Assembly: GCF_020439865.1 (NCBI RefSeq)
Contig: NZ_JAGRPF010000214.1
Span: forward strand, 1 to 64,000
Reading direction: 5' to 3'
DNA length: 64,000 bases
DNA from: Prosthecobacter sp.
GTDB taxonomy: Bacteria; Verrucomicrobiota; Verrucomicrobiia; Verrucomicrobiales; Verrucomicrobiaceae
The notes below the pieces were generated by a model. It searched no databases, was not told where the DNA came from, and worked only from the letters and a program-made list of their open reading frames with translations. Shown here piece after piece: positions 1 through 64,000 of this stretch. The position numbers were made by a program, and so were the translations under genes. Each line of letters starts with the position of its first letter. Position 1 is the stretch's first letter.

Positions 1-125
<125 letters not shown>

Positions 126-160
126 TCTGAAACGAACACAGCAACCTTGAAAGCCTTCGA

Positions 161-190
161 CGGGCCGGCTCACACGAGCCGGCCCGTTTT
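161..190 (+). terminator. intrinsic terminator after gapA
   Basis: A perfect 10-bp stem (CGGGCCGGCT at 161-170 pairing with AGCCGGCCCG at 177-186) with a 6-base loop is followed directly by TTTT. It lies 35 bases after the gapA stop codon and has the classic form of a Rho-independent terminator. Confidence 0.9.
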
Positions 191-243
191 GTGTACCTGC
201 TCATCTCCCCACTTCCCATGACCCTCCTTTTCTGTTTCCAACC

Positions 244-1410
244 ATGTCCCTGTTTTCACAAATTCAGCTCCTGCCCCGGCCCTTCTGGGTTCTCGTAGGA
301 GCCACCTTCGTCAACCGGTTCGGCGTCTTCGTCGTGCCGTTTCTGGCGTTGTTCATCACGCGGAACGGCAACACGCCGGCGCAGGCCGGACTGGCCGTGG
401 CGGCCTATTCGCTTGGCGGTTTCGTCGCCTCCGCGATCGGCGGCTGGATGGCCGACCGTCTCGGCCGAAACGTCACCATGGCCCTGGCCGCCCTTTCGGG
501 TGCGGTGTGCATGCTCGCCATGTCGCAGGCCGTGGACTGGCGGGCGCTGGCTATACTGGCCTTCATCACCGGAGCGATCACGGATTCCGGGCATCCCGCC
601 AGCGTCGCGCTCGTGCAGGACATCGTGCCGCCGGAGCAACGCGTTACCGCTTACGCGGTGCAACGCTTCGCGATCAACCTCGCGTGGTCGCTGGGCCCGG
701 CGACGGCGGGGTTCCTCGCTGAACACTCGTTCTTCTGGCTCTTCGCCGTCGATGCGGCCACCTCGGCCATCTTTGGCATCATCGCGTGGCTGTTTCTGCC
801 GCGCGGACGCCGCACGGCGAGGGAGCACGCGGGCTGGAGTCATGCATGGCAGTCGATTCGCGTGAACAAGCCCTTCCTCGCGCTATTCGGTGCCTGCCTG
901 TGCGTGGCGTGGATCTTCCGGCAGACGAACACGACCTTCCCGCTGCACTTCGAGCGCAACGGGCTAGAACTGCATCTTTGCGGTCTGGTACTGGCGATGA
1001 ACGGCGCGATGATCTGTCTCTTTGAAGTCCCGCTGGCGTCGGGACTGCGGATGTGGCCGGTGAAGCAGGTGCTGGCGATTGGCTATATCCTCATGGGCGG
1101 AAGCTTCCTCATCTTTCTTGCCAGCGGGTCGCTCACGGCCTTTGTCTTGATGATGATCGTCTTCACCATCGGCGAGATGTCCGCATTTTCGCGTCAGCAG
1201 GCGTATGCTGCGAGCCTTTCTCCTGAAGACATGCGCGGACGCTACGTCGGCTTCCTTGGCTTTGCGTGGTGCGCCGGCAGCACGGCGAGTTCGGCGCTCG
1301 GCATGTCGCTCTACGATTATCACTCCACGGCGTTGTGGACGCTGAACGCCGGTCTCGGTGTTCTGGCTGCGCTGCTCATCCTTTACAGCCGCAAGGCACG
1401 CGTTTCATGA
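244..1410 (+). CDS. MFS transporter (12-TM drug/solute permease type)
   Basis: A 388-residue inner-membrane protein with about twelve hydrophobic helices and no signal peptide. The cytoplasmic loop between helices 2 and 3 has the major-facilitator signature A (GGWMADRLGRN near residues 63-73), which places it among proton-driven MFS permeases. The length is normal for the family. The substrate cannot be told from sequence; drug or metabolite export is a guess. Its stop codon overlaps the ATG of the next transporter gene by four bases (ATGA), so the two are translationally coupled. No Shine-Dalgarno is visible before the ATG. Confidence 0.85.
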   Translation: MSLFSQIQLLPRPFWVLVGATFVNRFGVFVVPFLALFITRNGNTPAQAGLAVAAYSLGGFVASAIGGWMADRLGRNVTMALAALSGAVCMLAMSQAVDWRALAILAFITGAITDSGHPASVALVQDIVPPEQRVTAYAVQRFAINLAWSLGPATAGFLAEHSFFWLFAVDAATSAIFGIIAWLFLPRGRRTAREHAGWSHAWQSIRVNKPFLALFGACLCVAWIFRQTNTTFPLHFERNGLELHLCGLVLAMNGAMICLFEVPLASGLRMWPVKQVLAIGYILMGGSFLIFLASGSLTAFVLMMIVFTIGEMSAFSRQQAYAASLSPEDMRGRYVGFLGFAWCAGSTASSALGMSLYDYHSTALWTLNAGLGVLAALLILYSRKARVS

Positions 1411-2297
1411 GCGATCCCAAGCCACCTTTGAATGCCGTGCTCAGTGCCGTGCTCGCGTTTGGCCTGTGGGGCGTGCTGCCGGTTTACTGGAAACAGCTCG
1501 GCCACCTCGGCAGCGACGTGGCGCTGGCGCAGCGCGTCGTTTGGACGGCTGTTGCCGTGCTACCACTGCTCGCGCTGCGCAGGGAATGGCGCGGGTTCAT
1601 GATGTCATTGCGAGACATGATCGTGCTCAAAACGCATGCGTGGTCGGCGTTTCTGCTCGCCATCAACTGGGGCGTCTTCGTCTGGGCCGCGCAGCACGGG
1701 CGCATCCTCGATTGCAGTCTCGGCTACTTCATCAATCCGCTGCTCAACGTGCTCATTGGCAGCCGCTTGTTTGGCGAACGTTTGTCGAGACTGCAAAAGC
1801 TCAGCATCGCCTCCGCCGCCTGCGGAGTGATGACGCAACTGGTGCTCGTCGGACGCTTCCCGTGGATCGGTCTGCTGCTGGCGGGCTCGTTTGCTCTCTA
1901 TGGACTCGCACGACGTCGTTCGCCGCTCGGATCGTTGCCGGGTCTCGCCGTCGAAACGGTTGTCGGCGTACCCGTGGCAGCGTTGTATTTGATCTGGAGC
2001 CAGCAAGGCGGAGCCACGATCTGGGGCACCGCATCCATCCACGACGTGCTGCTCATCGCCGGTCTAGGTGTCATCACCACGATCCCGCTGCTCGGCTTCG
2101 CGCACGGAGCGCGGCAGCTTCCCTTCGCCCTGCTCGGCGTGCTGCAGTTCCTCGCGCCCACCGGTCAGTTCTTGGTGGGAGCGTTCATTTACCACGAAAC
2201 CATCAGCGCCGCCTCGCTCGTGTCCTTCGGACTCATCTGGACGGGAGTGCTGCTGTTCTGCAGCGATCTCTGGCTACGCCAGCCGGCGAAGAGCTGA
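1407..2297 (+). CDS. rarD: RarD-like EamA-family transporter
   Basis: A 296-residue integral membrane protein with ten predicted helices, including the pattern LAFGLWGVLPVYWKQLG near the N terminus and the paired EamA repeats that are typical of RarD (chloramphenicol-sensitivity protein) homologues. RarD proteins belong to the drug/metabolite transporter superfamily; their physiological substrate is unsettled. I place the start at 1407, where ATG overlaps the TGA of the preceding MFS gene. An in-frame longer reading exists but would lie inside the upstream gene and add a non-hydrophobic Arg-rich tail. It ends five bases before the convergent ddl gene. Confidence 0.85.
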   Translation: MSDPKPPLNAVLSAVLAFGLWGVLPVYWKQLGHLGSDVALAQRVVWTAVAVLPLLALRREWRGFMMSLRDMIVLKTHAWSAFLLAINWGVFVWAAQHGRILDCSLGYFINPLLNVLIGSRLFGERLSRLQKLSIASAACGVMTQLVLVGRFPWIGLLLAGSFALYGLARRRSPLGSLPGLAVETVVGVPVAALYLIWSQQGGATIWGTASIHDVLLIAGLGVITTIPLLGFAHGARQLPFALLGVLQFLAPTGQFLVGAFIYHETISAASLVSFGLIWTGVLLFCSDLWLRQPAKS

Positions 2298-2302
2298 AAA
2301 CC

Positions 2303-3226
2303 TCAGGGTCTCGCTTCGAGCGACAGTTCAATGATCCGCGCGCAGAGGTCCGGAAACTCGATGCCCACGGCTTTGGCCGCCTTCGGCAGCAGGCTGCTGC
2401 TGGTCATGCCTGGGATGGTATTGATCTCAAGTACGAAGGGCGCCTGATCGCTGTCGCGCAGCATCACGTCGACACGACCATAGACTTCCGTGCCACAGGA
2501 GCGGAAGGCCTTCAGCGCCGCATCCTGTACGGCCTTGGTGACTTCGGGGCTCAGCTCTGCCGGGCAATGGTAGAGCGTTTTGCCGGTGCCGCTCATCCAC
2601 GGATACTTGTTGTTGATGTCGTAGAAGCCTTCGGCCGGCTCGATGTGGATGATCGGAAACACCTGATCGCCGAGAATGCCCACCGTCAGCTCTTTTCCGG
2701 CCACGTAATCTTCGATCAGTGTGTCTTTGCCAAATTTCTTCGCGTCTTCGATGGCGGCATCGAACTCGGCCTGCTGATGGCAGATGTGCACCCCCACGCT
2801 TGATCCTTCGCGCGGTGGCTTGACGACGAGCGGAAGCCTGATCTCCAGCGGCTGGCTGCCATCCGTGAGGTAGTTCTGCGAACGCGGTGTCGGTACGCCG
2901 GCGGCGATGAAGCGCTCCTTGCTCAGCACCTTGTCAAAGGCCACACGGCTGCTCTCCACGCCCGCGCCGGTGTAGCGGATCCCCCGTTGTTCCAGGATGG
3001 CCTGAATCTGTCCGTCCTCGCCGAAGGTGCCATGGATCAGGTTCATGGCGATGAAGGTGTCCGCCGGAACGTCGAAATCCGGTCCGCTGACGTCGATCTC
3101 GATCACATTCGCGCCCTTGCTGCGCAGTGCCTCGGCCACGCTTTCGGCCGTTTTGAGGGAGACTTTACGTTCGGAGCCGGGGCCGCCCATGAGGAGGGCG
3201 ATTTTCTTGTTCGTGAGGTCGAGCAT
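2303..3226 (-). CDS. ddl: D-alanine--D-alanine ligase
   Basis: A 307-residue cytoplasmic ATP-grasp ligase that joins two D-alanines for the peptidoglycan stem peptide. Landmarks in order are the N-terminal LMGGPGSERKVSL, HGTFGEDG (substrate-binding), VVKPPREGSSVGVH (ATP-grasp) and LEINTIPGMTSSSLLPKAA at the Mg/ATP site near the C terminus. The length matches DdlB enzymes. The start at 3226 gives MLDLTNKKIALLMGG, the usual Ddl beginning; the open frame continues upstream but that stretch is unlike Ddl. The gene stands alone, divergent from the D-aminoacylase gene; both deal with D-amino acids, which may be chance. Confidence 0.95.
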   Translation of the reverse strand: MLDLTNKKIALLMGGPGSERKVSLKTAESVAEALRSKGANVIEIDVSGPDFDVPADTFIAMNLIHGTFGEDGQIQAILEQRGIRYTGAGVESSRVAFDKVLSKERFIAAGVPTPRSQNYLTDGSQPLEIRLPLVVKPPREGSSVGVHICHQQAEFDAAIEDAKKFGKDTLIEDYVAGKELTVGILGDQVFPIIHIEPAEGFYDINNKYPWMSGTGKTLYHCPAELSPEVTKAVQDAALKAFRSCGTEVYGRVDVMLRDSDQAPFVLEINTIPGMTSSSLLPKAAKAVGIEFPDLCARIIELSLEARP

Positions 3227-3311
3227 GGTGCGGAGATATGGAATGAGGACGGCGGATTGGCAAAGGAATCCTGGCAATGTCCATGCCATGCGCCACGTCT
3301 TTTCCGGCATC

Positions 3312-4871
3312 ATGAAACTGCGTTTGTTGTTCGTCCTCCTTTTCGCCGGAACCGCCCTGCCGGCTGATTTCGATCTTTTGATCACCAACGCGCAGATTGC
3401 CGATGGCAGCGGCGCACCGCTGGTTCGCGGCAGCATCGCTGTGAAGGATGGAAGGATTGTCGCGGTCGGAACAGTCCCGGGCACGGCGGATGCAACCATC
3501 GACGCTGGCGGCAAGGTCGCTGCGCCAGGTTTCATCGACGTGCACACTCACTCGGAGGACATCTGCCGCATTCCTACAGCAGAGAATTTTCTGCGAATGG
3601 GCGTGACGACGATCATTACCGGCAACTGCGGCCATTCGCGCACGGATGTGGCGAAATTCTTCGAGGAGATCGTGGAGTCGAAGGTTGCCGTCAATGTGGC
3701 CACGCTGATCGGTCATGGCTCCGTGCGTGAGCAGGGCATGGGCGGGAGCTTCATCCGGGCGCCGAACGCCGAACAGCTCGCGGTGATGGAGGAAATCGTC
3801 GATCAAGCGATGAAGGACGGTGCGGTCGGACTGAGCACCGGGTTGATTTATGTCCCAGGTTCCTTCGCCAAAACGGAAGAACTCATCGAACTCGCAAAGG
3901 TCGCCGCCGCACACGACGGCATCTACGTCAGTCACATGCGCTACGAGACCACCCGGATTTTTGAAGCGCTGGATGAGATCATTCGCATCGCCCGCGAGGC
4001 CGGAGTTCGCGCCGAGGTCTCCCACATCAAGCTTTCAGGACCCACGGCATGGGGAGGAGCCGACAAGGTGCTCGCTGTGCTCGACAAGGCGCGCGGGGAG
4101 GGTTTGAAGATCACGCACGATCAATACGCCTACACTGCCTCCAGCACCGGCTTGCGACAAACTCTGCCCGACAGTGCTCTCGAAGGCGAACATGCGGACT
4201 ATCTCGCGCGCATCGCCGATGCAGGACGGAAGGCGGAGATCATCGCCAAAATGGCTGAGATGCGCGAACGGCAGGGCCGTAAGGACTACAGCTATGCGGT
4301 GATCGCCCGCTGCAAGGCCGATCCGTCGCTCAATGGAAAGACGGTTCCTGAAGCTGCAAAAATGCGGCGCGGTTCGGACACCCTGGAGGATCAGATCGAA
4401 CTCATCCTCGACATCGAAGCGCGTGGTGGTGCAAGCGCCGTCTTCCACGGGATGAACGAGGATGATTTGCAGGTCTTCATGCGCAGTCCCTTCACGATGA
4501 CCGCCAGCGACGGCGGGCCGCGTCGCCTCGGGGAGGACGTGCCACATCCACGCAGCTACGGCAACAATGCCCGCGTGCTGGGCCGCTACGTGCGTGAGTT
4601 GAAACTGCTGACGCTTCAGGAAGCCGTGCGCCGCATGACATCATTGCCTGCACACACTTTTCATCTCAAGGAGCGCGGGATGCTCAAAGCCGGAGCGCAT
4701 GCCGACATCGTCATCTTTGATCCAGCCAAAGTCACGGACCCCGCGACTTTCAATGACCCGCATCATTACGCCGAGGGATTCAGCGATGTGATCGTAAACG
4801 GCGGCGTGGTCATTCGTGACGGGACGCTCACCGAGGTGCGCAGCGGCGGCCCGCTGCGCATGTCACAGTAG
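3312..4871 (+). CDS. secreted D-aminoacylase / N-acyl-D-amino-acid deacylase family amidohydrolase
   Basis: A 519-residue amidohydrolase with an N-terminal signal peptide (MKLRLLFVLLFAGTALPAD). It would hydrolyse N-acyl-D-amino acids or similar amides in the periplasm. The metal centre is visible: H78 and H80 in DVHTH, the unusual ligand C106 in GNCGH that is characteristic of D-aminoacylase, the later histidines in SHMR and SHIK, and the catalytic aspartate in TASDGG. I start at 3312 because this ATG opens the signal peptide. It may recycle peptidoglycan-derived D-amino acids, which is inference. It ends two bases before the convergent sulfatase-fold gene. Confidence 0.85.
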   Translation: MKLRLLFVLLFAGTALPADFDLLITNAQIADGSGAPLVRGSIAVKDGRIVAVGTVPGTADATIDAGGKVAAPGFIDVHTHSEDICRIPTAENFLRMGVTTIITGNCGHSRTDVAKFFEEIVESKVAVNVATLIGHGSVREQGMGGSFIRAPNAEQLAVMEEIVDQAMKDGAVGLSTGLIYVPGSFAKTEELIELAKVAAAHDGIYVSHMRYETTRIFEALDEIIRIAREAGVRAEVSHIKLSGPTAWGGADKVLAVLDKARGEGLKITHDQYAYTASSTGLRQTLPDSALEGEHADYLARIADAGRKAEIIAKMAEMRERQGRKDYSYAVIARCKADPSLNGKTVPEAAKMRRGSDTLEDQIELILDIEARGGASAVFHGMNEDDLQVFMRSPFTMTASDGGPRRLGEDVPHPRSYGNNARVLGRYVRELKLLTLQEAVRRMTSLPAHTFHLKERGMLKAGAHADIVIFDPAKVTDPATFNDPHHYAEGFSDVIVNGGVVIRDGTLTEVRSGGPLRMSQ

Positions 4872-4873
4872 CC

Positions 4874-6928
4874 TTACGGCATGGCCGTTTCCGCGCCGAG
4901 ATGGCCGTTGCGGAAAAGCCAGGAAGCAGACTGATAAAGAGAGATCGTGTCGTCGAGCTGATGTTTGGAGAGCTCGGATTTATCGGGAGTGATCGTTCCT
5001 GCCTTGAGATCGACTTTGCCCGTCGTAAACTCCTGTTTGGGCTTCAGGATGGCCAGCTCTCCCTGGGTTATGTATGCGATCTTTTGGTAGTTCGAGACGT
5101 AAATGCGCTCCTCTTCGGTGGTGTAGCCTGGGGAGAACACATCCTGGCCAAAGGAGCGCGTGGTGTAGCTCCAGTTCATCATGCCAAACAGCGTGGGGAC
5201 GATGTCGATCTGGCTGCAAAGGCGGTCATAGACGCGCGGCTGAATGAGCTGGGGATTCCAAACGATGGCAGGAATGTGATACTTCGTCACGTCCAGTTCC
5301 ATGCGGCCCGCACTGCCATGGCAATGATCGGCGACGATGACAAAGATCGTGTTGGCGAACCAGGGCTTTGTTTTCGCCTTCTCCAAGAAATCACCGATGC
5401 ACCAGTCAGTGTATTTGACCGCGGCATCGCGCGAGCCCTGTGGCATGTCGATTCGGTTCTCCGGGAAGGTGAAGGGGCGGTGGTTGGAGACCGTCATCAC
5501 ATGCATGAAGAAAGGCTTGTTTGCCGCGTGGCTTGAGTCCGCCTCCTGCGTGGCCCAGCGGAAAAGATCTTCATCAGCCACCCCCCAGGCGTTTTGAAAG
5601 GTGATCTCGCTCTCGGGCTTGGAGCCGCGATCGATGACTCGGTAGTTGTTGCGGGAGAAGTAGTTGCGCATGTTGTCAAACATGGCGTCGCCTCCGTAAA
5701 CATAGCTCACGTCGTAGCCACGTCGGCGGCAGAGCGATCCCGAAGTGAAGAGATTCGTGTTTTTCGGCCGCCACACGATCGACTGGCCTGGAGTGGGCGG
5801 CACGCAAAGCGTCAGCGCCTCGAGGCCGCGCACGGTGCGCGTGCCGGTGGCATACAGATTGGTGAAAAGGATGCCCTCATCCGCGAGGCGGTCGAGATTG
5901 GGCGTGAGATAGGACCTCATTTTGAAGTTCACCTTGAAATGGCTCATGAAGGCCGCGCTGAGGCTCTCCACGGAGACAAACACGATGTTGTGCCGCTTTT
6001 CAGGCCCTTCGTGCTTGATGAAACGGCGCAGGTCGTGTGGATCAGTGCTGGCGGGCGGTGTGTCGGAAAGTGTGAGCAACTCTTTCGCACGTGCGAGCGC
6101 CTTGTCCGTGTTCTGTTTCAGGTAGAAGCGCTCATAGTCGATCTCGCTTTCCCAAAACGCCGCGCAGAAGGCGTACGGGCCGTCCTTGGCCAGTTCACGG
6201 TTGAACTCATCGTTGAAGCGTGGGAGCTGCGACTGGGAGAAAACATTCGAGATGCCGATCACTACGACGGTGATGCCGAGGACAGGGACGAGACGGCGGG
6301 TCCATGCCGCATCTCCGGCACAAACCCATTGCACCGCGCCCAGCCTCCAAGCCCCCCAAGCCACGCCGGCTCCCGCCAGCCCCAGTCCGGTGAAGATCAG
6401 CGGCATCGGATAAGACTGCTGGATGTTGTCGATCACCTCCTGGGTGAAGATGAGGTAGTCCACCGCGATGAAGTTGAACCGCACTTGAAACTCGTCCCAG
6501 AAGAACCACTCCGCCACGCCGATGAAGATCAGCGCCACGGCGTAAAGGCCGGTGAGTACCGCCACGATCCATGGCGCGGCCTTGCTGCGCCAGAGCATGA
6601 CCGGCAGGAGCAGCGTGAGCAAAAACCAAGGCACGAGAGCGTAGCACGCGGCCAGAAGGTCATACCAGAGCCCGAATCCGAATGAACCCAGCAAAGACAA
6701 GTCCCAGGCCACATCGTTCCTCGCCTGAAACAACAGCGCCAGCCGGGTGAACAACGCCAGGATCAGAAAGAGAGTGGCCAACATCACCGCACCGCGGGAT
6801 AGAGGGGATCGAGGCGCCAAACGTTGGAGCAGGCCGCGGCTGTTCTGTGCGGGAGAGGCTTGGGAGGACATTCCCGAGACCATGTTTCCCATTGGGGGCT
6901 TGCCGAATGACAAGACTGTCATCATCAT
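4874..6928 (-). CDS. LtaS/MdoB-like phosphoglycerol transferase (sulfatase-fold membrane enzyme)
   Basis: Up to 684 residues: about five N-terminal membrane helices (roughly residues 45-215) followed by an extracytoplasmic alkaline-phosphatase/sulfatase-fold domain. Visible landmarks are NIVFVSVESLSA at the first metal-binding strand, ATGTRTVRGLEAL near residue 360 carrying the threonine expected as nucleophile, and FVIVADHCHG with the Asp-His metal ligands. Relatives move phosphoglycerol or phosphoethanolamine head groups onto glycans; the acceptor here is unknown. The true start could be 6928 or one of the in-frame ATGs at 6889 or 6880; the first would put one of the CTGTCATC boxes inside the coding sequence. 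Divergent from the response-regulator gene. Confidence 0.85.
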   Translation of the reverse strand: MMMTVLSFGKPPMGNMVSGMSSQASPAQNSRGLLQRLAPRSPLSRGAVMLATLFLILALFTRLALLFQARNDVAWDLSLLGSFGFGLWYDLLAACYALVPWFLLTLLLPVMLWRSKAAPWIVAVLTGLYAVALIFIGVAEWFFWDEFQVRFNFIAVDYLIFTQEVIDNIQQSYPMPLIFTGLGLAGAGVAWGAWRLGAVQWVCAGDAAWTRRLVPVLGITVVVIGISNVFSQSQLPRFNDEFNRELAKDGPYAFCAAFWESEIDYERFYLKQNTDKALARAKELLTLSDTPPASTDPHDLRRFIKHEGPEKRHNIVFVSVESLSAAFMSHFKVNFKMRSYLTPNLDRLADEGILFTNLYATGTRTVRGLEALTLCVPPTPGQSIVWRPKNTNLFTSGSLCRRRGYDVSYVYGGDAMFDNMRNYFSRNNYRVIDRGSKPESEITFQNAWGVADEDLFRWATQEADSSHAANKPFFMHVMTVSNHRPFTFPENRIDMPQGSRDAAVKYTDWCIGDFLEKAKTKPWFANTIFVIVADHCHGSAGRMELDVTKYHIPAIVWNPQLIQPRVYDRLCSQIDIVPTLFGMMNWSYTTRSFGQDVFSPGYTTEEERIYVSNYQKIAYITQGELAILKPKQEFTTGKVDLKAGTITPDKSELSKHQLDDTISLYQSASWLFRNGHLGAETAMP

Positions 6929-6977
6929 GAAAAAGCTGTCATCTTTCCGGACGTGCCGCCGGCGATGATGACAGCTT
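6916..6977. promoter_or_regulatory. three CTGTCATC boxes, candidate response-regulator operator
   Basis: The octamer CTGTCATC occurs at 6916-6923 and again exactly 20 bases later at 6936-6943, and its reverse complement GATGACAG at 6967-6974. The last two extend to an 11-bp perfect inverted repeat (AAGCTGTCATC / GATGACAGCTT). They lie between the LtaS-like gene and the OmpR-type regulator gene. OmpR-family regulators bind direct or inverted repeats with helical spacing, and the E. coli CusR palindrome also has a TGTCAT half-site, so autoregulation is a reasonable inference. The hairpin lacks a U tract, so a terminator is less likely. Confidence 0.45.
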
Positions 6978-7020
6978 CTTCATTCGCCTTCGTTGGAGTC
7001 CGGGTTCAAACAGCGCATTC

Positions 7021-7695
7021 ATGAAAGTTCTGATCGTCGAGGATGACCAAAAGACCGCGGCTCTGCTCACCCATGCGCTATCGCAGGAAGGCTTTGTGGT
7101 GACACATGCCACGGACGGAGAACGGGGCCTGCGCGAGGCGCTCACAGATTCCTACGATGCCATGGTGACCGACATCATGCTTCCGAAACGTGACGGTCTC
7201 AGCCTCGTCGGCGCCATGCGCAAGGAGGGGTGCACGACCCCCGTCATCATGCTCTCCGCCCGCGGGGAGGTGGAGCAGCGTGTGGAAGGCCTGAATGCCG
7301 GAGCCGATGACTACCTCGCAAAACCTTTTGCCATGTCAGAACTGGTGGCTCGGCTGCGCTCCCTGCTGAGGCGGAACGCAGGTCTTCGTCCTGCGGTGCT
7401 GACGCTGAATGACCTCGCCTATGACCTCACCACCCGGGAGACTCGGCGCGGGGGCAAACGCATCGAGCTGTCCTCTCGGGAAAGCCTGCTGCTGGAGTGC
7501 CTGATGCGCGCCGAAGGGCGCGTGGTGAGCCGCCGCGATATCATCGAGGCCGTCTGGGAGTATGACTTTGATCCTGGCTCAAATCTGGTGGACGTCTATG
7601 TCCGGCGTCTGCGGGAAAAGATTGACCGTGGGCATTCCACACCGTTGATCCAGACCGTCCGCGGTCTGGGCTATGCCCTTCGCCTTCAGCCATGA
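7021..7695 (+). CDS. OmpR/PhoB-family response regulator, CusR-like
   Basis: A 224-residue two-domain response regulator. The receiver domain (1-118) has the acidic pair D8-D9, the phosphorylated aspartate D51 in VTDIMLPKRDG, S79 and K101 (LAKPF). The C-terminal winged-helix DNA-binding domain (about 125-222) has the OmpR-type ending YVRRLREKID and TVRGLGYAL. It is the first gene of a string of translationally coupled or closely spaced genes: kinase, TolC-like protein, adaptor and RND pump. That layout is typical of Cus/Cop/Czc metal-responsive systems, so it probably activates this pump when metal is in excess. The inducing metal is not known. Confidence 0.9.
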   Translation: MKVLIVEDDQKTAALLTHALSQEGFVVTHATDGERGLREALTDSYDAMVTDIMLPKRDGLSLVGAMRKEGCTTPVIMLSARGEVEQRVEGLNAGADDYLAKPFAMSELVARLRSLLRRNAGLRPAVLTLNDLAYDLTTRETRRGGKRIELSSRESLLLECLMRAEGRVVSRRDIIEAVWEYDFDPGSNLVDVYVRRLREKIDRGHSTPLIQTVRGLGYALRLQP

Positions 7696-8762
7696 GTCTG
7701 CGCCGCCGCATCATGACCCTCTACATTGTCACGCAGTGCGTGTCCTTGGTCATCGTTGCGTTCTGGAGCTGGTTCGAATTCGAGGAGCAGCGGGAGATCG
7801 TGCGCCAGGGTGGGGTGGCGGCGGTGGAGCGCGAAAGCCCCTTCGTGGAGACTTTGGAGATTGTCACTGCCGGTGGAGTGCCCGCATTGGTGGTGGGCAT
7901 CTTTGTGGGTGGATTGCTCCTTCGTCGTGCCTTGGAACCCATCGGCAGGCTGACCTTGGAACTGGAAAACACGGACATTTCGAATCTCTCGCGTCCAGTG
8001 CCTCGCAGCGGCAGCGGCGATGAAATCGACCGCATGACGATCGTGTTCAACAGCATGAAAGAACGTCTCGGCGCGTCCTTCACCCAGGCACGCGAGTTCA
8101 CGCTGCATGCATCTCATGAGCTGAAGACACCGCTGACGATTCTTCATGGCACCCTCGAGCAGATGCTCGGGGACTCAGCGGTTCCGGAAGCACAAAAGGA
8201 ACGCATCTCTTCGATGCTGGAGGAGGTGCAGCGCCTCGCCGGCATCGTCGGTCAGCTGGCCTTCCTCGCAAAAGCAGACGCCGGACTGCTTTCCTTTTCT
8301 CATGATCGGGTGGCCATGGACGATCTGGTGCGGGACCTGATGGAGGATCTCAACCACCTCTCCGCGCCGAATGAAATCACCGTGACTCTCACGGAGTGCC
8401 AGCCCGCCATCGTTCGCGGCGACCGCATGCGACTCCGACAGCTCCTGCTCAACCTCGCTGACAATGCAGTGAAGTACAATGTGCCACGCGGTACCATCAC
8501 TCTCTCGCTAAAACCCGTGCAAGGGCGGATCTGCCTGGAGATCTGCAACACAGGACCGGTCCTGCCCGAAAACCTGCGTGCCCGTGTTTTCGAGCGCTTC
8601 TTCAGAGGTGATGAAGCCCACGGTGGGGACATCGAAGGCAGCGGCCTTGGCCTCAGTATCGCCCAGACGATCGTTCAGGCTCACCAAGGCCTCATCACGC
8701 TCCAAGTATCGCCTGAAGGTCTAAACTGCGTCACCGTCTGCTTCCCAAAGATTGCCGAATGA
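7692..8762 (+). CDS. sensor histidine kinase, CusS-like, with very short sensor loop
   Basis: A 356-residue membrane kinase. Two membrane helices (about 9-28 and 61-78) flank only some 30 residues outside, then HAMP (79-132), the phospho-acceptor H142 in SHELKTP, the N box LLLNLADNAVKYN, and G boxes ending in GSGLGLSIAQTIVQAHQG. Its ATG overlaps the response-regulator stop (ATGA) and its stop overlaps the TolC-like gene start. CusS-type kinases normally bind metal in a periplasmic domain of well over 100 residues; that domain is missing here, so sensing may use the membrane segment or a partner protein. The pairing with the regulator is firm, the signal is not. Confidence 0.9.
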   Translation: MSLRRRIMTLYIVTQCVSLVIVAFWSWFEFEEQREIVRQGGVAAVERESPFVETLEIVTAGGVPALVVGIFVGGLLLRRALEPIGRLTLELENTDISNLSRPVPRSGSGDEIDRMTIVFNSMKERLGASFTQAREFTLHASHELKTPLTILHGTLEQMLGDSAVPEAQKERISSMLEEVQRLAGIVGQLAFLAKADAGLLSFSHDRVAMDDLVRDLMEDLNHLSAPNEITVTLTECQPAIVRGDRMRLRQLLLNLADNAVKYNVPRGTITLSLKPVQGRICLEICNTGPVLPENLRARVFERFFRGDEAHGGDIEGSGLGLSIAQTIVQAHQGLITLQVSPEGLNCVTVCFPKIAE

Positions 8763-10087
8763 ACCCCTCCTGTGTCATGCCAATGTTGTCCCTCGTGCTG
8801 CTCGCCGCATGCACAGCTTATCGGTCGAAGCCGATTTCACCGGAAGAGTCGGCTGCCGATTTTGCGCAGCGCCGCTTGGATTCCCCCGGTGTGAGGAAGT
8901 TTTTGGAAGAGCAGAAGGCATCCCGTGGCGCATGGAATGTGGACCGTCTTTCTCTCGTAGCAGCCTACTATCATCCGGACGTGGCTCTCGCGCGGGCGGA
9001 GGCGGATGAGATGTCTGCGGCGATCAAAACGGCGGAGATGCGCCCGAATCCGGTGTTCACCTTCGGGCCTCAGTTCGCCGGCAATCGTGTCAGTCCTTAC
9101 ACGCCGTGGTTCATCGCCGGCAATGTCTTCATCCCAATCGAAACCGCAGGCAAACGCAGCAAGCGCACGCAACAGGCCATCGCTGCCGCCGAAGCAGCGC
9201 GCTGGCGCGTTTCTTCACGCGCTTGGGCGGCCCGCTCTCGTGTTCGTGCGGCCATGCTGGAGTTGCATGGCGCGCGTGAGAACATCCGCCTGCTCGAAAC
9301 GGAACAGAAGCTGCACGATGAGGCGATCAAAAAGCTGACCGCGCAGATGGAGGCCGGAGATGTCTCACCGTTCGAACTCACGCAAGCGCGTCTGATGCTC
9401 AATCGTGCCCGCCTGGCATTGCAGGACGCGCAGCGTCTGGCCGCAACGGGTGAGGCAAAGCTGGCGGCAGCGGTGGGTGTGCCGTTGAGCGCGATCCGGT
9501 CGGTGTCGCTCGACTTTTCGTCTTTGCAGCGCCTGCCAGATGTCAGCGAGAGTTCCACCCGTCGTCACGCACTGACCCAGCGTGCGGATCTGCTGTCGCT
9601 GCTGGCAGACTACGCAGCTGCCGAATCGGCCCTGAAACTTGAGATCGCGAAACAGTATCCGGACCTGAGGATTGGTCCTGGGTTCGACTACAATCAGGGG
9701 CAGAACCGTTGGCAACTTGGCGTGAGCCTCGACCTGCCTGTAAATGGCAATCGCGGCCCCATCGCTCAAGCCGAGGCCCGACGTGTGACGGCGGAGAAAC
9801 GTTTCCTCGCGCAGCAAAACACGATTCAGGGCGAGCTCGACATCGCGCTTGCTGCTTATCGAGCATCGAGAGCCAAAGCATCCACTGCCGCACTCCTCGC
9901 GCAGGAGGCCCGGGCTGCGTCAGACACGACAAAACGCATGGTCGACGCTGGGCAGGTCTCCGCTCTAGAACTAACCCGCCGTCAGATCGAGGCCAGTAAC
10001 GCGAACGTGGCGCTCATGGCCGCCAACATCGAAGCCCAAAGTGCTGCCGGCGCCCTCGAAGACGCCATGCAGGCCACGTTGCGATAA
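8759..10087 (+). CDS. TolC/CusC-like outer-membrane efflux lipoprotein (first RND system)
   Basis: A 442-residue outer-membrane factor. The N terminus MNPSCVMPMLSLVLLAAC is a lipoprotein signal with the lipidated cysteine at C18. The rest is the duplicated OEP fold, with long helical stretches of alternating Ala, Gln and Glu that form the periplasmic tunnel, and two short strand segments (FGPQFAGN, GVSLDLPV) for the barrel. It trimerises as the exit duct of the RND pump encoded downstream. The start overlaps the kinase stop by four bases. The best guess for the family is CusC/CzcC of heavy-metal efflux. Confidence 0.85.
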   Translation: MNPSCVMPMLSLVLLAACTAYRSKPISPEESAADFAQRRLDSPGVRKFLEEQKASRGAWNVDRLSLVAAYYHPDVALARAEADEMSAAIKTAEMRPNPVFTFGPQFAGNRVSPYTPWFIAGNVFIPIETAGKRSKRTQQAIAAAEAARWRVSSRAWAARSRVRAAMLELHGARENIRLLETEQKLHDEAIKKLTAQMEAGDVSPFELTQARLMLNRARLALQDAQRLAATGEAKLAAAVGVPLSAIRSVSLDFSSLQRLPDVSESSTRRHALTQRADLLSLLADYAAAESALKLEIAKQYPDLRIGPGFDYNQGQNRWQLGVSLDLPVNGNRGPIAQAEARRVTAEKRFLAQQNTIQGELDIALAAYRASRAKASTAALLAQEARAASDTTKRMVDAGQVSALELTRRQIEASNANVALMAANIEAQSAAGALEDAMQATLR

Positions 10088-10100
10088 CCCGCCACCTTTT

Positions 10101-11072
10101 ATGAAGCATCTCCTCATCCTCGCCCTCGCCGCCATGGCATTGCGCGCCGCCGACTCCGGCGGTTCCGCACCTGCCACAGTCACCAAGGAGGGGGACCTGG
10201 TGGTCTTGACGCTCAAACCAGAGGCCGAACAGAATCTCCGCCTCAAAGTCGTCGCCGTTGAGAGGCGCAGCCTCCCTGAAGTGCGATTGTTTTCTGGGGA
10301 AGTCGTCACGCCACTGGCAGCAGAAGGCAAGCCGGTCGCACCTGTGCTTGGGGGCACCTTGGACGAGGTGCTACGTCTCGCGGATCTTCAAGCCGCCGCC
10401 GACGGACGCATCCTGCAGGCGCAAGTGCAGATCGACGCGGCGAAGATCGCCGTCGACCGCGCTGAAAAGATGCTCAGCGCAGAAGCCGGCAGCGCGCGCT
10501 CGGTTGATGAAGCGAAGACGGCCCTCGCTCTCGCGGAGGCGGCCATGACCACGGCCAAAGCACAGCGTGACCTGCTGGGGGCCGCAGTGGGACAAGGTGG
10601 CGCGAAGCGTGAATGGATCCGTGTGGCGATCTACAGCGGGGAGTCTGCGCTCCTCGACGCCAAATCAGCGGCCGTCGTCAAACCGCTTGGTTCTGCAAAC
10701 GCTGGACAGAGCGCCAAGCCTGTCGCTGGTCCACCGACGGCCAACGCTCTTACCAACACGGTGGACTGGTACTATGCGCTGCCTGCTGAAACCTCGCTTC
10801 GCGCTGGAGAACGCGTGGCCGTCGAGATTCCCACGCTCGAAAACAAGACGGAGTCACTCGTCATTCCGTTCAGCGCGGTTCTCAGTGACATCCATGGCGG
10901 ACAGTGGGTTTATGCGCAGACCGGCGAGCACACCTACACTCGCAAGCGCATCCAGGTCGCGCGCGTCGCTGGTGGCGAGGCCGTTCTTTCCAGTGGGCCG
11001 CCGGTCGGAACCAAGGTGGTCACCGACGGCAGCGCCGAACTGTTCGGCACGGAATTCATGACGGGAAAATAA
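10101..11072 (+). CDS. short periplasmic adaptor of the first RND system
   Basis: A 323-residue secreted membrane-fusion protein (signal [18 protein letters not shown]). An alpha-hairpin rich in Ala, Glu and Lys spans about residues 105-170, followed by beta-barrel and membrane-proximal segments ([42 protein letters not shown]). The lipoyl region that should precede the hairpin is poorly preserved, and the protein is shorter than CusB or CzcB (about 400-520 residues). It links the RND trimer at 11077 to the outer-membrane channel at 8759. The start at 10101 fits the signal peptide; the longer open frame overlaps the TolC-like gene. Confidence 0.75.
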
Positions 11073-11076
11073 CTCC

Positions 11077-14000
11077 ATGCTTCAAGCCATAGTCACCTGG
11101 GCGCTGAACATGCGCGTGCTCGTCGTCGCGGCGGCGTTGGCGTTGCTTTTTGTCGGCGTCAATGCCACGCGCGATGCGCCTCTCGACGTGTTTCCGGAGT
11201 TTGCTCCTCCTCTGGTTGAAGTTCAAACCGAGGCGCCGGGCCTTTCCACCGAAGAAGTGGATTCACTCGTCACCGTCCCGCTTGAGAATTCGCTCAATGG
11301 CCTGCCGTTTCTTAAAACCCTGCGCTCGAAGTCCGTGCTGGGACTGTCGTCCGTGGTGATGATCTTCGATACCGGCACGGACATTCTCAAAGCGCGACAA
11401 CTCGTGCAGGAGAGGCTGAACCTCGCACAGAACCGTTTGCCCTCTGTAGTGAAGCCGCCGGTGCTCATGGCTCCTTATTCTTCTCTAAGCCGTGTTTTGA
11501 AAGTGGGACTGACGTCAGAGACGCTTTCGCAGATGGAGATGAGCGAACTCGCCTTCTGGACGATGCGCCCGCGGCTCATGTCCGTGCCCGGTGTGGCGAA
11601 TGTGGCCATCTGGGGCCAGCGCGACAGGCAGTTTCAGGTGCTCGTCGATCCGCAGCGCCTTCGTGCCGCCGGTACGACGCTTGACGCGATCACGAAGGCC
11701 GCAGGTGATGCCGCAGTGATCAGCGCTGGCGGTTTCATCGACACGCCGAACCAGCGTCTGAGCGTTTCACAGTTGTCGATGATCACCACGCCGGAGGATC
11801 TCGCACGCACGGTGGTCGAATTTCGCAACGGCGCGCCGATTCGTCTGGGCGATGTCGCCGAAGTGAAGATCGGTCATCCGCCGCCGATTGGCGACGCGGT
11901 CATCAACGACGGTGACGGCATTTTGCTCATCGTGGAAAAGCAGCCTTGGGGCAACACGCTCGATGTCACGCTTGGTGTCGAAAAAGTGCTCGAAGAACTG
12001 AAACCCGCGCTGCCCGGCGTGAACGTGGACAGCACCATCTTTCGTCCGGCGACGTTCATCCAGCTTTCCATCGATCATCTCAGCGAGGCGCTGTGGCTCG
12101 GCTGTCTGCTGGTCGTCATCGTGCTCGCGCTGTTCCTCGGCGACTGGCGCACGACGATCATCAGCATCACGGCCATCCCGCTGTCTCTTGCCATTGCGCT
12201 CATCCTGCTGCGCTGGCGTGGCGAAACGATCAACACGATGATCCTTGCCGGACTCATCATCGCGCTCGGGGAAGTCGTGGATGATGCGATCATCGATGTG
12301 GAAAATATCCTGCGTCGTCTGCGCCAGCATCCGGACAAACCGCGGCTCAAGGTCGTGCTCGAAGCCTCGCTGGAGGTGCGCAGCGCGGTCGTCTATGCCA
12401 GCGTCATCATCGTGCTCGTGTTTGTGCCCGTGTTCTTCCTGCCGGGGCTTGCAGGCACGTTCTTCCGCCCGCTCGCGCTGTCTTACATTCTCGCCATTTC
12501 CGCTTCGCTCGCCGTCGCACTCACAGTGACTCCGGCACTGTGCCTGCTGCTGCTCAAACCCAAACAAGGCGCTCATCGCGATGCGTTGGTCTCGCGTGGT
12601 GTGATGGCGGTGTATCGCTCCATCCTTCCGTTGTTCGCACGCAGACCGTGGGCGGCCGTGTTGTTCCTGCTCATCGCCTTTGCGGGCACGGGCTGGGTCT
12701 GGCACACGCAATTGAAGGAAGAGTTTCTTCCCAGCTTCAAGGAGCGTGATTTCCTGATGCACTGGCTCGAAAAGCCGAACACAAGCGTGGAGGCGAGCAA
12801 GCGCATCACGAAAGCGGCGGCGCATGATCTCATGGCCGTGCCCGGCGTGCGCAATCAGGGCTCGCATATCGGCCGCGCGGAGGTCGCGGATGAAGTGGTC
12901 GGTCCCGATTTCACCGAGTTGTGGATCAGCATCGATCCAGACGTGCCTTATGACGAGACGATCAATAAGGTGCAGGCCGTGGTGGACGGTTATCCCGGAC
13001 TTACCCGCGATTTGCTCACCTTTTTGCGTGAGCGCATCAAGGAGGTGCTCACCGGCGCCAGCGCGAGCATCGTGGTGCGCATCTTTGGCCCGGATCTCGA
13101 TGAATTGCGCGACCGTGCCGCTGAAGTCGGTGCCGTGCTCAAGGATGTGCCCGGCGTGAGCGCGTTGAAGGTCGAGTCGATGGTGCTCGTGCCGCAGATC
13201 ACGGTGAAACTGCGTCCCGAATCCGCCGCGCTGCATGGACTCACCGCGGGTCAGGTGCGGCAGGCTGTGACCACGCTGATCAGCGGACGCAAGGTCGGCG
13301 AGGTCTTCCAGGATCAGCGTGTGCACGACGTCACCGTCTGGAGCATTCCCGCCGTGCGTGCGGATTACACAAAACTGCGCGAGCTTCTCATCGAAACACC
13401 TTCCGGTGGTCATGTGCGCCTCGAGGATGTGGCCGATCTCGCCGTCGTGCCGACGCCGAACGCGATTAAACGCGAAGGCGCCTCGCGCCGCATCGACGTG
13501 ACCTGCAACGTATCAGGTCGCACACTGGGAGATGTCGCACGCGACGTCGAAGAACGCATCGCCAAGGTAAAATTCGCGGCAGGCTATCATCCCGAAATCC
13601 TCGGCGAATGGGCCGAGCGTCAGTCGGCGCAGAGTCGGCTCGGCTGGCTGGGGCTCGCGTCGCTCATCGGCATTCTGGCGCTGCTGCTCGCCGATTTCCA
13701 ATCACCCCGTCTCGTCACGCTCATCGCGCTCACGCTGCCCTTCGCGCTCATTGGCGGTGTCATGGCGGCGTGGTTCAGCGGTGGCGTGCTGTCGCTCGGT
13801 TCGCTCGTCGGATTTGTCACCGTGCTCGGCATCGCCGCGCGCAATGGCATTCTGCTCGTCAGTCATTACCGTCATTTGGAAACAGAGGAAGGTCACGCCT
13901 TCGGCCTGCCGCTTGTGCTGCAGGGCAGCGAGGAACGTCTCATTCCGATCCTCATGACCGCCGCCACCGCTGCGCTCGCGCTGCTGCCTCTTGTGCTCAA

Positions 14001-14157
14001 AGGCGACGTCCCAGGCAACGAAATCGAACGCCCGCTCGCTCTCGTCATCCTCGGCGGCCTCGTGACCAGCACCGCGTTGAATTTGTTCCTGCTGCCGGCG
14101 TTGTATGCGCGGTTTGGGCGTCAGAACATCGGTCCAAACAAAGGAGGGCTAGGGTGA
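11077..14157 (+). CDS. RND efflux transporter, heavy-metal (HME/CzcA) type
   Basis: A 1026-residue, 12-TM proton-antiporting pump. The N terminus ([27 protein letters not shown]) and helix 4 motif ([16 protein letters not shown], with the proton-relay acidic residues) mark the heavy-metal-efflux branch of RND proteins rather than drug pumps. Two large periplasmic loops lie after TM1 and TM7. The length equals that of CzcA and CusA. It begins four bases after the adaptor gene and completes the tripartite pump. The triad of methionines that carries Cu(I) in CusA is not clearly recognisable, so I do not name the metal; Zn, Co, Cd, Cu or Ag remain possible. Confidence 0.85.
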
Positions 14158-14184
14158 GGTGGCGCCTGAATTTCAGACGCCACC
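14158..14184. terminator. bidirectional hairpin between convergent genes
   Basis: A near-perfect 27-base palindrome with a single C/A mismatch pair (arms GGTGGCG and CGCCACC at the ends) starts at the base after the RND stop codon and lies 20 bases from the end of the convergent lipoprotein gene. U tracts are weak on both sides (ATTTTC on the plus side), so its action as a terminator is likely but not certain. Confidence 0.55.
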
Positions 14185-14203
14185 AACGGATTTTCGCAGG
14201 GGA

Positions 14204-14527
14204 TTAGTGTTGTGTGCAATGGTGCAAAGCGCCGCCGCAGGAGGAGCAGGTATGGTGGGTGATGTTGCCGCCCTTGAGCATTTCGACCACTTTGTTTTTG
14301 CAGTCAGGGCAGCTCATGGTGCTGGCGGAGCGCAGGGCGACAATGCCGCCCTTTTCGCCGGCCGCTCCGACTCCCCCCGTGACGGGAGCCTTGAACCAGA
14401 TGGTATGGCATTTGCTGCAGGTTGCGGCGCTTGTGGGGACGGAAGCCGGCCCCTGGCAGGAGACGAGAGCGAGAGCGCCGATGGCGAGGAATCTCGCCGT
14501 GATCGTTTTGAGGATGGATGTTTTCAT
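14204..14527 (-). CDS. small Cys-rich metal-binding lipoprotein, unknown function
   Basis: A 107-residue lipoprotein. The signal ends in the lipobox ALVSC (C24). The mature part contains three CxxC pairs (CSKCH near residue 37, CPDC near 72, CSSC near 93) and ends His/Cys-rich (HHTCSSCGGALHHCTQH). That pattern would suit binding of Cu(I), Zn or Hg as a periplasmic sponge or chaperone. I do not recognise a named family. It lies downstream of the ECF sigma gene on the same strand, after 113 bases, and next to the metal pumps. The start at 14527 opens the signal peptide; a longer frame upstream has no export signal. Confidence 0.7.
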   Translation of the reverse strand: MKTSILKTITARFLAIGALALVSCQGPASVPTSAATCSKCHTIWFKAPVTGGVGAAGEKGGIVALRSASTMSCPDCKNKVVEMLKGGNITHHTCSSCGGALHHCTQH

Positions 14528-14640
14528 GATGATGGTTGTGTTTGTTTTTGGATGGAGCGGTGGCTCCACAGCGATCAACACCACCTCCTCATCAAACCCC
14601 TGGGGAGAACAATCCGTGCCCTGCGGATCGCAATGGACGC

Positions 14641-15213
14641 TTACTCTGCCTGCGAACTGTCGAGCGATGCACGCAAGAGCTGGCGGGCGCGATAGATGCG
14701 CGTCTCGACCGCTTTCGAGGTGCAGCCCACTGCAGCGGCGATTTCGGCATAGCTCATGTCCTCATAGGTGAAGAGCAGCATGGCCTCGCGCAGATCTGCG
14801 GGGAGTGCTGCGAGCGCCTTTTCGACGCGCTGCATTTGTTCGTGCTGCTCGAGCAGTTGGTCGGGTCCGGGGTGGGACTCCACGGCCTCAGGCACATGAC
14901 CTTCCTCATCATCCATGGAGACGGTGGGATGGCGCAGCCTCCAGCGGGCGTGGTTGCGTGCGAGATTGGAGGCAATGCTGAAGAGATAGCTCGGAAACGC
15001 GGCGGTTGGGCGATAACGGGCGCGGCTTTGATACAGCTTCACAAAGGTTTCCTGCGCGAGGTCAAGGGCGGTGGCAGAGTTGCCGGTCATGCGCAGGAGA
15101 AATGCGGCGACCTTGTCCTTCCAGCGCTGCATTAGATCGTTCAGTGCCAGATCATCACCCGCGGCGAGACGCTGCATGGCGGCGATGTCGGCATTGGACG
15201 ACGAGTCAGGCAT
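14641..15213 (-). CDS. ECF RNA polymerase sigma factor (CnrH-like position)
   Basis: A 190-residue group 4 sigma-70 factor. Region 2 (about 20-90) includes DLAQETFVKLYQSRARYRP, which recognises the -10 element and melts DNA; region 4 (about 125-180) includes LPADLREAMLLFTYEDMSYAEIAAAVGC, the helix-turn-helix for the -35 element. Regions 1.1 and 3 are absent, as usual for ECF factors. It is the third gene of a cassette: membrane anti-sigma at 15715, periplasmic sensor at 15224, sigma here, the same order and sizes as cnrY-cnrX-cnrH of Cupriavidus metallidurans. It probably drives its own operon and the divergent efflux genes. Confidence 0.88.
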   Translation of the reverse strand: MPDSSSNADIAAMQRLAAGDDLALNDLMQRWKDKVAAFLLRMTGNSATALDLAQETFVKLYQSRARYRPTAAFPSYLFSIASNLARNHARWRLRHPTVSMDDEEGHVPEAVESHPGPDQLLEQHEQMQRVEKALAALPADLREAMLLFTYEDMSYAEIAAAVGCTSKAVETRIYRARQLLRASLDSSQAE

Positions 15214-15223
15214 GGAAGTCGGG

Positions 15224-15718
15224 TCAGTTGTGGGAATGAACACCGTCTGCCCGCGAAGGGTCGAGACCGAAGGCATTGGGCAGCACGAGCTTCAGATATT
15301 TGGCTGCCTGTTTCTCGTCCATGCAGGCCGCAGTTTCATAAACATGCTTCAGCATCGCCTGCTGGCATTCCATGGTGAGATCCGCCCGTTCACGCAGGTG
15401 TTTCTGCACATCGCCCTCCACTTTGCGGCTGTCTGACGAGGATTTCAGCAGGGCCTGGTTGGACCGATGCACGCGCGCGCACAGCTCCTCGCATCTGGGC
15501 TGATAAGCCAAGTGCAGGGCCTTCACTTTCTCAAACTGGGCGTCGGTGAGCGCGAGTGAATGCCTCAGCCATTCGAGTTCGGGCAGCAGGCTGCCGTTTT
15601 CCGTCGGAACATTGGATGTGTCTTCGCAGCCGCAGGATGGCAGCATGGTCCGCGATCCGTAAAACATGCCGATTCCCAGTAGGATGGCGGCGATGAGGAT
15701 CAGCAGGCCACGTTTCAT
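15224..15718 (-). CDS. membrane-anchored periplasmic metal sensor, CnrX/ZraP-like
   Basis: A 164-residue protein: N-terminal membrane anchor (about 4-20) and a periplasmic, mostly helical domain with the pattern of the metal-resistance/CpxP fold (LRHSLALTDAQFEKVKALHL, then EKQAAKYLKLVLP near the end). Candidate ligands are C29, C31, C76 and C80 (C-x3-C), M116, C118, M122, H125 and C132. In CnrX the Ni/Co site is built mostly of His plus one Glu and Met, so the many thiols here point to a softer metal such as Cu(I), Ag(I) or Hg(II). It overlaps the upstream anti-sigma gene by four bases, which implies coupled synthesis and complex formation. Confidence 0.75.
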   Translation of the reverse strand: MKRGLLILIAAILLGIGMFYGSRTMLPSCGCEDTSNVPTENGSLLPELEWLRHSLALTDAQFEKVKALHLAYQPRCEELCARVHRSNQALLKSSSDSRKVEGDVQKHLRERADLTMECQQAMLKHVYETAACMDEKQAAKYLKLVLPNAFGLDPSRADGVHSHN

Positions 15719-16038
15719 CGCGACACCTCCCGACCCGTGCGCAGGAGCGGATTGATCGACTCGGCATAGGCCAGTTCACCCCGGGCATCAGGAGAACCCT
15801 GATGTGTCATCCATCCAAATCCGCCACCCAAGAGCATGCAAACGGCGATGGTGGCGAAGGCCGGCGCGGGTCGTGACAGCGCCCCAAGCAAGGCGGTCCA
15901 CGCCTGCGAGAGAGCCGCGAGAACCGATGGGTTCTCTTCGGCCTCAATGCGTGCCCAGACTTCGCGTGTGAAGGAGCCGGGCAGAGTGATTCGGGCGGGT
16001 GAGTCGCGCAGGAGGCGGTGCAGTTGATCGTCGTTCAT
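15715..16038 (-). CDS. single-pass anti-sigma factor, CnrY-like
   Basis: A 107-residue protein with a short cytoplasmic N-terminal part (about 1-57) carrying a predicted amphipathic helix (SFTREVWARIEAEE), one membrane helix (about 59-77) and a short periplasmic tail. There is no zinc-binding ZAS motif. Size and topology match CnrY, which holds the sigma factor at the membrane through a short helical segment. I start at 16038 (MNDDQLHRLL); the longer open frame upstream is not supported. First gene of the cassette; the start is 37 bases after a candidate sigma-dependent promoter element. The identification rests on gene order and topology more than on sequence similarity. Confidence 0.65.
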   Translation of the reverse strand: MNDDQLHRLLRDSPARITLPGSFTREVWARIEAEENPSVLAALSQAWTALLGALSRPAPAFATIAVCMLLGGGFGWMTHQGSPDARGELAYAESINPLLRTGREVSR

Positions 16039-16075
16039 GGGATCAATGGATGAGGGGTAAAGCATACACGGACAG

Positions 16076-16100
16076 CATGGGTCCACCAATGAGAACACCG
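16076..16100 (-). promoter_or_regulatory. candidate ECF sigma promoter for the anti-sigma/sensor/sigma operon
   Basis: Read on the minus strand, CGGTGTT (16100-16094) is followed after exactly 14 bases by CATG (16079-16076), 37 bases before the anti-sigma ATG. The identical arrangement is found on the plus strand upstream of the efflux operon. Spacing resembles ECF -35/-10 promoters. A sigma-70-like alternative (TTGGTG, 17-base spacer, TATGCT at 16066-16061) overlaps it and might give basal expression. Confidence 0.45.
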
Positions 16101-16185
16101 GCCTGCGTCGAAACCCTTGCAAAATAAGTGCACATCCTGCTGTCGATTGTTCATCGGCGGTTTTTTTGAGGGTTTGGAGTGACGG

Positions 16186-16210
16186 CGGTGTTTGACACAT
16201 TGACTGCATG
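16186..16210 (+). promoter_or_regulatory. candidate ECF sigma promoter for the YHS-TolC-CusB-CusA operon
   Basis: CGGTGTT at 16186-16192 is followed after exactly 14 bases by CATG at 16207-16210, 56 bases before the ATG at 16267. The same element with the same spacing, on the other strand, precedes the sigma-factor operon 100 bases away, which is the pattern expected if one ECF factor controls both. Confidence 0.45.
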
Positions 16211-16266
16211 GCTCGCCACCCCTGGCGATTTCCTGCTCCTCAAACCTTCACCCACTATTCCTCATC

Positions 16267-16545
16267 ATGAAACGCATCCAGTTTATCGTCCTCTTCGCGG
16301 TTGCCGCCATCGGCACCAGTTTCATCCATGCCGCCGACGAAAAAGCTCCTGAAGGTGTGCCTGCCACCTATCCGCTCCAGAAGTGTGTGATCTCAGGCGA
16401 GTCGCTCGGCGAGATGGGCAAGCCCGTCAAAGTCACTCACGAAGGCACGGACGTGTATCTTTGCTGCAAGTCCTGCCTCAAGGACTTCAACAAAGAGCCC
16501 GCCAAGTATGTGAAGATGGTGAAAGACGCCGTTGCGAAGAAGTAG
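16267..16545 (+). CDS. secreted YHS/TRASH-like metal-binding protein
   Basis: A 92-residue protein with a cleavable signal peptide (MKRIQFIVLFAVAAIGTSFIHAAD) and a small domain with a first cysteine in QKCVISGESLG and a CCKSC cluster in DVYLCCKSCLKDFNKEPAKYV. This arrangement (C, then a CC-x-x-C after two strands, then FxxxPxxY) belongs to the YHS/TRASH type of copper- or heavy-metal-binding domains. It is the first gene of the second efflux operon, 64 bases before the TolC-like gene, and may deliver or buffer metal in the periplasm. Confidence 0.75.
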   Translation: MKRIQFIVLFAVAAIGTSFIHAADEKAPEGVPATYPLQKCVISGESLGEMGKPVKVTHEGTDVYLCCKSCLKDFNKEPAKYVKMVKDAVAKK

Positions 16546-16609
16546 CCTGAGGCATCTGGCAGGATGTAGCCTGCCGCGTTTCTTCCACCAATCTCACGCC
16601 TTCCTGATC

Positions 16610-17944
16610 ATGATCCGGTTCCTCATTCCTGCGGTCTCGTCCTTCGCGTTTCTCTTGGGGGCGGTGAGCTGTGTCTCCAGCAAAACATCAACATCAACAT
16701 CAGTCTCAAGGAGAGAGGATCGTTTGACAGTTTCCTCGAGAGGCGCCCCGCGCAATCTGGCTTCTGGAGCGGGATTGGAGGAGTTCGTGAGTGTGGCACT
16801 TGCCAACAATCCGGAAATGGCCGCCGCCGAGGCGCGTGTGGCGAGGATGGAGGCCAAGGTGCCTCAGGCGAAGGCGCTTCCCGATCCCATGGCGATGGTC
16901 TCGCTGGGCAACATGGCGCAGACGGCGGCAGGACGTGTGACGGCCATGAGCGGTCTTCAGCAGAAGCTGCCGCTGCCGGGCAAACTGGGGGCGAAAGCAC
17001 GCATGGCGGAGGAGGAAGTGACGGCTGCGCGCGCCATGCGTGATGCCAAGGCGTTGGGCATCGCCTCCATGGTGCGCAGCACGTATTGGGACCTATATCT
17101 CGCAGAGCAAACCGCACGCGTGCTGACCTCCAGCCGCAATCTGATCGGATCCGTGCAGACGGCCGTGGAAGCACGGTTGATCACGAACCAGGCCAATCAG
17201 GCCGATCTGCTGCAGGTCACCACGGAGGCCGCGAAGCTCGATGAGCAGATCATCCTCGCCAAGCGGGATGCGACCGTGGCGAAAGCGCGTTTGAACACGT
17301 TGATGCATCGTCCTCAGACCGCGGCGCTTCCGGCAGCGCGCTGGCAGTCAAGCATCGGACGGCTGCCTGCCGAGCCGCCGCTGGACGATCATCCTGCCAT
17401 GGCGCAGGCCGCGGCGAAATTGCGGCAGTTTAACGCGCAACTGAAGCTCGCCCGTCTCGAACGTTTTCCCGATCTCACCGTGGGACTGCAGCATGGTGCC
17501 GTTTCGAATTCCGGCCTGTCGCCTGTGCACAATGGACAGGACCAGCTCTACGCCACGCTGGGCGTGAACATTCCTCTGTGGCAGGCGCCGCGGAAAGCCG
17601 CTGAGGAAGAAGCCCGCGCTGGCCAGCGCGAGAGCGAGGCTGGAATCTCCGCCACACGCGATGAGCTCTCCTATCAGTTGTCCGAAACGCGCACGCGTGT
17701 GGAGACGCAGAAACGGCTGATCGAACTGTTTGATGATCGCATCCTGGCTGATGCGAAGCAGGCCTTTGAAGTCAGTCTGGCCGGTTACTCCTCCGGCAAG
17801 CTTCCCTTTGTCGATCTCATCGAGCGCTGGCGGCGCTGGTTGGGATACGAGGTTCAGCAGTCGATGAATCAGGCGATGCTCGGCAAGGCCGTCGCCGCCT
17901 GGTGGCAGGCCGCGGGCATCCCTGTCACGTCGAACGCGAATTGA
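16610..17944 (+). CDS. TolC/CusC-like outer-membrane efflux lipoprotein (second RND system)
   Basis: A 444-residue outer-membrane channel of the OEP family. The signal MIRFLIPAVSSFAFLLGAVSC has a lipobox with lipidated C21. The mature protein has the duplicated helical pattern of TolC, with barrel-type segments near MVSLGNMAQTAAG and TVGLQHGAVSN and the conserved proline-bearing ALPDPMA and LERFPDLTVG. It is the exit duct for the CusA-like pump at 20203. I start at 16610, the ATG that opens the signal peptide; an earlier start at 16532 would overlap the preceding gene and weaken the signal. Confidence 0.85.
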   Translation: MIRFLIPAVSSFAFLLGAVSCVSSKTSTSTSVSRREDRLTVSSRGAPRNLASGAGLEEFVSVALANNPEMAAAEARVARMEAKVPQAKALPDPMAMVSLGNMAQTAAGRVTAMSGLQQKLPLPGKLGAKARMAEEEVTAARAMRDAKALGIASMVRSTYWDLYLAEQTARVLTSSRNLIGSVQTAVEARLITNQANQADLLQVTTEAAKLDEQIILAKRDATVAKARLNTLMHRPQTAALPAARWQSSIGRLPAEPPLDDHPAMAQAAAKLRQFNAQLKLARLERFPDLTVGLQHGAVSNSGLSPVHNGQDQLYATLGVNIPLWQAPRKAAEEEARAGQRESEAGISATRDELSYQLSETRTRVETQKRLIELFDDRILADAKQAFEVSLAGYSSGKLPFVDLIERWRRWLGYEVQQSMNQAMLGKAVAAWWQAAGIPVTSNAN

Positions 17945-17965
17945 ATCACGCAACGCTCACGCATC

Positions 17966-20173
17966 ATGAACAAGCTCGCTCAAGTCTTACTTCGCCCGGG
18001 ATTCGTCCTCATGCTGATCGTGGGTGTCCTGATGTTTCTCATCGGCTGGCGCATCGCCAAAGGACCTGCGGAGACGCATGATCATCAAAAGATGGAAGCT
18101 GCGGCCAGCACTGTGTGGACCTGCGCGATGCATCCGCAAATTCGGCAGCCGGGTCCGGGGAAATGCCCGATCTGCAAGATGAACCTGATTCCCGCCTCGA
18201 CGAAGACGGCAGGAGGCCTACGTGAGATCAGCGTGATGCCCGAAACTGCGGCGATGCTCGATTTCCGTGTCACTCCGGTGATTCGTGCGGCGGCCGTGCG
18301 CGAACTGCGGCTGTTTGGCACCGTGTCGTATGATGAGAGGCGCGTGCAAAGCATCACGGCATGGGTGGGCGGGCGTCTGGATCGCATGTTTGTCGATTTT
18401 ACCGGCACGCGCGTGCGCAAAGGAAATCACCTCGCGGAAATCTACAGTCCCGACCTGTTCGTGGCGCAGCAGGATCTCATCCAGGCGCGTCGCCAGCTCG
18501 GTTCGACAAATGGTGGCACGCAGCGTCTGCTCTATGACGCGGTGCGCGAGAAGCTGCGCCTGCTCGGCATTCCAGCGGAACGCATCGATGCCATGGCAGC
18601 GGCCGAGGCGCCGTCCGATCATGTGGTGCTGTCTGCCCCGCAAGACGGAATCGTGGTCGAGAAAATCGCCCGCGAAGGCGATTACGTCACCGTGGGCCAG
18701 AAGCTCTACACCATCGCCGATCTCGACATGGTTTGGGTGAATCTTGAGGCCTATGAGAGTGATCTGCCCTGGCTGCGTTTTGCCCAGGAGGCCACGTTCA
18801 CCAGCGAAGCCATTCCCGGACGCGAATTTCACGGACGCGTGGCCTTCATTGATCCTGTGCTTGATCGCAAACGGCGCGTGGTGAGCGTGCGTGTGAATGT
18901 GAAGAACGAGGAGGGGCTGTTGAAGCCCGGCATGTTCGTATCCGGCCTCATTCATTCCGAGATCGATGCCAGCGGTCGCGCGGTCACCAATGATCTGCAG
19001 GGGAAATGGGTCAGTCCCATGCATCCGGAGATCATCAAAGACGGGCCGGGCGTGTGCGACATCTGCGGCATGAAGCTCGAGCGTGCCGAGGATCTGGGTT
19101 TCATCAGCCCCGGCAAGGCGGGCAAACTTCCGCTGCTGGTGCCGGCGTCCGCCGTGCTGCGCACGGGGGAACGCGCCATTGTTTACGTGAAGCTTCCCAA
19201 GGAGGACATCCTCAGCTTTGAAGGACGTGAAGTTCTTCTCGGCGCACGGGCCGGCGATCAATACGTCGTCGAATCCGGTTTGGCACAGGGGGATGTGGTG
19301 CTCTCGCGCGGCGCATTCAAGCTCGACAGCGAACTGCAGCTCCAGGCGCGTCCCAGCATGATGAATCCCGATGGCCTGCCTCAGATGTCGGCGGTGAAGC
19401 CGGACACCGTCTTGGCCGCGCAATGGCCTCCGGTGCTGCGCGCGATTCAGCGCCTCCGAAATGAAAGCGACCCCGAAGCCGGACCCATCGTGCAGCAGAT
19501 CGAGGCGTTCGATCTTTCGGTCGTCGATCTGGATGTGGGAGCGGTGTGGAAGGAGCTCAGCCGCAGTCTGATCAACGATCTTCAGCAGCTTGCCAAGGCC
19601 GACACGAAGAAGGAGCAGCAGCGTGCCTGGAACGTGATCGACGGGCGGTTGGAACAACTCCATCGCCATCTGGGCCTCGGGGTGGAAATGCGCACCGAAA
19701 ACACCCAGCCTGCCGACCCGCAGCGCATTGCGATGCTGCGCCGCCTGCTGGAGGCGTACTTTCCGCTGCAAATTGCGCTCGCTCATGACGATGGCGCCGG
19801 CGCGAAACAGGCCGCTGCGGAGATCGAAAAGGCTGCGGAGGCCATGCCGCCGTATGCAAAGTTCAAGCCTCTCGCGAATGCGGTGATCAAGGCGGCGGAC
19901 ATCAAGGCACGTCGTGCAACCTTTGAGCCGTTGTCCGCAGCCATCAGCGATGCAGTCCGCCAGGATGGGCATGACCTGGTCGGTGGCGTGTTTGTGATGC
20001 ACTGTCCCATGGGGCTTGGGCGCGGCGCCGACTGGGCGCAGGGAACGCGTGACATCGTCAATCCCTACATGGGCAAGGTGATGATCACGTGCGGCGAACT
20101 CCGCCAAACACTCTCACCACCTGATACCGCTCCGGCAACGACACCGACAGAGCATGTTCATCCCAAACCCTGA
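17966..20173 (+). CDS. CusB-like RND adaptor with two heavy-metal-binding modules and DUF3347 domain
   Basis: A 735-residue membrane-fusion protein. Domains in order: membrane anchor (12-28); first heavy-metal-binding module (51-77: C53, M55, H56, C67, C70, M72); lipoyl, barrel and helical hairpin parts of a CusB adaptor (about 85-345); a second such module (about 348-376, MHPEI...VCDICGMKLE, with only one Cys pair); membrane-proximal beta domain (to about 480); and a C-terminal DUF3347 domain (about 590-720) with HCPM and ITCGE. CusB is about 400 residues, so this is a fusion of adaptor and metal chaperone modules. It works between CusA-like 20203 and the TolC-like 16610. The modules fit Cu(I)/Ag(I). 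Confidence 0.9.
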   Translation: MNKLAQVLLRPGFVLMLIVGVLMFLIGWRIAKGPAETHDHQKMEAAASTVWTCAMHPQIRQPGPGKCPICKMNLIPASTKTAGGLREISVMPETAAMLDFRVTPVIRAAAVRELRLFGTVSYDERRVQSITAWVGGRLDRMFVDFTGTRVRKGNHLAEIYSPDLFVAQQDLIQARRQLGSTNGGTQRLLYDAVREKLRLLGIPAERIDAMAAAEAPSDHVVLSAPQDGIVVEKIAREGDYVTVGQKLYTIADLDMVWVNLEAYESDLPWLRFAQEATFTSEAIPGREFHGRVAFIDPVLDRKRRVVSVRVNVKNEEGLLKPGMFVSGLIHSEIDASGRAVTNDLQGKWVSPMHPEIIKDGPGVCDICGMKLERAEDLGFISPGKAGKLPLLVPASAVLRTGERAIVYVKLPKEDILSFEGREVLLGARAGDQYVVESGLAQGDVVLSRGAFKLDSELQLQARPSMMNPDGLPQMSAVKPDTVLAAQWPPVLRAIQRLRNESDPEAGPIVQQIEAFDLSVVDLDVGAVWKELSRSLINDLQQLAKADTKKEQQRAWNVIDGRLEQLHRHLGLGVEMRTENTQPADPQRIAMLRRLLEAYFPLQIALAHDDGAGAKQAAAEIEKAAEAMPPYAKFKPLANAVIKAADIKARRATFEPLSAAISDAVRQDGHDLVGGVFVMHCPMGLGRGADWAQGTRDIVNPYMGKVMITCGELRQTLSPPDTAPATTPTEHVHPKP

Positions 20174-20202
20174 TCGCGGGACGCCGACTCCTCTTCATCG
20201 CC

Positions 20203-23200
20203 ATGTCCCGTCTCATCCGCTTCTGTCTTGAGCAAAAGCTCGTCGTCTTCCTGCTGCTGGCCTTCTTCATCGGCTGGGGCGTGCGTGTGGCACCGTTCGA
20301 CTGGAAGCTGGGGAATTTCCCGCGTGATCCCGTACCGGTCGACGCCATTCCGGATCTGGGCGACAATCAACAGATCGTGTTCACCGACTGGATGGGCCGT
20401 TCGCCGCAGGACGTGGACGATCAGGTGACCTATCCGCTCACCGTCGCGCTGCTCGGCGTGCCGCAGGTGCGGGAGGTGCGCAGCTATTCGTACTTCGGCT
20501 TCTCCAGCATCTACCTCATCTTCAAGGAGGGCACCGATTTCTACTGGGCGCGCAGCCGCATCCTTGAAAAACTCGGCAGCCTTCCTCCCGGAACATTGCC
20601 GGAAGGAACGAGGCCGGCGCTCGGTCCGGATGCCACCGGACTTGGTCAGGTATTTTGGTACACCTTGGAAGGCCGCGATCCCAAAGGCCAGCCCGCGGGC
20701 GGCTGGGACCTCGATGAACTGCGAGCCATCCAGGACTGGCAGGTGCGTTATGCGCTGCTGGCCGGAGGCGCGGTGGCTGAGGTGTCATCCATCGGCGGAT
20801 TTGTGCGCGAATATCAGATCGACGTGAATCCAAACGCTCTGCGCGCGAACAACGTCATGCTCATGGATGTGGCGGAGGCGGTGCGAAGGGCGAACACGGA
20901 GTCCGGCGCGCGCAACATGGCGATCAACGGCGTCGAATACATCATTCGCGCCACAGGTTATGTGCGTTCGCTTGAAGACCTGCGCAGTGCCGTGGTGACC
21001 GTGCGCGACAACACGCCGGTGACTGTTGGTGACCTTGCGACGGTGCAGCTCGGCCCCGCCATGCGACGCGGCGCGCTCGACAAAAACGGTGCGGAGGCTG
21101 TGGGTGGCGTGGTGGTCGCACGCTATGGCGAAAATCCACTCGTCGCGATCCAGCAGACGAAGGAAAAGATCAAAGAGCTTTCCACAGGTCTTCCTCAGCG
21201 TGCCGTGGTGCGCTGGGAGATGACGGATGTGGAGGCCGTGCGGGCTTTTGCGGCGAAAAACCATCTGCCACTGCCCGCCAGCGGAGCGCACGATAGTGTT
21301 CTGGGTGACGAATGGCAGAAGTGGCTCGCGGCAACCGACATGGCGCAGTGGCCGGAGTGGCTGACCTTGTCCAAGGTGACCGTGGTGCCGTTCTATGACC
21401 GCAGCGGTCTGATTCGCGAAACATTGGGGACACTGGAAGACGCGCTGCGGCAGGAGGTGTTGATCACCATCATCGTCGTGATGGTAATGGTGCTGCATTT
21501 GCGCGGCAGCCTGTTCATCAGCTGCATGCTGCCGCTTGCCGTGCTGATCGCATTCGTGGCAATGAAGCTTTTCGGCGTGGATGCGAACGTGGTGGCGCTT
21601 GGAGGGATTGCCATCGCCATCGGGACTGTCGTGGATGTGGGAATCGTGCTGACCGAAAACATTCTCAAGCACATGCATGACGCGCCACCGGACGAACCGG
21701 TGCTCGAAACGATTCATCGTGCCACCACCGAGGTGGCGAGCGCGGTGATCACCTCGGTATCGACCACCGTGGTCAGTTTCCTGCCTGTGTTCACGCTCAC
21801 GGGCGAAGCCGGGCGTCTTTACGGGCCACTTGCCTACACGAAGTCGTTCGCGCTCATCGCATCCGTCGTTACCGCCGTCATCCTCATCCCGCCGATCGCC
21901 CATCTGCTCATGCGGCGACGCGTCGATCGGACGGCCGCAGTCCTCATGGCCAAGGTCAAAGCACCGCCCATGCTAACCCAGCGCGCTTTCAGCCTGATCA
22001 TCGCGGCGCTGACCGGCTGTGTGCTTGCTTCAGACTGGATGCCTCTGGGTCTCGACTACAGCACATGGCGCAATGTGATTTTCACGATCGCCATCATCGG
22101 AGGGCTGTTGCTGTTTTACCGGTTGGTCGAACATTTTTATCCCGCCATTCTCGGCTGGTGCCTGCGACGCAAGACGGCGTTCCTTCTCATCCCGGCTGGC
22201 ATCATCGTGATGGGGCTTCTGAGCTGGCTCGGCTGGGAGAAAACTTTCGGCTGGACCGGTGCTCGCGTGCCGTCACTGGCGCAAACCCGCTTGTGGAAAG
22301 ATTTGCAGAAAACCTTCCCCGGGCTCGGTGGTGAGTTCCGACCGGCGCTCGATGAAGGTTCGTTTCTCGTCATGCCGACGATCAATCCGCATGCATCCAT
22401 GGAGGAGGCGCTCGACTACCTCAAAAAGCTCGATGCGGCCGTGGCGGAGGTGCCGGAAGTGTACATGGTCGTTGGCAAGCTTGGCCGCACCGACTCCGCG
22501 CTCGATCCCGCACCGGTGTCGATGTACGAAAACATCGTGAACTACAAAAGCGAGTTCATCACCGACGCCAATGGCAGACCCCTGCGCTATCGCTACGACT
22601 CGGACGGCGAGCGTTTCATCTTCGACGAATTCGGCGATCTCATTCCCGACAGCGGCGGTCGTCCCTTTCGTCAATGGCGCGATCACATCCGGTCGCCGTC
22701 CGACATCTGGCAGGAAATCGAGAAACGAATCTCCATCACCGGCATGACCGGTGCGCCGCAGTTGCAGCCCATCGAAACGCGGCTCGTGATGCTGCAGACC
22801 GGCATGCGTGCGCCCATGGGCATCAAGGTGCGCGGTCCATCGCTGCAGGCCGTTGAGTCCTTCGGAATTCGCATTGAACAGCTGCTCAAAACCGGCGGTG
22901 TTCCGGGGCTTTCCGCAGGCTCGGTGAGCGCCGAACGCATCGTTGGGAAACCCTATCTCGAAGTCGTTCCCGACCGGGATGCGATTCAACGCTACGGATT
23001 GAACATCGCCGACGTGCATCAAATGCTCGAACTCGCCGTTGGCGGCAAAACGGTCACCACCACGGTCGAAGGACGCGAACGATTTGCCGTACGTGTGCGC
23101 TATATGCGCGAGGAGCGTGACAGCATCGAGGCGCTTGAACGTGTGCTCATCACTTCGAAAGAGGGGGTCGCGATCCCGCTCGCGGAAATCGCCGAGATCC

Positions 23201-24000
23201 GCTTCACGCGCGGGCCGCAGATGATCAAAAGCGAGGACACCTTTCTCACCGGATTCATCACTTTCGGCAATGAGCCCGGATCAGCTCCCATGGACGTCGT
23301 TCTCGCCGCTCAGAAATTTTTGCGTGAGGCGGAAACGCGGGGCGATCTCGTGAGGCCACAGGGCGTCACCTATCGCTTTGCTGGCGACTACGAGAACCAG
23401 CTCGAATTTGACCGCAATTTCGCGGTCGTGCTGCCGCTCACGCTGGGTGCGATTTTCATGCTGCTTTACCTGCAGTTCCGTTCCAGCCTCATCGCACTTC
23501 TCGTCTTCACCGGCGTCGCGATCGCCTGGGCGGGCGGTTTCTGCCTGCTGTGGGCCTACGGGCAGGCGGACTTTCTCAACTTCTCCGTGTTCGGCCAGAA
23601 CCTGCGCGAGCTCTTCCATGTCTTTCCGATCAATCTCTCGACTGCCGTCTGGGTGGGCTTCCTCGCGTTGTTCGGCATTGCCACGGATGACGGTGTCGTG
23701 ATCGCCACCTATCTCAAGCAGCGCTTTGCCAAAGACAATCCGCGAACCGTCGCCGAAATCCGGGCCAGTGTGGTTACGGCCGGCACACGACGTGTGCGCC
23801 CGTGCCTGATGACCACCGCCACCACGGTGATCGCATTGCTGCCGGTGCTAACCAGCACCGGTCGCGGCAGTGATCTCATGATCGCCATGGCCGTGCCGAT
23901 TTTCGGCGGCATGACCATCGAGATCATCACCATGTTTGTCGTCCCGGTGCTATTCAGCGCCTGGAAGGAGCGCGGGGCCGTGCGTTCGCCTGCAAGCTGA
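20203..24000 (+). CDS. CusA-like heavy-metal RND efflux pump, enlarged
   Basis: A 1265-residue inner-membrane RND protein. The HME signature is clear: PVDAIPDLGDNQQIVFTDW after TM1 and GGIAIAIGTVVDVGIVLTEN in TM4, with FYDRSGLI as in CusA. LVMPTINPHASM matches the CusA segment with the first copper-binding methionine, and LVMLQTGMRAPMGIKVRG matches the following metal cleft. It is about 220 residues longer than CusA; visible insertions lie near residues 345-390, 585-650 and 785-825. It would expel Cu(I) or Ag(I) from periplasm or cytoplasm using protons. It abuts the convergent GT9 gene with only six bases between. Confidence 0.9.
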   Translation: MSRLIRFCLEQKLVVFLLLAFFIGWGVRVAPFDWKLGNFPRDPVPVDAIPDLGDNQQIVFTDWMGRSPQDVDDQVTYPLTVALLGVPQVREVRSYSYFGFSSIYLIFKEGTDFYWARSRILEKLGSLPPGTLPEGTRPALGPDATGLGQVFWYTLEGRDPKGQPAGGWDLDELRAIQDWQVRYALLAGGAVAEVSSIGGFVREYQIDVNPNALRANNVMLMDVAEAVRRANTESGARNMAINGVEYIIRATGYVRSLEDLRSAVVTVRDNTPVTVGDLATVQLGPAMRRGALDKNGAEAVGGVVVARYGENPLVAIQQTKEKIKELSTGLPQRAVVRWEMTDVEAVRAFAAKNHLPLPASGAHDSVLGDEWQKWLAATDMAQWPEWLTLSKVTVVPFYDRSGLIRETLGTLEDALRQEVLITIIVVMVMVLHLRGSLFISCMLPLAVLIAFVAMKLFGVDANVVALGGIAIAIGTVVDVGIVLTENILKHMHDAPPDEPVLETIHRATTEVASAVITSVSTTVVSFLPVFTLTGEAGRLYGPLAYTKSFALIASVVTAVILIPPIAHLLMRRRVDRTAAVLMAKVKAPPMLTQRAFSLIIAALTGCVLASDWMPLGLDYSTWRNVIFTIAIIGGLLLFYRLVEHFYPAILGWCLRRKTAFLLIPAGIIVMGLLSWLGWEKTFGWTGARVPSLAQTRLWKDLQKTFPGLGGEFRPALDEGSFLVMPTINPHASMEEALDYLKKLDAAVAEVPEVYMVVGKLGRTDSALDPAPVSMYENIVNYKSEFITDANGRPLRYRYDSDGERFIFDEFGDLIPDSGGRPFRQWRDHIRSPSDIWQEIEKRISITGMTGAPQLQPIETRLVMLQTGMRAPMGIKVRGPSLQAVESFGIRIEQLLKTGGVPGLSAGSVSAERIVGKPYLEVVPDRDAIQRYGLNIADVHQMLELAVGGKTVTTTVEGRERFAVRVRYMREERDSIEALERVLITSKEGVAIPLAEIAEIRFTRGPQMIKSEDTFLTGFITFGNEPGSAPMDVVLAAQKFLREAETRGDLVRPQGVTYRFAGDYENQLEFDRNFAVVLPLTLGAIFMLLYLQFRSSLIALLVFTGVAIAWAGGFCLLWAYGQADFLNFSVFGQNLRELFHVFPINLSTAVWVGFLALFGIATDDGVVIATYLKQRFAKDNPRTVAEIRASVVTAGTRRVRPCLMTTATTVIALLPVLTSTGRGSDLMIAMAVPIFGGMTIEIITMFVVPVLFSAWKERGAVRSPAS

Positions 24001-24006
24001 AGTGAA

Positions 24007-25032
24007 TCAGCCGTTCGCAATTCGGGACTTCACCCAATCGCCGATGTCTTTCGCTGCTTGATCTGACACGCTGGCTTCAGTAACGCACTCGTCGGGCCTG
24101 AATTCACCGCGCGTGGCGATGCGGTCGGCCTTCCAGACATGAACACCTGCCGGGTATGGCCCGACTTTGCGCGGATCACTCCAAGTGTGAATGCCAAGCG
24201 TGTGAGGATTGACGGCTGCTGCGATGTGCATGGGGCCGCTGTCCACGCTGATGCAAAATTGCGCCTGGCGCATGCCCCAGATGAGCTCTGAGAGCGAGGT
24301 GCGATGGCTCCAATCGTGAATGTGTTCGCCTGTGGGGCGGGTTTTATCATCGGTCATGCCGACGAGAACGACGGTATGCGGCGCGAGTGCGTCGCACAGT
24401 GCCTGCAAGGAGGAGTTGGAAAGCGATTTGCCCTCGCCGCGCGACCATGGATGAACGACGATGAATTGAAACAGCGATTCCGACCAACCGGCGGGTGCAG
24501 CGCCTGATGTTAGCTCAAACGTGATGTCCTGAGGCTTGATGGGAATGCCCAAGGCTCGCGGCAGTTCCAAATAGCGGTCCACGGCGTGAGCGCCTGCATC
24601 GACAGGCACGGTGTGGTTGTAAAAGAAGCCGGCTCCCTCACGCGCATCCGAAAGGCCGATGACACAGGGTGACCCACGCCAACTGCTGACGACGCCGCTG
24701 CGGAACAGCCCTTGGAAATCGAGCACGACCTCAGGTTCCTCGCGTGGCAGCGCCATCCAGGTGCGTCGCCAGTTCCAGAAGCGCAGCAGGCCAGCGAGGC
24801 CGCGGAACGTTTTGCGCGGAAACGGAATCACTTCGTCGATGATTGGGCTGCCCTGAAGGATCGGCGTCCATTCAGTGTTGGCGAGCCAGCGGATTTTCAG
24901 GTGTGGGTGCGCGTCACGGATCGCCTTCACCGCGGGCAGGGTGTGCACGATGTCTCCCAAAGAGCTGGGTTTGACGATCAGCGCAGAACGGAAGTCGCGC
25001 AGGCTTGGAAGCTGGCGCGCGGCGGAGGTCAT
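24007..25032 (-). CDS. glycosyltransferase family 9 (LPS heptosyltransferase-like)
   Basis: A 341-residue GT-B enzyme. The N-terminal ALIVKPSSLGDIVHTLPAVKAI is the ADP-heptose/LPS heptosyltransferase motif, and the C-terminal half contains FCISVDSGPMHIAAAV, the conserved DSGPxH donor-site loop. It should add a sugar, often a heptose, to the lipopolysaccharide inner core from the cytoplasmic face of the membrane. WaaC/WaaF-like enzymes are of this size. The ATG overlaps the stop codon of the phosphoesterase gene upstream by four bases, so the two are coupled. The exact sugar and acceptor are unknown. Confidence 0.88.
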   Translation of the reverse strand: MTSAARQLPSLRDFRSALIVKPSSLGDIVHTLPAVKAIRDAHPHLKIRWLANTEWTPILQGSPIIDEVIPFPRKTFRGLAGLLRFWNWRRTWMALPREEPEVVLDFQGLFRSGVVSSWRGSPCVIGLSDAREGAGFFYNHTVPVDAGAHAVDRYLELPRALGIPIKPQDITFELTSGAAPAGWSESLFQFIVVHPWSRGEGKSLSNSSLQALCDALAPHTVVLVGMTDDKTRPTGEHIHDWSHRTSLSELIWGMRQAQFCISVDSGPMHIAAAVNPHTLGIHTWSDPRKVGPYPAGVHVWKADRIATRGEFRPDECVTEASVSDQAAKDIGDWVKSRIANG

Positions 25033-25751
25033 TTGCCCAGCGCCAGGCGATCCGCGAGCAGCGAAGGCAGACCGGCGTCGCGGATCTTGCCCTGGGCGGT
25101 CTCGATGTCGTATTCGAGACGACGGATGGAGATCGTCTGCGCCTGCACATCGTAGATGGCGTAGGCGGCGCGCCAGTCGCCATCGCGGGGCTGGCCGACG
25201 CTGCCGACATTGACGAAGTACTTCACGCCGCGTTGCAGCATGACATCGGTACCGCGTGCGGCGCGCACGGCGTCGTCTTTTTCAAAGATGCGCGGCACGT
25301 GGGTGTGGCCGTAAAAGCAGACCTGGGTGAACTGGTAGCTGAAGCTGGCCATCGCATCGAAACGGTTGGTCACGTAACCCCAGTTGCCGGGAGAATCGAG
25401 CGTGGCATGGACGACGGTGAAGTCGCGCACCTGGCGAACGAGTTTCAAATCGCGAAGCCACTGGCGCTGCTCCTCATTGAGCTGTTCGCGGGTCCAGAGC
25501 AGGGCGTTCTGGGCCAGAGGATTCAATTCTTCGAGCGAGCTTTCGCTGGCGGCACCTTCATCGTGATTGCCGCGCACCACCGGGCAGCCCAAGTCTCGCA
25601 CAGCCTGCAGGCATTCCACCGGATTGGCTGCGTAACCGACGATGTCGCCCAAGCAGACATAATTGGCGCAACCTTGCTCCTGGGCGTCCCGCAGAACGGT
25701 CTGCAGGGCTTCCAGGTTGGCGTGGATGTCTCCGAAAATGGCGAATTTCAT
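25029..25751 (-). CDS. metallophosphoesterase (YfcE/MJ0936-like)
   Basis: A 240-residue cytoplasmic calcineurin-fold phosphoesterase. All metal motifs are present: FGDIHANLEAL (D8, H10), CLGDIVGY, VVRGNHDEGA and FYGHTHVPRI. Homologues hydrolyse phosphodiesters or act on small phosphorylated metabolites; the substrate here is not known. It is the upstream partner of the GT9 gene, with overlapping ATGA, but a functional link is not obvious. Confidence 0.85.
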   Translation of the reverse strand: MKFAIFGDIHANLEALQTVLRDAQEQGCANYVCLGDIVGYAANPVECLQAVRDLGCPVVRGNHDEGAASESSLEELNPLAQNALLWTREQLNEEQRQWLRDLKLVRQVRDFTVVHATLDSPGNWGYVTNRFDAMASFSYQFTQVCFYGHTHVPRIFEKDDAVRAARGTDVMLQRGVKYFVNVGSVGQPRDGDWRAAYAIYDVQAQTISIRRLEYDIETAQGKIRDAGLPSLLADRLALGK

Positions 25752-26064
25752 CGTCTAGGGTTGGCGGCGAGTGGTCGCATCTTCGAGACAAGCACCGGGA
25801 AATCAAGCATTTCGGTATCAGAAACCTTCCTGTGAGGCTTTCAGGGTGCGATGCGCTTGGTGGAAAAGCAAACGGGGCGGATCACCCGATCCGCCCCGTC
25901 GCTTTAATAGAGTCCAACAGCCAGAAGGAAGCACTATTTTGAAAGTTTTGATCGAACCGTCTCCAGTTCGTTATCTGTGGGTAGTTTCCCACACTTTCCA
26001 AACGATGGGTCAGGTGGTCGTAAATGAGTTGTAAGGAGGATGTGAGAATGCCTCGGAGGCGGGG
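25752..26064. other. intergenic stretch between folA and phosphoesterase gene
   Basis: About 313 bases without a convincing gene. It holds the folA-side terminator (25872-25899), the promoter region of the phosphoesterase gene on the minus strand, and two very short plus-strand open frames: a TTG-started 31-codon one (25939-26034) and a 13-codon one (ATG 26048) preceded by AAGGAGG at 26033-26039 and running into the folA 3' end. I see no tRNA or repeat. Confidence 0.5.
25872..25899 (-). terminator. intrinsic terminator of the MBL-folA operon
   Basis: A perfect 12-bp stem (ACGGGGCGGATC at 25872-25883, GATCCGCCCCGT at 25888-25899) with a 4-base loop. Read on the minus strand the stem is followed by TTGCTTTTCC, fitting a terminator about 165 bases after the folA stop codon. 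Confidence 0.75.
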
Positions 26065-26538
26065 TCATTTCACATTCGCCGTTCTTTCGTAGTAGCGAAA
26101 TTCGAGCCCCTCCGCGTGACCGACGACTTCCTTCAGGCTGAAAAGGTGTTCGAAGGGGGGCAGCAGCACGTCGCCCTCGTAAGGCTCGGAGATCCAGGTG
26201 AGGTAGAGGCCGTCACACTGCGGGAGCAACTCCTCAAACACACGCGCTCCGCCGATGACGAAGACAGTGTCGGCGTCTCCGCAAACCTGCGGAAGTTCGG
26301 AGGCGCTGCGAATGACGGTGATGCCTTCGCGGGGCTCCATCGTGCGGCTTAGGACGATGTTTTGGCGGCCGGGGAGCGGGCGACCAATGGAGTCGAAGGT
26401 TGCACGACCCATGAGGATGGGATGTCCCAGAGTGGTGCGCTTGAAGAACTTCAGATCCTCCGGGAAATGCCACGGCAGCTTACCCTCGCGTCCGATGACA
26501 CGGTTGCTGGACATGGCGACGATGGCGATGAGGCGCAT
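26065..26538 (-). CDS. folA: dihydrofolate reductase
   Basis: A 157-residue NADPH-dependent enzyme reducing dihydrofolate to tetrahydrofolate in the cytoplasm. The N-terminal IAIVAMSSNRVIGREGKLPWHFPEDLKFFK has the expected W and the substrate-binding acid at position 27-28 (LPWHFPEDL). Later landmarks are GHPILMGRATFDSIGRPLPGRQNIVLSR (the nucleotide-binding loop) and VFVIGGARVFEELLP. The size is standard. It lies 19 bases downstream of the beta-CASP gene on the same strand and probably shares its transcript. No thyA is visible nearby. Confidence 0.95.
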   Translation of the reverse strand: MRLIAIVAMSSNRVIGREGKLPWHFPEDLKFFKRTTLGHPILMGRATFDSIGRPLPGRQNIVLSRTMEPREGITVIRSASELPQVCGDADTVFVIGGARVFEELLPQCDGLYLTWISEPYEGDVLLPPFEHLFSLKEVVGHAEGLEFRYYERTANVK

Positions 26539-26557
26539 GACAGGGGAGTGGCGAGTA

Positions 26558-27916
26558 CTACCAGAGGTCGATGGGCTGATGCGGTTCGGGACGGATGATT
26601 TCGGTGTCGGGGATTGTTTCGTTGAAACGACTGGTGAACCACATCTGGGCGGGTTCTTCGCCGTGAACGAGCAGGAGCTTCTTCGGCTTCACTTTCTCGA
26701 TGTATTCGGCGATCTGCTCACGTGAGGCATGGGCGCTGAGATCAAAGCTCTCGATGCGGGCGTTCAGAGCGACTGCCGGGAGATCGCGAGCGAGCTTGAT
26801 CATGGTTCCGGGAGGGGCGTTGCGAATTTTGTAGCCCGGAGATTCGGGGTCGGTGTAGCCGACGAAGCAGACGGAGTTGCGCGGATTGTCGAGGAACTTC
26901 TGGGCGAACGTGTTCGAGACGGTGTGCTCGGTCATCATGCCGCTGGAGAGGGCGTACAGCGTGTGCGGGCTGGAAACGATTTCCTGGCGCTTTTTGTTCT
27001 TTCTCGGTACCAGCATGCTCATGTCCTCGAGGAGGCGGAAGCCGGGATAGCTGCGGCGGCTGCGGGAGGCGTAGTGGTCGTAGAGCACGGTGATCTTGGT
27101 GCTCAGGCCTCCGATGTAGAGAGGCATTTCAGGAATGAGGCCCTCCTGATGCAGTTCGTGCAGCATGAGCATGACCTCCTGCGTTTTGCCCAGGGCAAAA
27201 ACGGGGACTAAAACGGCCCCGCCAGCCTCGTGCGTGTCACGGATGACTCCGGCGAGGCGTTCCTTTTCGGCCTTGCGGCTGAAGTTTTGCGGGCGGGCGT
27301 AATCGCCACGCGTGGTCTCGGCGATCATGACGTCGATGCCGCTGGTGGGGAAGTCGGCGGCGCGGCAGATCGTCTGCGCCTCGAAGTTCACGTCGCCGGT
27401 GTAAAACAACGTGTTGCTGCCTTCGCGGACCAGCACCCCGGTGGACCCGAGGATGTGGCCGGCATCAAACATCGTGGCCTCCAGGTTCGTGTCCGGGATT
27501 TCAAACGGACGGTCGATGTCCCGGTAGATCCACTGCGCACGGATCCCGTCGAGTTCGCGGTGGGTGAAGAGCGGGTACTCGGTGATGCTTTCCTCCTCGC
27601 GCTGCTTGGTCATCACGTTGACGGAGTTGTGCAGCATCGCGGACGAAAGTTCGCCGGTGACTTCGGTCATGAGGACCGGGGTGTTCGGCTGCTTGCGCTG
27701 AAGCACGGGCAGGGAGCCGATATGATCATGATGCGCGTGAGTGATGATCACGGCGTTGGCCGACTGATGCGGCAGCGGTCCGAAATCCGGCAGAGCGTCG
27801 TAACCTGCACGCTTCGGGTGCATGCCGGAGTCCAGCACGACACGATGATCTCCGGCTTCGAGGAGATAGGAATTGGCGCCGATTTCACGTCGGCGCGTCA
27901 GATTACGAAAACGCAT
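26558..27916 (-). CDS. MBL-fold beta-CASP ribonuclease-like protein
   Basis: A 452-residue metallo-beta-lactamase-fold hydrolase with beta-CASP insertion and C-terminal RNA-specificity domain. The zinc motif HAHHDH spans H60, H62, D64 and H65; HILGSTGVLV, DLSAHASREQI and LLVHGEEPAQ supply the later motifs of the MBL and beta-CASP parts. Bacterial homologues resemble the CPSF73 endonuclease and act on RNA, but the target is not known. The chosen start gives MRFRNLTRRREIGANSYLLEAG; an earlier in-frame start adds an unlike 19-residue tail. It is followed by folA. Confidence 0.88.
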   Translation of the reverse strand: MRFRNLTRRREIGANSYLLEAGDHRVVLDSGMHPKRAGYDALPDFGPLPHQSANAVIITHAHHDHIGSLPVLQRKQPNTPVLMTEVTGELSSAMLHNSVNVMTKQREEESITEYPLFTHRELDGIRAQWIYRDIDRPFEIPDTNLEATMFDAGHILGSTGVLVREGSNTLFYTGDVNFEAQTICRAADFPTSGIDVMIAETTRGDYARPQNFSRKAEKERLAGVIRDTHEAGGAVLVPVFALGKTQEVMLMLHELHQEGLIPEMPLYIGGLSTKITVLYDHYASRSRRSYPGFRLLEDMSMLVPRKNKKRQEIVSSPHTLYALSSGMMTEHTVSNTFAQKFLDNPRNSVCFVGYTDPESPGYKIRNAPPGTMIKLARDLPAVALNARIESFDLSAHASREQIAEYIEKVKPKKLLLVHGEEPAQMWFTSRFNETIPDTEIIRPEPHQPIDLW

Positions 27917-28057
27917 GCGGTTATTTTTTGGGGGGAAGGGGAGGGCGACACTAGGGGCTTGCCAGTGTTCCACAAGGGCTATTTGGTTCTTGTGCCAGCA
28001 TAACAGGCACCCGTTATCTGGTTGCCGTCACCTCTTCTTTTTTCAACTTTAGGAATC

Positions 28058-28984
28058 ATGCGCGTCCATTTGCTGCTACTGCTGATAAACCCTTTGATCG
28101 TGCTTGGCATTTGTCTGACCGGTGCGTCACTCCAGGCCGCAGACCGTGTCTGGAAAGATGCCACTGGCCAGAATGAAGTTCGGGCTGAGCTTGTCAGCTA
28201 CAAGAATGGCAGCGTCCTGCTACGACGTGAAAATGGGATTGTCATTGTCGTGTCCTTGGCAAGTTTAAGCCCCGAGGATCAGGAGTTCATTACCGGAACA
28301 CGCCCAACAGATTCCGCCGTGGTGATTCCGGCACCCGTCGTGACGGTTGAGGCTCTCGCCATGATGGGAGAATTGGAAGAAATTCGGCTTGATCTCCCGA
28401 AGCCTATGTTCATTAGCGGTCCAGCTCTGGAAATTCCCAACCTCGAGCGCTGGGACATCTCCAAACGCATCAAGAGTTTCATGGCTCTCAAGGGCACCGT
28501 GAACATCGCCAAGGGCAAAAAAGTTACGTCCTCCGATCCGGCCCCCATCATCGGCACGCTTGAGCTGGTCACTGATGGAGATGCCGACGGCGCTGACGGC
28601 AACTTTGTCGAGCTCATGCCTGGCAAACAGTGGGTGCAGATCGACCTCGAAGCCACTCACACGCTTCAAAAAATCGCGGTGTGGCATTATCACAAGGCTG
28701 CCGTAGCCTACAACGACGTGATCATACAAGTTTCAGATGACCCACAGTTCAAAACCGGTGTCACCACTCTCTGGAATGCAGATCATGACAACACCTCTGG
28801 CATGGGAAAGGGCAAGGATCCCGCGTATATCGAAACCAATTATGGCCGGATTATTGAAGGCAGGTTCGCCAAGGCACGCTACCTCCGCCTTTGGAGCAAT
28901 GGCAATTCGGCGAACGACATGAACCACTATGTCGAGGTTCAGGTCTTTGCCGTTCCGGCCCAGAAGCAAGAAGCGGTAAAATGA
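28058..28984 (+). CDS. secreted SHD1-domain protein with discoidin-like C terminus
   Basis: A 308-residue exported protein (signal about 1-27). Residues about 28-80 form an SHD1 (SLA1 homology 1-like) domain: VWKDATGQNEVRAELVSYKNG...RRENG...LASLSPEDQEFI, a module found in great number in Planctomycetes and Verrucomicrobia. Residues about 160-300 resemble a galactose-binding/discoidin (F5/8 type C) beta-sandwich: LELVTDGDADG, WVQIDLEATHTLQKIAVWHY, RYLRLWSNGNS. The protein probably binds a sugar or other ligand outside the cell; no catalytic site is seen. A weak AGGAA lies before the ATG. It ends four bases before the convergent CHASE2 gene. Confidence 0.75.
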   Translation: MRVHLLLLLINPLIVLGICLTGASLQAADRVWKDATGQNEVRAELVSYKNGSVLLRRENGIVIVVSLASLSPEDQEFITGTRPTDSAVVIPAPVVTVEALAMMGELEEIRLDLPKPMFISGPALEIPNLERWDISKRIKSFMALKGTVNIAKGKKVTSSDPAPIIGTLELVTDGDADGADGNFVELMPGKQWVQIDLEATHTLQKIAVWHYHKAAVAYNDVIIQVSDDPQFKTGVTTLWNADHDNTSGMGKGKDPAYIETNYGRIIEGRFAKARYLRLWSNGNSANDMNHYVEVQVFAVPAQKQEAVK

Positions 28985-28988
28985 GAGA

Positions 28989-30197
28989 TTACTTCCTGCG
29001 TCCTGCGATGCGTGCGAACACCGTCGATATGGCGATCATGGCGGCGGGAATCGTGGGCGGGCACCACATCAGGTTGGATTGGAAGGTCAAAAAGCAGACC
29101 ACCAGTGCCGCGAAGATGCACAGTATGCCGCGTAGCAGGGATTTGGGCCGCGGAACAAAAAACACCAGCCAGGCTCCCACCAGCCCGGCTGCGCCCCAGG
29201 TGATCCATTGCCCCCAGGCTGGCAGAAGGTGCAGACGCGGCATGGCGAGCACGTGAGCGAGCACTTGGGCGTGCGCACGCGCTAGGCCGTCTTTGGCATC
29301 GTCATCGGTTCCGATCACAATGATTTTGCCGCCCGAGAGATTTGCCTTGTCCTGCGGGGACACCGCTTCGGCCAGCTCCGCGGTCAGCAGGTTGAGCGCA
29401 TCGACCTCGGCGACGGGCTGCTTCGCGGGGACGGTGAGTTCACCGGAGTGTGAAAGCGGGACGAAAGCGCCGTGGGAAAGGTAGGCCCCGGCTCCAGGGC
29501 CGAGCAGCAACCGCTGTGTGGCGTAGGGCGTCTTGGTAAACCGCGCCAGCGCCTGTGCGAGTGCGGTGGGAAGCAGATGACCGCCTTCCTGCACGACGTA
29601 GGGTAGAGCGGCTTCTCCGTTGACGTCGTGAACGATGGCGATGCCGAGCTCGGCTTGTCGGCGCATCAATTCATCAGGAGCGGCGATCAAGGCACCCAAC
29701 GGGGGCGCCGTATCGATGTCTCCATGCACTTTCTGGAAACGCGGCAGCGAGTCTTCGAGTCCGCCGAGGAACGCAGGTGCCTCACGACTGGTGGCAAGTT
29801 GTGCTTCGACGCCGAGGACGGTGCTCGGAAAGGGCATCAGCGCCTGGGCGGCCTCCGCAACGAAGTCGGGTGACGGTTTGCCCCAGTGGAGGGTTTCGGG
29901 AATGAGCACGACGGCGGGATCGTAGGCCTGCAGGCCCTTCAGCACCATCTGCCAGTCGAGCGGACGTGGCGGCCAGCCGGAATACTCTGCTTTGTCTGCT
30001 TCGCGCATTTTCACGAAGACCACGGGCGAAGCGGACATCGCATGAACGCCGGCAGTGATGAGACGATCACGGGCATTGGCGACTAGGAAGTCGAGAAACA
30101 ACTCGTCCACACGCTGAAACCGCCCGGCCTGATGCTCACGATCCAGCCACCAGCCGAGGCTGCCAAGCAGGAGAATGAGAATGAGAGCGCGGATCAT
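28989..30197 (-). CDS. CHASE2-domain membrane protein without output domain
   Basis: A 402-residue protein: one N-terminal membrane helix (about 2-17), a large extracytoplasmic CHASE2-like sensor region (about 25-325, with PVVFVKMREADKAEYSGWPPRPLDWQ and the later GGKIIVIGTDDDAKDG), then three membrane helices (about 328-395) and a short basic tail. CHASE2 domains normally precede kinase, cyclase or GGDEF domains; here none follows. It may signal through a partner or have another role. The stop codon of the convergent SHD1 gene is four bases from its end. It lies 30 bases downstream of clpC on the same strand. Confidence 0.7.
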   Translation of the reverse strand: MIRALILILLLGSLGWWLDREHQAGRFQRVDELFLDFLVANARDRLITAGVHAMSASPVVFVKMREADKAEYSGWPPRPLDWQMVLKGLQAYDPAVVLIPETLHWGKPSPDFVAEAAQALMPFPSTVLGVEAQLATSREAPAFLGGLEDSLPRFQKVHGDIDTAPPLGALIAAPDELMRRQAELGIAIVHDVNGEAALPYVVQEGGHLLPTALAQALARFTKTPYATQRLLLGPGAGAYLSHGAFVPLSHSGELTVPAKQPVAEVDALNLLTAELAEAVSPQDKANLSGGKIIVIGTDDDAKDGLARAHAQVLAHVLAMPRLHLLPAWGQWITWGAAGLVGAWLVFFVPRPKSLLRGILCIFAALVVCFLTFQSNLMWCPPTIPAAMIAISTVFARIAGRRK

Positions 30198-30227
30198 GAG
30201 AGGCGGCGCCCGGCTGAGAGCCTCCGG

Positions 30228-32756
30228 TTAGGGGGCCGGTGTCTCAGCCGGAATCTCGTTGGCGTCACGCTTGTCGGCGGCGAATTTGAGGCGTTTCTGC
30301 TCTTCGTCGTAAGAAACCTTCACGTTGTCGCCTTCGCGGATGTCGCCACGCAGGAGGTGCTCGGCCAGCGGATCTTCGATGTTCTTCTCCACGGCACGGC
30401 GCATCGGACGGGCACCATACTGCGGGTCGAAGCCCTCTTTCATGAGGAATTCGCGGGCACCGTCGTCGAGCGCGATGTGGATGTTCTTCTGCTTGAGTCG
30501 TGTGACCACCTTGCCGACTTCGAGATCGACGATCTTGTTGAGCTGCTCCTTCTCGAGCATGCGGAAGATGACGATGTCGTCGAGGCGGTTGAGGAACTCC
30601 GGCTTGAAGAATTTCTTCGCGGCCTCGGTGATCTTGCCCTTGATGCCGGCGTTGTCGGCGGAGTCTTCCTGCATGGCCATGAAGCCAAGGCTGGTCTGAC
30701 GTTTGATCTGCTCAGCTCCGACGTTGGAGGTGAGGATGACGATGGTGTTTCTGAAGTCGATCTTGCGGCCAAAGTTGTCAGTGACCTGGCCTTCTTCGAG
30801 AATCTGCAGCAGCAGGTGCATCACATCCGGGTGCGCTTTTTCGACTTCGTCGAAGAGAATCACGGAATAGGGACGACGACGCACGGCCTCGGAGAGCTGG
30901 CCGCCTTCTTCGTAACCGACATATCCAGGAGGTGCCCCGATCAGACGGCTGGCGGTGTGTTTCTCCATGTATTCGGACATGTCGATCTGGATCAGCGCCT
31001 CAGCGGTGCCAAACATGAACTCGGCGAGGTTCTTCGCGAGGAAGGTCTTGCCGACACCGGTCGGACCGAGGAAGAGGAACGAGCCGATGGGACGGCGTGG
31101 GTCTTTCAAGTCGGCGCGGGAACGGCGCAGAGCCTTGCTGATGGCGATGACAGCTTCGTCCTGACCGATGACTTTGCCCTTCAGCTCGGATTCCATCTTC
31201 AGGAGCTTCTCGGCCTCCGCCGTTTCCATGCGCTGAAGCGGGACGCCGGTCCACTTCGAGACGACAGACATGATGTCCTCCTCCGTGACATCGACGATGC
31301 GTTCCTGATTGGTGGAGCGCCAGGTTTCAAGCACGTCGTCAAAACGCTTCTTGGCGTTTTTCTCGCGGTCGCGCAGGTGGGCGGCCTTTTCGAAGTCCTG
31401 CTCCTTGATGGAGCCTTCTTTTTCTACGCGGATCTCCTCGATCTCGGCCTCGATGGCCTTGAGTTCGGGTGGGCGTGTCATGGCGGCGATGCGAGCCTTC
31501 GAGCCTGCCTCGTCCATGATGTCGATGGCCTTGTCCGGCAGGAAGCGGGAAGGAAGATAGCGCGAGCTGAGGTTCACGGCGGACTTGAGAGCGTCCTCGG
31601 TGTACTTCGCCTTATGGTGCATCTCGTATTTGCCACGGAGACCGAAAAGGATCTTGATGGCGTCCTCGACGGAAGGTTCTTCAACCTTCACGCTCTGGAA
31701 GCGGCGTTCGAGTGCGGAGTCCTTCTCGATGTATTTGCGGTACTCGTTCAAGGTGGTGGCGCCGACGCATTGCAGCTCGCCACGGCTGAGCGCGGGCTTG
31801 ATGATGTTGCTGGCGTCCATGGCGCCTTCGGCTCCGCCGGCACCGACGATGGTATGCAGCTCGTCGATGAAGAGAATGACGTTCTTGTTGCGGCGGATTT
31901 CATCCATGACCGCTTTGATGCGTTCCTCGAACTGGCCGCGATACTTCGTGCCGGCGACCATCAAGGCGAGATCGAGGGTGATCACGCGCTTGTCCCGCAG
32001 AATCTCAGGCACATTGCCCGCAGCAATCTCCTGAGCGAGTCCTTCAACGATCGCGGTCTTGCCGACACCTGCCTCACCGATGAGGACCGGGTTGTTCTTG
32101 GTGCGGCGGCAGAGAATCTGAATCACGCGGGCAATTTCATCCGCGCGTCCGATGACAGGGTCCATTTCACCTTTGATGGCGAGCTCAGTGAGATCGCGGC
32201 CAAAAGCTTTGAGCGCAGGGGTCTTTTCGTTTTTCTTCTTTTCACCTGACTGCGTGTTGCCGGTAGGAGCGACGGATTCGCCCTCTTCTTCCTCTTCTTC
32301 TTCGTTTTGGGAGGAGAAGTTGGGGTCGAGTTCCTTGAGGATCTCGCTGCGCGCCTTGTCGAGGTTCACATCGAGGTTGCGAAGCACCTGGGCGGCGACG
32401 CCTTCGCCTTCACGCAGTAGGCCGAGCAGGATGTGTTCGGTGCCAACGTAGCTGTGGTTGAGCGCCTTGGCTTCCTTGGAGGCGAGGGCGAGAACCTTTT
32501 TCACCCGCGGGGTGTAGGGGATGTTGCCGACCATCTTCGTTTCCGGGCCGGAACCGACCTGTTGTTCGACCTGCATGCGCACAGTCTCGAGATCGAGGCC
32601 GAGCTTGGTCAGCACATTGACGGCGACGCCCTGGCCGAGCTTGATCAGGCCAAGCAGCAAATGCTCCGTTCCGACGTAGTTGTGGTTGAAGCGGTCCGCC
32701 TCCTTGCGTGCGAGTGCCAGGACCTGTTGGGCGCGTGGGGTGAAATTATTCATCAT
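30228..32756 (-). CDS. clpC: ClpC, ATP-dependent Clp unfoldase
   Basis: An 842-residue class I Hsp100 protein. Order: two Clp-N repeats (1-145), an acidic linker (about 146-160), first AAA+ module with Walker [14 protein letters not shown], a middle domain with UVR-type coiled coil ([22 protein letters not shown]), second AAA+ module with [13 protein letters not shown], and the ClpP-docking tripeptide LGF in [11 protein letters not shown]. It unfolds proteins for ClpP and needs adaptors such as McsB or MecA in Firmicutes. Its ATG lies inside the last codons of mcsB (11-base overlap), so it is translated from the mcsA-mcsB-clpC transcript. Confidence 0.95.
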
Positions 32757-33870
32757 GAGGTGCGGAGGGGGTGCCTCCTGGGGTTGAATTTGATGGTGGA
32801 AGGTTACCCGGGCCGTCGATGGATTGCAACCGTGCGCGGGTTATTTCAGCGCGCATGCTGTCACGTTCTTCAGGGGACAATTCACGCGCAGCATTGAGCT
32901 GTAAATGAGCGGGCTGAATCTCCAGCAACAGCATGTCAATCAGGCTGCGGTCGCAGTTGCCGATGAGGTCGAGATCAGCACCCAGTCGGAGCATGGAAAG
33001 AAGGTTCAAGGCTTCCTTGGAGGTCAGGATGTGCGCGTAACGCAGGATGGCGAAGGCGCGTCCTACCTGATCGCGCAGCATGGTCTGGTGGTCTTCCTTG
33101 AGCTTTGCACGCGCGGTCGTTTCGGAACGGACGACACCTTCGATCACTTTTTCGATCTGGGCGATGATCTCGGGCTCCGCCTCTCCCAGCGTGTGCTGGT
33201 TGGAGATCTGGAACAGGTTTCCGAGCGCCTCGGTGCCTTCGCCATACAGGCCGCGCACCGCGAGACCGATCTTGCCGACCGCCTTGATCACCGGATTGAT
33301 CTGCTCCGTGAGAACGAGCGCCGGGAGATGCAGCATGACTGAAGCACGCATGCCGGTGCCTAGATTGGTCGGGCAGGCGGTAAGGTAGCCGAGCTTCGGG
33401 TCAAAGGCATACGGGAGCAGACTTTCGAGTTCCGAGTCCACGCGGTCCACCACCTCGTAGGCGCTGGCAAGGTTCAAGCCGGGTCGGATGCCCTGAATGC
33501 GAAAGTGATCCTCCTCATTGATCATGATGGAGATGCTCTGTTTCCGATCGACGACCACGGCACAGCCCGTAGAGCGTGCCGCATGCTCGCGGCTGACCAG
33601 ATGACGTTCCACCAGCACCTGTTTGCGAATCTTGCTCAGGTCGGAGTACTCTTCGCTGTAGCCGTCGCGCATTTCAGGAAGGTTTTCGACCACCGGGCGT
33701 GCGCGTTCGAGGAGTTCGACCCTCTGGCGCTCCTGGCTGAAGCCGGGAAACGGATAGCCACGAAGATTGCGCGCCAGACGCACCCGCGAGGTCATGACGA
33801 TCTCGGAATGCGGCCCCGCGCCCTTCATCCAGTCAGCGGGGTTTTTGATCAATGTGGCAAAGCGCATCAT
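32746..33870 (-). CDS. mcsB: McsB protein arginine kinase
   Basis: A 374-residue member of the phosphagen-kinase superfamily that phosphorylates arginines of client proteins, marking them for ClpCP. The kinase core shows VMTSRVRLARNLRGYPFP, the catalytic acid region MINEEDHFRIQG (E120) and YLTACPTNLGTGMRASVML (C166). The C-terminal motif RDSMRA at residues 336-341 equals the RDxxRA phospho-arginine receptor motif described in Firmicute McsB. The last 30 residues are Pro/Ser-rich. It lies between mcsA (97 bases upstream) and clpC, which it overlaps by 11 bases. Confidence 0.93.
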   Translation of the reverse strand: MMRFATLIKNPADWMKGAGPHSEIVMTSRVRLARNLRGYPFPGFSQERQRVELLERARPVVENLPEMRDGYSEEYSDLSKIRKQVLVERHLVSREHAARSTGCAVVVDRKQSISIMINEEDHFRIQGIRPGLNLASAYEVVDRVDSELESLLPYAFDPKLGYLTACPTNLGTGMRASVMLHLPALVLTEQINPVIKAVGKIGLAVRGLYGEGTEALGNLFQISNQHTLGEAEPEIIAQIEKVIEGVVRSETTARAKLKEDHQTMLRDQVGRAFAILRYAHILTSKEALNLLSMLRLGADLDLIGNCDRSLIDMLLLEIQPAHLQLNAARELSPEERDSMRAEITRARLQSIDGPGNLPPSNSTPGGTPSAPHDE

Positions 33871-33967
33871 GGCGTGGCGGGTGTTGGATGTGGCAACATG
33901 GATACGCGTTGAATGACAAGCAAGGATGGCTCCACCTGTGCCAAAAAACGGCGCCCTTCCCCTCCTC

Positions 33968-34537
33968 TCATTTGGAGGAGGCCTTGGGCTGGAGACGTTC
34001 GATCTCGGATTTCAATTTGGCCGCATCCTCGTAGCGCTCCTCCTGCACCGCGAGATCCAGTTCAGCACGGAGCTTGGCAATATCGACAGGCGGTGGTGTG
34101 GCAGGTGCCGGGGGCGGCGGAGGAGGTGGCGGGGGCGGTTCTGCGACAACTGAAGCCCGCTGTCTGGGCAGCATCTGAGGCGCTGCAGCACTCAGGTGGG
34201 TTGGGCGCTTGCCTACATGACGCGTTCCCTTGTGCATGTTGCGCAGAAGGCCGTCCAGCCCGTCGCGAAAGGCCGCGTAGCATTCAGGGCAGCCCATGCG
34301 TCCGATTTTTTTGAGCTGGGACGCCGTGAAACCACAGGCGTCACATACGACCTCCATCGAATCCGAATCGGTCCGGTGCGAGGGGCTGAGAAAGGCCTCC
34401 GCGAGACCGAAACCGGTCTCCTCGGTCACACCTTTGGCCTTGGAGCAGGTCTCACACAGATTCACCGTGGTCATCTGACCGTTGATGATCTGAGTGAGGA
34501 ACACGGTGGCCTCATTCTCGCAAACGTCGCATTTCAT
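33968..34537 (-). CDS. mcsA: McsA-like zinc-finger activator of McsB, with UVR motif
   Basis: A 189-residue cytoplasmic protein. Four CxxC pairs form two zinc-binding modules: C3/C6 (CDVC) with C27/C30 (CETC), and CDAC with CPEC in about 65-85. A strikingly pure polyproline run (ten in a row, about 134-143) forms a linker to the C-terminal UVR helix hairpin (LRAELDLAVQEERYEDAAKLKSEIERL). McsA activates the McsB kinase and the UVR motif contacts ClpC or related partners. First gene of the mcsA-mcsB-clpC group. I find no ctsR repressor gene beside it. Confidence 0.88.
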   Translation of the reverse strand: MKCDVCENEATVFLTQIINGQMTTVNLCETCSKAKGVTEETGFGLAEAFLSPSHRTDSDSMEVVCDACGFTASQLKKIGRMGCPECYAAFRDGLDGLLRNMHKGTRHVGKRPTHLSAAAPQMLPRQRASVVAEPPPPPPPPPPAPATPPPVDIAKLRAELDLAVQEERYEDAAKLKSEIERLQPKASSK

Positions 34538-34619
34538 GGAAGTGATCGTGCATGCTGTTCATGTCACACAAGTGATACGAGCGGCAGCGCGTACTGGTTA
34601 TGACAGGTATTTGCGCCCG

Positions 34620-35234
34620 TCAACCGATGCCCTGAGCCGCCAGCCATTCGTCCAGTTCCTCCTGCAGCCGGGGATGCTTTGCAAAGCTGTAATGAAACGT
34701 TCGGAACCCCAGTCTTGCCGCCGTCTCAATGTTTGGCTGCAGGTCGTCGATGTAAAATGTGCGCGCCGGATCGATCTCGAGCTGGCGGATGGTGTGGTGA
34801 AAAATGGCCTCTCCCGGTTTTGAACAGCCGGCGGAGTATGAATACACTCCCCCGCGGAAGTGGCGGAAAATGTCGAAGGTCCGCAGAAAGTAGTCTTTGT
34901 GCAGACCGCTTGTGTTTGAAAGCAGGTACATGGGCAGCTTTCCTTGCAAAGCGCCCAGGGTCGCGTGCATCGGCTCATTTTGGGCGAAGATATCGCACCA
35001 GATCGCCTCAAACTCGTCCTTGGTGCCGCGGAAACCGGTCACGGCCATCGCTTCGCGCACAAACGTCGCATCATCCATGCGGCCGTCCTCATAGGGGCCC
35101 TTGATGTCATCGAACAACGTCAGCACCGTCTCCGCCGGATGGTCGCATTGCTCCGCCAGCCGTCGGGCGGCGATGCTGAAGTCGAAATCGATGAGAACTT
35201 TGCCAACGTCGGACAAGAGGGCGGGCTGGGACAT
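34620..35234 (-). CDS. HAD-superfamily phosphatase (YihX-like)
   Basis: A 204-residue HAD hydrolase. Motif I is SDVGKVLIDFD, like the DLGNVIVDID of the YihX subfamily where the second acid is replaced by Gly; motif II is LLSNTSGLH, motif III includes SKPGEAIF, and motif IV is FYIDDLQPNIETA. Residues about 15-85 make the helical cap. Relatives dephosphorylate sugar phosphates such as glucose 1-phosphate; the substrate here is unknown. It is monocistronic as far as can be seen and lies upstream of mcsA on the same strand. Confidence 0.85.
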   Translation of the reverse strand: MSQPALLSDVGKVLIDFDFSIAARRLAEQCDHPAETVLTLFDDIKGPYEDGRMDDATFVREAMAVTGFRGTKDEFEAIWCDIFAQNEPMHATLGALQGKLPMYLLSNTSGLHKDYFLRTFDIFRHFRGGVYSYSAGCSKPGEAIFHHTIRQLEIDPARTFYIDDLQPNIETAARLGFRTFHYSFAKHPRLQEELDEWLAAQGIG

Positions 35235-35299
35235 GGCCGCTCCCTATGCCCGTTGGCGGCACCTTGCACCAGATGAAATCCAACGGAATTGCTTCAGAA

Positions 35300-36076
35300 T
35301 TACTTCATCAGCTCGGCAAGCTTCGGACCGATCGCATCGGCCCAGATCTGATAGCCGGCCGGGGACAGATGCAGGAAGTCGGGCATGACGGTCTTGTCGA
35401 GCTTGCCGTCGGCGACGGGGAACTTGCCGCCGATGTCGAGGTAGAAGATGTTTTTGCCGTCATCGAGCTTGGAGATGATCGCATTGACCTCCTTCAGCTT
35501 GTCGTTTTGCGCATTGAGCTGGCCGTCGGGTTTGCTGCCGCGCGGGAAAACGGCCAGCAGGAGGATTTTCGCCTGCGGTTGTTTCGCACGAATGGTTTCG
35601 ACGATGGCGGTGACGCCCTTGGCGATGCCTTCAGCGGTGTCGGTTCCGGAATTGTTCGTGCCGATCATCAAAACGCATGCCTTGGGCTTGATGCCGCCAT
35701 CCAGCTCACCGTTCTGAATGCGCCAGAGCACGTGCTGCGTGCGGTCACCACCGATGCCGAAGTTCGCGGGTGTGTATTCGCTGAAAGCCTTGGCCCACAC
35801 TTCCTTGCCGTTGCCTGCCCAGCCTGCGGTGATCGAGTCACCGAGGAACACGAGCTGCGCCTTGCCTTCCTTGGCGATGCCCACAAACTTTTCATGGGAC
35901 GCGATGAAGCCCGTGTTGGGCTTGCCATCCGGTCCCATCTTTGGCGCTGCAACATCTGGCGCTTGGGCGGGCAGTTTGACCGCAGGAGCGGCAGGTTTGG
36001 CTGGAGCGGGTGTCTGCGCCTGAACAACTGCGGTGAAGGGCAGAAGAATGGAGAGAGTGAGTGACGTGATTTTCAT
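35300..36076 (-). CDS. secreted SGNH/GDSL hydrolase
   Basis: A 258-residue exported esterase-type protein (signal MKITSLTLSILLPFTAVVQAQ, then a Pro/Ala linker to about 45). The four SGNH blocks are present: FLGDSITAGW (nucleophile S81), FGIGGDRTQHVLWR (Gly), MIGTNNSG (Asn) and DFLHLSPAGYQIWADAI (Asp-His). It most resembles the acetylhydrolase IB group and may deacetylate or de-esterify glycans outside the cell. I start at 36076 where the signal begins; the longer reading adds an unlike tail. It lies downstream of the terminator of the sugar-dehydrogenase gene. Confidence 0.88.
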   Translation of the reverse strand: MKITSLTLSILLPFTAVVQAQTPAPAKPAAPAVKLPAQAPDVAAPKMGPDGKPNTGFIASHEKFVGIAKEGKAQLVFLGDSITAGWAGNGKEVWAKAFSEYTPANFGIGGDRTQHVLWRIQNGELDGGIKPKACVLMIGTNNSGTDTAEGIAKGVTAIVETIRAKQPQAKILLLAVFPRGSKPDGQLNAQNDKLKEVNAIISKLDDGKNIFYLDIGGKFPVADGKLDKTVMPDFLHLSPAGYQIWADAIGPKLAELMK

Positions 36077-36103
36077 GTAGTGGAAGTATTGAGAGGTGGA
36101 GTC

Positions 36104-36136
36104 GGAAGAAATGAGCAGCCAGTTCATGGCTGCTCA
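36104..36136 (-). terminator. intrinsic terminator after the sugar-dehydrogenase gene
   Basis: A perfect 10-bp stem (TGAGCAGCCA at 36112-36121, TGGCTGCTCA at 36127-36136) with a 5-base loop, followed on the minus strand by TTTCTTCC. It lies 30 bases after the stop codon of the gene at 36166. Confidence 0.75.
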
Positions 36137-36165
36137 TCGAATTCGTAGTGTGTAGGAGAAGGGAT

Positions 36166-37506
36166 TTACTTCTTCTGCAGCGGTGCCGTTTCCGCGCCTG
36201 CGGGCACTTTGTCGGCGGGAACGAGTTTCCACAGGGCACCGCGTTCGCTGGTGTAAGGATCGACCGGGCCGCCGTAGTTCGCGGTGGCGTGGGTCAGGTA
36301 GAGATTGCCTTCGGCATCGAAACCGCTGCCGGTCGGGCGAAGAGCGGTGTCGAGGTCGAGCAGTTCCTGCATCTGATACTTGCCTCCGTCCTTGGCGATG
36401 CCCCAGATCTTGCCGCTGCCCCAGTCGGCGCAGAAGTAGATGCCTTCGAGGCTGGTATTCGCCTTGCTGCGGCTGACTCCGATGTTGATGACGCAGATGC
36501 CCTGATCGACGTGGCTGTATTCAGCGACGGGAAGCACGCCGACACGCGGATTATCCTTCTCAGTTTCGAGCGGGAAGGTGTGGGAGCCGCACATGAACTT
36601 CCAGCCGTAGTTCTCGCCGCCTTTGCTGCCCGCGGGCTGCATGTTGATCTCCTCCCAATGGTTCTGGCCGATGTCGGCGATCCAGAGGTCGCCTGTCTTC
36701 GCGTCAAAGCTGAAGGTCCATGGATTGCGCAGGCCGTAGGCCCAGATTTCAGGCTTGGCCCTGGGGTGGATTTTTGAGAAGGCAAGTTCGGTGACACCGA
36801 AGAGAGTCATCTGCTGTGGCAGGGTGATGAAGGGATTGTCCTTTGGAATGCTGTAGTTGCGGTCGGGTGTGGTGTTGTCCACGTCGATGCGGAGCATCTT
36901 GCCCATGTGCGTGTGGAGATCCTGACCGGTGCTGATCACGTCGCCTTCCCAGCCGCCGTCACCGCTGCCGACGTAAAGATAACCGTCTGGGCCGAAGGCG
37001 ATCTGGCCGCCATGGTGGTTGCAGTAGGGGAAGTCGAGCTGCATGAGCACCTTGATCGAGTCCAGGTCGGCCTCGTCAGGCTTGTTTTTCTTCGCCTTGA
37101 CCTCGCAGATCATGGACGCGCCGTTGAACCACATGTCGGCGTAGCAGAAAAAGATGCGGCCGTTTTCCTTGAACTTTGGATGGAAGGCCACGCTGTAGAG
37201 GCCGAGCTCGAGGAACGAGCTGATGGTCTTGTCCTTGATGTCGAGGAAGGGCTTTTTGTTCTTTTTGCCGTCCTTGATGATCTGGATGACGCCAGGACGC
37301 TCGCAGACAAACAAGCGGCCGCTGCCATCCGGCGCACCGGCGACGGCGACGGGATCGACGAGATCATCGGCAATCTTAACGAGGGCGATGGCGGGGTTGC
37401 CGGGCAGTTTGCCGCCTGGCTGGACAGTGCTGGAATCAGCAGCGCGTGAGAGAGAGGGGAGGGCCAGCAGGCCGATCGCGAGCGTGAGAGTGCGGTTGAA
37501 TTTCAT
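36166..37506 (-). CDS. secreted PQQ-dependent sugar dehydrogenase-like beta-propeller
   Basis: A 446-residue exported protein (signal about 1-22) of the soluble glucose/sorbosone dehydrogenase family, a six-bladed propeller. Motifs are LVDPVAVAGAPDGSGRLFVCERPG, ELGLYSVAFHPKF, NHHGGQIAFGPDGYLYVGSGDGG (with the catalytic-type His), AYGLRNPWTFSFD and FDAEGNLYLTHA. It could oxidise sugars to lactones with PQQ, but many homologues in this phylum have no proven cofactor. The N-terminal half is longest around the calcium site expected near DIGQNHWEEIN. It has its own terminator; a hairpin occupies the 5' leader. Confidence 0.8.
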   Translation of the reverse strand: MKFNRTLTLAIGLLALPSLSRAADSSTVQPGGKLPGNPAIALVKIADDLVDPVAVAGAPDGSGRLFVCERPGVIQIIKDGKKNKKPFLDIKDKTISSFLELGLYSVAFHPKFKENGRIFFCYADMWFNGASMICEVKAKKNKPDEADLDSIKVLMQLDFPYCNHHGGQIAFGPDGYLYVGSGDGGWEGDVISTGQDLHTHMGKMLRIDVDNTTPDRNYSIPKDNPFITLPQQMTLFGVTELAFSKIHPRAKPEIWAYGLRNPWTFSFDAKTGDLWIADIGQNHWEEINMQPAGSKGGENYGWKFMCGSHTFPLETEKDNPRVGVLPVAEYSHVDQGICVINIGVSRSKANTSLEGIYFCADWGSGKIWGIAKDGGKYQMQELLDLDTALRPTGSGFDAEGNLYLTHATANYGGPVDPYTSERGALWKLVPADKVPAGAETAPLQKK

Positions 37507-37516
37507 GGGTTGGGTG

Positions 37517-37552
37517 GTGAAAGAACGGTGAGGCTATGAAACCGTCTTTCAC
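37517..37552. other. hairpin in the leader of the sugar-dehydrogenase gene
   Basis: GTGAAAGAACGGT (37517-37529) pairs with ACCGTCTTTCAC (37541-37552) apart from one bulged base. It begins ten bases upstream of the ATG of the gene at 36166, on the minus strand. There is no U tract after it on either strand. It could be a leader structure or a weak terminator of the gene at 37603. Confidence 0.35.
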
Positions 37553-37602
37553 AGGGCAAGCATGAAATCCATCCAGCCGAAGAACGGCAGGATTTTGCAT
37601 CC

Positions 37603-38235
37603 TCACAATGTCTGGATAAAGCGGTCCGCCTCGGCGATGGAGCGGTTCATCTGATCGAGCAGCCGTTGGATGTCGCCCTGGATGTTGTCCGCCGTGCCGC
37701 GGAGCGAGCCGATGGCGGCGGCGTTCAGGTTGTGCTTCAGGAAGAGCACCTGATCGCGGAACTGGCGCAGCACCGGGTCCATCGTCGATTCTGCGGCGTG
37801 AAGAGAGCGCGAAAGCGGCTCAAAACGTGCCCGGGTTTCTGACAGTTTGCGGCGGCTGTCGGCGGCGAGGCTGGCGTTCTCATACTGGCGGATTTCGTTC
37901 TCCCATTCGCGGAAAAGGTCACGCGCCACCGTGTCCACCTCGCGAATCTGCCGGCGCACGTCGGTGGCCTGCGCTTCGCAGTCTTCGTACTCGCCTTTGA
38001 AGCGGTTGTAGGCGCTTTCGAGATTGCCGCCGTTGTAATTGGTGAGCTTCTTGAGCTGGGTGAGCGCATCCTGGAACTGCTCGCCTGCCTCCTTCTGTTC
38101 CCCGCGCGCCTTTTTGACGGCACTCTTGAGCAGGTCACGCTTCTCATAGCCCAGCTTTTCCCACGCTGCGTAGTAGACGGTGTTGCAGGAGGCGAGCGTG
38201 AGGAGGAACGCGGAGAGAAAAAGGCGTGTGGTCAT
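37603..38235 (-). CDS. DUF2959-family lipoprotein
   Basis: A 210-residue lipoprotein with signal MTTRLFLSAFLLTLASC (lipidated C17). The mature part is all helical and highly charged, with heptad-like spacing suggesting a long coiled coil (EKLGYEKRDLLKSAVKKARGEQKEAGEQF at the start, then LTQLKKLTNYNGGNLESAYNRFK). It matches the DUF2959 family, of unknown function, seen in many Gram-negative genomes. The start at 38235 begins the signal; the longer frame upstream codes for an unlike Arg/Pro-rich stretch. Downstream of the glutaredoxin gene, with a hairpin between. Confidence 0.8.
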   Translation of the reverse strand: MTTRLFLSAFLLTLASCNTVYYAAWEKLGYEKRDLLKSAVKKARGEQKEAGEQFQDALTQLKKLTNYNGGNLESAYNRFKGEYEDCEAQATDVRRQIREVDTVARDLFREWENEIRQYENASLAADSRRKLSETRARFEPLSRSLHAAESTMDPVLRQFRDQVLFLKHNLNAAAIGSLRGTADNIQGDIQRLLDQMNRSIAEADRFIQTL

Positions 38236-38258
38236 GGTTGGGACGAGATGAAATGAAG

Positions 38259-38302
38259 ACGGGTCAACAGGCCGTGATGGAAACACAATCCTGTTAACCC
38301 GT
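38259..38302 (-). terminator. hairpin between glutaredoxin and DUF2959 genes
   Basis: ACGGGTCAACAGG (38259-38271) and CCTGTTAACCCGT (38290-38302) pair with one mismatch around an 18-base loop. On the minus strand it is followed by CTTCATTTCATC. It lies 24 bases after the stop codon of the glutaredoxin gene and could end its transcript. Confidence 0.45.
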
Positions 38303-38326
38303 TCAAAGAACGAAATCTCAGCGGGC

Positions 38327-38683
38327 TCAGCCGACGAATTTGAGATTGCCAACCTGGCCGGCCGCCATCGCGGCGTGCTGGGCGTCGGTGCAGGCCGAAT
38401 TGGTCGGGGCGTCGGCCTCGGCATCGCTCTTTTCGAGCAGGTTGTTTTCGGTCATCCAGGCTTCGACTTCGGCGCCGCTGATGTCGGCCAGCATGGTGCC
38501 ATTGATCTCGACGCATGGGGACAGCGGCTGGCCGCTCTTCTGTTCCATCTCCCAGCGGAAGGCGGGGTTCTTGATGATGTCCTTCTCCTCGTAGTCAAGG
38601 TTGTACTTGCGGAAGATGGCACGGACGCCTTCGCTCCAGCCACAGTAGGTTTTCAGGTAGGCGGTGATTTTGGGTGTTTGCAT
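38327..38683 (-). CDS. glutaredoxin-like protein with CGWS active site
   Basis: A 118-residue thioredoxin-fold protein. KITAYLKTYCGWSEGVRAIFRKYNLDYEEKDI is a glutaredoxin beginning, with a C-x-x-S site (C14, S17) of the monothiol type although the family CGFS signature is not exact. SPCVEINGTMLADISGAEVEAWM carries the cis-Pro region (LSPCVEING) and the GSH-binding DISGAE. It may reduce mixed disulfides or carry Fe-S clusters. The C-terminal tail (about 85-118) is an extra acidic and Ala-rich stretch. Divergent from the small Lys-rich protein gene. Confidence 0.8.
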   Translation of the reverse strand: MQTPKITAYLKTYCGWSEGVRAIFRKYNLDYEEKDIIKNPAFRWEMEQKSGQPLSPCVEINGTMLADISGAEVEAWMTENNLLEKSDAEADAPTNSACTDAQHAAMAAGQVGNLKFVG

Positions 38684-38963
38684 AGCGCGTTGGGGTTACG
38701 GCACGAGCGTAGCGGACGATGCAGGGAATGCAACCCTGCGGGCTGTCCGCGCCACAAGCCGAGTCAGGATCGCCGGACCGATAAATAGGAGACAAAGCAG
38801 TGAGTCTGGCCCTATAGTCGCCACACAGGTCTTTTTCTGTGTTCGCCGCCTCCTCGGAGAGGCCATGGATTACGTTCTCCGTGACTGCCCGTTCGCCAGG
38901 GCAGGTGCGTCATCACCCACTGTGTTGCTGCTGGCTGCAGCCTGCTCTCAAACGACTCCATTC
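38684..38963. other. 280-base divergent intergenic region with compound hairpin
   Basis: The region separates the glutaredoxin gene (minus) from a 65-residue protein gene (plus). It holds a nested inverted repeat at 38712-38750 (GCGGAC...GTCCGC outside, GCAGGG...CCCTGC inside) and a short ACACAG/CTGTGT inverted repeat at 38822-38841. I see no tRNA or recognised ncRNA and no convincing sigma-70 promoter. Confidence 0.4.
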
Positions 38964-39161
38964 ATGGCCACTCCCAATTATTCATTCGAGAAACGGAAGC
39001 GCGATCTCGCCAAGAAAGCTGCCAAAGAGGCCAAGCGCCTCAAGAAGAAGGAAAAGGGAGGCGAGCCGCATGTGCCGGTCATCATTGCACAGCATGAGCA
39101 GGGAGCCTTTGCCGGCGAGGATGTGGCACCGGTGGAAGGTGAAGACGCCGTTTCCGCGTAG
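38964..39161 (+). CDS. small Lys-rich conserved protein
   Basis: A 65-residue cytoplasmic protein beginning MATPNYSFEKRKRDLAKKAA and continuing as KEAKRLKKKEKGG, then an acidic tail (EDVAPVEGEDAVSA). Similar short proteins with an NYSFEKRxRDLAKK-like start are common in Gram-negative genomes and have no proven role; the charged helix would suit nucleic-acid binding. I chose this ATG because that start motif is conserved. Longer in-frame readings upstream (for example from 38862) include an unlike segment. It ends eight bases before the convergent hydrolase gene. Confidence 0.65.
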   Translation: MATPNYSFEKRKRDLAKKAAKEAKRLKKKEKGGEPHVPVIIAQHEQGAFAGEDVAPVEGEDAVSA

Positions 39162-39169
39162 CCTTTTCG

Positions 39170-41374
39170 TCAGGGCTGTTTCCCCTGCCACCCGAGTTTC
39201 TCCTTCAGGAACTCATACGTGCCCACGCCGTGGATCATGTGCGGGCCGTCGAAGTGCTCGATGGTTGTGCGATCTCCGATGAGGAGCTTGTTGTAGAGGC
39301 GGCGGACCTTGGCGTATTCGTAGTTCACCCATTCGTCGATGCCGACGCCGTCGTTGTGGCCGCGTTCGACCATGAACGGGCGCGGGGCGATCAGCGCGGC
39401 CATTTCGGCGTAGTTGAAGGTGCGGCCCATGTTCCACTCCCAGATCTCGTATTCGTGCGTGTGGAGGTAGCTCATGGGCATGTCGCTGCTCACGCACTTG
39501 CGAACCCATTCGTTGAAGTCGCCGCTGCAGATGCTCAGGCAGTAGTCCGTGAGCACCGCCGGCGTGCGCATCGCTGACTTGCCGCCGTAGCTGAGTCCGT
39601 AAAAGGCGATCTTGTCCGGCATCGCGTAGGGCTGCGCCTTCAGCCATTCGAGAATGCGCTGATGCTGGCCGTTGATGACGCTGTAGAGCGTGAGACCGAG
39701 CGGATTGAGCTTCCGCTGCAGCGTGCGGAAGTTGTGCATGCCGCGATATGGATTGTGCGGCGCAAAGGTGATGAATCCCTGCTCCGCAAGGCGCAGCGTG
39801 AAGGCCTGATAAGCGCCAAACGCACGCTGTGTTTCGTCGGTCGTGATCGTGTCCTCAGGAATGCCTTCCAAGCCGTGCTGACAAACGACGACGGGGCGCT
39901 TCTCGCCCTCTTTGAGATCCTTCGGCAAGCACAGCCAGCCCCAGGCGAAGACATCGTCCCACACATCGAGCGTGACCTCGTAGATCGCGACCTTGTCCGT
40001 CTCGCGCACGAAGCGGCTCTTCGCGTTCATTGGCAGATTCGGATCCGGCAGACGGCCGATGACCTCGTTCCAAAAGCGGTCGCGTTCACCGGCGGTGTGC
40101 TTCTCGAATTCCTCGACCGACTTCAGCGGGAGCTTCTTCCAGAACTCGTTGTTGCGTTCGATCTCGGTGCTGAAGAGTAGGCGCTGCGTGAAGGTTTCCA
40201 GCTCGCGCACGAGACGCTTCTGCCGCGTGGGATCGGGCTTGAGCGCAAACGTCGCGCCGGGGACCTTCAAGGTCCTCAACGCGGCCTCGGCGGTCTCCTT
40301 CGGCAGCAGGTGACGGATGATCTGGTCGTTCAGCGTCTCCGTCGTGCAGGTCATGATGCGGCTGGAGGGCGCGAGCTGCTTGGCGCGGGCGATCTCGGCT
40401 TCGAATGCTTTGAACTCCGGCGCGGTGAGTCGTCCCGGCGCGGCGATGGCGCGTGCTCCCTTCGGTGCTTCCATGGAAACGACGAGCTTCGGATAAAACA
40501 GATGCTGCAGGGCCAGCGGACGCGGTGCGATGAGGCTGGCGATCTCTGCATCACCCAGATCACGCAGCAGGCCGAAGACGTTGCGTTCGATCGGCTCCTC
40601 CCACACGCCTTCACGCGGCGCGAAGTAGCCTGCGGAGTAAACACAGTCGATGCGCTCATCGATCGCGGCCGCGTGCAGCGCCAGCATGCCGCCTTCACCG
40701 ACGCCGGCGATGAGCAGCGGCACCTGCGCCGGTTGCGCTTTGAACCAATCAACGACCGCGAGCGCCTTCTGCACCTCGTAGCCGATGAGATGACGGCCCA
40801 GTTCGTAGCTCTGACGATAAATCCACTCGCGATGCGAGCAGTTCGTCTTCACGCCATACTTGTCGTTCGTGCTGAACTCCGAATCACGGCTGATCAGCGT
40901 TGGAATGACGACCTCGCAGCCGGTGGTGAGCAGCCATTCGTCCACCAGCTTCTCCGGATTGCTGGAGGCGTCCGGCATGTAAATCACCCGCGCATGCGCC
41001 TTGTCCTTCGGCAGGATATAAATGCCTTCGCCATGCACGCCATCGAAGACCGGCCAACGCACGCGGAACACGCGGCACATCGGTGTTTCCATCAGCAGCG
41101 CCGGGGCAGCCGTACTGCTGATGACTTCGATATCCGTGAATGGCACGCGCTCATCCACGATGCCCAGCGCCGCCTTCAGCTTCTCGCGCGTCGGCTTGCG
41201 TGTCGCTTTCGACTGCTCAATGAGCCGCAGCGCCATCTTGTCGATGCCCGCGACCATCGTGGCCGAGAAATCCGGATTGGGTTCCAGCGACTTCGTGCCG
41301 GGAAGAATTTGGGCATGGGCGAGCGTGGTCGCGATGACAGATAAAAGAATCAAGGAACGGGTCGGAAGGCGCAT
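39170..41374 (-). CDS. secreted tandem alpha/beta-hydrolase (acetyl xylan esterase/prolyl oligopeptidase type)
   Basis: A 734-residue exported protein (signal about 1-21) with two alpha/beta-hydrolase domains, about 85-340 and 455-730. The C-terminal one is complete: GLSYGG with nucleophile S595, D675 in GHNDGVG and a histidine near 712 in GPHMIHG. The N-terminal one has GVGEGG (224-229), where the nucleophile serine is replaced by G226, so it looks catalytically dead. Both share the segment LIAPRP (281-286 and 661-666), which supports descent by duplication. It probably cleaves esters of polysaccharides outside the cell; the substrate is a guess. I start at 41374 because the signal peptide begins there. 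Confidence 0.75.
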   Translation of the reverse strand: MRLPTRSLILLSVIATTLAHAQILPGTKSLEPNPDFSATMVAGIDKMALRLIEQSKATRKPTREKLKAALGIVDERVPFTDIEVISSTAAPALLMETPMCRVFRVRWPVFDGVHGEGIYILPKDKAHARVIYMPDASSNPEKLVDEWLLTTGCEVVIPTLISRDSEFSTNDKYGVKTNCSHREWIYRQSYELGRHLIGYEVQKALAVVDWFKAQPAQVPLLIAGVGEGGMLALHAAAIDERIDCVYSAGYFAPREGVWEEPIERNVFGLLRDLGDAEIASLIAPRPLALQHLFYPKLVVSMEAPKGARAIAAPGRLTAPEFKAFEAEIARAKQLAPSSRIMTCTTETLNDQIIRHLLPKETAEAALRTLKVPGATFALKPDPTRQKRLVRELETFTQRLLFSTEIERNNEFWKKLPLKSVEEFEKHTAGERDRFWNEVIGRLPDPNLPMNAKSRFVRETDKVAIYEVTLDVWDDVFAWGWLCLPKDLKEGEKRPVVVCQHGLEGIPEDTITTDETQRAFGAYQAFTLRLAEQGFITFAPHNPYRGMHNFRTLQRKLNPLGLTLYSVINGQHQRILEWLKAQPYAMPDKIAFYGLSYGGKSAMRTPAVLTDYCLSICSGDFNEWVRKCVSSDMPMSYLHTHEYEIWEWNMGRTFNYAEMAALIAPRPFMVERGHNDGVGIDEWVNYEYAKVRRLYNKLLIGDRTTIEHFDGPHMIHGVGTYEFLKEKLGWQGKQP

Positions 41375-41444
41375 GAGGATCCATACGCGCCATGCCGGTC
41401 GAGATTCTCCGGTTTGCAAATCTTGTCAGATCAACGGAAAGCCG

Positions 41445-44400
41445 TCACGGGGCGGGCTTGGTTGCAGACGGCGCGGCGGATTCCCTGTTTTTTGCCGCCT
41501 CGCTGAGATCCGCGGTTTCTACGCTGATCACCTTGATGGGGCCTACTGCCGCGAGGGCCGCATATCCTTCTGCAAGCCGGTTGTCCGTTCCGGTCGCCAG
41601 TTCCTTGCCATCCATGAAGAACGTGAGGCGGTCGCCGATGGCGTAAAACTCCAGGCAGTGCTCCTCCCCGGGATTCGCACTCGGGCGAGTCGCCACTTTG
41701 GCAAGGACGCGATGGGGGGATTTGGGCGGGTCGTCCATGATCAGAATGCTGGAGCCCGTGCCGGAGTCAGACCAGAGCGTGATGCCGTAACGCGGAAGAT
41801 TGCCGTGCAGACTCGACCGGCGCAGCACCAGTTCCACGTAGCTCCTTCCCGCCTCGAGCACGCGATAGCGGACACGAATCCCGCCGTCGGCGAGCTTTAC
41901 AGGAAGCTCCTGATTGGTGGATTCCGGCGTCACGGTGACCTCGTGGCCGACCCAGCGTACCACGGGGACGAAAGAGGAGAAAGCTGGGGACGCGGCGCTT
42001 GTCGTCGGGACAGCAACAGAAGGCGCAAGCTCCAGTACGCAGCGGAAGCCATAGTTGGGCTGGCGAGTCGATGGCGGGGGAGTGATGCGCCAGGAAGACT
42101 GCATGACGCGGGATTTCCCATCATCCGAGGAAGCACCACGCACCAGGCAACTCGCATGCGATGCCGGGTGCAGGTCCACGCACCATTCCCACGCGTTGCC
42201 GCCAAGGTCGTAGAGTCCGAGCGGGTTCGCCGCGAAGCTCCCCACGGGCGAACTGTGCACAAAGCCATCGTTGTGGCCGTCGAGCATGATCCTGTTGCCC
42301 GTTCGAGACTGCGGATCGTCCCGGAACTCCTCGCCGCTGTAATTGCCGGCGTCCCGCGGCGGAGGCCACTGCGTGCCCCATGGATAGACTGCCGGGATCT
42401 TCCCGCTCTTTTCGTTCGGTGGCTTCGCGGCGTCCTCCTGGTCACCGATCCCTGCCACGCAACTCCATTCGTGGTCGCTCGGCAGGCGATAGACTTCGTT
42501 CGCGGCGAGCTTGCCGGCCTTGCGCTCGCGCTCCGTCAGCCACGCGCAGAAGGCAGCCGCGTCATCCGAATTCAGGTTCACCGCAGGATGCGTCGCCGCT
42601 TGCTGGAAGACAGGCTTCGGCCACTCGCGCTTCGTCTCCTTCGCGAAGGCCTCGTAGTCCTGCACCCGCGTCTCCCAGATGCTGAAGAGCACGCGCTGCT
42701 TGTCCGTCGGCCCGCCGGTGATCGGTACGGGGACGAACTTCATGCCGAGGGTGTTGACGAACGGTGCGTCCTTGGTGGCCGCAGCGGGTGTGGAGGCGGA
42801 GGGAGTGCCGACACGCCGCATCTCGATGCTGTGATAGGTCACCTCGCTGTTGTACATGCCGATGCCGAAGATGGGGCCGCTCAGTCCGGTGAATACGCCG
42901 CTCCATGGAGTGCCGCTGCCGGTTTGTCGGATTTGAGACCAGTCGGCCTTCCAGTGAACGGCTTCGACATCATCCACCATGAGACGCACCTCTTTCGCTC
43001 CCACCTGAAGAAGCACGGTGGAGGTTTTGCCCATCGGGATCCATTCTTTGCGCGCTGAAACCATGTCAGAGGGTGTCTTCAGGTCGCGTCCCTCAATCCT
43101 TTCGAGCCCCGCTCTGCGCAGGCCATCGAAGTAGACCAGCCCGGGGTAATCAATGCCGATCGATCCGCCTGTGTCGCCCCATCGAAAGGGAAAGAACAAT
43201 CCGTCCACCGGCCCGCCTGTGCGTGTGAGCCGGCAGCGAATCTCGTAGTCTCCCTCGGGCTGCTTCACGGGCAGCTTGCAAAGAGACCACTTCACGAGAT
43301 TCACACAGGCGAGACCCTCTTTGCCAGACTTCCAATCACCTCGGACAACGTCACGATCGAGTTTCACGTGAGGCACGAGATCCGTCCAGGTGTCGCCAAT
43401 GGTGATGCCTGGAGGTGGTGAAGATTCGCTCTTCCCGGACTCCATCTTTTTCATCTCGATGCTGTGAAAGGTGGCCTCGCAATTGAAGATGCCGACGCCG
43501 AAGATCGGGTCGCCAGCCACATCGAGGAACATGGAGCCGCCCGCACCGCCTTTTTGCTGGAGCTTTGACCACTCTGCGGGCCAACGGAAGGCCTCCTCGT
43601 CATTCACGGAGACGATGACCTCCTTGTCACGCACCTGAAGAAGGATGGTGCAGGCTTTGCCTTTCGGGAGCCACTCCTTGCGCTTGGCCCTGGGGGTGGC
43701 GGCGTCACGCATTTCGAGATTTGTGAGATCCTCGATCGTGATCCAGCGCTGGCCGTCGGCGAACTCGGGTAAGTGTGCGAGGGTGTAGTCAATCGGCACA
43801 TAGCCGCCGGTTCTGCCTTTGCGGAAGGCAAAGAACATGGCGAGGTGCGAGCCCTCGCCGCGCGTCACCTTGTAGCGCAGGTCGTAGTCCGTTCCGGGGT
43901 CCTGCACGGGAATGTTGCAGAGGGCCCATTGGGCGCGCTTCGCATGCAGGCCGTTCTCATCCACCGACCACTCGCCGCGAATGACGTCGCGCTGTGGCTG
44001 GATGTGGGGGATGAGATTCGTCCACTCGGTGCCGACTGAGGCAGTGGGCGTGGGCGCGGTCCACGTTCTCGCCATAGATGTGGGCGGAACGGATGGCACA
44101 GCAGAAGCACTTGCAGGAAGTGGCGCTGCGGCCTCGAACTTCTCCCAGGTGAAGTAACCGCCTGCCAGAAGCACGATGGTGCCTGCCACGATGAGTGCTG
44201 AACCCCAAACGCGGTTGTTTTTTGTGAACGGTGCATCTTTTTGATCCGGATGAGGTTGAGCTTTGGTCGCCGGCCTGCCCCCGGCTTGCGTGAGCGCGGT
44301 CGTGGAGCCTTTGGTTCCGGTCATGCCTGCGGTTTTCCGATTCTGCACGCCATCCGACGCTAGCGGCTGTCCGCCGGTCACGGTTGTGATGCCGCCGAGA

Positions 44401-45266
44401 TCCGTCTTGATCTCACTGACGCTGGCATAGCGCTCGTGCGGGTCGGTTTGCAGAGCGCGGGCCACGATGTGGTCCCAGTAGGAATCCACACCTGCTTTTT
44501 CCGAAGGCGGCTTCCATGCACCCCGTGGCAGCGTGCCGGTGACCATCTGATAGATCATCACACCGAGTGCATAGATGTCCGCACGATGATCCACATTCGC
44601 GTCGCCCATGAACTGCTCGGGCGCGGCGTAGTCTGGCGTTCCCATGCCGTACCCGGTCTGGGTGTGGTAGCTGTTCTCGGCGTCAAAACGCTTGGCGAGA
44701 CCGAAGTCGGCCATCTTGATGCGGCCGTCGCGCGTCAGCAGGATGTTCGCGGGCTTGATGTCGCGATGCACGATGCCGTTGTCGTGGGCGAACTGCAGCG
44801 CGTCACAGATCTGCGGCAGCAACTTCAACGCCGTCTCCTGCGTCATCTGGCCGCTGCGGATGACGTTCACCAGATCGGTGCCGTCAATGAACTCCATCAC
44901 GATGTAAAGGTACTCCGGCCCCGCCTCGCCATAGTCGATCACATTGACGATGTTCGGGTGATTGAGCTGTGCCATGGCCAGCGCCTCGCGGCGGAAGCGT
45001 TCCTCAAAGCCCTGATCCTTCGCCCGGTCGCGGCGCATGATCTTGATGGCCACCTTGCGTTGCAAACGCACCTGCGTGCCCTTGTAAACCGCACCCATGC
45101 CGCCGGCGCCGAGGAAGCCCTCGACGGTGTAGTTGTCAACCGGCAGCAGCCGCGCGAGTTCCTGTGGCATAGGAACATCCTGAGGATCACGCGAATCCGT
45201 CGGCGGCGAGGGGCCCGCCACTCGAATGGTCGCGTCGAGATCGGGCGCGTGATCAGGCTCCGGCAT
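41445..45266 (-). CDS. Ser/Thr protein kinase fused to duplicated beta-sandwich and FGE-sulfatase-like domains
   Basis: A 1273-residue membrane protein. Order: cytoplasmic Hanks-type kinase (45-295) with glycine loop GAGGMG 53-58, VAIK lysine K75, HRDIKPAN (D169), DFG 187-189 and APE 215-217, so probably active; membrane helix about 353-371; two homologous domains of about 200 residues (411-607 and 621-818) both starting xxTxWTxLxPH and ending F/YHSIEM; a formylglycine-generating-enzyme-like domain (835-1090) with LGGNAWEWCVDLHPA and GFRCVLEL; and a C-terminal beta-sandwich (about 1100-1255). The extracytoplasmic part probably senses a ligand. Kinase-FGE fusions are known from PVC bacteria; the duplication is the unusual part. 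Confidence 0.85.
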   Translation of the reverse strand: MPEPDHAPDLDATIRVAGPSPPTDSRDPQDVPMPQELARLLPVDNYTVEGFLGAGGMGAVYKGTQVRLQRKVAIKIMRRDRAKDQGFEERFRREALAMAQLNHPNIVNVIDYGEAGPEYLYIVMEFIDGTDLVNVIRSGQMTQETALKLLPQICDALQFAHDNGIVHRDIKPANILLTRDGRIKMADFGLAKRFDAENSYHTQTGYGMGTPDYAAPEQFMGDANVDHRADIYALGVMIYQMVTGTLPRGAWKPPSEKAGVDSYWDHIVARALQTDPHERYASVSEIKTDLGGITTVTGGQPLASDGVQNRKTAGMTGTKGSTTALTQAGGRPATKAQPHPDQKDAPFTKNNRVWGSALIVAGTIVLLAGGYFTWEKFEAAAPLPASASAVPSVPPTSMARTWTAPTPTASVGTEWTNLIPHIQPQRDVIRGEWSVDENGLHAKRAQWALCNIPVQDPGTDYDLRYKVTRGEGSHLAMFFAFRKGRTGGYVPIDYTLAHLPEFADGQRWITIEDLTNLEMRDAATPRAKRKEWLPKGKACTILLQVRDKEVIVSVNDEEAFRWPAEWSKLQQKGGAGGSMFLDVAGDPIFGVGIFNCEATFHSIEMKKMESGKSESSPPPGITIGDTWTDLVPHVKLDRDVVRGDWKSGKEGLACVNLVKWSLCKLPVKQPEGDYEIRCRLTRTGGPVDGLFFPFRWGDTGGSIGIDYPGLVYFDGLRRAGLERIEGRDLKTPSDMVSARKEWIPMGKTSTVLLQVGAKEVRLMVDDVEAVHWKADWSQIRQTGSGTPWSGVFTGLSGPIFGIGMYNSEVTYHSIEMRRVGTPSASTPAAATKDAPFVNTLGMKFVPVPITGGPTDKQRVLFSIWETRVQDYEAFAKETKREWPKPVFQQAATHPAVNLNSDDAAAFCAWLTERERKAGKLAANEVYRLPSDHEWSCVAGIGDQEDAAKPPNEKSGKIPAVYPWGTQWPPPRDAGNYSGEEFRDDPQSRTGNRIMLDGHNDGFVHSSPVGSFAANPLGLYDLGGNAWEWCVDLHPASHASCLVRGASSDDGKSRVMQSSWRITPPPSTRQPNYGFRCVLELAPSVAVPTTSAASPAFSSFVPVVRWVGHEVTVTPESTNQELPVKLADGGIRVRYRVLEAGRSYVELVLRRSSLHGNLPRYGITLWSDSGTGSSILIMDDPPKSPHRVLAKVATRPSANPGEEHCLEFYAIGDRLTFFMDGKELATGTDNRLAEGYAALAAVGPIKVISVETADLSEAAKNRESAAPSATKPAP

Positions 45267-45336
45267 GCGGCCTGACTTCTAGCCTAAAGAGGATGCTGAC
45301 GTCAAGCTGACACGTATGGAAGCTGCGGTTGATCGC

Positions 45337-46056
45337 CTAAGAGGAACGTTTCTGTGCGAAGAGCCACTCCCAGAATTCGGGATTCGCGTACGTTTGCGTC
45401 CATGAGTCATGGCCGACTTCGGGATAGATCGTGAGTTTGACGGGGGCGTTGATCTTCTTGAGAGCGTCGTAGATCTTGTGGCTGTTTTCGACGGGGACAG
45501 CGCCGTCCTTGTCGCCGTGGAAGATCCAGCACGGCATGGTTTTGAGACGCTCGGCGGTCACCCAGCGGACACCCGCGCCGCCGCAGATCGGAGCGATGGC
45601 GGCGAAGGCACGGGGATACTCAAACGCGGTCTCCCACGTGCCGAAGCCACCCATGCTGAGGCCGGTGAGGTAAACTCGGCTGGTGTCGATGTGCTCGGTT
45701 TTGATGAGGTGGTCGGTGACGGCCTTCACGCCGTGCGGATTCCACAGCTCATTCTTCGGGCACTGCAAGCTGGCGATCACAGCGGGGAACTTTTGACCTT
45801 CGGCGATCAACTTCGGCGGACCGTGCTTCTTCAACATTTCCAGATCGCTGCCGCGCTCGCCGCTGCCGTGGAGAAAGATCACGAGCGGCCACTTCTTCTT
45901 CGCGTCGGCTTCGTAGCCCTCAGGTTTGCTCAGCAGGTAGCTGTAGTTGACCTTGATGACGAAATCGCCGGTGAAGTTCTGCGGTGTTTGGGTGTCGGCG
46001 AGAGCGAATGAAGCGGTGGCAAGAAGGACGACGAGTGATTTGACCATGCGAGCCAA
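45337..46056 (-). CDS. secreted alpha/beta-hydrolase (prolyl-oligopeptidase/PHB-depolymerase type)
   Basis: A 239-residue exported hydrolase (signal about 4-20). VIFLHGSGERGSD forms the oxyanion region, GLSMGGFGTW carries the nucleophile S134, with the acid in FHGDKDGAVP near 190 and the histidine in PEVGHDSWTQ near 219, so the catalytic triad is complete. Secreted relatives act on esters such as feruloyl or acetyl groups or on polyhydroxyalkanoate. An alternative start three codons downstream (MVKSLVV) is equally good. It lies 70 bases upstream of the kinase-fusion gene's start and 21 bases downstream of the YugP-like gene, all on the same strand. Confidence 0.83.
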   Translation of the reverse strand: MARMVKSLVVLLATASFALADTQTPQNFTGDFVIKVNYSYLLSKPEGYEADAKKKWPLVIFLHGSGERGSDLEMLKKHGPPKLIAEGQKFPAVIASLQCPKNELWNPHGVKAVTDHLIKTEHIDTSRVYLTGLSMGGFGTWETAFEYPRAFAAIAPICGGAGVRWVTAERLKTMPCWIFHGDKDGAVPVENSHKIYDALKKINAPVKLTIYPEVGHDSWTQTYANPEFWEWLFAQKRSS

Positions 46057-46077
46057 ACGATGATCCGCAGGCCACGC

Positions 46078-46773
46078 TTACGACGGGCGTGATTTTCCCG
46101 TGCCCGGAAGAGCGCTGAGGAAGAAGTAGCGCGGCGAACGCAGAAGGTCACCTGCCTCGCGGATTGCCATGCAGAAAAGCAGTTCGTCGAGGCGGCTGCG
46201 TGCCTGCTCGTGACTTCTCAAGTGTTTGTCGAGGAAGTCGCGGAGGCGTTTGTTCGCGTTCATCTCGATCGGAATGCTGCCGGCGTTGAGCAGCAGAATG
46301 AGCAGGAACACACCCGCGGCGACGAGGATGGCGATGCGTGGAACCATGACGCGGAAGACCATGAGGCCGGTGATGAGAAACACGGCTGCGACAGGCAGAT
46401 AGCGGCTCATGCGGATGCAGCTCTGACGCCATTTGAGTTCGCCCAGGCTGTCACCGGTCTGCAGGGCGTGCGCGGCTTCATGCAAGGCGGTGGCCCAGGC
46501 GGCGAGCGTGGTGCCCTGAGCGGATTCGCGTCGCAAAAACAGGCGGCGGCGGACGGGATCAAAGTAATCGCTGACGACCGCGTTGTGCTCGACGACCTGG
46601 ACATCCTCGACGCCTTCGGATTTGAGGAACATCAGGGCGATCTCGGCTCCGGTGTGCGCCGTGGGGGCATTGACGCGCGCGCCCTTCATCATCATCGTCT
46701 CATACCGGGCCGTCGCCCAGCGAGCGAGGGCGAGTGCGGCAAAGAGGACGACACCGATGAGAATGAGAGGCAT
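46078..46773 (-). CDS. membrane zinc metallopeptidase, YugP-like
   Basis: A 231-residue membrane protein of the YugP/DUF2266-type family. N-terminal membrane helix (about 2-17), then the zinc motif HEAAH (H98, E99, H102) in ATALHEAAHALQ, two further helices (about 130-165) and a C-terminal cytoplasmic region. The family is believed to be metallopeptidases, but no substrate is known; B. subtilis YugP is uncharacterised. The last residues (about 210-231) differ from the family and end in a basic tail. Divergent from the propeller gene. Confidence 0.8.
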   Translation of the reverse strand: MPLILIGVVLFAALALARWATARYETMMMKGARVNAPTAHTGAEIALMFLKSEGVEDVQVVEHNAVVSDYFDPVRRRLFLRRESAQGTTLAAWATALHEAAHALQTGDSLGELKWRQSCIRMSRYLPVAAVFLITGLMVFRVMVPRIAILVAAGVFLLILLLNAGSIPIEMNANKRLRDFLDKHLRSHEQARSRLDELLFCMAIREAGDLLRSPRYFFLSALPGTGKSRPS

Positions 46774-46860
46774 GCGGCAACCCTCGCAGCATTACGCGGG
46801 CAGGCAAATCGAGTGTGCGACGTTCTTGCAGGACGCTGGGCGGCGTGATTGGATGCGTGC

Positions 46861-47880
46861 ATGATCCGCTTGTTCGTCCTCCTCGCCGCCTGCTGTGTGA
46901 CAACTGTTTCAATCGCCGGGGAGATTCTCGGGCAGGGCGAGTTTCGGTATCGTGTGGTGCCGGGCTGGGGTCGTGAGGCGCTGGCGCAGGTGAACGTGAA
47001 GAACGGACACGCGGTCGTCGTGGACAACTCAGGGCGTCTGCTGTTTCTAACGGACGATCCGAGGAACAATGTGATCATCCTCGATTCTCAGAGCGGCGCC
47101 TTGATCAAACATTGGACGGCTCGCATGCCCGGTGCGCACGGCATGAGCGTGGTGAACGAGGGCAACCGTGAGGTGCTGTTCATCACGGACACGCAACTGC
47201 ATGAGGTGCGTAAGCTGACGCTCGAAGGCGAGGAACTGGCCGTGTTTCCGTGGCCGGAGAAGACGAAGCTCTACGCTGATGCGAAGGAGTACCGGCCCTC
47301 GAAAACGATTCACTTCGCGCATGGCGACTTCTGTGTCTTCGACGGCTACGGCAAGGACTACATCTTCCATTATCAGCCGGACGGCACGCTGCTGCGCTGG
47401 TGGGGCGGGACCCTTGGGGAAGGGGAGGACCAGTTGAAGCACTGGGGGCCGCATGGCGGAGCGCTGGACGGTCGGGATCCTGCGAACCCGCGCATCATCA
47501 TTGCGATGAGCGATCAGCAGGAGATCAAACGCTTCACGGCGGAAGGCAGGTTTGTGGACAAGATCCCGATGCCCGGCGGCAATCCGCGTGACATCGTGCT
47601 CTGGGGCGAATACGCGATCGTGCCGCATCTGGGCGATCAATGGCCGAAGGACAAAAATGCGCCCGGCTTCATCTCGATTGTGGATCGCGAGTACCGCATC
47701 GTTTCGAACATCGGCGCTCCTCCGGCCATGTATGAAAACGGCGTGCTGCAGCCGATGAAGAGCGATGGAACGACCTTCATTCACCCCCACGGCGTGGCCG
47801 TGGATGGCGAGGGGAATCTTTATGTGGCGCAGTTCTCATCGCCTGCGGCTCCGCTGCTGAAGCTGGAGCGGCTCAAGTAG
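46861..47880 (+). CDS. secreted NHL/6-bladed beta-propeller protein
   Basis: A 339-residue exported protein (signal about 1-19). Repeated strand patterns with NHL-type turns follow (GRLLFLTDDPRNNVIILD, NREVLFITDTQLHEVRKL, NPRIIIAMSDQQEIKRF and AVDGEGNLYVAQFSS), giving a propeller most like the peptidylglycine amidating-lyase/NHL group. The domain may bind a ligand or another protein; the lyase residues are not clear. An ATG at 46849 would add four residues before the signal. Located on the plus strand, divergent from the YugP-like gene. Confidence 0.7.
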   Translation: MIRLFVLLAACCVTTVSIAGEILGQGEFRYRVVPGWGREALAQVNVKNGHAVVVDNSGRLLFLTDDPRNNVIILDSQSGALIKHWTARMPGAHGMSVVNEGNREVLFITDTQLHEVRKLTLEGEELAVFPWPEKTKLYADAKEYRPSKTIHFAHGDFCVFDGYGKDYIFHYQPDGTLLRWWGGTLGEGEDQLKHWGPHGGALDGRDPANPRIIIAMSDQQEIKRFTAEGRFVDKIPMPGGNPRDIVLWGEYAIVPHLGDQWPKDKNAPGFISIVDREYRIVSNIGAPPAMYENGVLQPMKSDGTTFIHPHGVAVDGEGNLYVAQFSSPAAPLLKLERLK

Positions 47881-47977
47881 CTGCAACTTTGCGCCTTCGG
47901 GACGGTTTACCTTCGCGATGAACCCCGAGTCCAGCTATCAGGTTGCCAAAGGGGCGCGGCGGCGGAAGATGCCGCCC

Positions 47978-48721
47978 ATGCGCCCTTTGGTTCTATTTTT
48001 TGCCCTCGCCACGACCGCCGTGGCCCAGTCTGAAGGCACCCAGCCTCCGCCGCCGAAACCGGGCGAAGGCGGGCCGCCGCATCGGGATGGAGAACGTCGC
48101 GGACCTCCTGGAATGATGCCTGGCAAGGGCAAGCCCCAGCGCGGATTCGACGGCTTTGAAAAGCTGTCGGAGGCTGAGAAGCAGAAGGTGCGCGCCGCCT
48201 TTGAAAAGGCTTGGCAGCGGCCAGAGGTGATCGAATCGCGTGACAAGGCGATGAAGGCGAATGAGGACATGCGCAACGTGCTGCACGCCGCGCTCAAGGA
48301 GATCGACCCTGAAGTTGTGAGCATCCTCGAAAAGATCAAACCGCCGTTTCCGGTGGACCAGCGCGGCCTGCCGGAGATGCCGAAACCGGACTCGCCCGAT
48401 TTTGCGCGCATGGCCGCCATCCGCCTTGGTGCCGAGATGCTTTCCGTTTCCAAGCCGGAACGCCGCGAGGAAACCCGCCGCTTTCACGAGCGCATCATGC
48501 AAATGCCACGTGTGAAGGAGGAGATGGAAAAGCTCGCCCAGCTGCCGCCTGAGGAACGCATGGCCGCCTTCGGGCATCTGCGCGAAGTGTATCGTGAGGT
48601 GGCTGGCGACGAGTTCAGAAAGCTCAGGGAAAAATTCGAGGGCACAGACGGAGGAAGCGCTGGTGGTTTTCGCCGCCCTCCTGCGGATGGTGGCAAACCT
48701 CCAGCGCCGGAGAACAAGTAA
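47978..48721 (+). CDS. secreted Pro/Gly-rich helical protein, unknown
   Basis: A 247-residue exported protein (signal MRPLVLFFALATTAVAQ). The mature N-terminal part (about 20-60) and the C-terminal tail (about 225-247) are disordered and rich in Pro, Gly and Arg. Between them lies a helical domain of charged heptads (FEKLSEAEKQKVRAAFEKAWQRPEVIESRDKA, EERMAAFGHLREVYREVAGDEFRKLREKFEG) that faintly recalls Spy/LTXXQ-type periplasmic chaperones. I do not recognise a family. ATG 47969 or the upstream start at 47918 are possible; the 47978 ATG gives the cleanest signal. Five bases separate it from the following repeat protein. Confidence 0.6.
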   Translation: MRPLVLFFALATTAVAQSEGTQPPPPKPGEGGPPHRDGERRGPPGMMPGKGKPQRGFDGFEKLSEAEKQKVRAAFEKAWQRPEVIESRDKAMKANEDMRNVLHAALKEIDPEVVSILEKIKPPFPVDQRGLPEMPKPDSPDFARMAAIRLGAEMLSVSKPERREETRRFHERIMQMPRVKEEMEKLAQLPPEERMAAFGHLREVYREVAGDEFRKLREKFEGTDGGSAGGFRRPPADGGKPPAPENK

Positions 48722-48726
48722 CTTCG

Positions 48727-49128
48727 ATGCCAGGCATGCGCATTCGCTGGCTGGTCGGCCTTCTTTTTACGGTCTCGGTGTTTGCGGGCGACATTCGCGT
48801 TCGCGGTTCGATTGTCGGACGCGTTGAAAATGACGGCACGGTGCGATTGCATGGCAGCATCGTCGGCAAGTTTGAAAGCAGTGGCGACATCCGCGTGCGC
48901 GGCAGCCTCAACGGCAAAATCGAAAGCGACGGCTCGATTCGCAAGAGCGGCAGCTTGGTCGGCAAGATCGAAAGCAACGGTGACGTGCGCAAGAGCGGCA
49001 GCATCGTCGGTCGCATCGAGTCGAACGGTGACGTGCGCGACCGCGGCAGCATCGTGGGTCGGGCCGAGGGCATGACAAACGAGCAGGCAGCAGTACTGTT
49101 CTTCTTTGACTTCTTTGACGTCAGATGA
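48727..49128 (+). CDS. secreted 16-residue-repeat beta-solenoid-like protein
   Basis: A 133-residue protein: signal peptide (about 1-21) then five near-identical 16-residue repeats from residue 27 of the form GSIVGKIESNGDVRKS, ending in a partial repeat (GSIVGRAEG) and a hydrophobic tail (LFFFDFFDVR). Each repeat has two 8-residue strands separated by Gly/Asn turns, as expected of a small beta-solenoid. It resembles the repeat style of bactofilins but has no bactofilin core motif I recognise. It follows the Pro-rich gene after five bases and is followed by a strong bidirectional terminator. Confidence 0.7.
   Translation: MPGMRIRWLVGLLFTVSVFAGDIRVRGSIVGRVENDGTVRLHGSIVGKFESSGDIRVRGSLNGKIESDGSIRKSGSLVGKIESNGDVRKSGSIVGRIESNGDVRDRGSIVGRAEGMTNEQAAVLFFFDFFDVR
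48805..49071 (+). repeat. in-gene tandem repeat encoding 16-residue units
   Basis: Five full repeats of 48 bases, starting with the codons for GSIVG or GSLxG at residues 27, 43, 59, 75 and 91, plus a partial sixth. DNA is conserved at the GGCAGC(A/C)T region of each unit. The period is an exact multiple of three, so it is a protein-level repeat. Confidence 0.85.
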
Positions 49129-49131
49129 CAA

Positions 49132-49160
49132 AAAAGCCCGGCTTTTATGGCCGGGCTTTT
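49132..49160. terminator. bidirectional intrinsic terminator
   Basis: AAAAGCCCGGC (49132-49142) pairs perfectly with GCCGGGCTTTT (49150-49160) around a 7-base loop. With U tracts on both strands it can end the plus-strand repeat-protein transcript and the minus-strand sdhCAB transcript, whose stop codon is 25 bases away. Confidence 0.9.
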
Positions 49161-49184
49161 CAGTGAAAAGTCGAGATTCGCGGC

Positions 49185-49973
49185 TCAATCTCCGCCGCCG
49201 GCGACCTTCGGCGAGTTGCCGAGAGCATCCTTGATGGCGGCCACCGCGTAATCGCGGTTGAGCTTGGTGATCCAGCGGACGCTGATTTCCTTCGGGCAGG
49301 CGGCTTCGCACTCGTATTGGTTGGTGCAGTTGCCGAAGCCTTCCTTGTCCATCTGACGCACCATGCCGAGCGTGCGGCGGTCCTTCTCGGGCTTGCCCTG
49401 TGGCAGGAGATTGAGCTGGCCGGCCTTGGCGGAGACGAAGAGCATGGCGCTGGCGTTTTTGCAGGCGGCCACGCAGGCACCACAGCCGATGCATTCGGCG
49501 GCATCCATCGCGGCATCGGCGATTTCTTTGCCGATAGGCAGCGCGTTGGCATCCTGCGGAGCGCCGGTGCGCACGCTGACGAAACCACCGGCCTGCTGGA
49601 TGCGATCAAACGCGCCGCGATCGACGACGAGATCCTTGATGACCGGAAAGGCCTTCGCGCGGAACGGCTCGATCCAGATCGTGTCGCCGGTGCGGAACTT
49701 GCGCATGTGAAGCTGGCAGGTCGTGGTGGCCTTCTCGGGGCCATGTGGCACGCCGTTGATCTGCATGGAGCACATGCCGCAGATGCCTTCTCGGCAGTCG
49801 TGGTCGAATGCGACGGGCTCCTCGCCCTTCGCGATGAGGCGCTCGTTCACGATGTCCATCATTTCGAGGAATGAGGCGTGATCCGGGATCTCCGGCGCTT
49901 CGATGTCCTGGAAGTGACCGGGCTGGCCTGCGTTTTGACGCCAGACTTTGAGGTGAAGATTGAGTTGGGACAT
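49185..49973 (-). CDS. sdhB: succinate dehydrogenase iron-sulfur subunit
   Basis: A 262-residue electron-transfer subunit of complex II. N-terminal plant-type ferredoxin domain with CREGICGMC (2Fe-2S), and C-terminal domain with [11 protein letters not shown] and [12 protein letters not shown] for the 4Fe-4S and 3Fe-4S clusters. It passes electrons from the flavin of SdhA to the quinone site at SdhC. It begins 18 bases after sdhA. The pattern of cysteines, and the CAB gene order, resemble the B. subtilis/epsilon-proteobacterial type with a single cytochrome b subunit. Confidence 0.95.
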
Positions 49974-49991
49974 GGGACGTTGAAAAAGGCG

Positions 49992-51908
<1,917 letters not shown>

Positions 51909-51953
51909 GGCGAAAAAGGCGGAGAGCTAAGGGCGGAGGGCGAAGAGTCAGAT

Positions 51954-52658
51954 TCAGCGGCCGTAGCCGAAGAGCCAGATGGCGAGGACGATGGCGGCGT
52001 TTCCGGCGAAGATGAGTCCGGCGAAGGCGTAACCGGCCTTTTTAAAGAGCGGCTCGGTCTTGTCCGTGCTGATGCCGAGCGTCTGGAAGAGGCTGCTGAA
52101 GCCGTGGCTCAGGTGGCTGCACAGCAGTCCCATGGCAATGAGGTAGAAAATGGACGCAGGCGCCCAGGAGAAGCCCGCGATGACCATGCGATAGACATCG
52201 TGGACGGTTTCGCCGTGCAGCGTGGTCTTATAAGTCGCGTAGTCATTGCCGGCACGGACGGTGAAGTGCAGCAGGTGATACACGATGAAGGCCAGGATCG
52301 TCAGGCCGCTCCAGATCATGATGTGGGAGGACTTGCTGCTCACCTGCGCCTTCTGCATGCCGTATTTGTCCTGCCGTGCGTCCCGGTTGGCTTTGGTCAG
52401 CGAGATCGTGGCGACGATGTGAATCACGACCGCCGTCAGCAGGCCGATGCGGGCGATCCAGACGCCGCCGCCGTGCAGCATGGTCTGGAGCATGTGGCCG
52501 TATTCATTGATGGCGTCCTTGCCGACGAAAATCAGCAGGTTGCCAATCATGTGGCCGAGAACGAATCCGATCAGCACGAGGCCCGTCAGGGCCACCAGGA
52601 TTTTCTTGCCGATGGAGGACGCGTAAAATCGCGAAAGGGAGTCAAAAACAGCGCTCAT
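51954..52658 (-). CDS. sdhC: succinate dehydrogenase cytochrome b558 subunit
   Basis: A 234-residue membrane anchor with five hydrophobic helices, equal in size to the single cytochrome b558 subunit of Bacillus and Wolinella-type complexes rather than the separate SdhC and SdhD of E. coli. Conserved histidines are visible in GHMIGNLL (near 35-40), in HIVATI, and in YHLLHF, suiting two haem b groups. First gene of sdhCAB. Its promoter must lie in or beyond the 90 bases after the thiolase gene, so co-transcription with the thiolase group is possible. Confidence 0.92.
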   Translation of the reverse strand: MSAVFDSLSRFYASSIGKKILVALTGLVLIGFVLGHMIGNLLIFVGKDAINEYGHMLQTMLHGGGVWIARIGLLTAVVIHIVATISLTKANRDARQDKYGMQKAQVSSKSSHIMIWSGLTILAFIVYHLLHFTVRAGNDYATYKTTLHGETVHDVYRMVIAGFSWAPASIFYLIAMGLLCSHLSHGFSSLFQTLGISTDKTEPLFKKAGYAFAGLIFAGNAAIVLAIWLFGYGR

Positions 52659-52748
52659 GTGGGGAGTGGGCCATCATCATGGAGATACGCTGTCACCGTG
52701 CAAGCCGAGCGTGCATTTTTCCTGCCAAATCGCTGCTGCGATCTTGTC

Positions 52749-53887
<1,139 letters not shown>

Positions 53888-53891
<4 letters not shown>

Positions 53892-55348
53892 GGGATGGTG
53901 CGGATGGTTTCGGCGAGCAGGGGCGTGAATTGCATCTGATCAAGCACATCGCGCTGCAAATCGAGTCCGGCGGCGATTTCGACGAGGCGCAGCCCCTGCG
54001 GTGTGAGTTCAAACACGGCGCGTTCAGTGACGTAAATCACCTGCTGCCCGTTTTGCAGCGCCGTGGGGCCGTGAAAGCAGACGTGCTGGAGCGATCGCAC
54101 AAACTTGGCATTTCCCTTCGCCTGGAACGTGCAGCAGAACACCAGACGGCGTGCGCTTTGAGCGATGTTCACGAATCCGCCGACGCCGGCGAAACGATCC
54201 GCGAAGCTGGCGACGTTTACGCTGCCTTCGGCATCGACCTCAACCGCGCCAAGTACCGCGATGTCGAGCCCGCCGCCGTCGTAGAAGTCGAATTGCGAAG
54301 GCTGGTCGATCACGGCTTCCGGAAAGTGGCTGCAACCAAAGCTGAGGCCGGACGCGGGCACGCCGCCGGTGGGACCGCTTTCGACGGTGAGCGTGAACTC
54401 CTGCAAGCGTCCCGTCTCCGCGGCGACCATGGCCACGGCTTCTGGCAAGCCGATGCCAAGATTCACGATGTCGCCCTGTCGAATCTCGCGCAGGGCACGT
54501 GTGCCGATTTGTTTGCGCTCGGATTCGGGCATGACGGGCAGTTCGAAGCTGCCGTCGCCGGTGACGACAAAGTCTTCGTTGAAGACCTCGCCAAATGTCT
54601 GGTCGTGCTGCACGCCCGAGGATGTGACGACATAATCGACGAGAATACCCGGCACGCGCACGGCCTTCGGATCCGGCAGTTGATCCACAACGCTCTCCAC
54701 CTGCGCGATGACGATGCCGCCATGGTTCTTCGCCGCCTGCGCCATCGGCAGCACCTCGCTGATCAGGCCTTCGCATTCCATGCTCAGATTGCCGCCATGG
54801 TCCGCATACGTCGCGCGAATGAGCGCCACATGAATGGGCATCGGCCTGTAACGCAGCCACGTCTCGCCATCCAGTTCGATGCGTTCGACGAGCGGCTCGG
54901 TCGTGCGTGCGTTGAGCATCCCTCCGCCGTGAATCGGATCGATGAAGGTGTTCATGCCGACCTTCGTGATCAATCCCGGCCGCTTCGCCGCAATCTCGCG
55001 CGTGAGCACACTGAGCACGCCCTGCGGCAGATTGTAGGCTTCGACTTCATTCGCGAGCGCGAGTGCGCCGAGCTTCGGCGCGAGGTTCCAATGACCGCCG
55101 ACAATGCGTTTGAGCAATCCGCGATGCGCGAGGTGGTTCATGCCGCGCTCCGCACGATCACCTTGTCCCGCGCAATAGTAGAGAGTGAGATCGTTCGGCG
55201 TGCCGGTTTGCAGGAAGCGGCGCTCCAAGGCCGAGGTGAGCATCTCCGCGTGCCCGGCACCGACAAAGCCGCTGACCGCCACCGTGGCGCCGCTTGGAAT
55301 GGCGGCGACGGCTTCGTCGGCAGTGGCGATGACGGCTGGTGAACGCAT
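53888..55348 (-). CDS. fused-subunit CoA transferase (acetate/3-oxoacid type)
   Basis: A 486-residue protein joining the alpha part (about 1-265, with SGFVGAGHAEML near residue 26-37 and PIHGGGMLNARTTEPL) to the beta part (about 280-486). The catalytic Glu lies in TVESGPTGGVP near residue 323. This organisation matches the SCOT/YdiF-type enzymes that transfer CoA between carboxylates and form a gamma-glutamyl-CoA intermediate. In this setting it probably activates acetoacetate or a short fatty acid. It overlaps the reductase stop codon by one base (TGATG) and the thiolase start by four. Confidence 0.88.
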
Positions 55349-56106
55349 CAGCCTCTCCAGCCGCCGTTGATTTCGATTGTTTGCCCCGTCACGTAGCTGG
55401 CCAGCGGCGAGCAGAGGAAGAGCACGACGTTCGCGACTTCCTCGGTCGTGCCGAATCGTGCGAGGGGAACGTTTTTGATCATCTCGGCGCGGACACTCTC
55501 GGGAATGGTGGCAGCCATGGCGGTGTCGATGACACCCGGTGCGATCGCATTGGCGCGAATCTGCTTCTTCGCTGCTTCACGACTGAGCACGCGCATCATG
55601 GCCTGCACACCGGATTTGGCCGAGGCGTAGTTGGCCTGGCCGAAGAAGCCCTGGATGGCCGCGATGCTGCCGAAGCTCACGATCGCGCCGTGATCGCGCA
55701 TGATCTCGAGGGCGTATTTGCAGCAGTAGAACACGCCGGAGAGGTTCACATCGATGACCGCGTCCCATTCATCGAGCCCCATCTTGGCGATGGTGCGGTC
55801 CTTGATGATGGCGGCGTTGTTGATGAGATAATCGAGTCCGCCGTGACGGGCCTGAACATCTCCCATCATGGTTTGCACCTGTTCGGGCTTGGAAACATCG
55901 GCTGCGATGATGCTGGCGCTGTCGGTGCGGGCGAGATTGAGTTCATCAGCGAGCGTCTGCGCATCTTCCGTGGTGCCCGGTGTGCCGAGGTGATTGAGCA
56001 CCACTGTGGCACCGGCGCGGTGAAATGTCCGGGCCACCTGGGCGCCGATGCCCTGCGATGCGCCGGTGACGAGGGCGACTTTGTCTGTGAGGTCGATGTT
56101 GATCAT
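55348..56106 (-). CDS. short-chain dehydrogenase/reductase (PhaB/hydroxybutyrate dehydrogenase-like)
   Basis: A 252-residue classical SDR. TGASQGIG (14-21) binds NAD(P), N99-A-A-I is the NNAA motif, N121, S147, Y160 and K164 form the active tetrad, and the C-terminal VTGQTIEINGGWRG is conserved. Close relatives include acetoacetyl-CoA reductases and 3-hydroxybutyrate dehydrogenases. Next to CoA-transferase and thiolase it probably interconverts a 3-hydroxy and a 3-keto acid or thioester. The order of genes suggests it is first in the operon. Confidence 0.85.
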   Translation of the reverse strand: MINIDLTDKVALVTGASQGIGAQVARTFHRAGATVVLNHLGTPGTTEDAQTLADELNLARTDSASIIAADVSKPEQVQTMMGDVQARHGGLDYLINNAAIIKDRTIAKMGLDEWDAVIDVNLSGVFYCCKYALEIMRDHGAIVSFGSIAAIQGFFGQANYASAKSGVQAMMRVLSREAAKKQIRANAIAPGVIDTAMAATIPESVRAEMIKNVPLARFGTTEEVANVVLFLCSPLASYVTGQTIEINGGWRG

Positions 56107-56142
56107 GATTGAATGGCGGACAGTTAAACGGGCATTCGATGT

Positions 56143-56171
56143 TTGTCATTGCCGACAGCCTGTGGCATAAA
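56143..56171 (+). promoter_or_regulatory. candidate sigma-70 promoter for gloA
   Basis: TTGTCA at 56143-56148 and CATAAA at 56166-56171 are 17 bases apart, five and four of six matches to consensus. Transcription would start only a few bases before the gloA ATG at 56182, giving an almost leaderless message. Confidence 0.3.
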
Positions 56172-56181
56172 CAAGTCAGTT

Positions 56182-56559
56182 ATGGTCAAAAAGCTCCTCC
56201 ACACCCGCTACCGGGTGAACGATCTCGAGAAAACGGTGAACTTCTACACCCAGGTGCTCGGCCTGAAGGAAATCCGCCGCCACAAGTCGCCACGAGGATC
56301 GGAACTCGTCTTTCTGCAGACGCCGAACAGCGATGAACTCATCGAGATCTGCAGTTATCCAGCCAGCGGGCAGGTTACGTTTTGCAGCGATCTGACGCAC
56401 CTCGCGTTCGAGGTAGACAGCATTGAGGAATTTGCGAAACATTCCGCCGCGCTTGGCTATCCGCTGTCTGACGGCCCGACGCAGAGCTCCAGCGGCGTTT
56501 TTGCCTTTATTGACGCCCCCGAGGGGTATGAGATAGAACTGATCGAATACCGGAAATAA
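56182..56559 (+). CDS. gloA: glyoxalase I (lactoylglutathione lyase)
   Basis: A 125-residue VOC-fold enzyme that converts the hemithioacetal of methylglyoxal and a thiol cofactor to S-lactoyl-thiol. All four metal ligands match E. coli GloA: H7, E55, H73 and E119. The sequence begins LLHTRYRVNDLEKTVNFYTQVLGLKE and ends PEGYEIELIE as in the E. coli protein. The length is normal. An earlier in-frame ATG at 56143 would add 13 unlike residues. It is the first of a short plus-strand run with the toxin-antitoxin-like genes. Confidence 0.92.
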   Translation: MVKKLLHTRYRVNDLEKTVNFYTQVLGLKEIRRHKSPRGSELVFLQTPNSDELIEICSYPASGQVTFCSDLTHLAFEVDSIEEFAKHSAALGYPLSDGPTQSSSGVFAFIDAPEGYEIELIEYRK

Positions 56560-56576
56560 TCTGACTCACGAACGAC

Positions 56577-56855
56577 ATGGACTTTGACTGGATCGGCGCC
56601 GCCTTCGACCTCACCCAACTTCCTCCCAAGGACATTGAGGAGTCGTTCGAGGATCCGTTCTCGATCAAATTGCTGCCTGACGGCCAGCACGAGGACGCCG
56701 AGGCCCGTTACTACAACCTGGGCAAGTCACTGCAGGGCAAGCCGGTGTACAGCGTGTTCTGGACGGACGGCAAACGCTACCGTGTCGTTTTTGCCCGGCT
56801 CATGACCCCGGGAGAGCACGACTTCTTTGAACGCAAGAAGGCGGAGGAAATGTGA
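56577..56855 (+). CDS. BrnT-like toxin component
   Basis: A 92-residue protein with the layout of BrnT/DUF497 ribonuclease toxins: F-D-W-I near the start, then EARYYNLGKSLQGKPVYSVFWTDGKRYRVVFARLMTPGEHDFFER. BrnT has R-iG-s in the middle and RIISAR near the end; here RVVFAR stands at that place, so the family assignment is good but not certain. It overlaps the next gene by four bases with the BrnA-like antitoxin following, the order seen in brnTA operons, so the pair is probably self-regulating. Confidence 0.65.
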   Translation: MDFDWIGAAFDLTQLPPKDIEESFEDPFSIKLLPDGQHEDAEARYYNLGKSLQGKPVYSVFWTDGKRYRVVFARLMTPGEHDFFERKKAEEM

Positions 56856-57163
56856 GTTCACTTAACACCCTCATGGAGACCTCATCTGCCGACTTAAAAC
56901 CCATCCGTGCGTGGAAGGACGTGCCTGCCTTTGAGTCCGAGGAGGCGGAGGGGCGGTTTTGGGCGGAGCATCAGCTCGATGCCCGTCTGATGCAGTCCTC
57001 GATTCATCGGGCGGATGTCCGCGAGTCCACCACGATCACGCTGCGCTTCGACCCGCGCATGCTCAGCCGCATCAAGCGTGTGGCCCGCCGCCGCTACCTG
57101 AACTATCAAAGCATGATCAAGCAGTGGCTGAGCGAGCGGATGGAGCAGGAACTGAAGGATTGA
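56852..57163 (+). CDS. BrnA/CopG-like antitoxin component
   Basis: A 103-residue protein starting at GTG 56852, overlapping the toxin stop (GTGA), with GGAGG four bases upstream. The C-terminal half (about 60-103, STTITLRFDPRMLSRIKRVARRRYLNYQSMIKQWLSERMEQE) is a ribbon-helix-helix DNA-binding domain of the CopG/BrnA type. The N-terminal half (PAFESEEAEGRFWAEHQLD) is the segment that in BrnA-like proteins binds and neutralises the toxin. It should repress its own promoter. An alternative ATG start lies at 56873. Confidence 0.7.
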   Translation: MSSLNTLMETSSADLKPIRAWKDVPAFESEEAEGRFWAEHQLDARLMQSSIHRADVRESTTITLRFDPRMLSRIKRVARRRYLNYQSMIKQWLSERMEQELKD

Positions 57164-57173
57164 GGCATGAAAA

Positions 57174-57201
57174 ACCCGCGCTCCGTTTCCGAAGCGCGGG
57201 T
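57174..57201. terminator. shared hairpin between antitoxin and HU genes
   Basis: ACCCGCGCT (57174-57182) pairs perfectly with AGCGCGGGT (57193-57201). The minus strand continues with TTTT and the plus strand with GTGAAAC, so it is a good terminator for the HU gene (stop 19 bases away) and a weaker one for the toxin-antitoxin pair. Confidence 0.75.
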
Positions 57202-57220
57202 GTGAAACGGACGGCTCAGA

Positions 57221-57493
57221 TCAAATCGAGCTCTTGAGCGCGGAGGAAGCGACGAATCGAACGGTTCTGGAGGCTTTGATTTCGACCGGTTCCTTGGTCT
57301 TTGGATTGCGTCCCATGCGTGCCTTGCGGTCCACCGGTTTGAAGGTGCCGAATCCGATCAGTTGGACCGGTCCTTGTTTGACACCCTTGGTGATGGCATT
57401 GAGCACGGCGTCGAGGGCGTCAGAGGCGGCACGCTTGGAGGTGTCACCACCGAGGATTTCCTGCACGGAATCGATGAGTTGAGCTTTGTTCAT
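57221..57493 (-). CDS. hup: HU-family nucleoid DNA-binding protein
   Basis: A 90-residue histone-like protein. MNKAQLIDSVQEIL is the HU start; the signature GFGTFKPVDRKARMGRNPKTKEPVEIKA is the DNA-embracing arm with the conserved RNP. It bends and compacts DNA as a dimer. The gene is monocistronic with its own terminator, divergent from the carbonic anhydrase gene. Confidence 0.95.
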   Translation of the reverse strand: MNKAQLIDSVQEILGGDTSKRAASDALDAVLNAITKGVKQGPVQLIGFGTFKPVDRKARMGRNPKTKEPVEIKASRTVRFVASSALKSSI

Positions 57494-57612
57494 GGAAGTG
57501 TTTGGGATTCGTAGTTGGATTGAAAGCGGGTCTGTTCCAGAATGAATGCGGCGGGGCGTTTTTTATCGCGTGTTCCACTTCGTTTCACAATCATAAATTC
57601 CTTCTTCTGATC

Positions 57613-58173
57613 ATGGGAAAACTAAAGAAATTCCTGCTTTCTGAGTCACAGCCTTCTGTAGCCGGTGATGTGTTCATCGCGCCCGGCGCCATCGTGGTGG
57701 GAGCGGTTGAACTGCATGCCGAATCCAGCGTGTGGTACGGCTCTGTTTTGCGTGGAGACATCAATCACATTGTTGTCGGTGCCCAAAGCAACGTGCAGGA
57801 CGGCAGCGTTCTGCATGTGAGCGATGACTTTGCCTGCGTGCTGGGGGACCGCGTGAGCGTGGGGCATCGTGCCGTGGTGCATGCCTGCACCGTGGAAGAC
57901 GAAGTGCTTGTGGGAACGGGTGCGATCATCATGGATGGTGCGCAGATCGGAGCACGCAGCATTGTTGCCGCCGGGGCGCTGGTGACAAAAAACACGATCA
58001 TCCCCGAGGGTTCGCTGGTCATGGGCTCGCCAGCTCGAGTGGTCCGCGCCCTGTCGCCGGAGGAGAGGCAGGCCAATGCGAAGCTTGCTCTGAAGTATGT
58101 TGAGGTGTCGCGTCGCTATCGGGAGCTGGGGCTTGGTGGGGATGCGGTGCGGGTTCGAAGCGGGTCAGCTTAG
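57613..58173 (+). CDS. gamma-class carbonic anhydrase family protein
   Basis: A 186-residue left-handed beta-helix of hexapeptide repeats (from AGDVFIAPGAIVVGAVELHAESSVWYGSVLRGDIN). The three zinc histidines are H68, H85 and H90 as in Cam/YrdA proteins, and the helical C-terminal tail is usual. Many such proteins have CO2 hydration or other acyl roles; activity is not assured. The start at 57613 gives MGKLKKFLL; the earlier start at 57502 has unlike sequence. It diverges from the HU gene. Confidence 0.88.
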   Translation: MGKLKKFLLSESQPSVAGDVFIAPGAIVVGAVELHAESSVWYGSVLRGDINHIVVGAQSNVQDGSVLHVSDDFACVLGDRVSVGHRAVVHACTVEDEVLVGTGAIIMDGAQIGARSIVAAGALVTKNTIIPEGSLVMGSPARVVRALSPEERQANAKLALKYVEVSRRYRELGLGGDAVRVRSGSA

Positions 58174-58234
58174 GCACAGAAAAACCCACCCTGTGTGTTG
58201 CCATCTTGCTGCGTGCGGTTTTTAGTTGGTTCCA

Positions 58235-58858
58235 ATGAACAAGGACGTCATCGAGGTACAGGTGCGCGCGGTGTTGCCGTTGGAGGGCAGCTTTGCCGTG
58301 TTTCTGGGCAATGAAACCAAGGTCTTCGTGATCTACATTGATGAGTCCGTCGGTACGGCCATCTCGCTGTTCATGCGCGGAGTCTCGAAGGAGCGGCCGC
58401 TCACGCATGACCTCGTCGGCCACCTGCTGCTGGCCTTCGGCGCGAAAGTGGAACGCGTGGTCATCAACAACATCAATGGCAGTGTCTTTCATGCGCGGCT
58501 GATCATCTCCGCGGAGAACGAACTGCACACGACGCGCAAGGTGATCGAGCTTGATGCGCGTCCGAGCGACAGCATCGCGATGGCGGTGCAGCAGAGCGCA
58601 CCGATCTTTGTTGCGCAGAAGGTGTGGGACGCGGTCGAAGATGTGAGCGAAACCCTTGCCCAGATTGAAAAGAAGGGGCTGGAGGCCCAGCAGGCTGCGG
58701 AGACTTCAGAGGACGACGACGAGATCGAGGAACTCAGCGATGAAGACATCAATACCATCGCAGGCCTTGAGCCAAACAAGGACGACGAGGACTACGATGA
58801 CGGCTTCGGTGATGACGACGATGAGGAAGGCGAGGAATGGAAGAAGGCGGACGGCTGA
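58235..58858 (+). CDS. bifunctional nuclease family (DUF151) protein with acidic tail
   Basis: A 207-residue protein. Residues about 1-140 form the bifunctional nuclease (BFN/DUF151) domain: VRAVLPLEGSFAVFLGNETKVFVIYID, then LVGHLLLAFGAKVERVVINNINGSVFHARLIIS and ELDARPSDSIAMAVQ. Relatives are reported to have DNase and RNase activity. The last 55 residues are strongly acidic (EDDDEIEELSDEDIN, DDDDEEGEEWKKADG), a feature beyond the core. Start is the ATG at 58235; a TTG three codons upstream is possible. It ends in a short hairpin near the convergent cytochrome gene. Confidence 0.8.
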   Translation: MNKDVIEVQVRAVLPLEGSFAVFLGNETKVFVIYIDESVGTAISLFMRGVSKERPLTHDLVGHLLLAFGAKVERVVINNINGSVFHARLIISAENELHTTRKVIELDARPSDSIAMAVQQSAPIFVAQKVWDAVEDVSETLAQIEKKGLEAQQAAETSEDDDEIEELSDEDINTIAGLEPNKDDEDYDDGFGDDDDEEGEEWKKADG

Positions 58859-58867
58859 GGCGTCCGC
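58847..58867. terminator. weak hairpin between convergent genes
   Basis: GCGGAC (58847-58852) pairs with GTCCGC (58862-58867) across the stop codon of the bifunctional nuclease gene; the following bases are TTCCGCATTTGC on the plus strand and CTTCTTCC on the minus. Low confidence. Confidence 0.35.
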
Positions 58868-58883
58868 TTCCGCATTTGCTCTG

Positions 58884-61199
58884 TCAGCGTTGCATCAAGG
58901 CATTGCGCAGTCGCAGCGCCTCGCCGTAACCGGGGGCGATGCTTAACGCCTTGTCCAGTGCTGCAACGGCCTCCTGCCTGCGGTTTTGCTGGGCGAGGAT
59001 CGTCGCGCGGGCATAGGGGATGCCAGGATCACGTGGGTCGGCGAGTTCACCGCGTTGAAGCGCTTCGAGCGCACCTGCAATGTCTCCCTGCCCGTTTTTG
59101 GCGAGTCCAAGATTGTACCATGCGCGAGACAAGCCGGGATCCAGCCGCGTGGCTTCCTGCAGCGACTGGATGACGCCCTCCATGTCGCCAGTTTCGGCGA
59201 GCGCGAGTCCGAGTTCGTAACGATACTCGGCGTGTTTGGGCGCGAGTTTGATCGCATCACGCAGCTTGGCGATCGCCAGCAGGGTCTGGCCGGTGGTGCT
59301 GTACATCATCGCCAGATCATGATGGAAGGGGGGCGAGTTCGGGTCCCAGCGGATGGCGGTTTCCATGTGCTGGATGGCGCTGGTGGTGTTTTGCCGGGCA
59401 AATTCGAATTGTGCGAGCTGCATCTGACCGCTGGGCTGGTCGGCGTTCCAGTGAAGCATGTGCTGCAGGTCTTTGCCGGCGGCGGAATCGAGATTCAGAC
59501 TGTCCCGCAGAGCCCAGGCGGCGGAGACGCGCACACCGCGGACGGGATCATTGAGCAACGATTCGATGGACGATCGGATGGAGCCGCTTTGCATCATCGG
59601 CTCGAGCGTACGGATGGCGCTTTCACGCACGAGCGGATGAGCGTGCTGAAGCTGGGCGCTGACGGCGGATTGAACCGAAGGCTGATCGATCCAACGGTCC
59701 AGCAGCAGGGTCGCACTGGCCTTCCAGTGCGGGATTTCGTCGCTGCCGAGCAATTCAACGAGCCCGTCCCTGGCTTCCACATTCCCATGGCGCGCTTTGG
59801 CGATCAGCGTGGCACGGGTGCGCGTCTTGCGGTTCATTTTGTCACCCCACCACTTCTGCGTGGCTTCGAGCGCCCAGTCGGTGTCTTTGTCGGTGTGGCA
59901 CTTGTTGCACGCGTTGGGAATGTTGAACTGCTTGGTGAGAAGCGGATCAGGAATGGTGAAGCCGTGGTCATGGCGCGAGTGGCGCTGCATGTACACTGTT
60001 TGCGGCATGTGGCAGTTCACGCACTGGCCGCCGGCGCCAGCCGCCTGATGAAAGGTGTGTGCGTCTGGAACGATGGGAGGCGCGTTCGGGAACCCGCCCG
60101 GTGTGTGGCAGCGCATGCAGAGCTGATTGCCGGGCAGAATCGTTTTCATGCTATGCATGTCATGGCAGTCCATGCAGCGGACTCCGGCGTGGTACATGCG
60201 GCTGCTGAAGAAGCTGGCGAACTCGTAGTCCTCGTCGCGAATCTGGCCGTCCGGGTAATAGGTGTCGGTCTGGTCGGTGATGGTGAGGTGGTAGTGGTCC
60301 CAGAAGGATTCGCCGGGCACGAAGTCGCCGGTGACTTCGCCACGCCGGGCGTGACAGCCGGCGCAGTTTTCGATGTGCTGATCGCGCGTCCATTTCACGA
60401 GGGTGGGATCGCCTTTGGCTCCGGGATGCGCGTGCTGCCACTCGTTGTGCGGCTTCATGGGGCCGTGGCATGCCTCGCAGCTCACGGACATTTCAGCCAT
60501 GGTGGTGTGGTAGCCGTCCGTCTTGGTGTCGTAATTCTTGCGCAGGCGCGTGTTGTGGCAGGTGGCGCACATCTGGTTCCACACCATGCCGCGTCCGGTC
60601 CAGTGCCCCCACTCGCCGGGTTTGCGATCCTCATCGCCATACACGTCGAACCATTCGTTCTTGTGCGGGTCCAGGCAGGCCTCCATCGCCTGCATGCGAC
60701 CGTTGCCTCCGCTCACGAGGAACTGCCGCAACGGATCATGACCGATGACGCGCTCAACGCGATAAGGCGTGATCTTGTCGCCGAAGCCGAGGGCGATGAG
60801 TTTGTAGTCGCTGCCATTTTTGCGAACTTCGGTGGTTTGCGTGCCGTGCTTGAAGCTGCGAGGAGGCACGAAGCCGGGATCATCGAGCTTTGGGTCGGGT
60901 TTGCGTTCCGCGAGACCGTGGTGGGAGCTCTGCCACTTGGCGAATTGATCGGCGTGACATTCGCGGCAGCTCTGCGAACCGCCATATTGGGAGAATGCCG
61001 CCTTTTCATCCGGCATAACATACGGATCCACCTTGGCGAGCGATATGACCGGCGGCGCAGGCAGCGGGGTGTACTTTTTCTGCGGCCATAACGCCCAGGC
61101 GACAAGGAGGCCGATGGCCGCAACGATGCCGCCGAGAAACAGCCCCGCCTTCCACGATGGTGTGGGCGGCTGGCGGGCTGGCGGGGCTTTTTTCTTCAT
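58884..61199 (-). CDS. membrane-anchored octaheme cytochrome with HEAT and TPR repeats
   Basis: A 771-residue protein. An N-terminal helix (about 18-37) anchors it facing the periplasm. Eight CxxCH haem sites start at C78, C211, C241, C279, C342, C361, C393 and C431. A HEAT-repeat region follows (about 470-600, PLVRESAIRTLEPMM, VRGVRVSAAWALRD) and then at least four TPR repeats (about 620-765, AEYRYELGLALAETGDMEGVIQSLQEA). The haem part resembles the multihaem proteins of the cytochrome c554/nitrite-reductase-like families; the repeats would recruit partners. The electron donor and acceptor are unknown. Confidence 0.85.
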   Translation of the reverse strand: MKKKAPPARQPPTPSWKAGLFLGGIVAAIGLLVAWALWPQKKYTPLPAPPVISLAKVDPYVMPDEKAAFSQYGGSQSCRECHADQFAKWQSSHHGLAERKPDPKLDDPGFVPPRSFKHGTQTTEVRKNGSDYKLIALGFGDKITPYRVERVIGHDPLRQFLVSGGNGRMQAMEACLDPHKNEWFDVYGDEDRKPGEWGHWTGRGMVWNQMCATCHNTRLRKNYDTKTDGYHTTMAEMSVSCEACHGPMKPHNEWQHAHPGAKGDPTLVKWTRDQHIENCAGCHARRGEVTGDFVPGESFWDHYHLTITDQTDTYYPDGQIRDEDYEFASFFSSRMYHAGVRCMDCHDMHSMKTILPGNQLCMRCHTPGGFPNAPPIVPDAHTFHQAAGAGGQCVNCHMPQTVYMQRHSRHDHGFTIPDPLLTKQFNIPNACNKCHTDKDTDWALEATQKWWGDKMNRKTRTRATLIAKARHGNVEARDGLVELLGSDEIPHWKASATLLLDRWIDQPSVQSAVSAQLQHAHPLVRESAIRTLEPMMQSGSIRSSIESLLNDPVRGVRVSAAWALRDSLNLDSAAGKDLQHMLHWNADQPSGQMQLAQFEFARQNTTSAIQHMETAIRWDPNSPPFHHDLAMMYSTTGQTLLAIAKLRDAIKLAPKHAEYRYELGLALAETGDMEGVIQSLQEATRLDPGLSRAWYNLGLAKNGQGDIAGALEALQRGELADPRDPGIPYARATILAQQNRRQEAVAALDKALSIAPGYGEALRLRNALMQR

Positions 61200-61250
61200 G
61201 AGTCCGCCAGACTAGGCGGACGTGAAGCTCACGCAAGACGCGAGGACCGC

Positions 61251-62747
61251 TCAAAAATCGAGATAGATCTCGGCGCGGCGGTTGTGGCTGCGGCCTTCAG
61301 GGTTGTCGGAGCCGTCCTTCTTCTTGTTTGGACTGAGCGGCTGGGCTTTGCCGAGGGCTGCAGTCTCTACCTGAGCGGGGGGGACGCCGAGTGCGACGAG
61401 CTGCTGCTTCACTGCTTCGGCACGAGTGCGGGAGAGATGGATGTTGTAGCTGTCCTCGCCTTTTTCGTCGGTGTGGCCGGCGATGCGCAGTTTCTTGGAA
61501 GGATCGGCCTTCATGAGTGCAGCAATGACTTCGATCTGCTTCTGGGCACGCGGATGCAACTCGGCGCGGTCGTACTCGAAGTAGAGCGCCAGCGACTCGC
61601 CGCCTTTGGGGTTCTTCACGATGGGGGTGTAGGGCACGCCAAGTTTGGAGGCGCTTTTGGCGAAGGAGCCGAGGATGTCGGAGAGATTCAGCCCCACGAT
61701 CTGCCAGGGATGGGCGATGTCGGCGCGCTTGAGTTCGATGCCGAACTCGGTGCTCTGCTGAAGCGTTTCCGACTGCACCTGTGCAATGACCCAGGAAACT
61801 TCGGGGTTGGCGATGGTGATGATGAGGGGCTTGCCGGGGTTCAGGGCGTACTGGCCTTCTTCAAAGACGATGCAAAGGCCGACCAGGCGCTCGACCGGTA
61901 CCTTGCTGTCGTCCACGAACTCGCGGGCGGCGGAGAAATCATGCTTCAGGAGATGCCGGACAAAGTCACTCGCAAAGGCCAGCGCATCCGTGCCGTCATC
62001 CACGGTGAAAAGCTGCTTGGTGGGAGCCAGCATTCCCGGACGAGGCGGGGGGACAGCGCCGACAGCACCAGCCGCCAGACCTGGAGGAGGTGGCGCAGGC
62101 ATGACCGCCACGACGCTGCTCATGGACTTCGGAAGGGTGGCTTTGGCAATCTTCCAGCCCATTCGTTCATCGCGCTCGAGATCGAGCTGGATGTGCACCG
62201 TTTCCGTCGAGCCTGGTTTGGTGAAAGGAACCGCGAGACGGGTGCGGTTTTCCACCAGACCGAGCAGCTCCACCTGGTCTTCGGCGCCTGGCTTGTAACC
62301 CATTTCAGCGAGCTTTTGGAACAGCTGGGCCGCGCTTTCGGACTGGGCCTCATCTGCGGCTGCGGCGAGTTTGCCCGCCGAGGCAAAATCACCGGCGGTG
62401 AGGCTGCGTGCGAGTTGCCTGCCCAGATCCAGCGGGCGGGCGAAGGCGAAAGCCACCGGAGCGGGCTTTGGAGCAGGCGGGGGCTCGACCTTGGGCGGCA
62501 TTGCAGGTGCCACGGGAGTTCCCGCTTTGGCCGCATCGGCGGCTGCTTTCCCCGGTTCACCGGCGGGCGTCGTTCCACCCGCGGCAGCGGGGGCTGCGGC
62601 CTCCTGCGCATTCCCCTGCATCTTCTTTTTGGTGAACAGGAAGAAAATGGCGGTGCTCAGGGCCAGAGCCATTACCACGATCAAAATGGGTACAATGCTG
62701 CCGCCGTGGACGGAACGGTCGGAGAGGGAACGGGACGAATGTTGCAT
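61251..62747 (-). CDS. OmpA-like peptidoglycan-binding membrane protein
   Basis: A 498-residue protein with an N-terminal membrane helix (about 17-38, IVPILIVVMALALSTAIFFLF), an Ala/Pro-rich linker (about 40-110), a middle domain of unknown fold (about 110-370) and a C-terminal OmpA domain (about 385-497: YFEYDRAELHPRAQKQIEVIA, IAGHTDEKGEDSYNIHLSRTRAEAVK, NRRAEIYLDF), which binds diaminopimelate in peptidoglycan. It anchors the inner membrane to the wall. I start at 62747; a GTG at 62792 would add 15 residues. Confidence 0.85.
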   Translation of the reverse strand: MQHSSRSLSDRSVHGGSIVPILIVVMALALSTAIFFLFTKKKMQGNAQEAAAPAAAGGTTPAGEPGKAAADAAKAGTPVAPAMPPKVEPPPAPKPAPVAFAFARPLDLGRQLARSLTAGDFASAGKLAAAADEAQSESAAQLFQKLAEMGYKPGAEDQVELLGLVENRTRLAVPFTKPGSTETVHIQLDLERDERMGWKIAKATLPKSMSSVVAVMPAPPPPGLAAGAVGAVPPPRPGMLAPTKQLFTVDDGTDALAFASDFVRHLLKHDFSAAREFVDDSKVPVERLVGLCIVFEEGQYALNPGKPLIITIANPEVSWVIAQVQSETLQQSTEFGIELKRADIAHPWQIVGLNLSDILGSFAKSASKLGVPYTPIVKNPKGGESLALYFEYDRAELHPRAQKQIEVIAALMKADPSKKLRIAGHTDEKGEDSYNIHLSRTRAEAVKQQLVALGVPPAQVETAALGKAQPLSPNKKKDGSDNPEGRSHNRRAEIYLDF

Positions 62748-62833
62748 GGCCGGGAGGAGGCTGTCCTGTGACAGCAGCAAAGATGCCACCACGGGCGGTC
62801 ATGAATCAAGGCTTATTATGCGCCCGGTCTTGC

Positions 62834-63691
62834 TCAGCGCTTCTCGTCGGTCCCGGTGGTGGTCTGGCCACCGCGCATCTTCGCCTTCAGCCGGGACCAG
62901 AAGTCATCACCGCTTTTGGGTTCGTCTCCAGTGGAACCGGTGGTGCCGCCTTTGAAGGAGGGGACTTCCACGCTGGCAGTGCGGGAACCGTCGCTGTTGG
63001 TGTCTGCAAGCGCCCGGCCATAGGGGGCGAAATTGTTCACCGGCACGTCGTATTTCTGCATGCTGGAGGACAGCACGCGCCGCGCGTTGATGAAGGCGGT
63101 GGGGCTGTAGTAGTTCGAGTTGTCGCGGGCGAACTGGGACCGGTTCATCCCGATGTGGAGGTTCTTGCGCACTTCAAAGTGCAGATGCACGGGGTACATG
63201 CCGTTGTTGCCGCCCATGAGACCGATCAACTGGCCCTTCTCCACAAGTTGATGCAGCTTCACCTTGCGCTCAAGCAGGTGGCCGTACAGGGAGTCCACCA
63301 TCGCAATCTTGCCGTCCGCCTCGCGGAAGATGTGGCGCACCAGGATGCAGTTGCCCCAGCCAACGCCGATGTTCTGGGAGAAGATCACCACACCGCGGCC
63401 CATCGCATAAATGGGAGCACCGAGGTCGGTGTCGCCGCCGCCACGGCCGTTCCAGTCCTCGCCGAGGTGGCCGTTGGGCCAGTAGCCGCGTGCCTTGTAG
63501 TAGCCATCGGCATCCGGTTTGCCCACGGGAAAGTCGAAACCGTCTGCGAGGCGCACACGGATCGTCGATCCCGACTGCGCGTTCGCTTCGCTTGCGAACA
63601 GGAGGGCGCTGCATGCGCAAATCATGACCCGCCACAGGGAGAGGCGTCTGCGCAGAACATTCGTGGTTGGATTGGAGGCACTGGCTGGCAT
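62834..63691 (-). CDS. secreted M23-family peptidase (LytM-like)
   Basis: A 285-residue exported protein. A signal-like segment (LSLWRVMICACSALLFASEANAQ) precedes an M23 domain (about 55-190) with GHLGEDWNG (H and D zinc ligands), VDSLYGHL and MYPVHLHFEV (HLH). These are the zinc residues of LytM-type endopeptidases that cut peptidoglycan cross-bridges, so it is probably active. The C terminus (about 230-285) is a Gly/Thr/Lys-rich tail. The start is uncertain: ATG 63748 (adds 19 residues) is equally possible. It is upstream of the OmpA-like gene on the same strand. Confidence 0.82.
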   Translation of the reverse strand: MPASASNPTTNVLRRRLSLWRVMICACSALLFASEANAQSGSTIRVRLADGFDFPVGKPDADGYYKARGYWPNGHLGEDWNGRGGGDTDLGAPIYAMGRGVVIFSQNIGVGWGNCILVRHIFREADGKIAMVDSLYGHLLERKVKLHQLVEKGQLIGLMGGNNGMYPVHLHFEVRKNLHIGMNRSQFARDNSNYYSPTAFINARRVLSSSMQKYDVPVNNFAPYGRALADTNSDGSRTASVEVPSFKGGTTGSTGDEPKSGDDFWSRLKAKMRGGQTTTGTDEKR

Positions 63692-63880
63692 GCCGAGAGG
63701 GGCGAGGAAGGTAGCCGGAATCGTTGCAAAGGCCAGCTTGAAAACCATCGTCGTGCAAGAGATGGGCGGCTGGTTGCGAAATTTCCAGAGTCAATGCATC
63801 GAGTGAAGTGCGTTCGCTTGCAAAGCTCGCTCCCTGCCCGACTGTCACCGTTTCCGCCACCAAACTTCTCCCAACCGCTC

Positions 63881-64000
63881 ATGCCAGACTGGCTCGCGAT
63901 CATTCTCCTCGGCATCATCGAAGGTGTCACCGAATTCCTGCCCATCTCCTCCACCGGGCATCTCCTCATCCCGCAAAACCTCGGCCTGCTGCCTTCGAAG
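63881..64000 (+). CDS. uppP: undecaprenyl-diphosphate phosphatase, N-terminal fragment
   Basis: The first 40 codons at the end of the window. The sequence MPDWLAIILLGIIEGVTEFL then PISSTGHLLI is the UppP/BacA start, with the EGxTEFLPISSTGH motif that contains the catalytic Glu. The enzyme recycles undecaprenyl diphosphate at the membrane for wall synthesis. The remainder of the gene lies beyond the window. Confidence 0.93.
   Translation, partial: MPDWLAIILLGIIEGVTEFLPISSTGHLLIPQNLGLLPSK

Follow-up and report, generated by a model that had tools for sequence, protein, structure and literature searches.

The three adjoining genes Y, X, and S in the 64,000-nucleotide stretch of Prosthecobacter DNA analyzed here (the window) probably encode a trans-envelope sigma switch that responds to Cu(I)/Ag(I) and activates its own expression, similar in its working to CnrYXH of Cupriavidus metallidurans but representing a distinct, Cys-type variant. 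This reading, in which we infer the metal, the complexes formed, and the use of the promoter, draws on gene order and its conservation, the fold of X, the kinship of S with CnrH, an exchange of metal ligands, the methionine triad of the adjoining pump, and a promoter-like site with its positions. CnrYXH is usually regarded as a nickel/cobalt specialty of metal-resistant proteobacteria.

Y, X, and S form a conserved cassette in Verrucomicrobiota

The start of X overlaps the end of Y by 4 bases (ATGA), and the ATG of S lies 10 bases past the stop codon of X. An earlier note, made from the sequence of the window alone, had described three minus-strand genes with these sizes, topologies, overlap, and order, and the open reading frames and models agreed with it on every point (Table 1). 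When 68 genomes of the same family were searched, X relatives were found in 45, and the order Y-X-S was complete in 37 loci (the window and 36 others), in keeping with the CnrYXH-type architecture that the note had proposed. The Y-X overlap was exactly 4 bases in 35 of the 38 family loci that have both Y and X, the window included. Since both the overlap and the gene order are kept to this extent, Y-X-S is a real unit and not a chance arrangement.

Table 1. Positions of the cassette, neighboring genes, and promoter-like sites in the window
Feature	Position	Strand	Basis or remark
Predicted Cys-rich (CxxC) lipoprotein; in many relatives it is linked to the cassette	14204..14527	-	
Promoter-like site GGGTTT-N11-GGTGTT between S and the Cys-rich lipoprotein gene	14577..14599	-	Exact copy
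S, 190-aa ECF sigma factor, same clade as CnrH	14641..15213	-	Pfam domains and tree
X, 164-aa membrane-anchored periplasmic sensor, predicted CnrX fold	15224..15718	-	Profile and AlphaFold2 model
Y, 107-aa single-pass putative anti-sigma protein	15715..16038	-	Intact ORF, predicted topology
Promoter-like site GGGTTT-N11-GGTGTT upstream of Y-X-S	16094..16116	-	Exact copy
Promoter-like site GGGTTT-N11-GGTGTT facing the divergent YHS-OEP2-CusB-CusA genes	16170..16192	+	Exact copy
Small exported protein, YHS/TRASH-like, with CCKxC; its gene opens the divergent operon	16267..16545	+	YHS E value of 9e-5, below cutoff
Outer membrane efflux protein (CusC-like; OEP2)	16607..17944	+	
CusB-like adaptor with two heavy-metal-binding domains	17966..20173	+	
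CusA-like RND pump, CusA methionines 573, 623, and 672 all conserved	20203..24000	+	Alignment

The note had also suggested looking for the cassette in other Verrucomicrobiota. In a phylum-wide sample, the X sensor was present in 68 of 388 genomes, and the order Y-X-S was kept in most of the loci read, including those of several other families of the class; relatives that carry the cassette include, by their contig titles, Prosthecobacter, Verrucomicrobiaceae, and Akkermansiaceae. The module does lie outside Proteobacteria, as the note had stressed, but it is widespread in Verrucomicrobiota and not a local peculiarity of this genome. Four distant Verrucomicrobiota loci (L144, L146, L154, and L155) have the order S-Y-X instead, and at one locus (L047, positions 9497 to 12783) two cassettes, one from each of two groups, stand in tandem, and the upstream sites of the two differ in kind accordingly. 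Plasmids searched with X yielded no close match.

S is related to CnrH

S contains both Sigma70_r2 (2e-15) and Sigma70_r4_2 (4e-16) domains. In a tree of 62 rows with a midpoint root and few outside sequences, a single clade (98/92) united CnrH and the sigma factors of sphingomonad cassettes with those encoded at Y-X-S and S-Y-X loci, and the other ECF sigma factors sampled from this genome fell outside it. Within this clade, CnrH grouped with the sphingomonad proteins and next with some of the sigma factors of cassettes whose sensors carry CnrX-type ligands, whereas the S protein of the window fell into another clade made of Cys-type cassettes. The tree thus supports a relationship between S and CnrH, and sensor type and sigma phylogeny broadly agree.

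A second Y-X-S cassette in the same genome (L070, positions 6771 to 10277; G000:C82) belongs to the former type. Its X protein carries CnrX-type ligands (H, H, E, H, and M), its sigma factor is nearer to CnrH than S is, and its neighbor, encoded on the same strand, is a TonB-dependent receptor.

Y resembles a class II anti-sigma factor in its predicted plan

Because Y matched no family in Pfam or NCBIfam and no PDB sequence, its putative role as the anti-sigma protein is drawn from its position, topology, and predicted helices. The AlphaFold2 model of Y, which is weak (pTM of 0.25), places two helices, predicted to be cytoplasmic, at residues 3 to 12 and 21 to 34, a membrane helix at about residues 57 to 79, and a short periplasmic tail after it. 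The conserved residues form two clusters, one in this tail and one in the second helix (F23, R25, W28, and I31), where W28 is invariant; the earlier note had expected the anti-sigma helix near residues 20 to 35, which is where it is now predicted. The tail carries the motif AYxxSIxPL, of which Y91 and P97 are invariant.

CnrY is the type of the class II anti-sigma factors, with its first helix on sigma-4 and its second on sigma-2 (PMC7406223), and the predicted two-helix plan of Y fits this arrangement. Signs of class I (ASDI, zinc-type) were looked for in Y, and neither an Hx3Cx2C zinc motif nor a Pfam anti-sigma match was found. The similarity between Y and CnrY in hhalign was weak (82% in local mode and 65% in global mode), which lends weak support to direct homology. 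A Pro-Phe/Leu stretch also occurs in the tails of CnrY and the sphingomonad Y proteins; we regard it as a lead only.

X has a predicted CnrX fold with a different set of candidate ligands

X matched PF13801 (Metal_resist) weakly (E value of 8e-4; 20.1 bits, below the cutoff of 29.2) and PF07813 (LTXXQ; CpxP/Spy/ZraP chaperones) at 14.2 bits, below the cutoff of 24.3. When a profile of 33 X proteins was used, the best solved structures were NccX (1.6e-5) and then CnrX (3e-4). The AlphaFold2 model of X (mean pLDDT of 86.9) has a single hydrophobic helix at residues 2 to 25, and the top 15 Foldseek matches to it were all CnrX/NccX, with a probability of 1.00 and a TM score of up to 0.79 on the target. 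CnrX also headed the VIA-align list with a Z score of 10.1. Scores below about 13 may often be seen among helical bundles, and we therefore give the sequence profile and the context of the operon as much weight as the fold. CpxP/Spy/ZraP-type folds were among the structure matches, ranked below CnrX, and CpxP itself was absent from the VIA-align list shown, an absence that does not speak for a different fold. X is, on the basis of these models, CnrX-like; the earlier note had declared beforehand that a predicted structure matching neither CnrX nor ZraP would count against it, and the model, Foldseek, and VIA-align all led back to CnrX.

In the profile alignment, H42, H46, E63, H119, and M123 of CnrX correspond to L48, R52, H69, H125, and T129 of X, such that four of the five ligands are replaced and only H119 is kept (as H125). 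In their place, the X alignment shows H69, C76, C80, C118, and H125, which vary little or not at all. H69 and C76 are 7 residues apart, as are C118 and H125, and C76 and C80 are 4 apart, on two neighboring helices; C76 and C118 should be level with each other, two turns from H69 and H125. Other Verrucomicrobial X proteins have the full CnrX ligand set or all but one of its residues. Because the window X keeps a single residue of that set, we do not file the cassette as a member of CnrYXH; it is a Cys-type variant within the broader class of such cassettes, most likely one that responds to Cu(I)/Ag(I).

Three conserved cysteines in an oxidizing periplasm could also mean that X is a thiol redox sensor, with a disulfide among C76, C80, and C118, or a sensor of envelope stress that detects misfolding as CpxP or Spy does, with metal genes as only part of its regulon. 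The single LTxxQ stretch in X (residues 57 to 61) and the subthreshold PF07813 match point in the same direction. We nevertheless consider a sensor of either kind improbable: X is closer in fold to CnrX and NccX than to CpxP or Spy, conservation extends beyond the cysteines to H69 and H125, and the genes behind the promoter-like site encode metal-handling or Cys-rich exported proteins.

The adjoining pump points to copper or silver

As the earlier note had reported, the cassette lies divergently beside CusCBA-like genes, here a YHS-OEP2-CusB-CusA series. The pump behind the site at 16170 matched CusA with an E value of 3e-171, and the triad M573/M623/M672 was found in all eight full-length cassette-linked CusA-like pumps aligned in the family (the window and seven others). 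Methionine-triad pumps adjoin cassettes in other families as well, and they also occur beside cassettes with CnrX-type ligands; at many cassette loci, there was no RND pump within the stretch fetched.

A simple code in which Cys ligands stand for copper and CnrX-type ligands for other metals failed, since both types adjoin methionine-triad pumps. The Cys residues therefore cannot be credited with choosing copper, and Cu/Ag is indicated by the targets of the cassette and not by its cysteines alone. The earlier note had inferred the same circuit as in CnrYXH; the layout bears this out, whereas the likely metal does not, because Cys/His residues replace CnrX ligands and the pump carries the Cu/Ag triad.

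On the other side of the cassette, window positions 7021 to 14157 hold genes for a response regulator (7021 to 7695), a histidine kinase, an outer membrane protein, an adaptor, and a second pump of the CzcA/CusA family. This second RND pump has HFE at the triad positions, and its presence, together with the CnrX fold of X and the capacity that H69 and H125 could have to bind divalent metals, is what speaks for a cassette that senses nickel, cobalt, or zinc like CnrYXH and adjoins the CusA-like pump incidentally. We judge this unlikely. M123 of CnrX, which is needed for signaling and has been called conserved among CnrX homologs (PMC7689651), is T129 in X, and H42, H46, and E63 are likewise exchanged. 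Moreover, the promoter-like site faces the CusA-like operon, whereas neither an exact nor a one-mismatch copy of GGGTTT-N11-GGTGTT was found before the operon of the two-component system and second RND pump, and in several families the cassette again has a methionine-triad pump as its neighbor.

A promoter-like site tracks the cassette

The sequence GGGTTT-N11-GGTGTT occurs upstream of Y in many relatives. In the 6.17-Mb genome, there are three exact copies in the window and one elsewhere, compared with none of the reversed pattern used as a control. The fourth copy (L222, about positions 4656 to 5445; G000:C219:13655) precedes genes for two small Cys-rich exported proteins, one of which is metallothionein-like and neither of which has a Pfam match. 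Across the 68 genomes, 32 of 113 exact copies fell within 2 kb of an X gene, where 0.09 would be expected, and the site is also found in two other families. Its wider consensus is aAGGGTTTg-N10-GGTGTTtgtC. Since the 11 bases between the two halves are shorter than the usual -35/-10 spacer, the exact -10 element is not fixed; its core may lie within the last part of the site, in the following TTTGTC. At the locus itself, a search for sigma-70 promoters gave no match.

The letters of the site vary with the group of cassettes. In a sister group of cassettes and sigma factors, GGGTTT-N11-GGTGTT is absent, and all of the 12 loci carry the variant GGGGTT-N11-GGAGTT instead, placed ahead of the Cys-rich ORF that comes first. 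That S may be the protein that reads the site is best supported by this covariation with the cassette subgroup, and the copy before Y-X-S suggests autoregulation, as would befit a self-activating switch. In the sister group loci (L046 to L052 and L055 to L059), this ORF, which is small and encodes an exported protein, stands first in the operon, and Y is immediately preceded by a hairpin of terminator-like form (CCCGCCAGG...CCTGGCGGG), perhaps an attenuator.

That the bipartite site is instead the operator of another regulator, such as the response regulator at 7021 to 7695, is slightly less probable even than the readings of X dismissed above: its 6-N11-6 layout looks like that of a direct repeat and would be compact for a sigma promoter, and a CusRS-like two-component pair is nearby, but no exact or one-mismatch copy precedes the operon of that pair, and the site tracks Y-X-S loci across genomes and changes its letters with the cassette subgroup in agreement with the sigma tree.

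Proposed mechanism and significance

In the Cu(I)/Ag(I) switch that we favor, the two N-terminal helices of Y would hold S at the inner membrane at rest, and X would bind the periplasmic tail of Y with its own periplasmic domain. A rise in periplasmic copper(I) or silver(I) would lead X to bind the metal through its Cys/His site, upon which Y would let go of S. The freed S would direct RNA polymerase to GGGTTT-N11-GGTGTT promoters, namely, those of Y-X-S itself, the divergent YHS-CusC-CusB-CusA genes, the Cys-rich lipoprotein gene, and the unlinked pair of genes for Cys-rich exported proteins.

More broadly, the cassettes could constitute a phylum-wide class of Cu/Ag ECF switches in Verrucomicrobiota, with a CnrX-fold sensor whose octahedral Ni/Co site has been exchanged for Cys/His residues, a dedicated promoter that varies with the sigma subgroup, and a role in place of CusRS for the CusCBA pump; the case for and against this generalization seems to us evenly balanced. 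If the proposal is true, the CnrYXH layout would be a general way of signaling metal stress across the envelope, used Verrucomicrobiota-wide for Cu/Ag export, where the shared fold carries another metal site. The cassettes would provide naturally occurring variants with which to study the metal choice of CnrX and the release of Y, and the promoter site, which predicts a regulon, provides a direct and inexpensive test. We found no description of such a Verrucomicrobiota cassette or copper sigma circuit in the literature searched, a search to which most subscription journals and the large ECF reclassification papers were external.

Comparison with known systems

The closest parallel is CnrYXH of C. 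metallidurans (pMOL28), in which Y, X, and H follow in the same order with overlaps and encode proteins of comparable size (95, 148, and 191 residues). The two systems share the CnrX fold, an ECF sigma factor of one clade, and adjoining RND efflux genes, and the two-helix anti-sigma plan of CnrY is predicted for Y as well. They differ in that the window X lacks equivalents of H42, H46, E63, and M123 and has C76, C80, C118, and H69, in that its pump is a Cu/Ag-type CusA rather than CnrCBA and is encoded divergently, and in that Y and CnrY are only weakly similar.

Sphingomonad plasmids carry Y-X-S cassettes (L161, L162, and L224 to L228) beside copA/B or copC/D, with annotations that go no further than hypothetical protein, periplasmic heavy metal sensor, and sigma factor. 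These cassettes share the gene order, mostly overlapping genes, and a copper context with the window, but their X proteins keep H46, E63, H119, and M123, and their targets are copA/B rather than Cus genes.

CorE senses copper through a C-terminal extension of its own and is not known to depend on a Y-X pair. This sigma factor of Myxococcus xanthus is a copper-dependent ECF sigma factor (PMC3107203), and the likeness to S is that of a copper-linked ECF sigma factor. The target pump, finally, recalls CusRS-CusCFBA of Escherichia coli, with which it shares a CusA that has the methionine triad and a CusB-type adaptor. Whereas a histidine kinase pair senses periplasmic Cu/Ag in E. coli, an ECF sigma cassette appears to be wired to the pump here.
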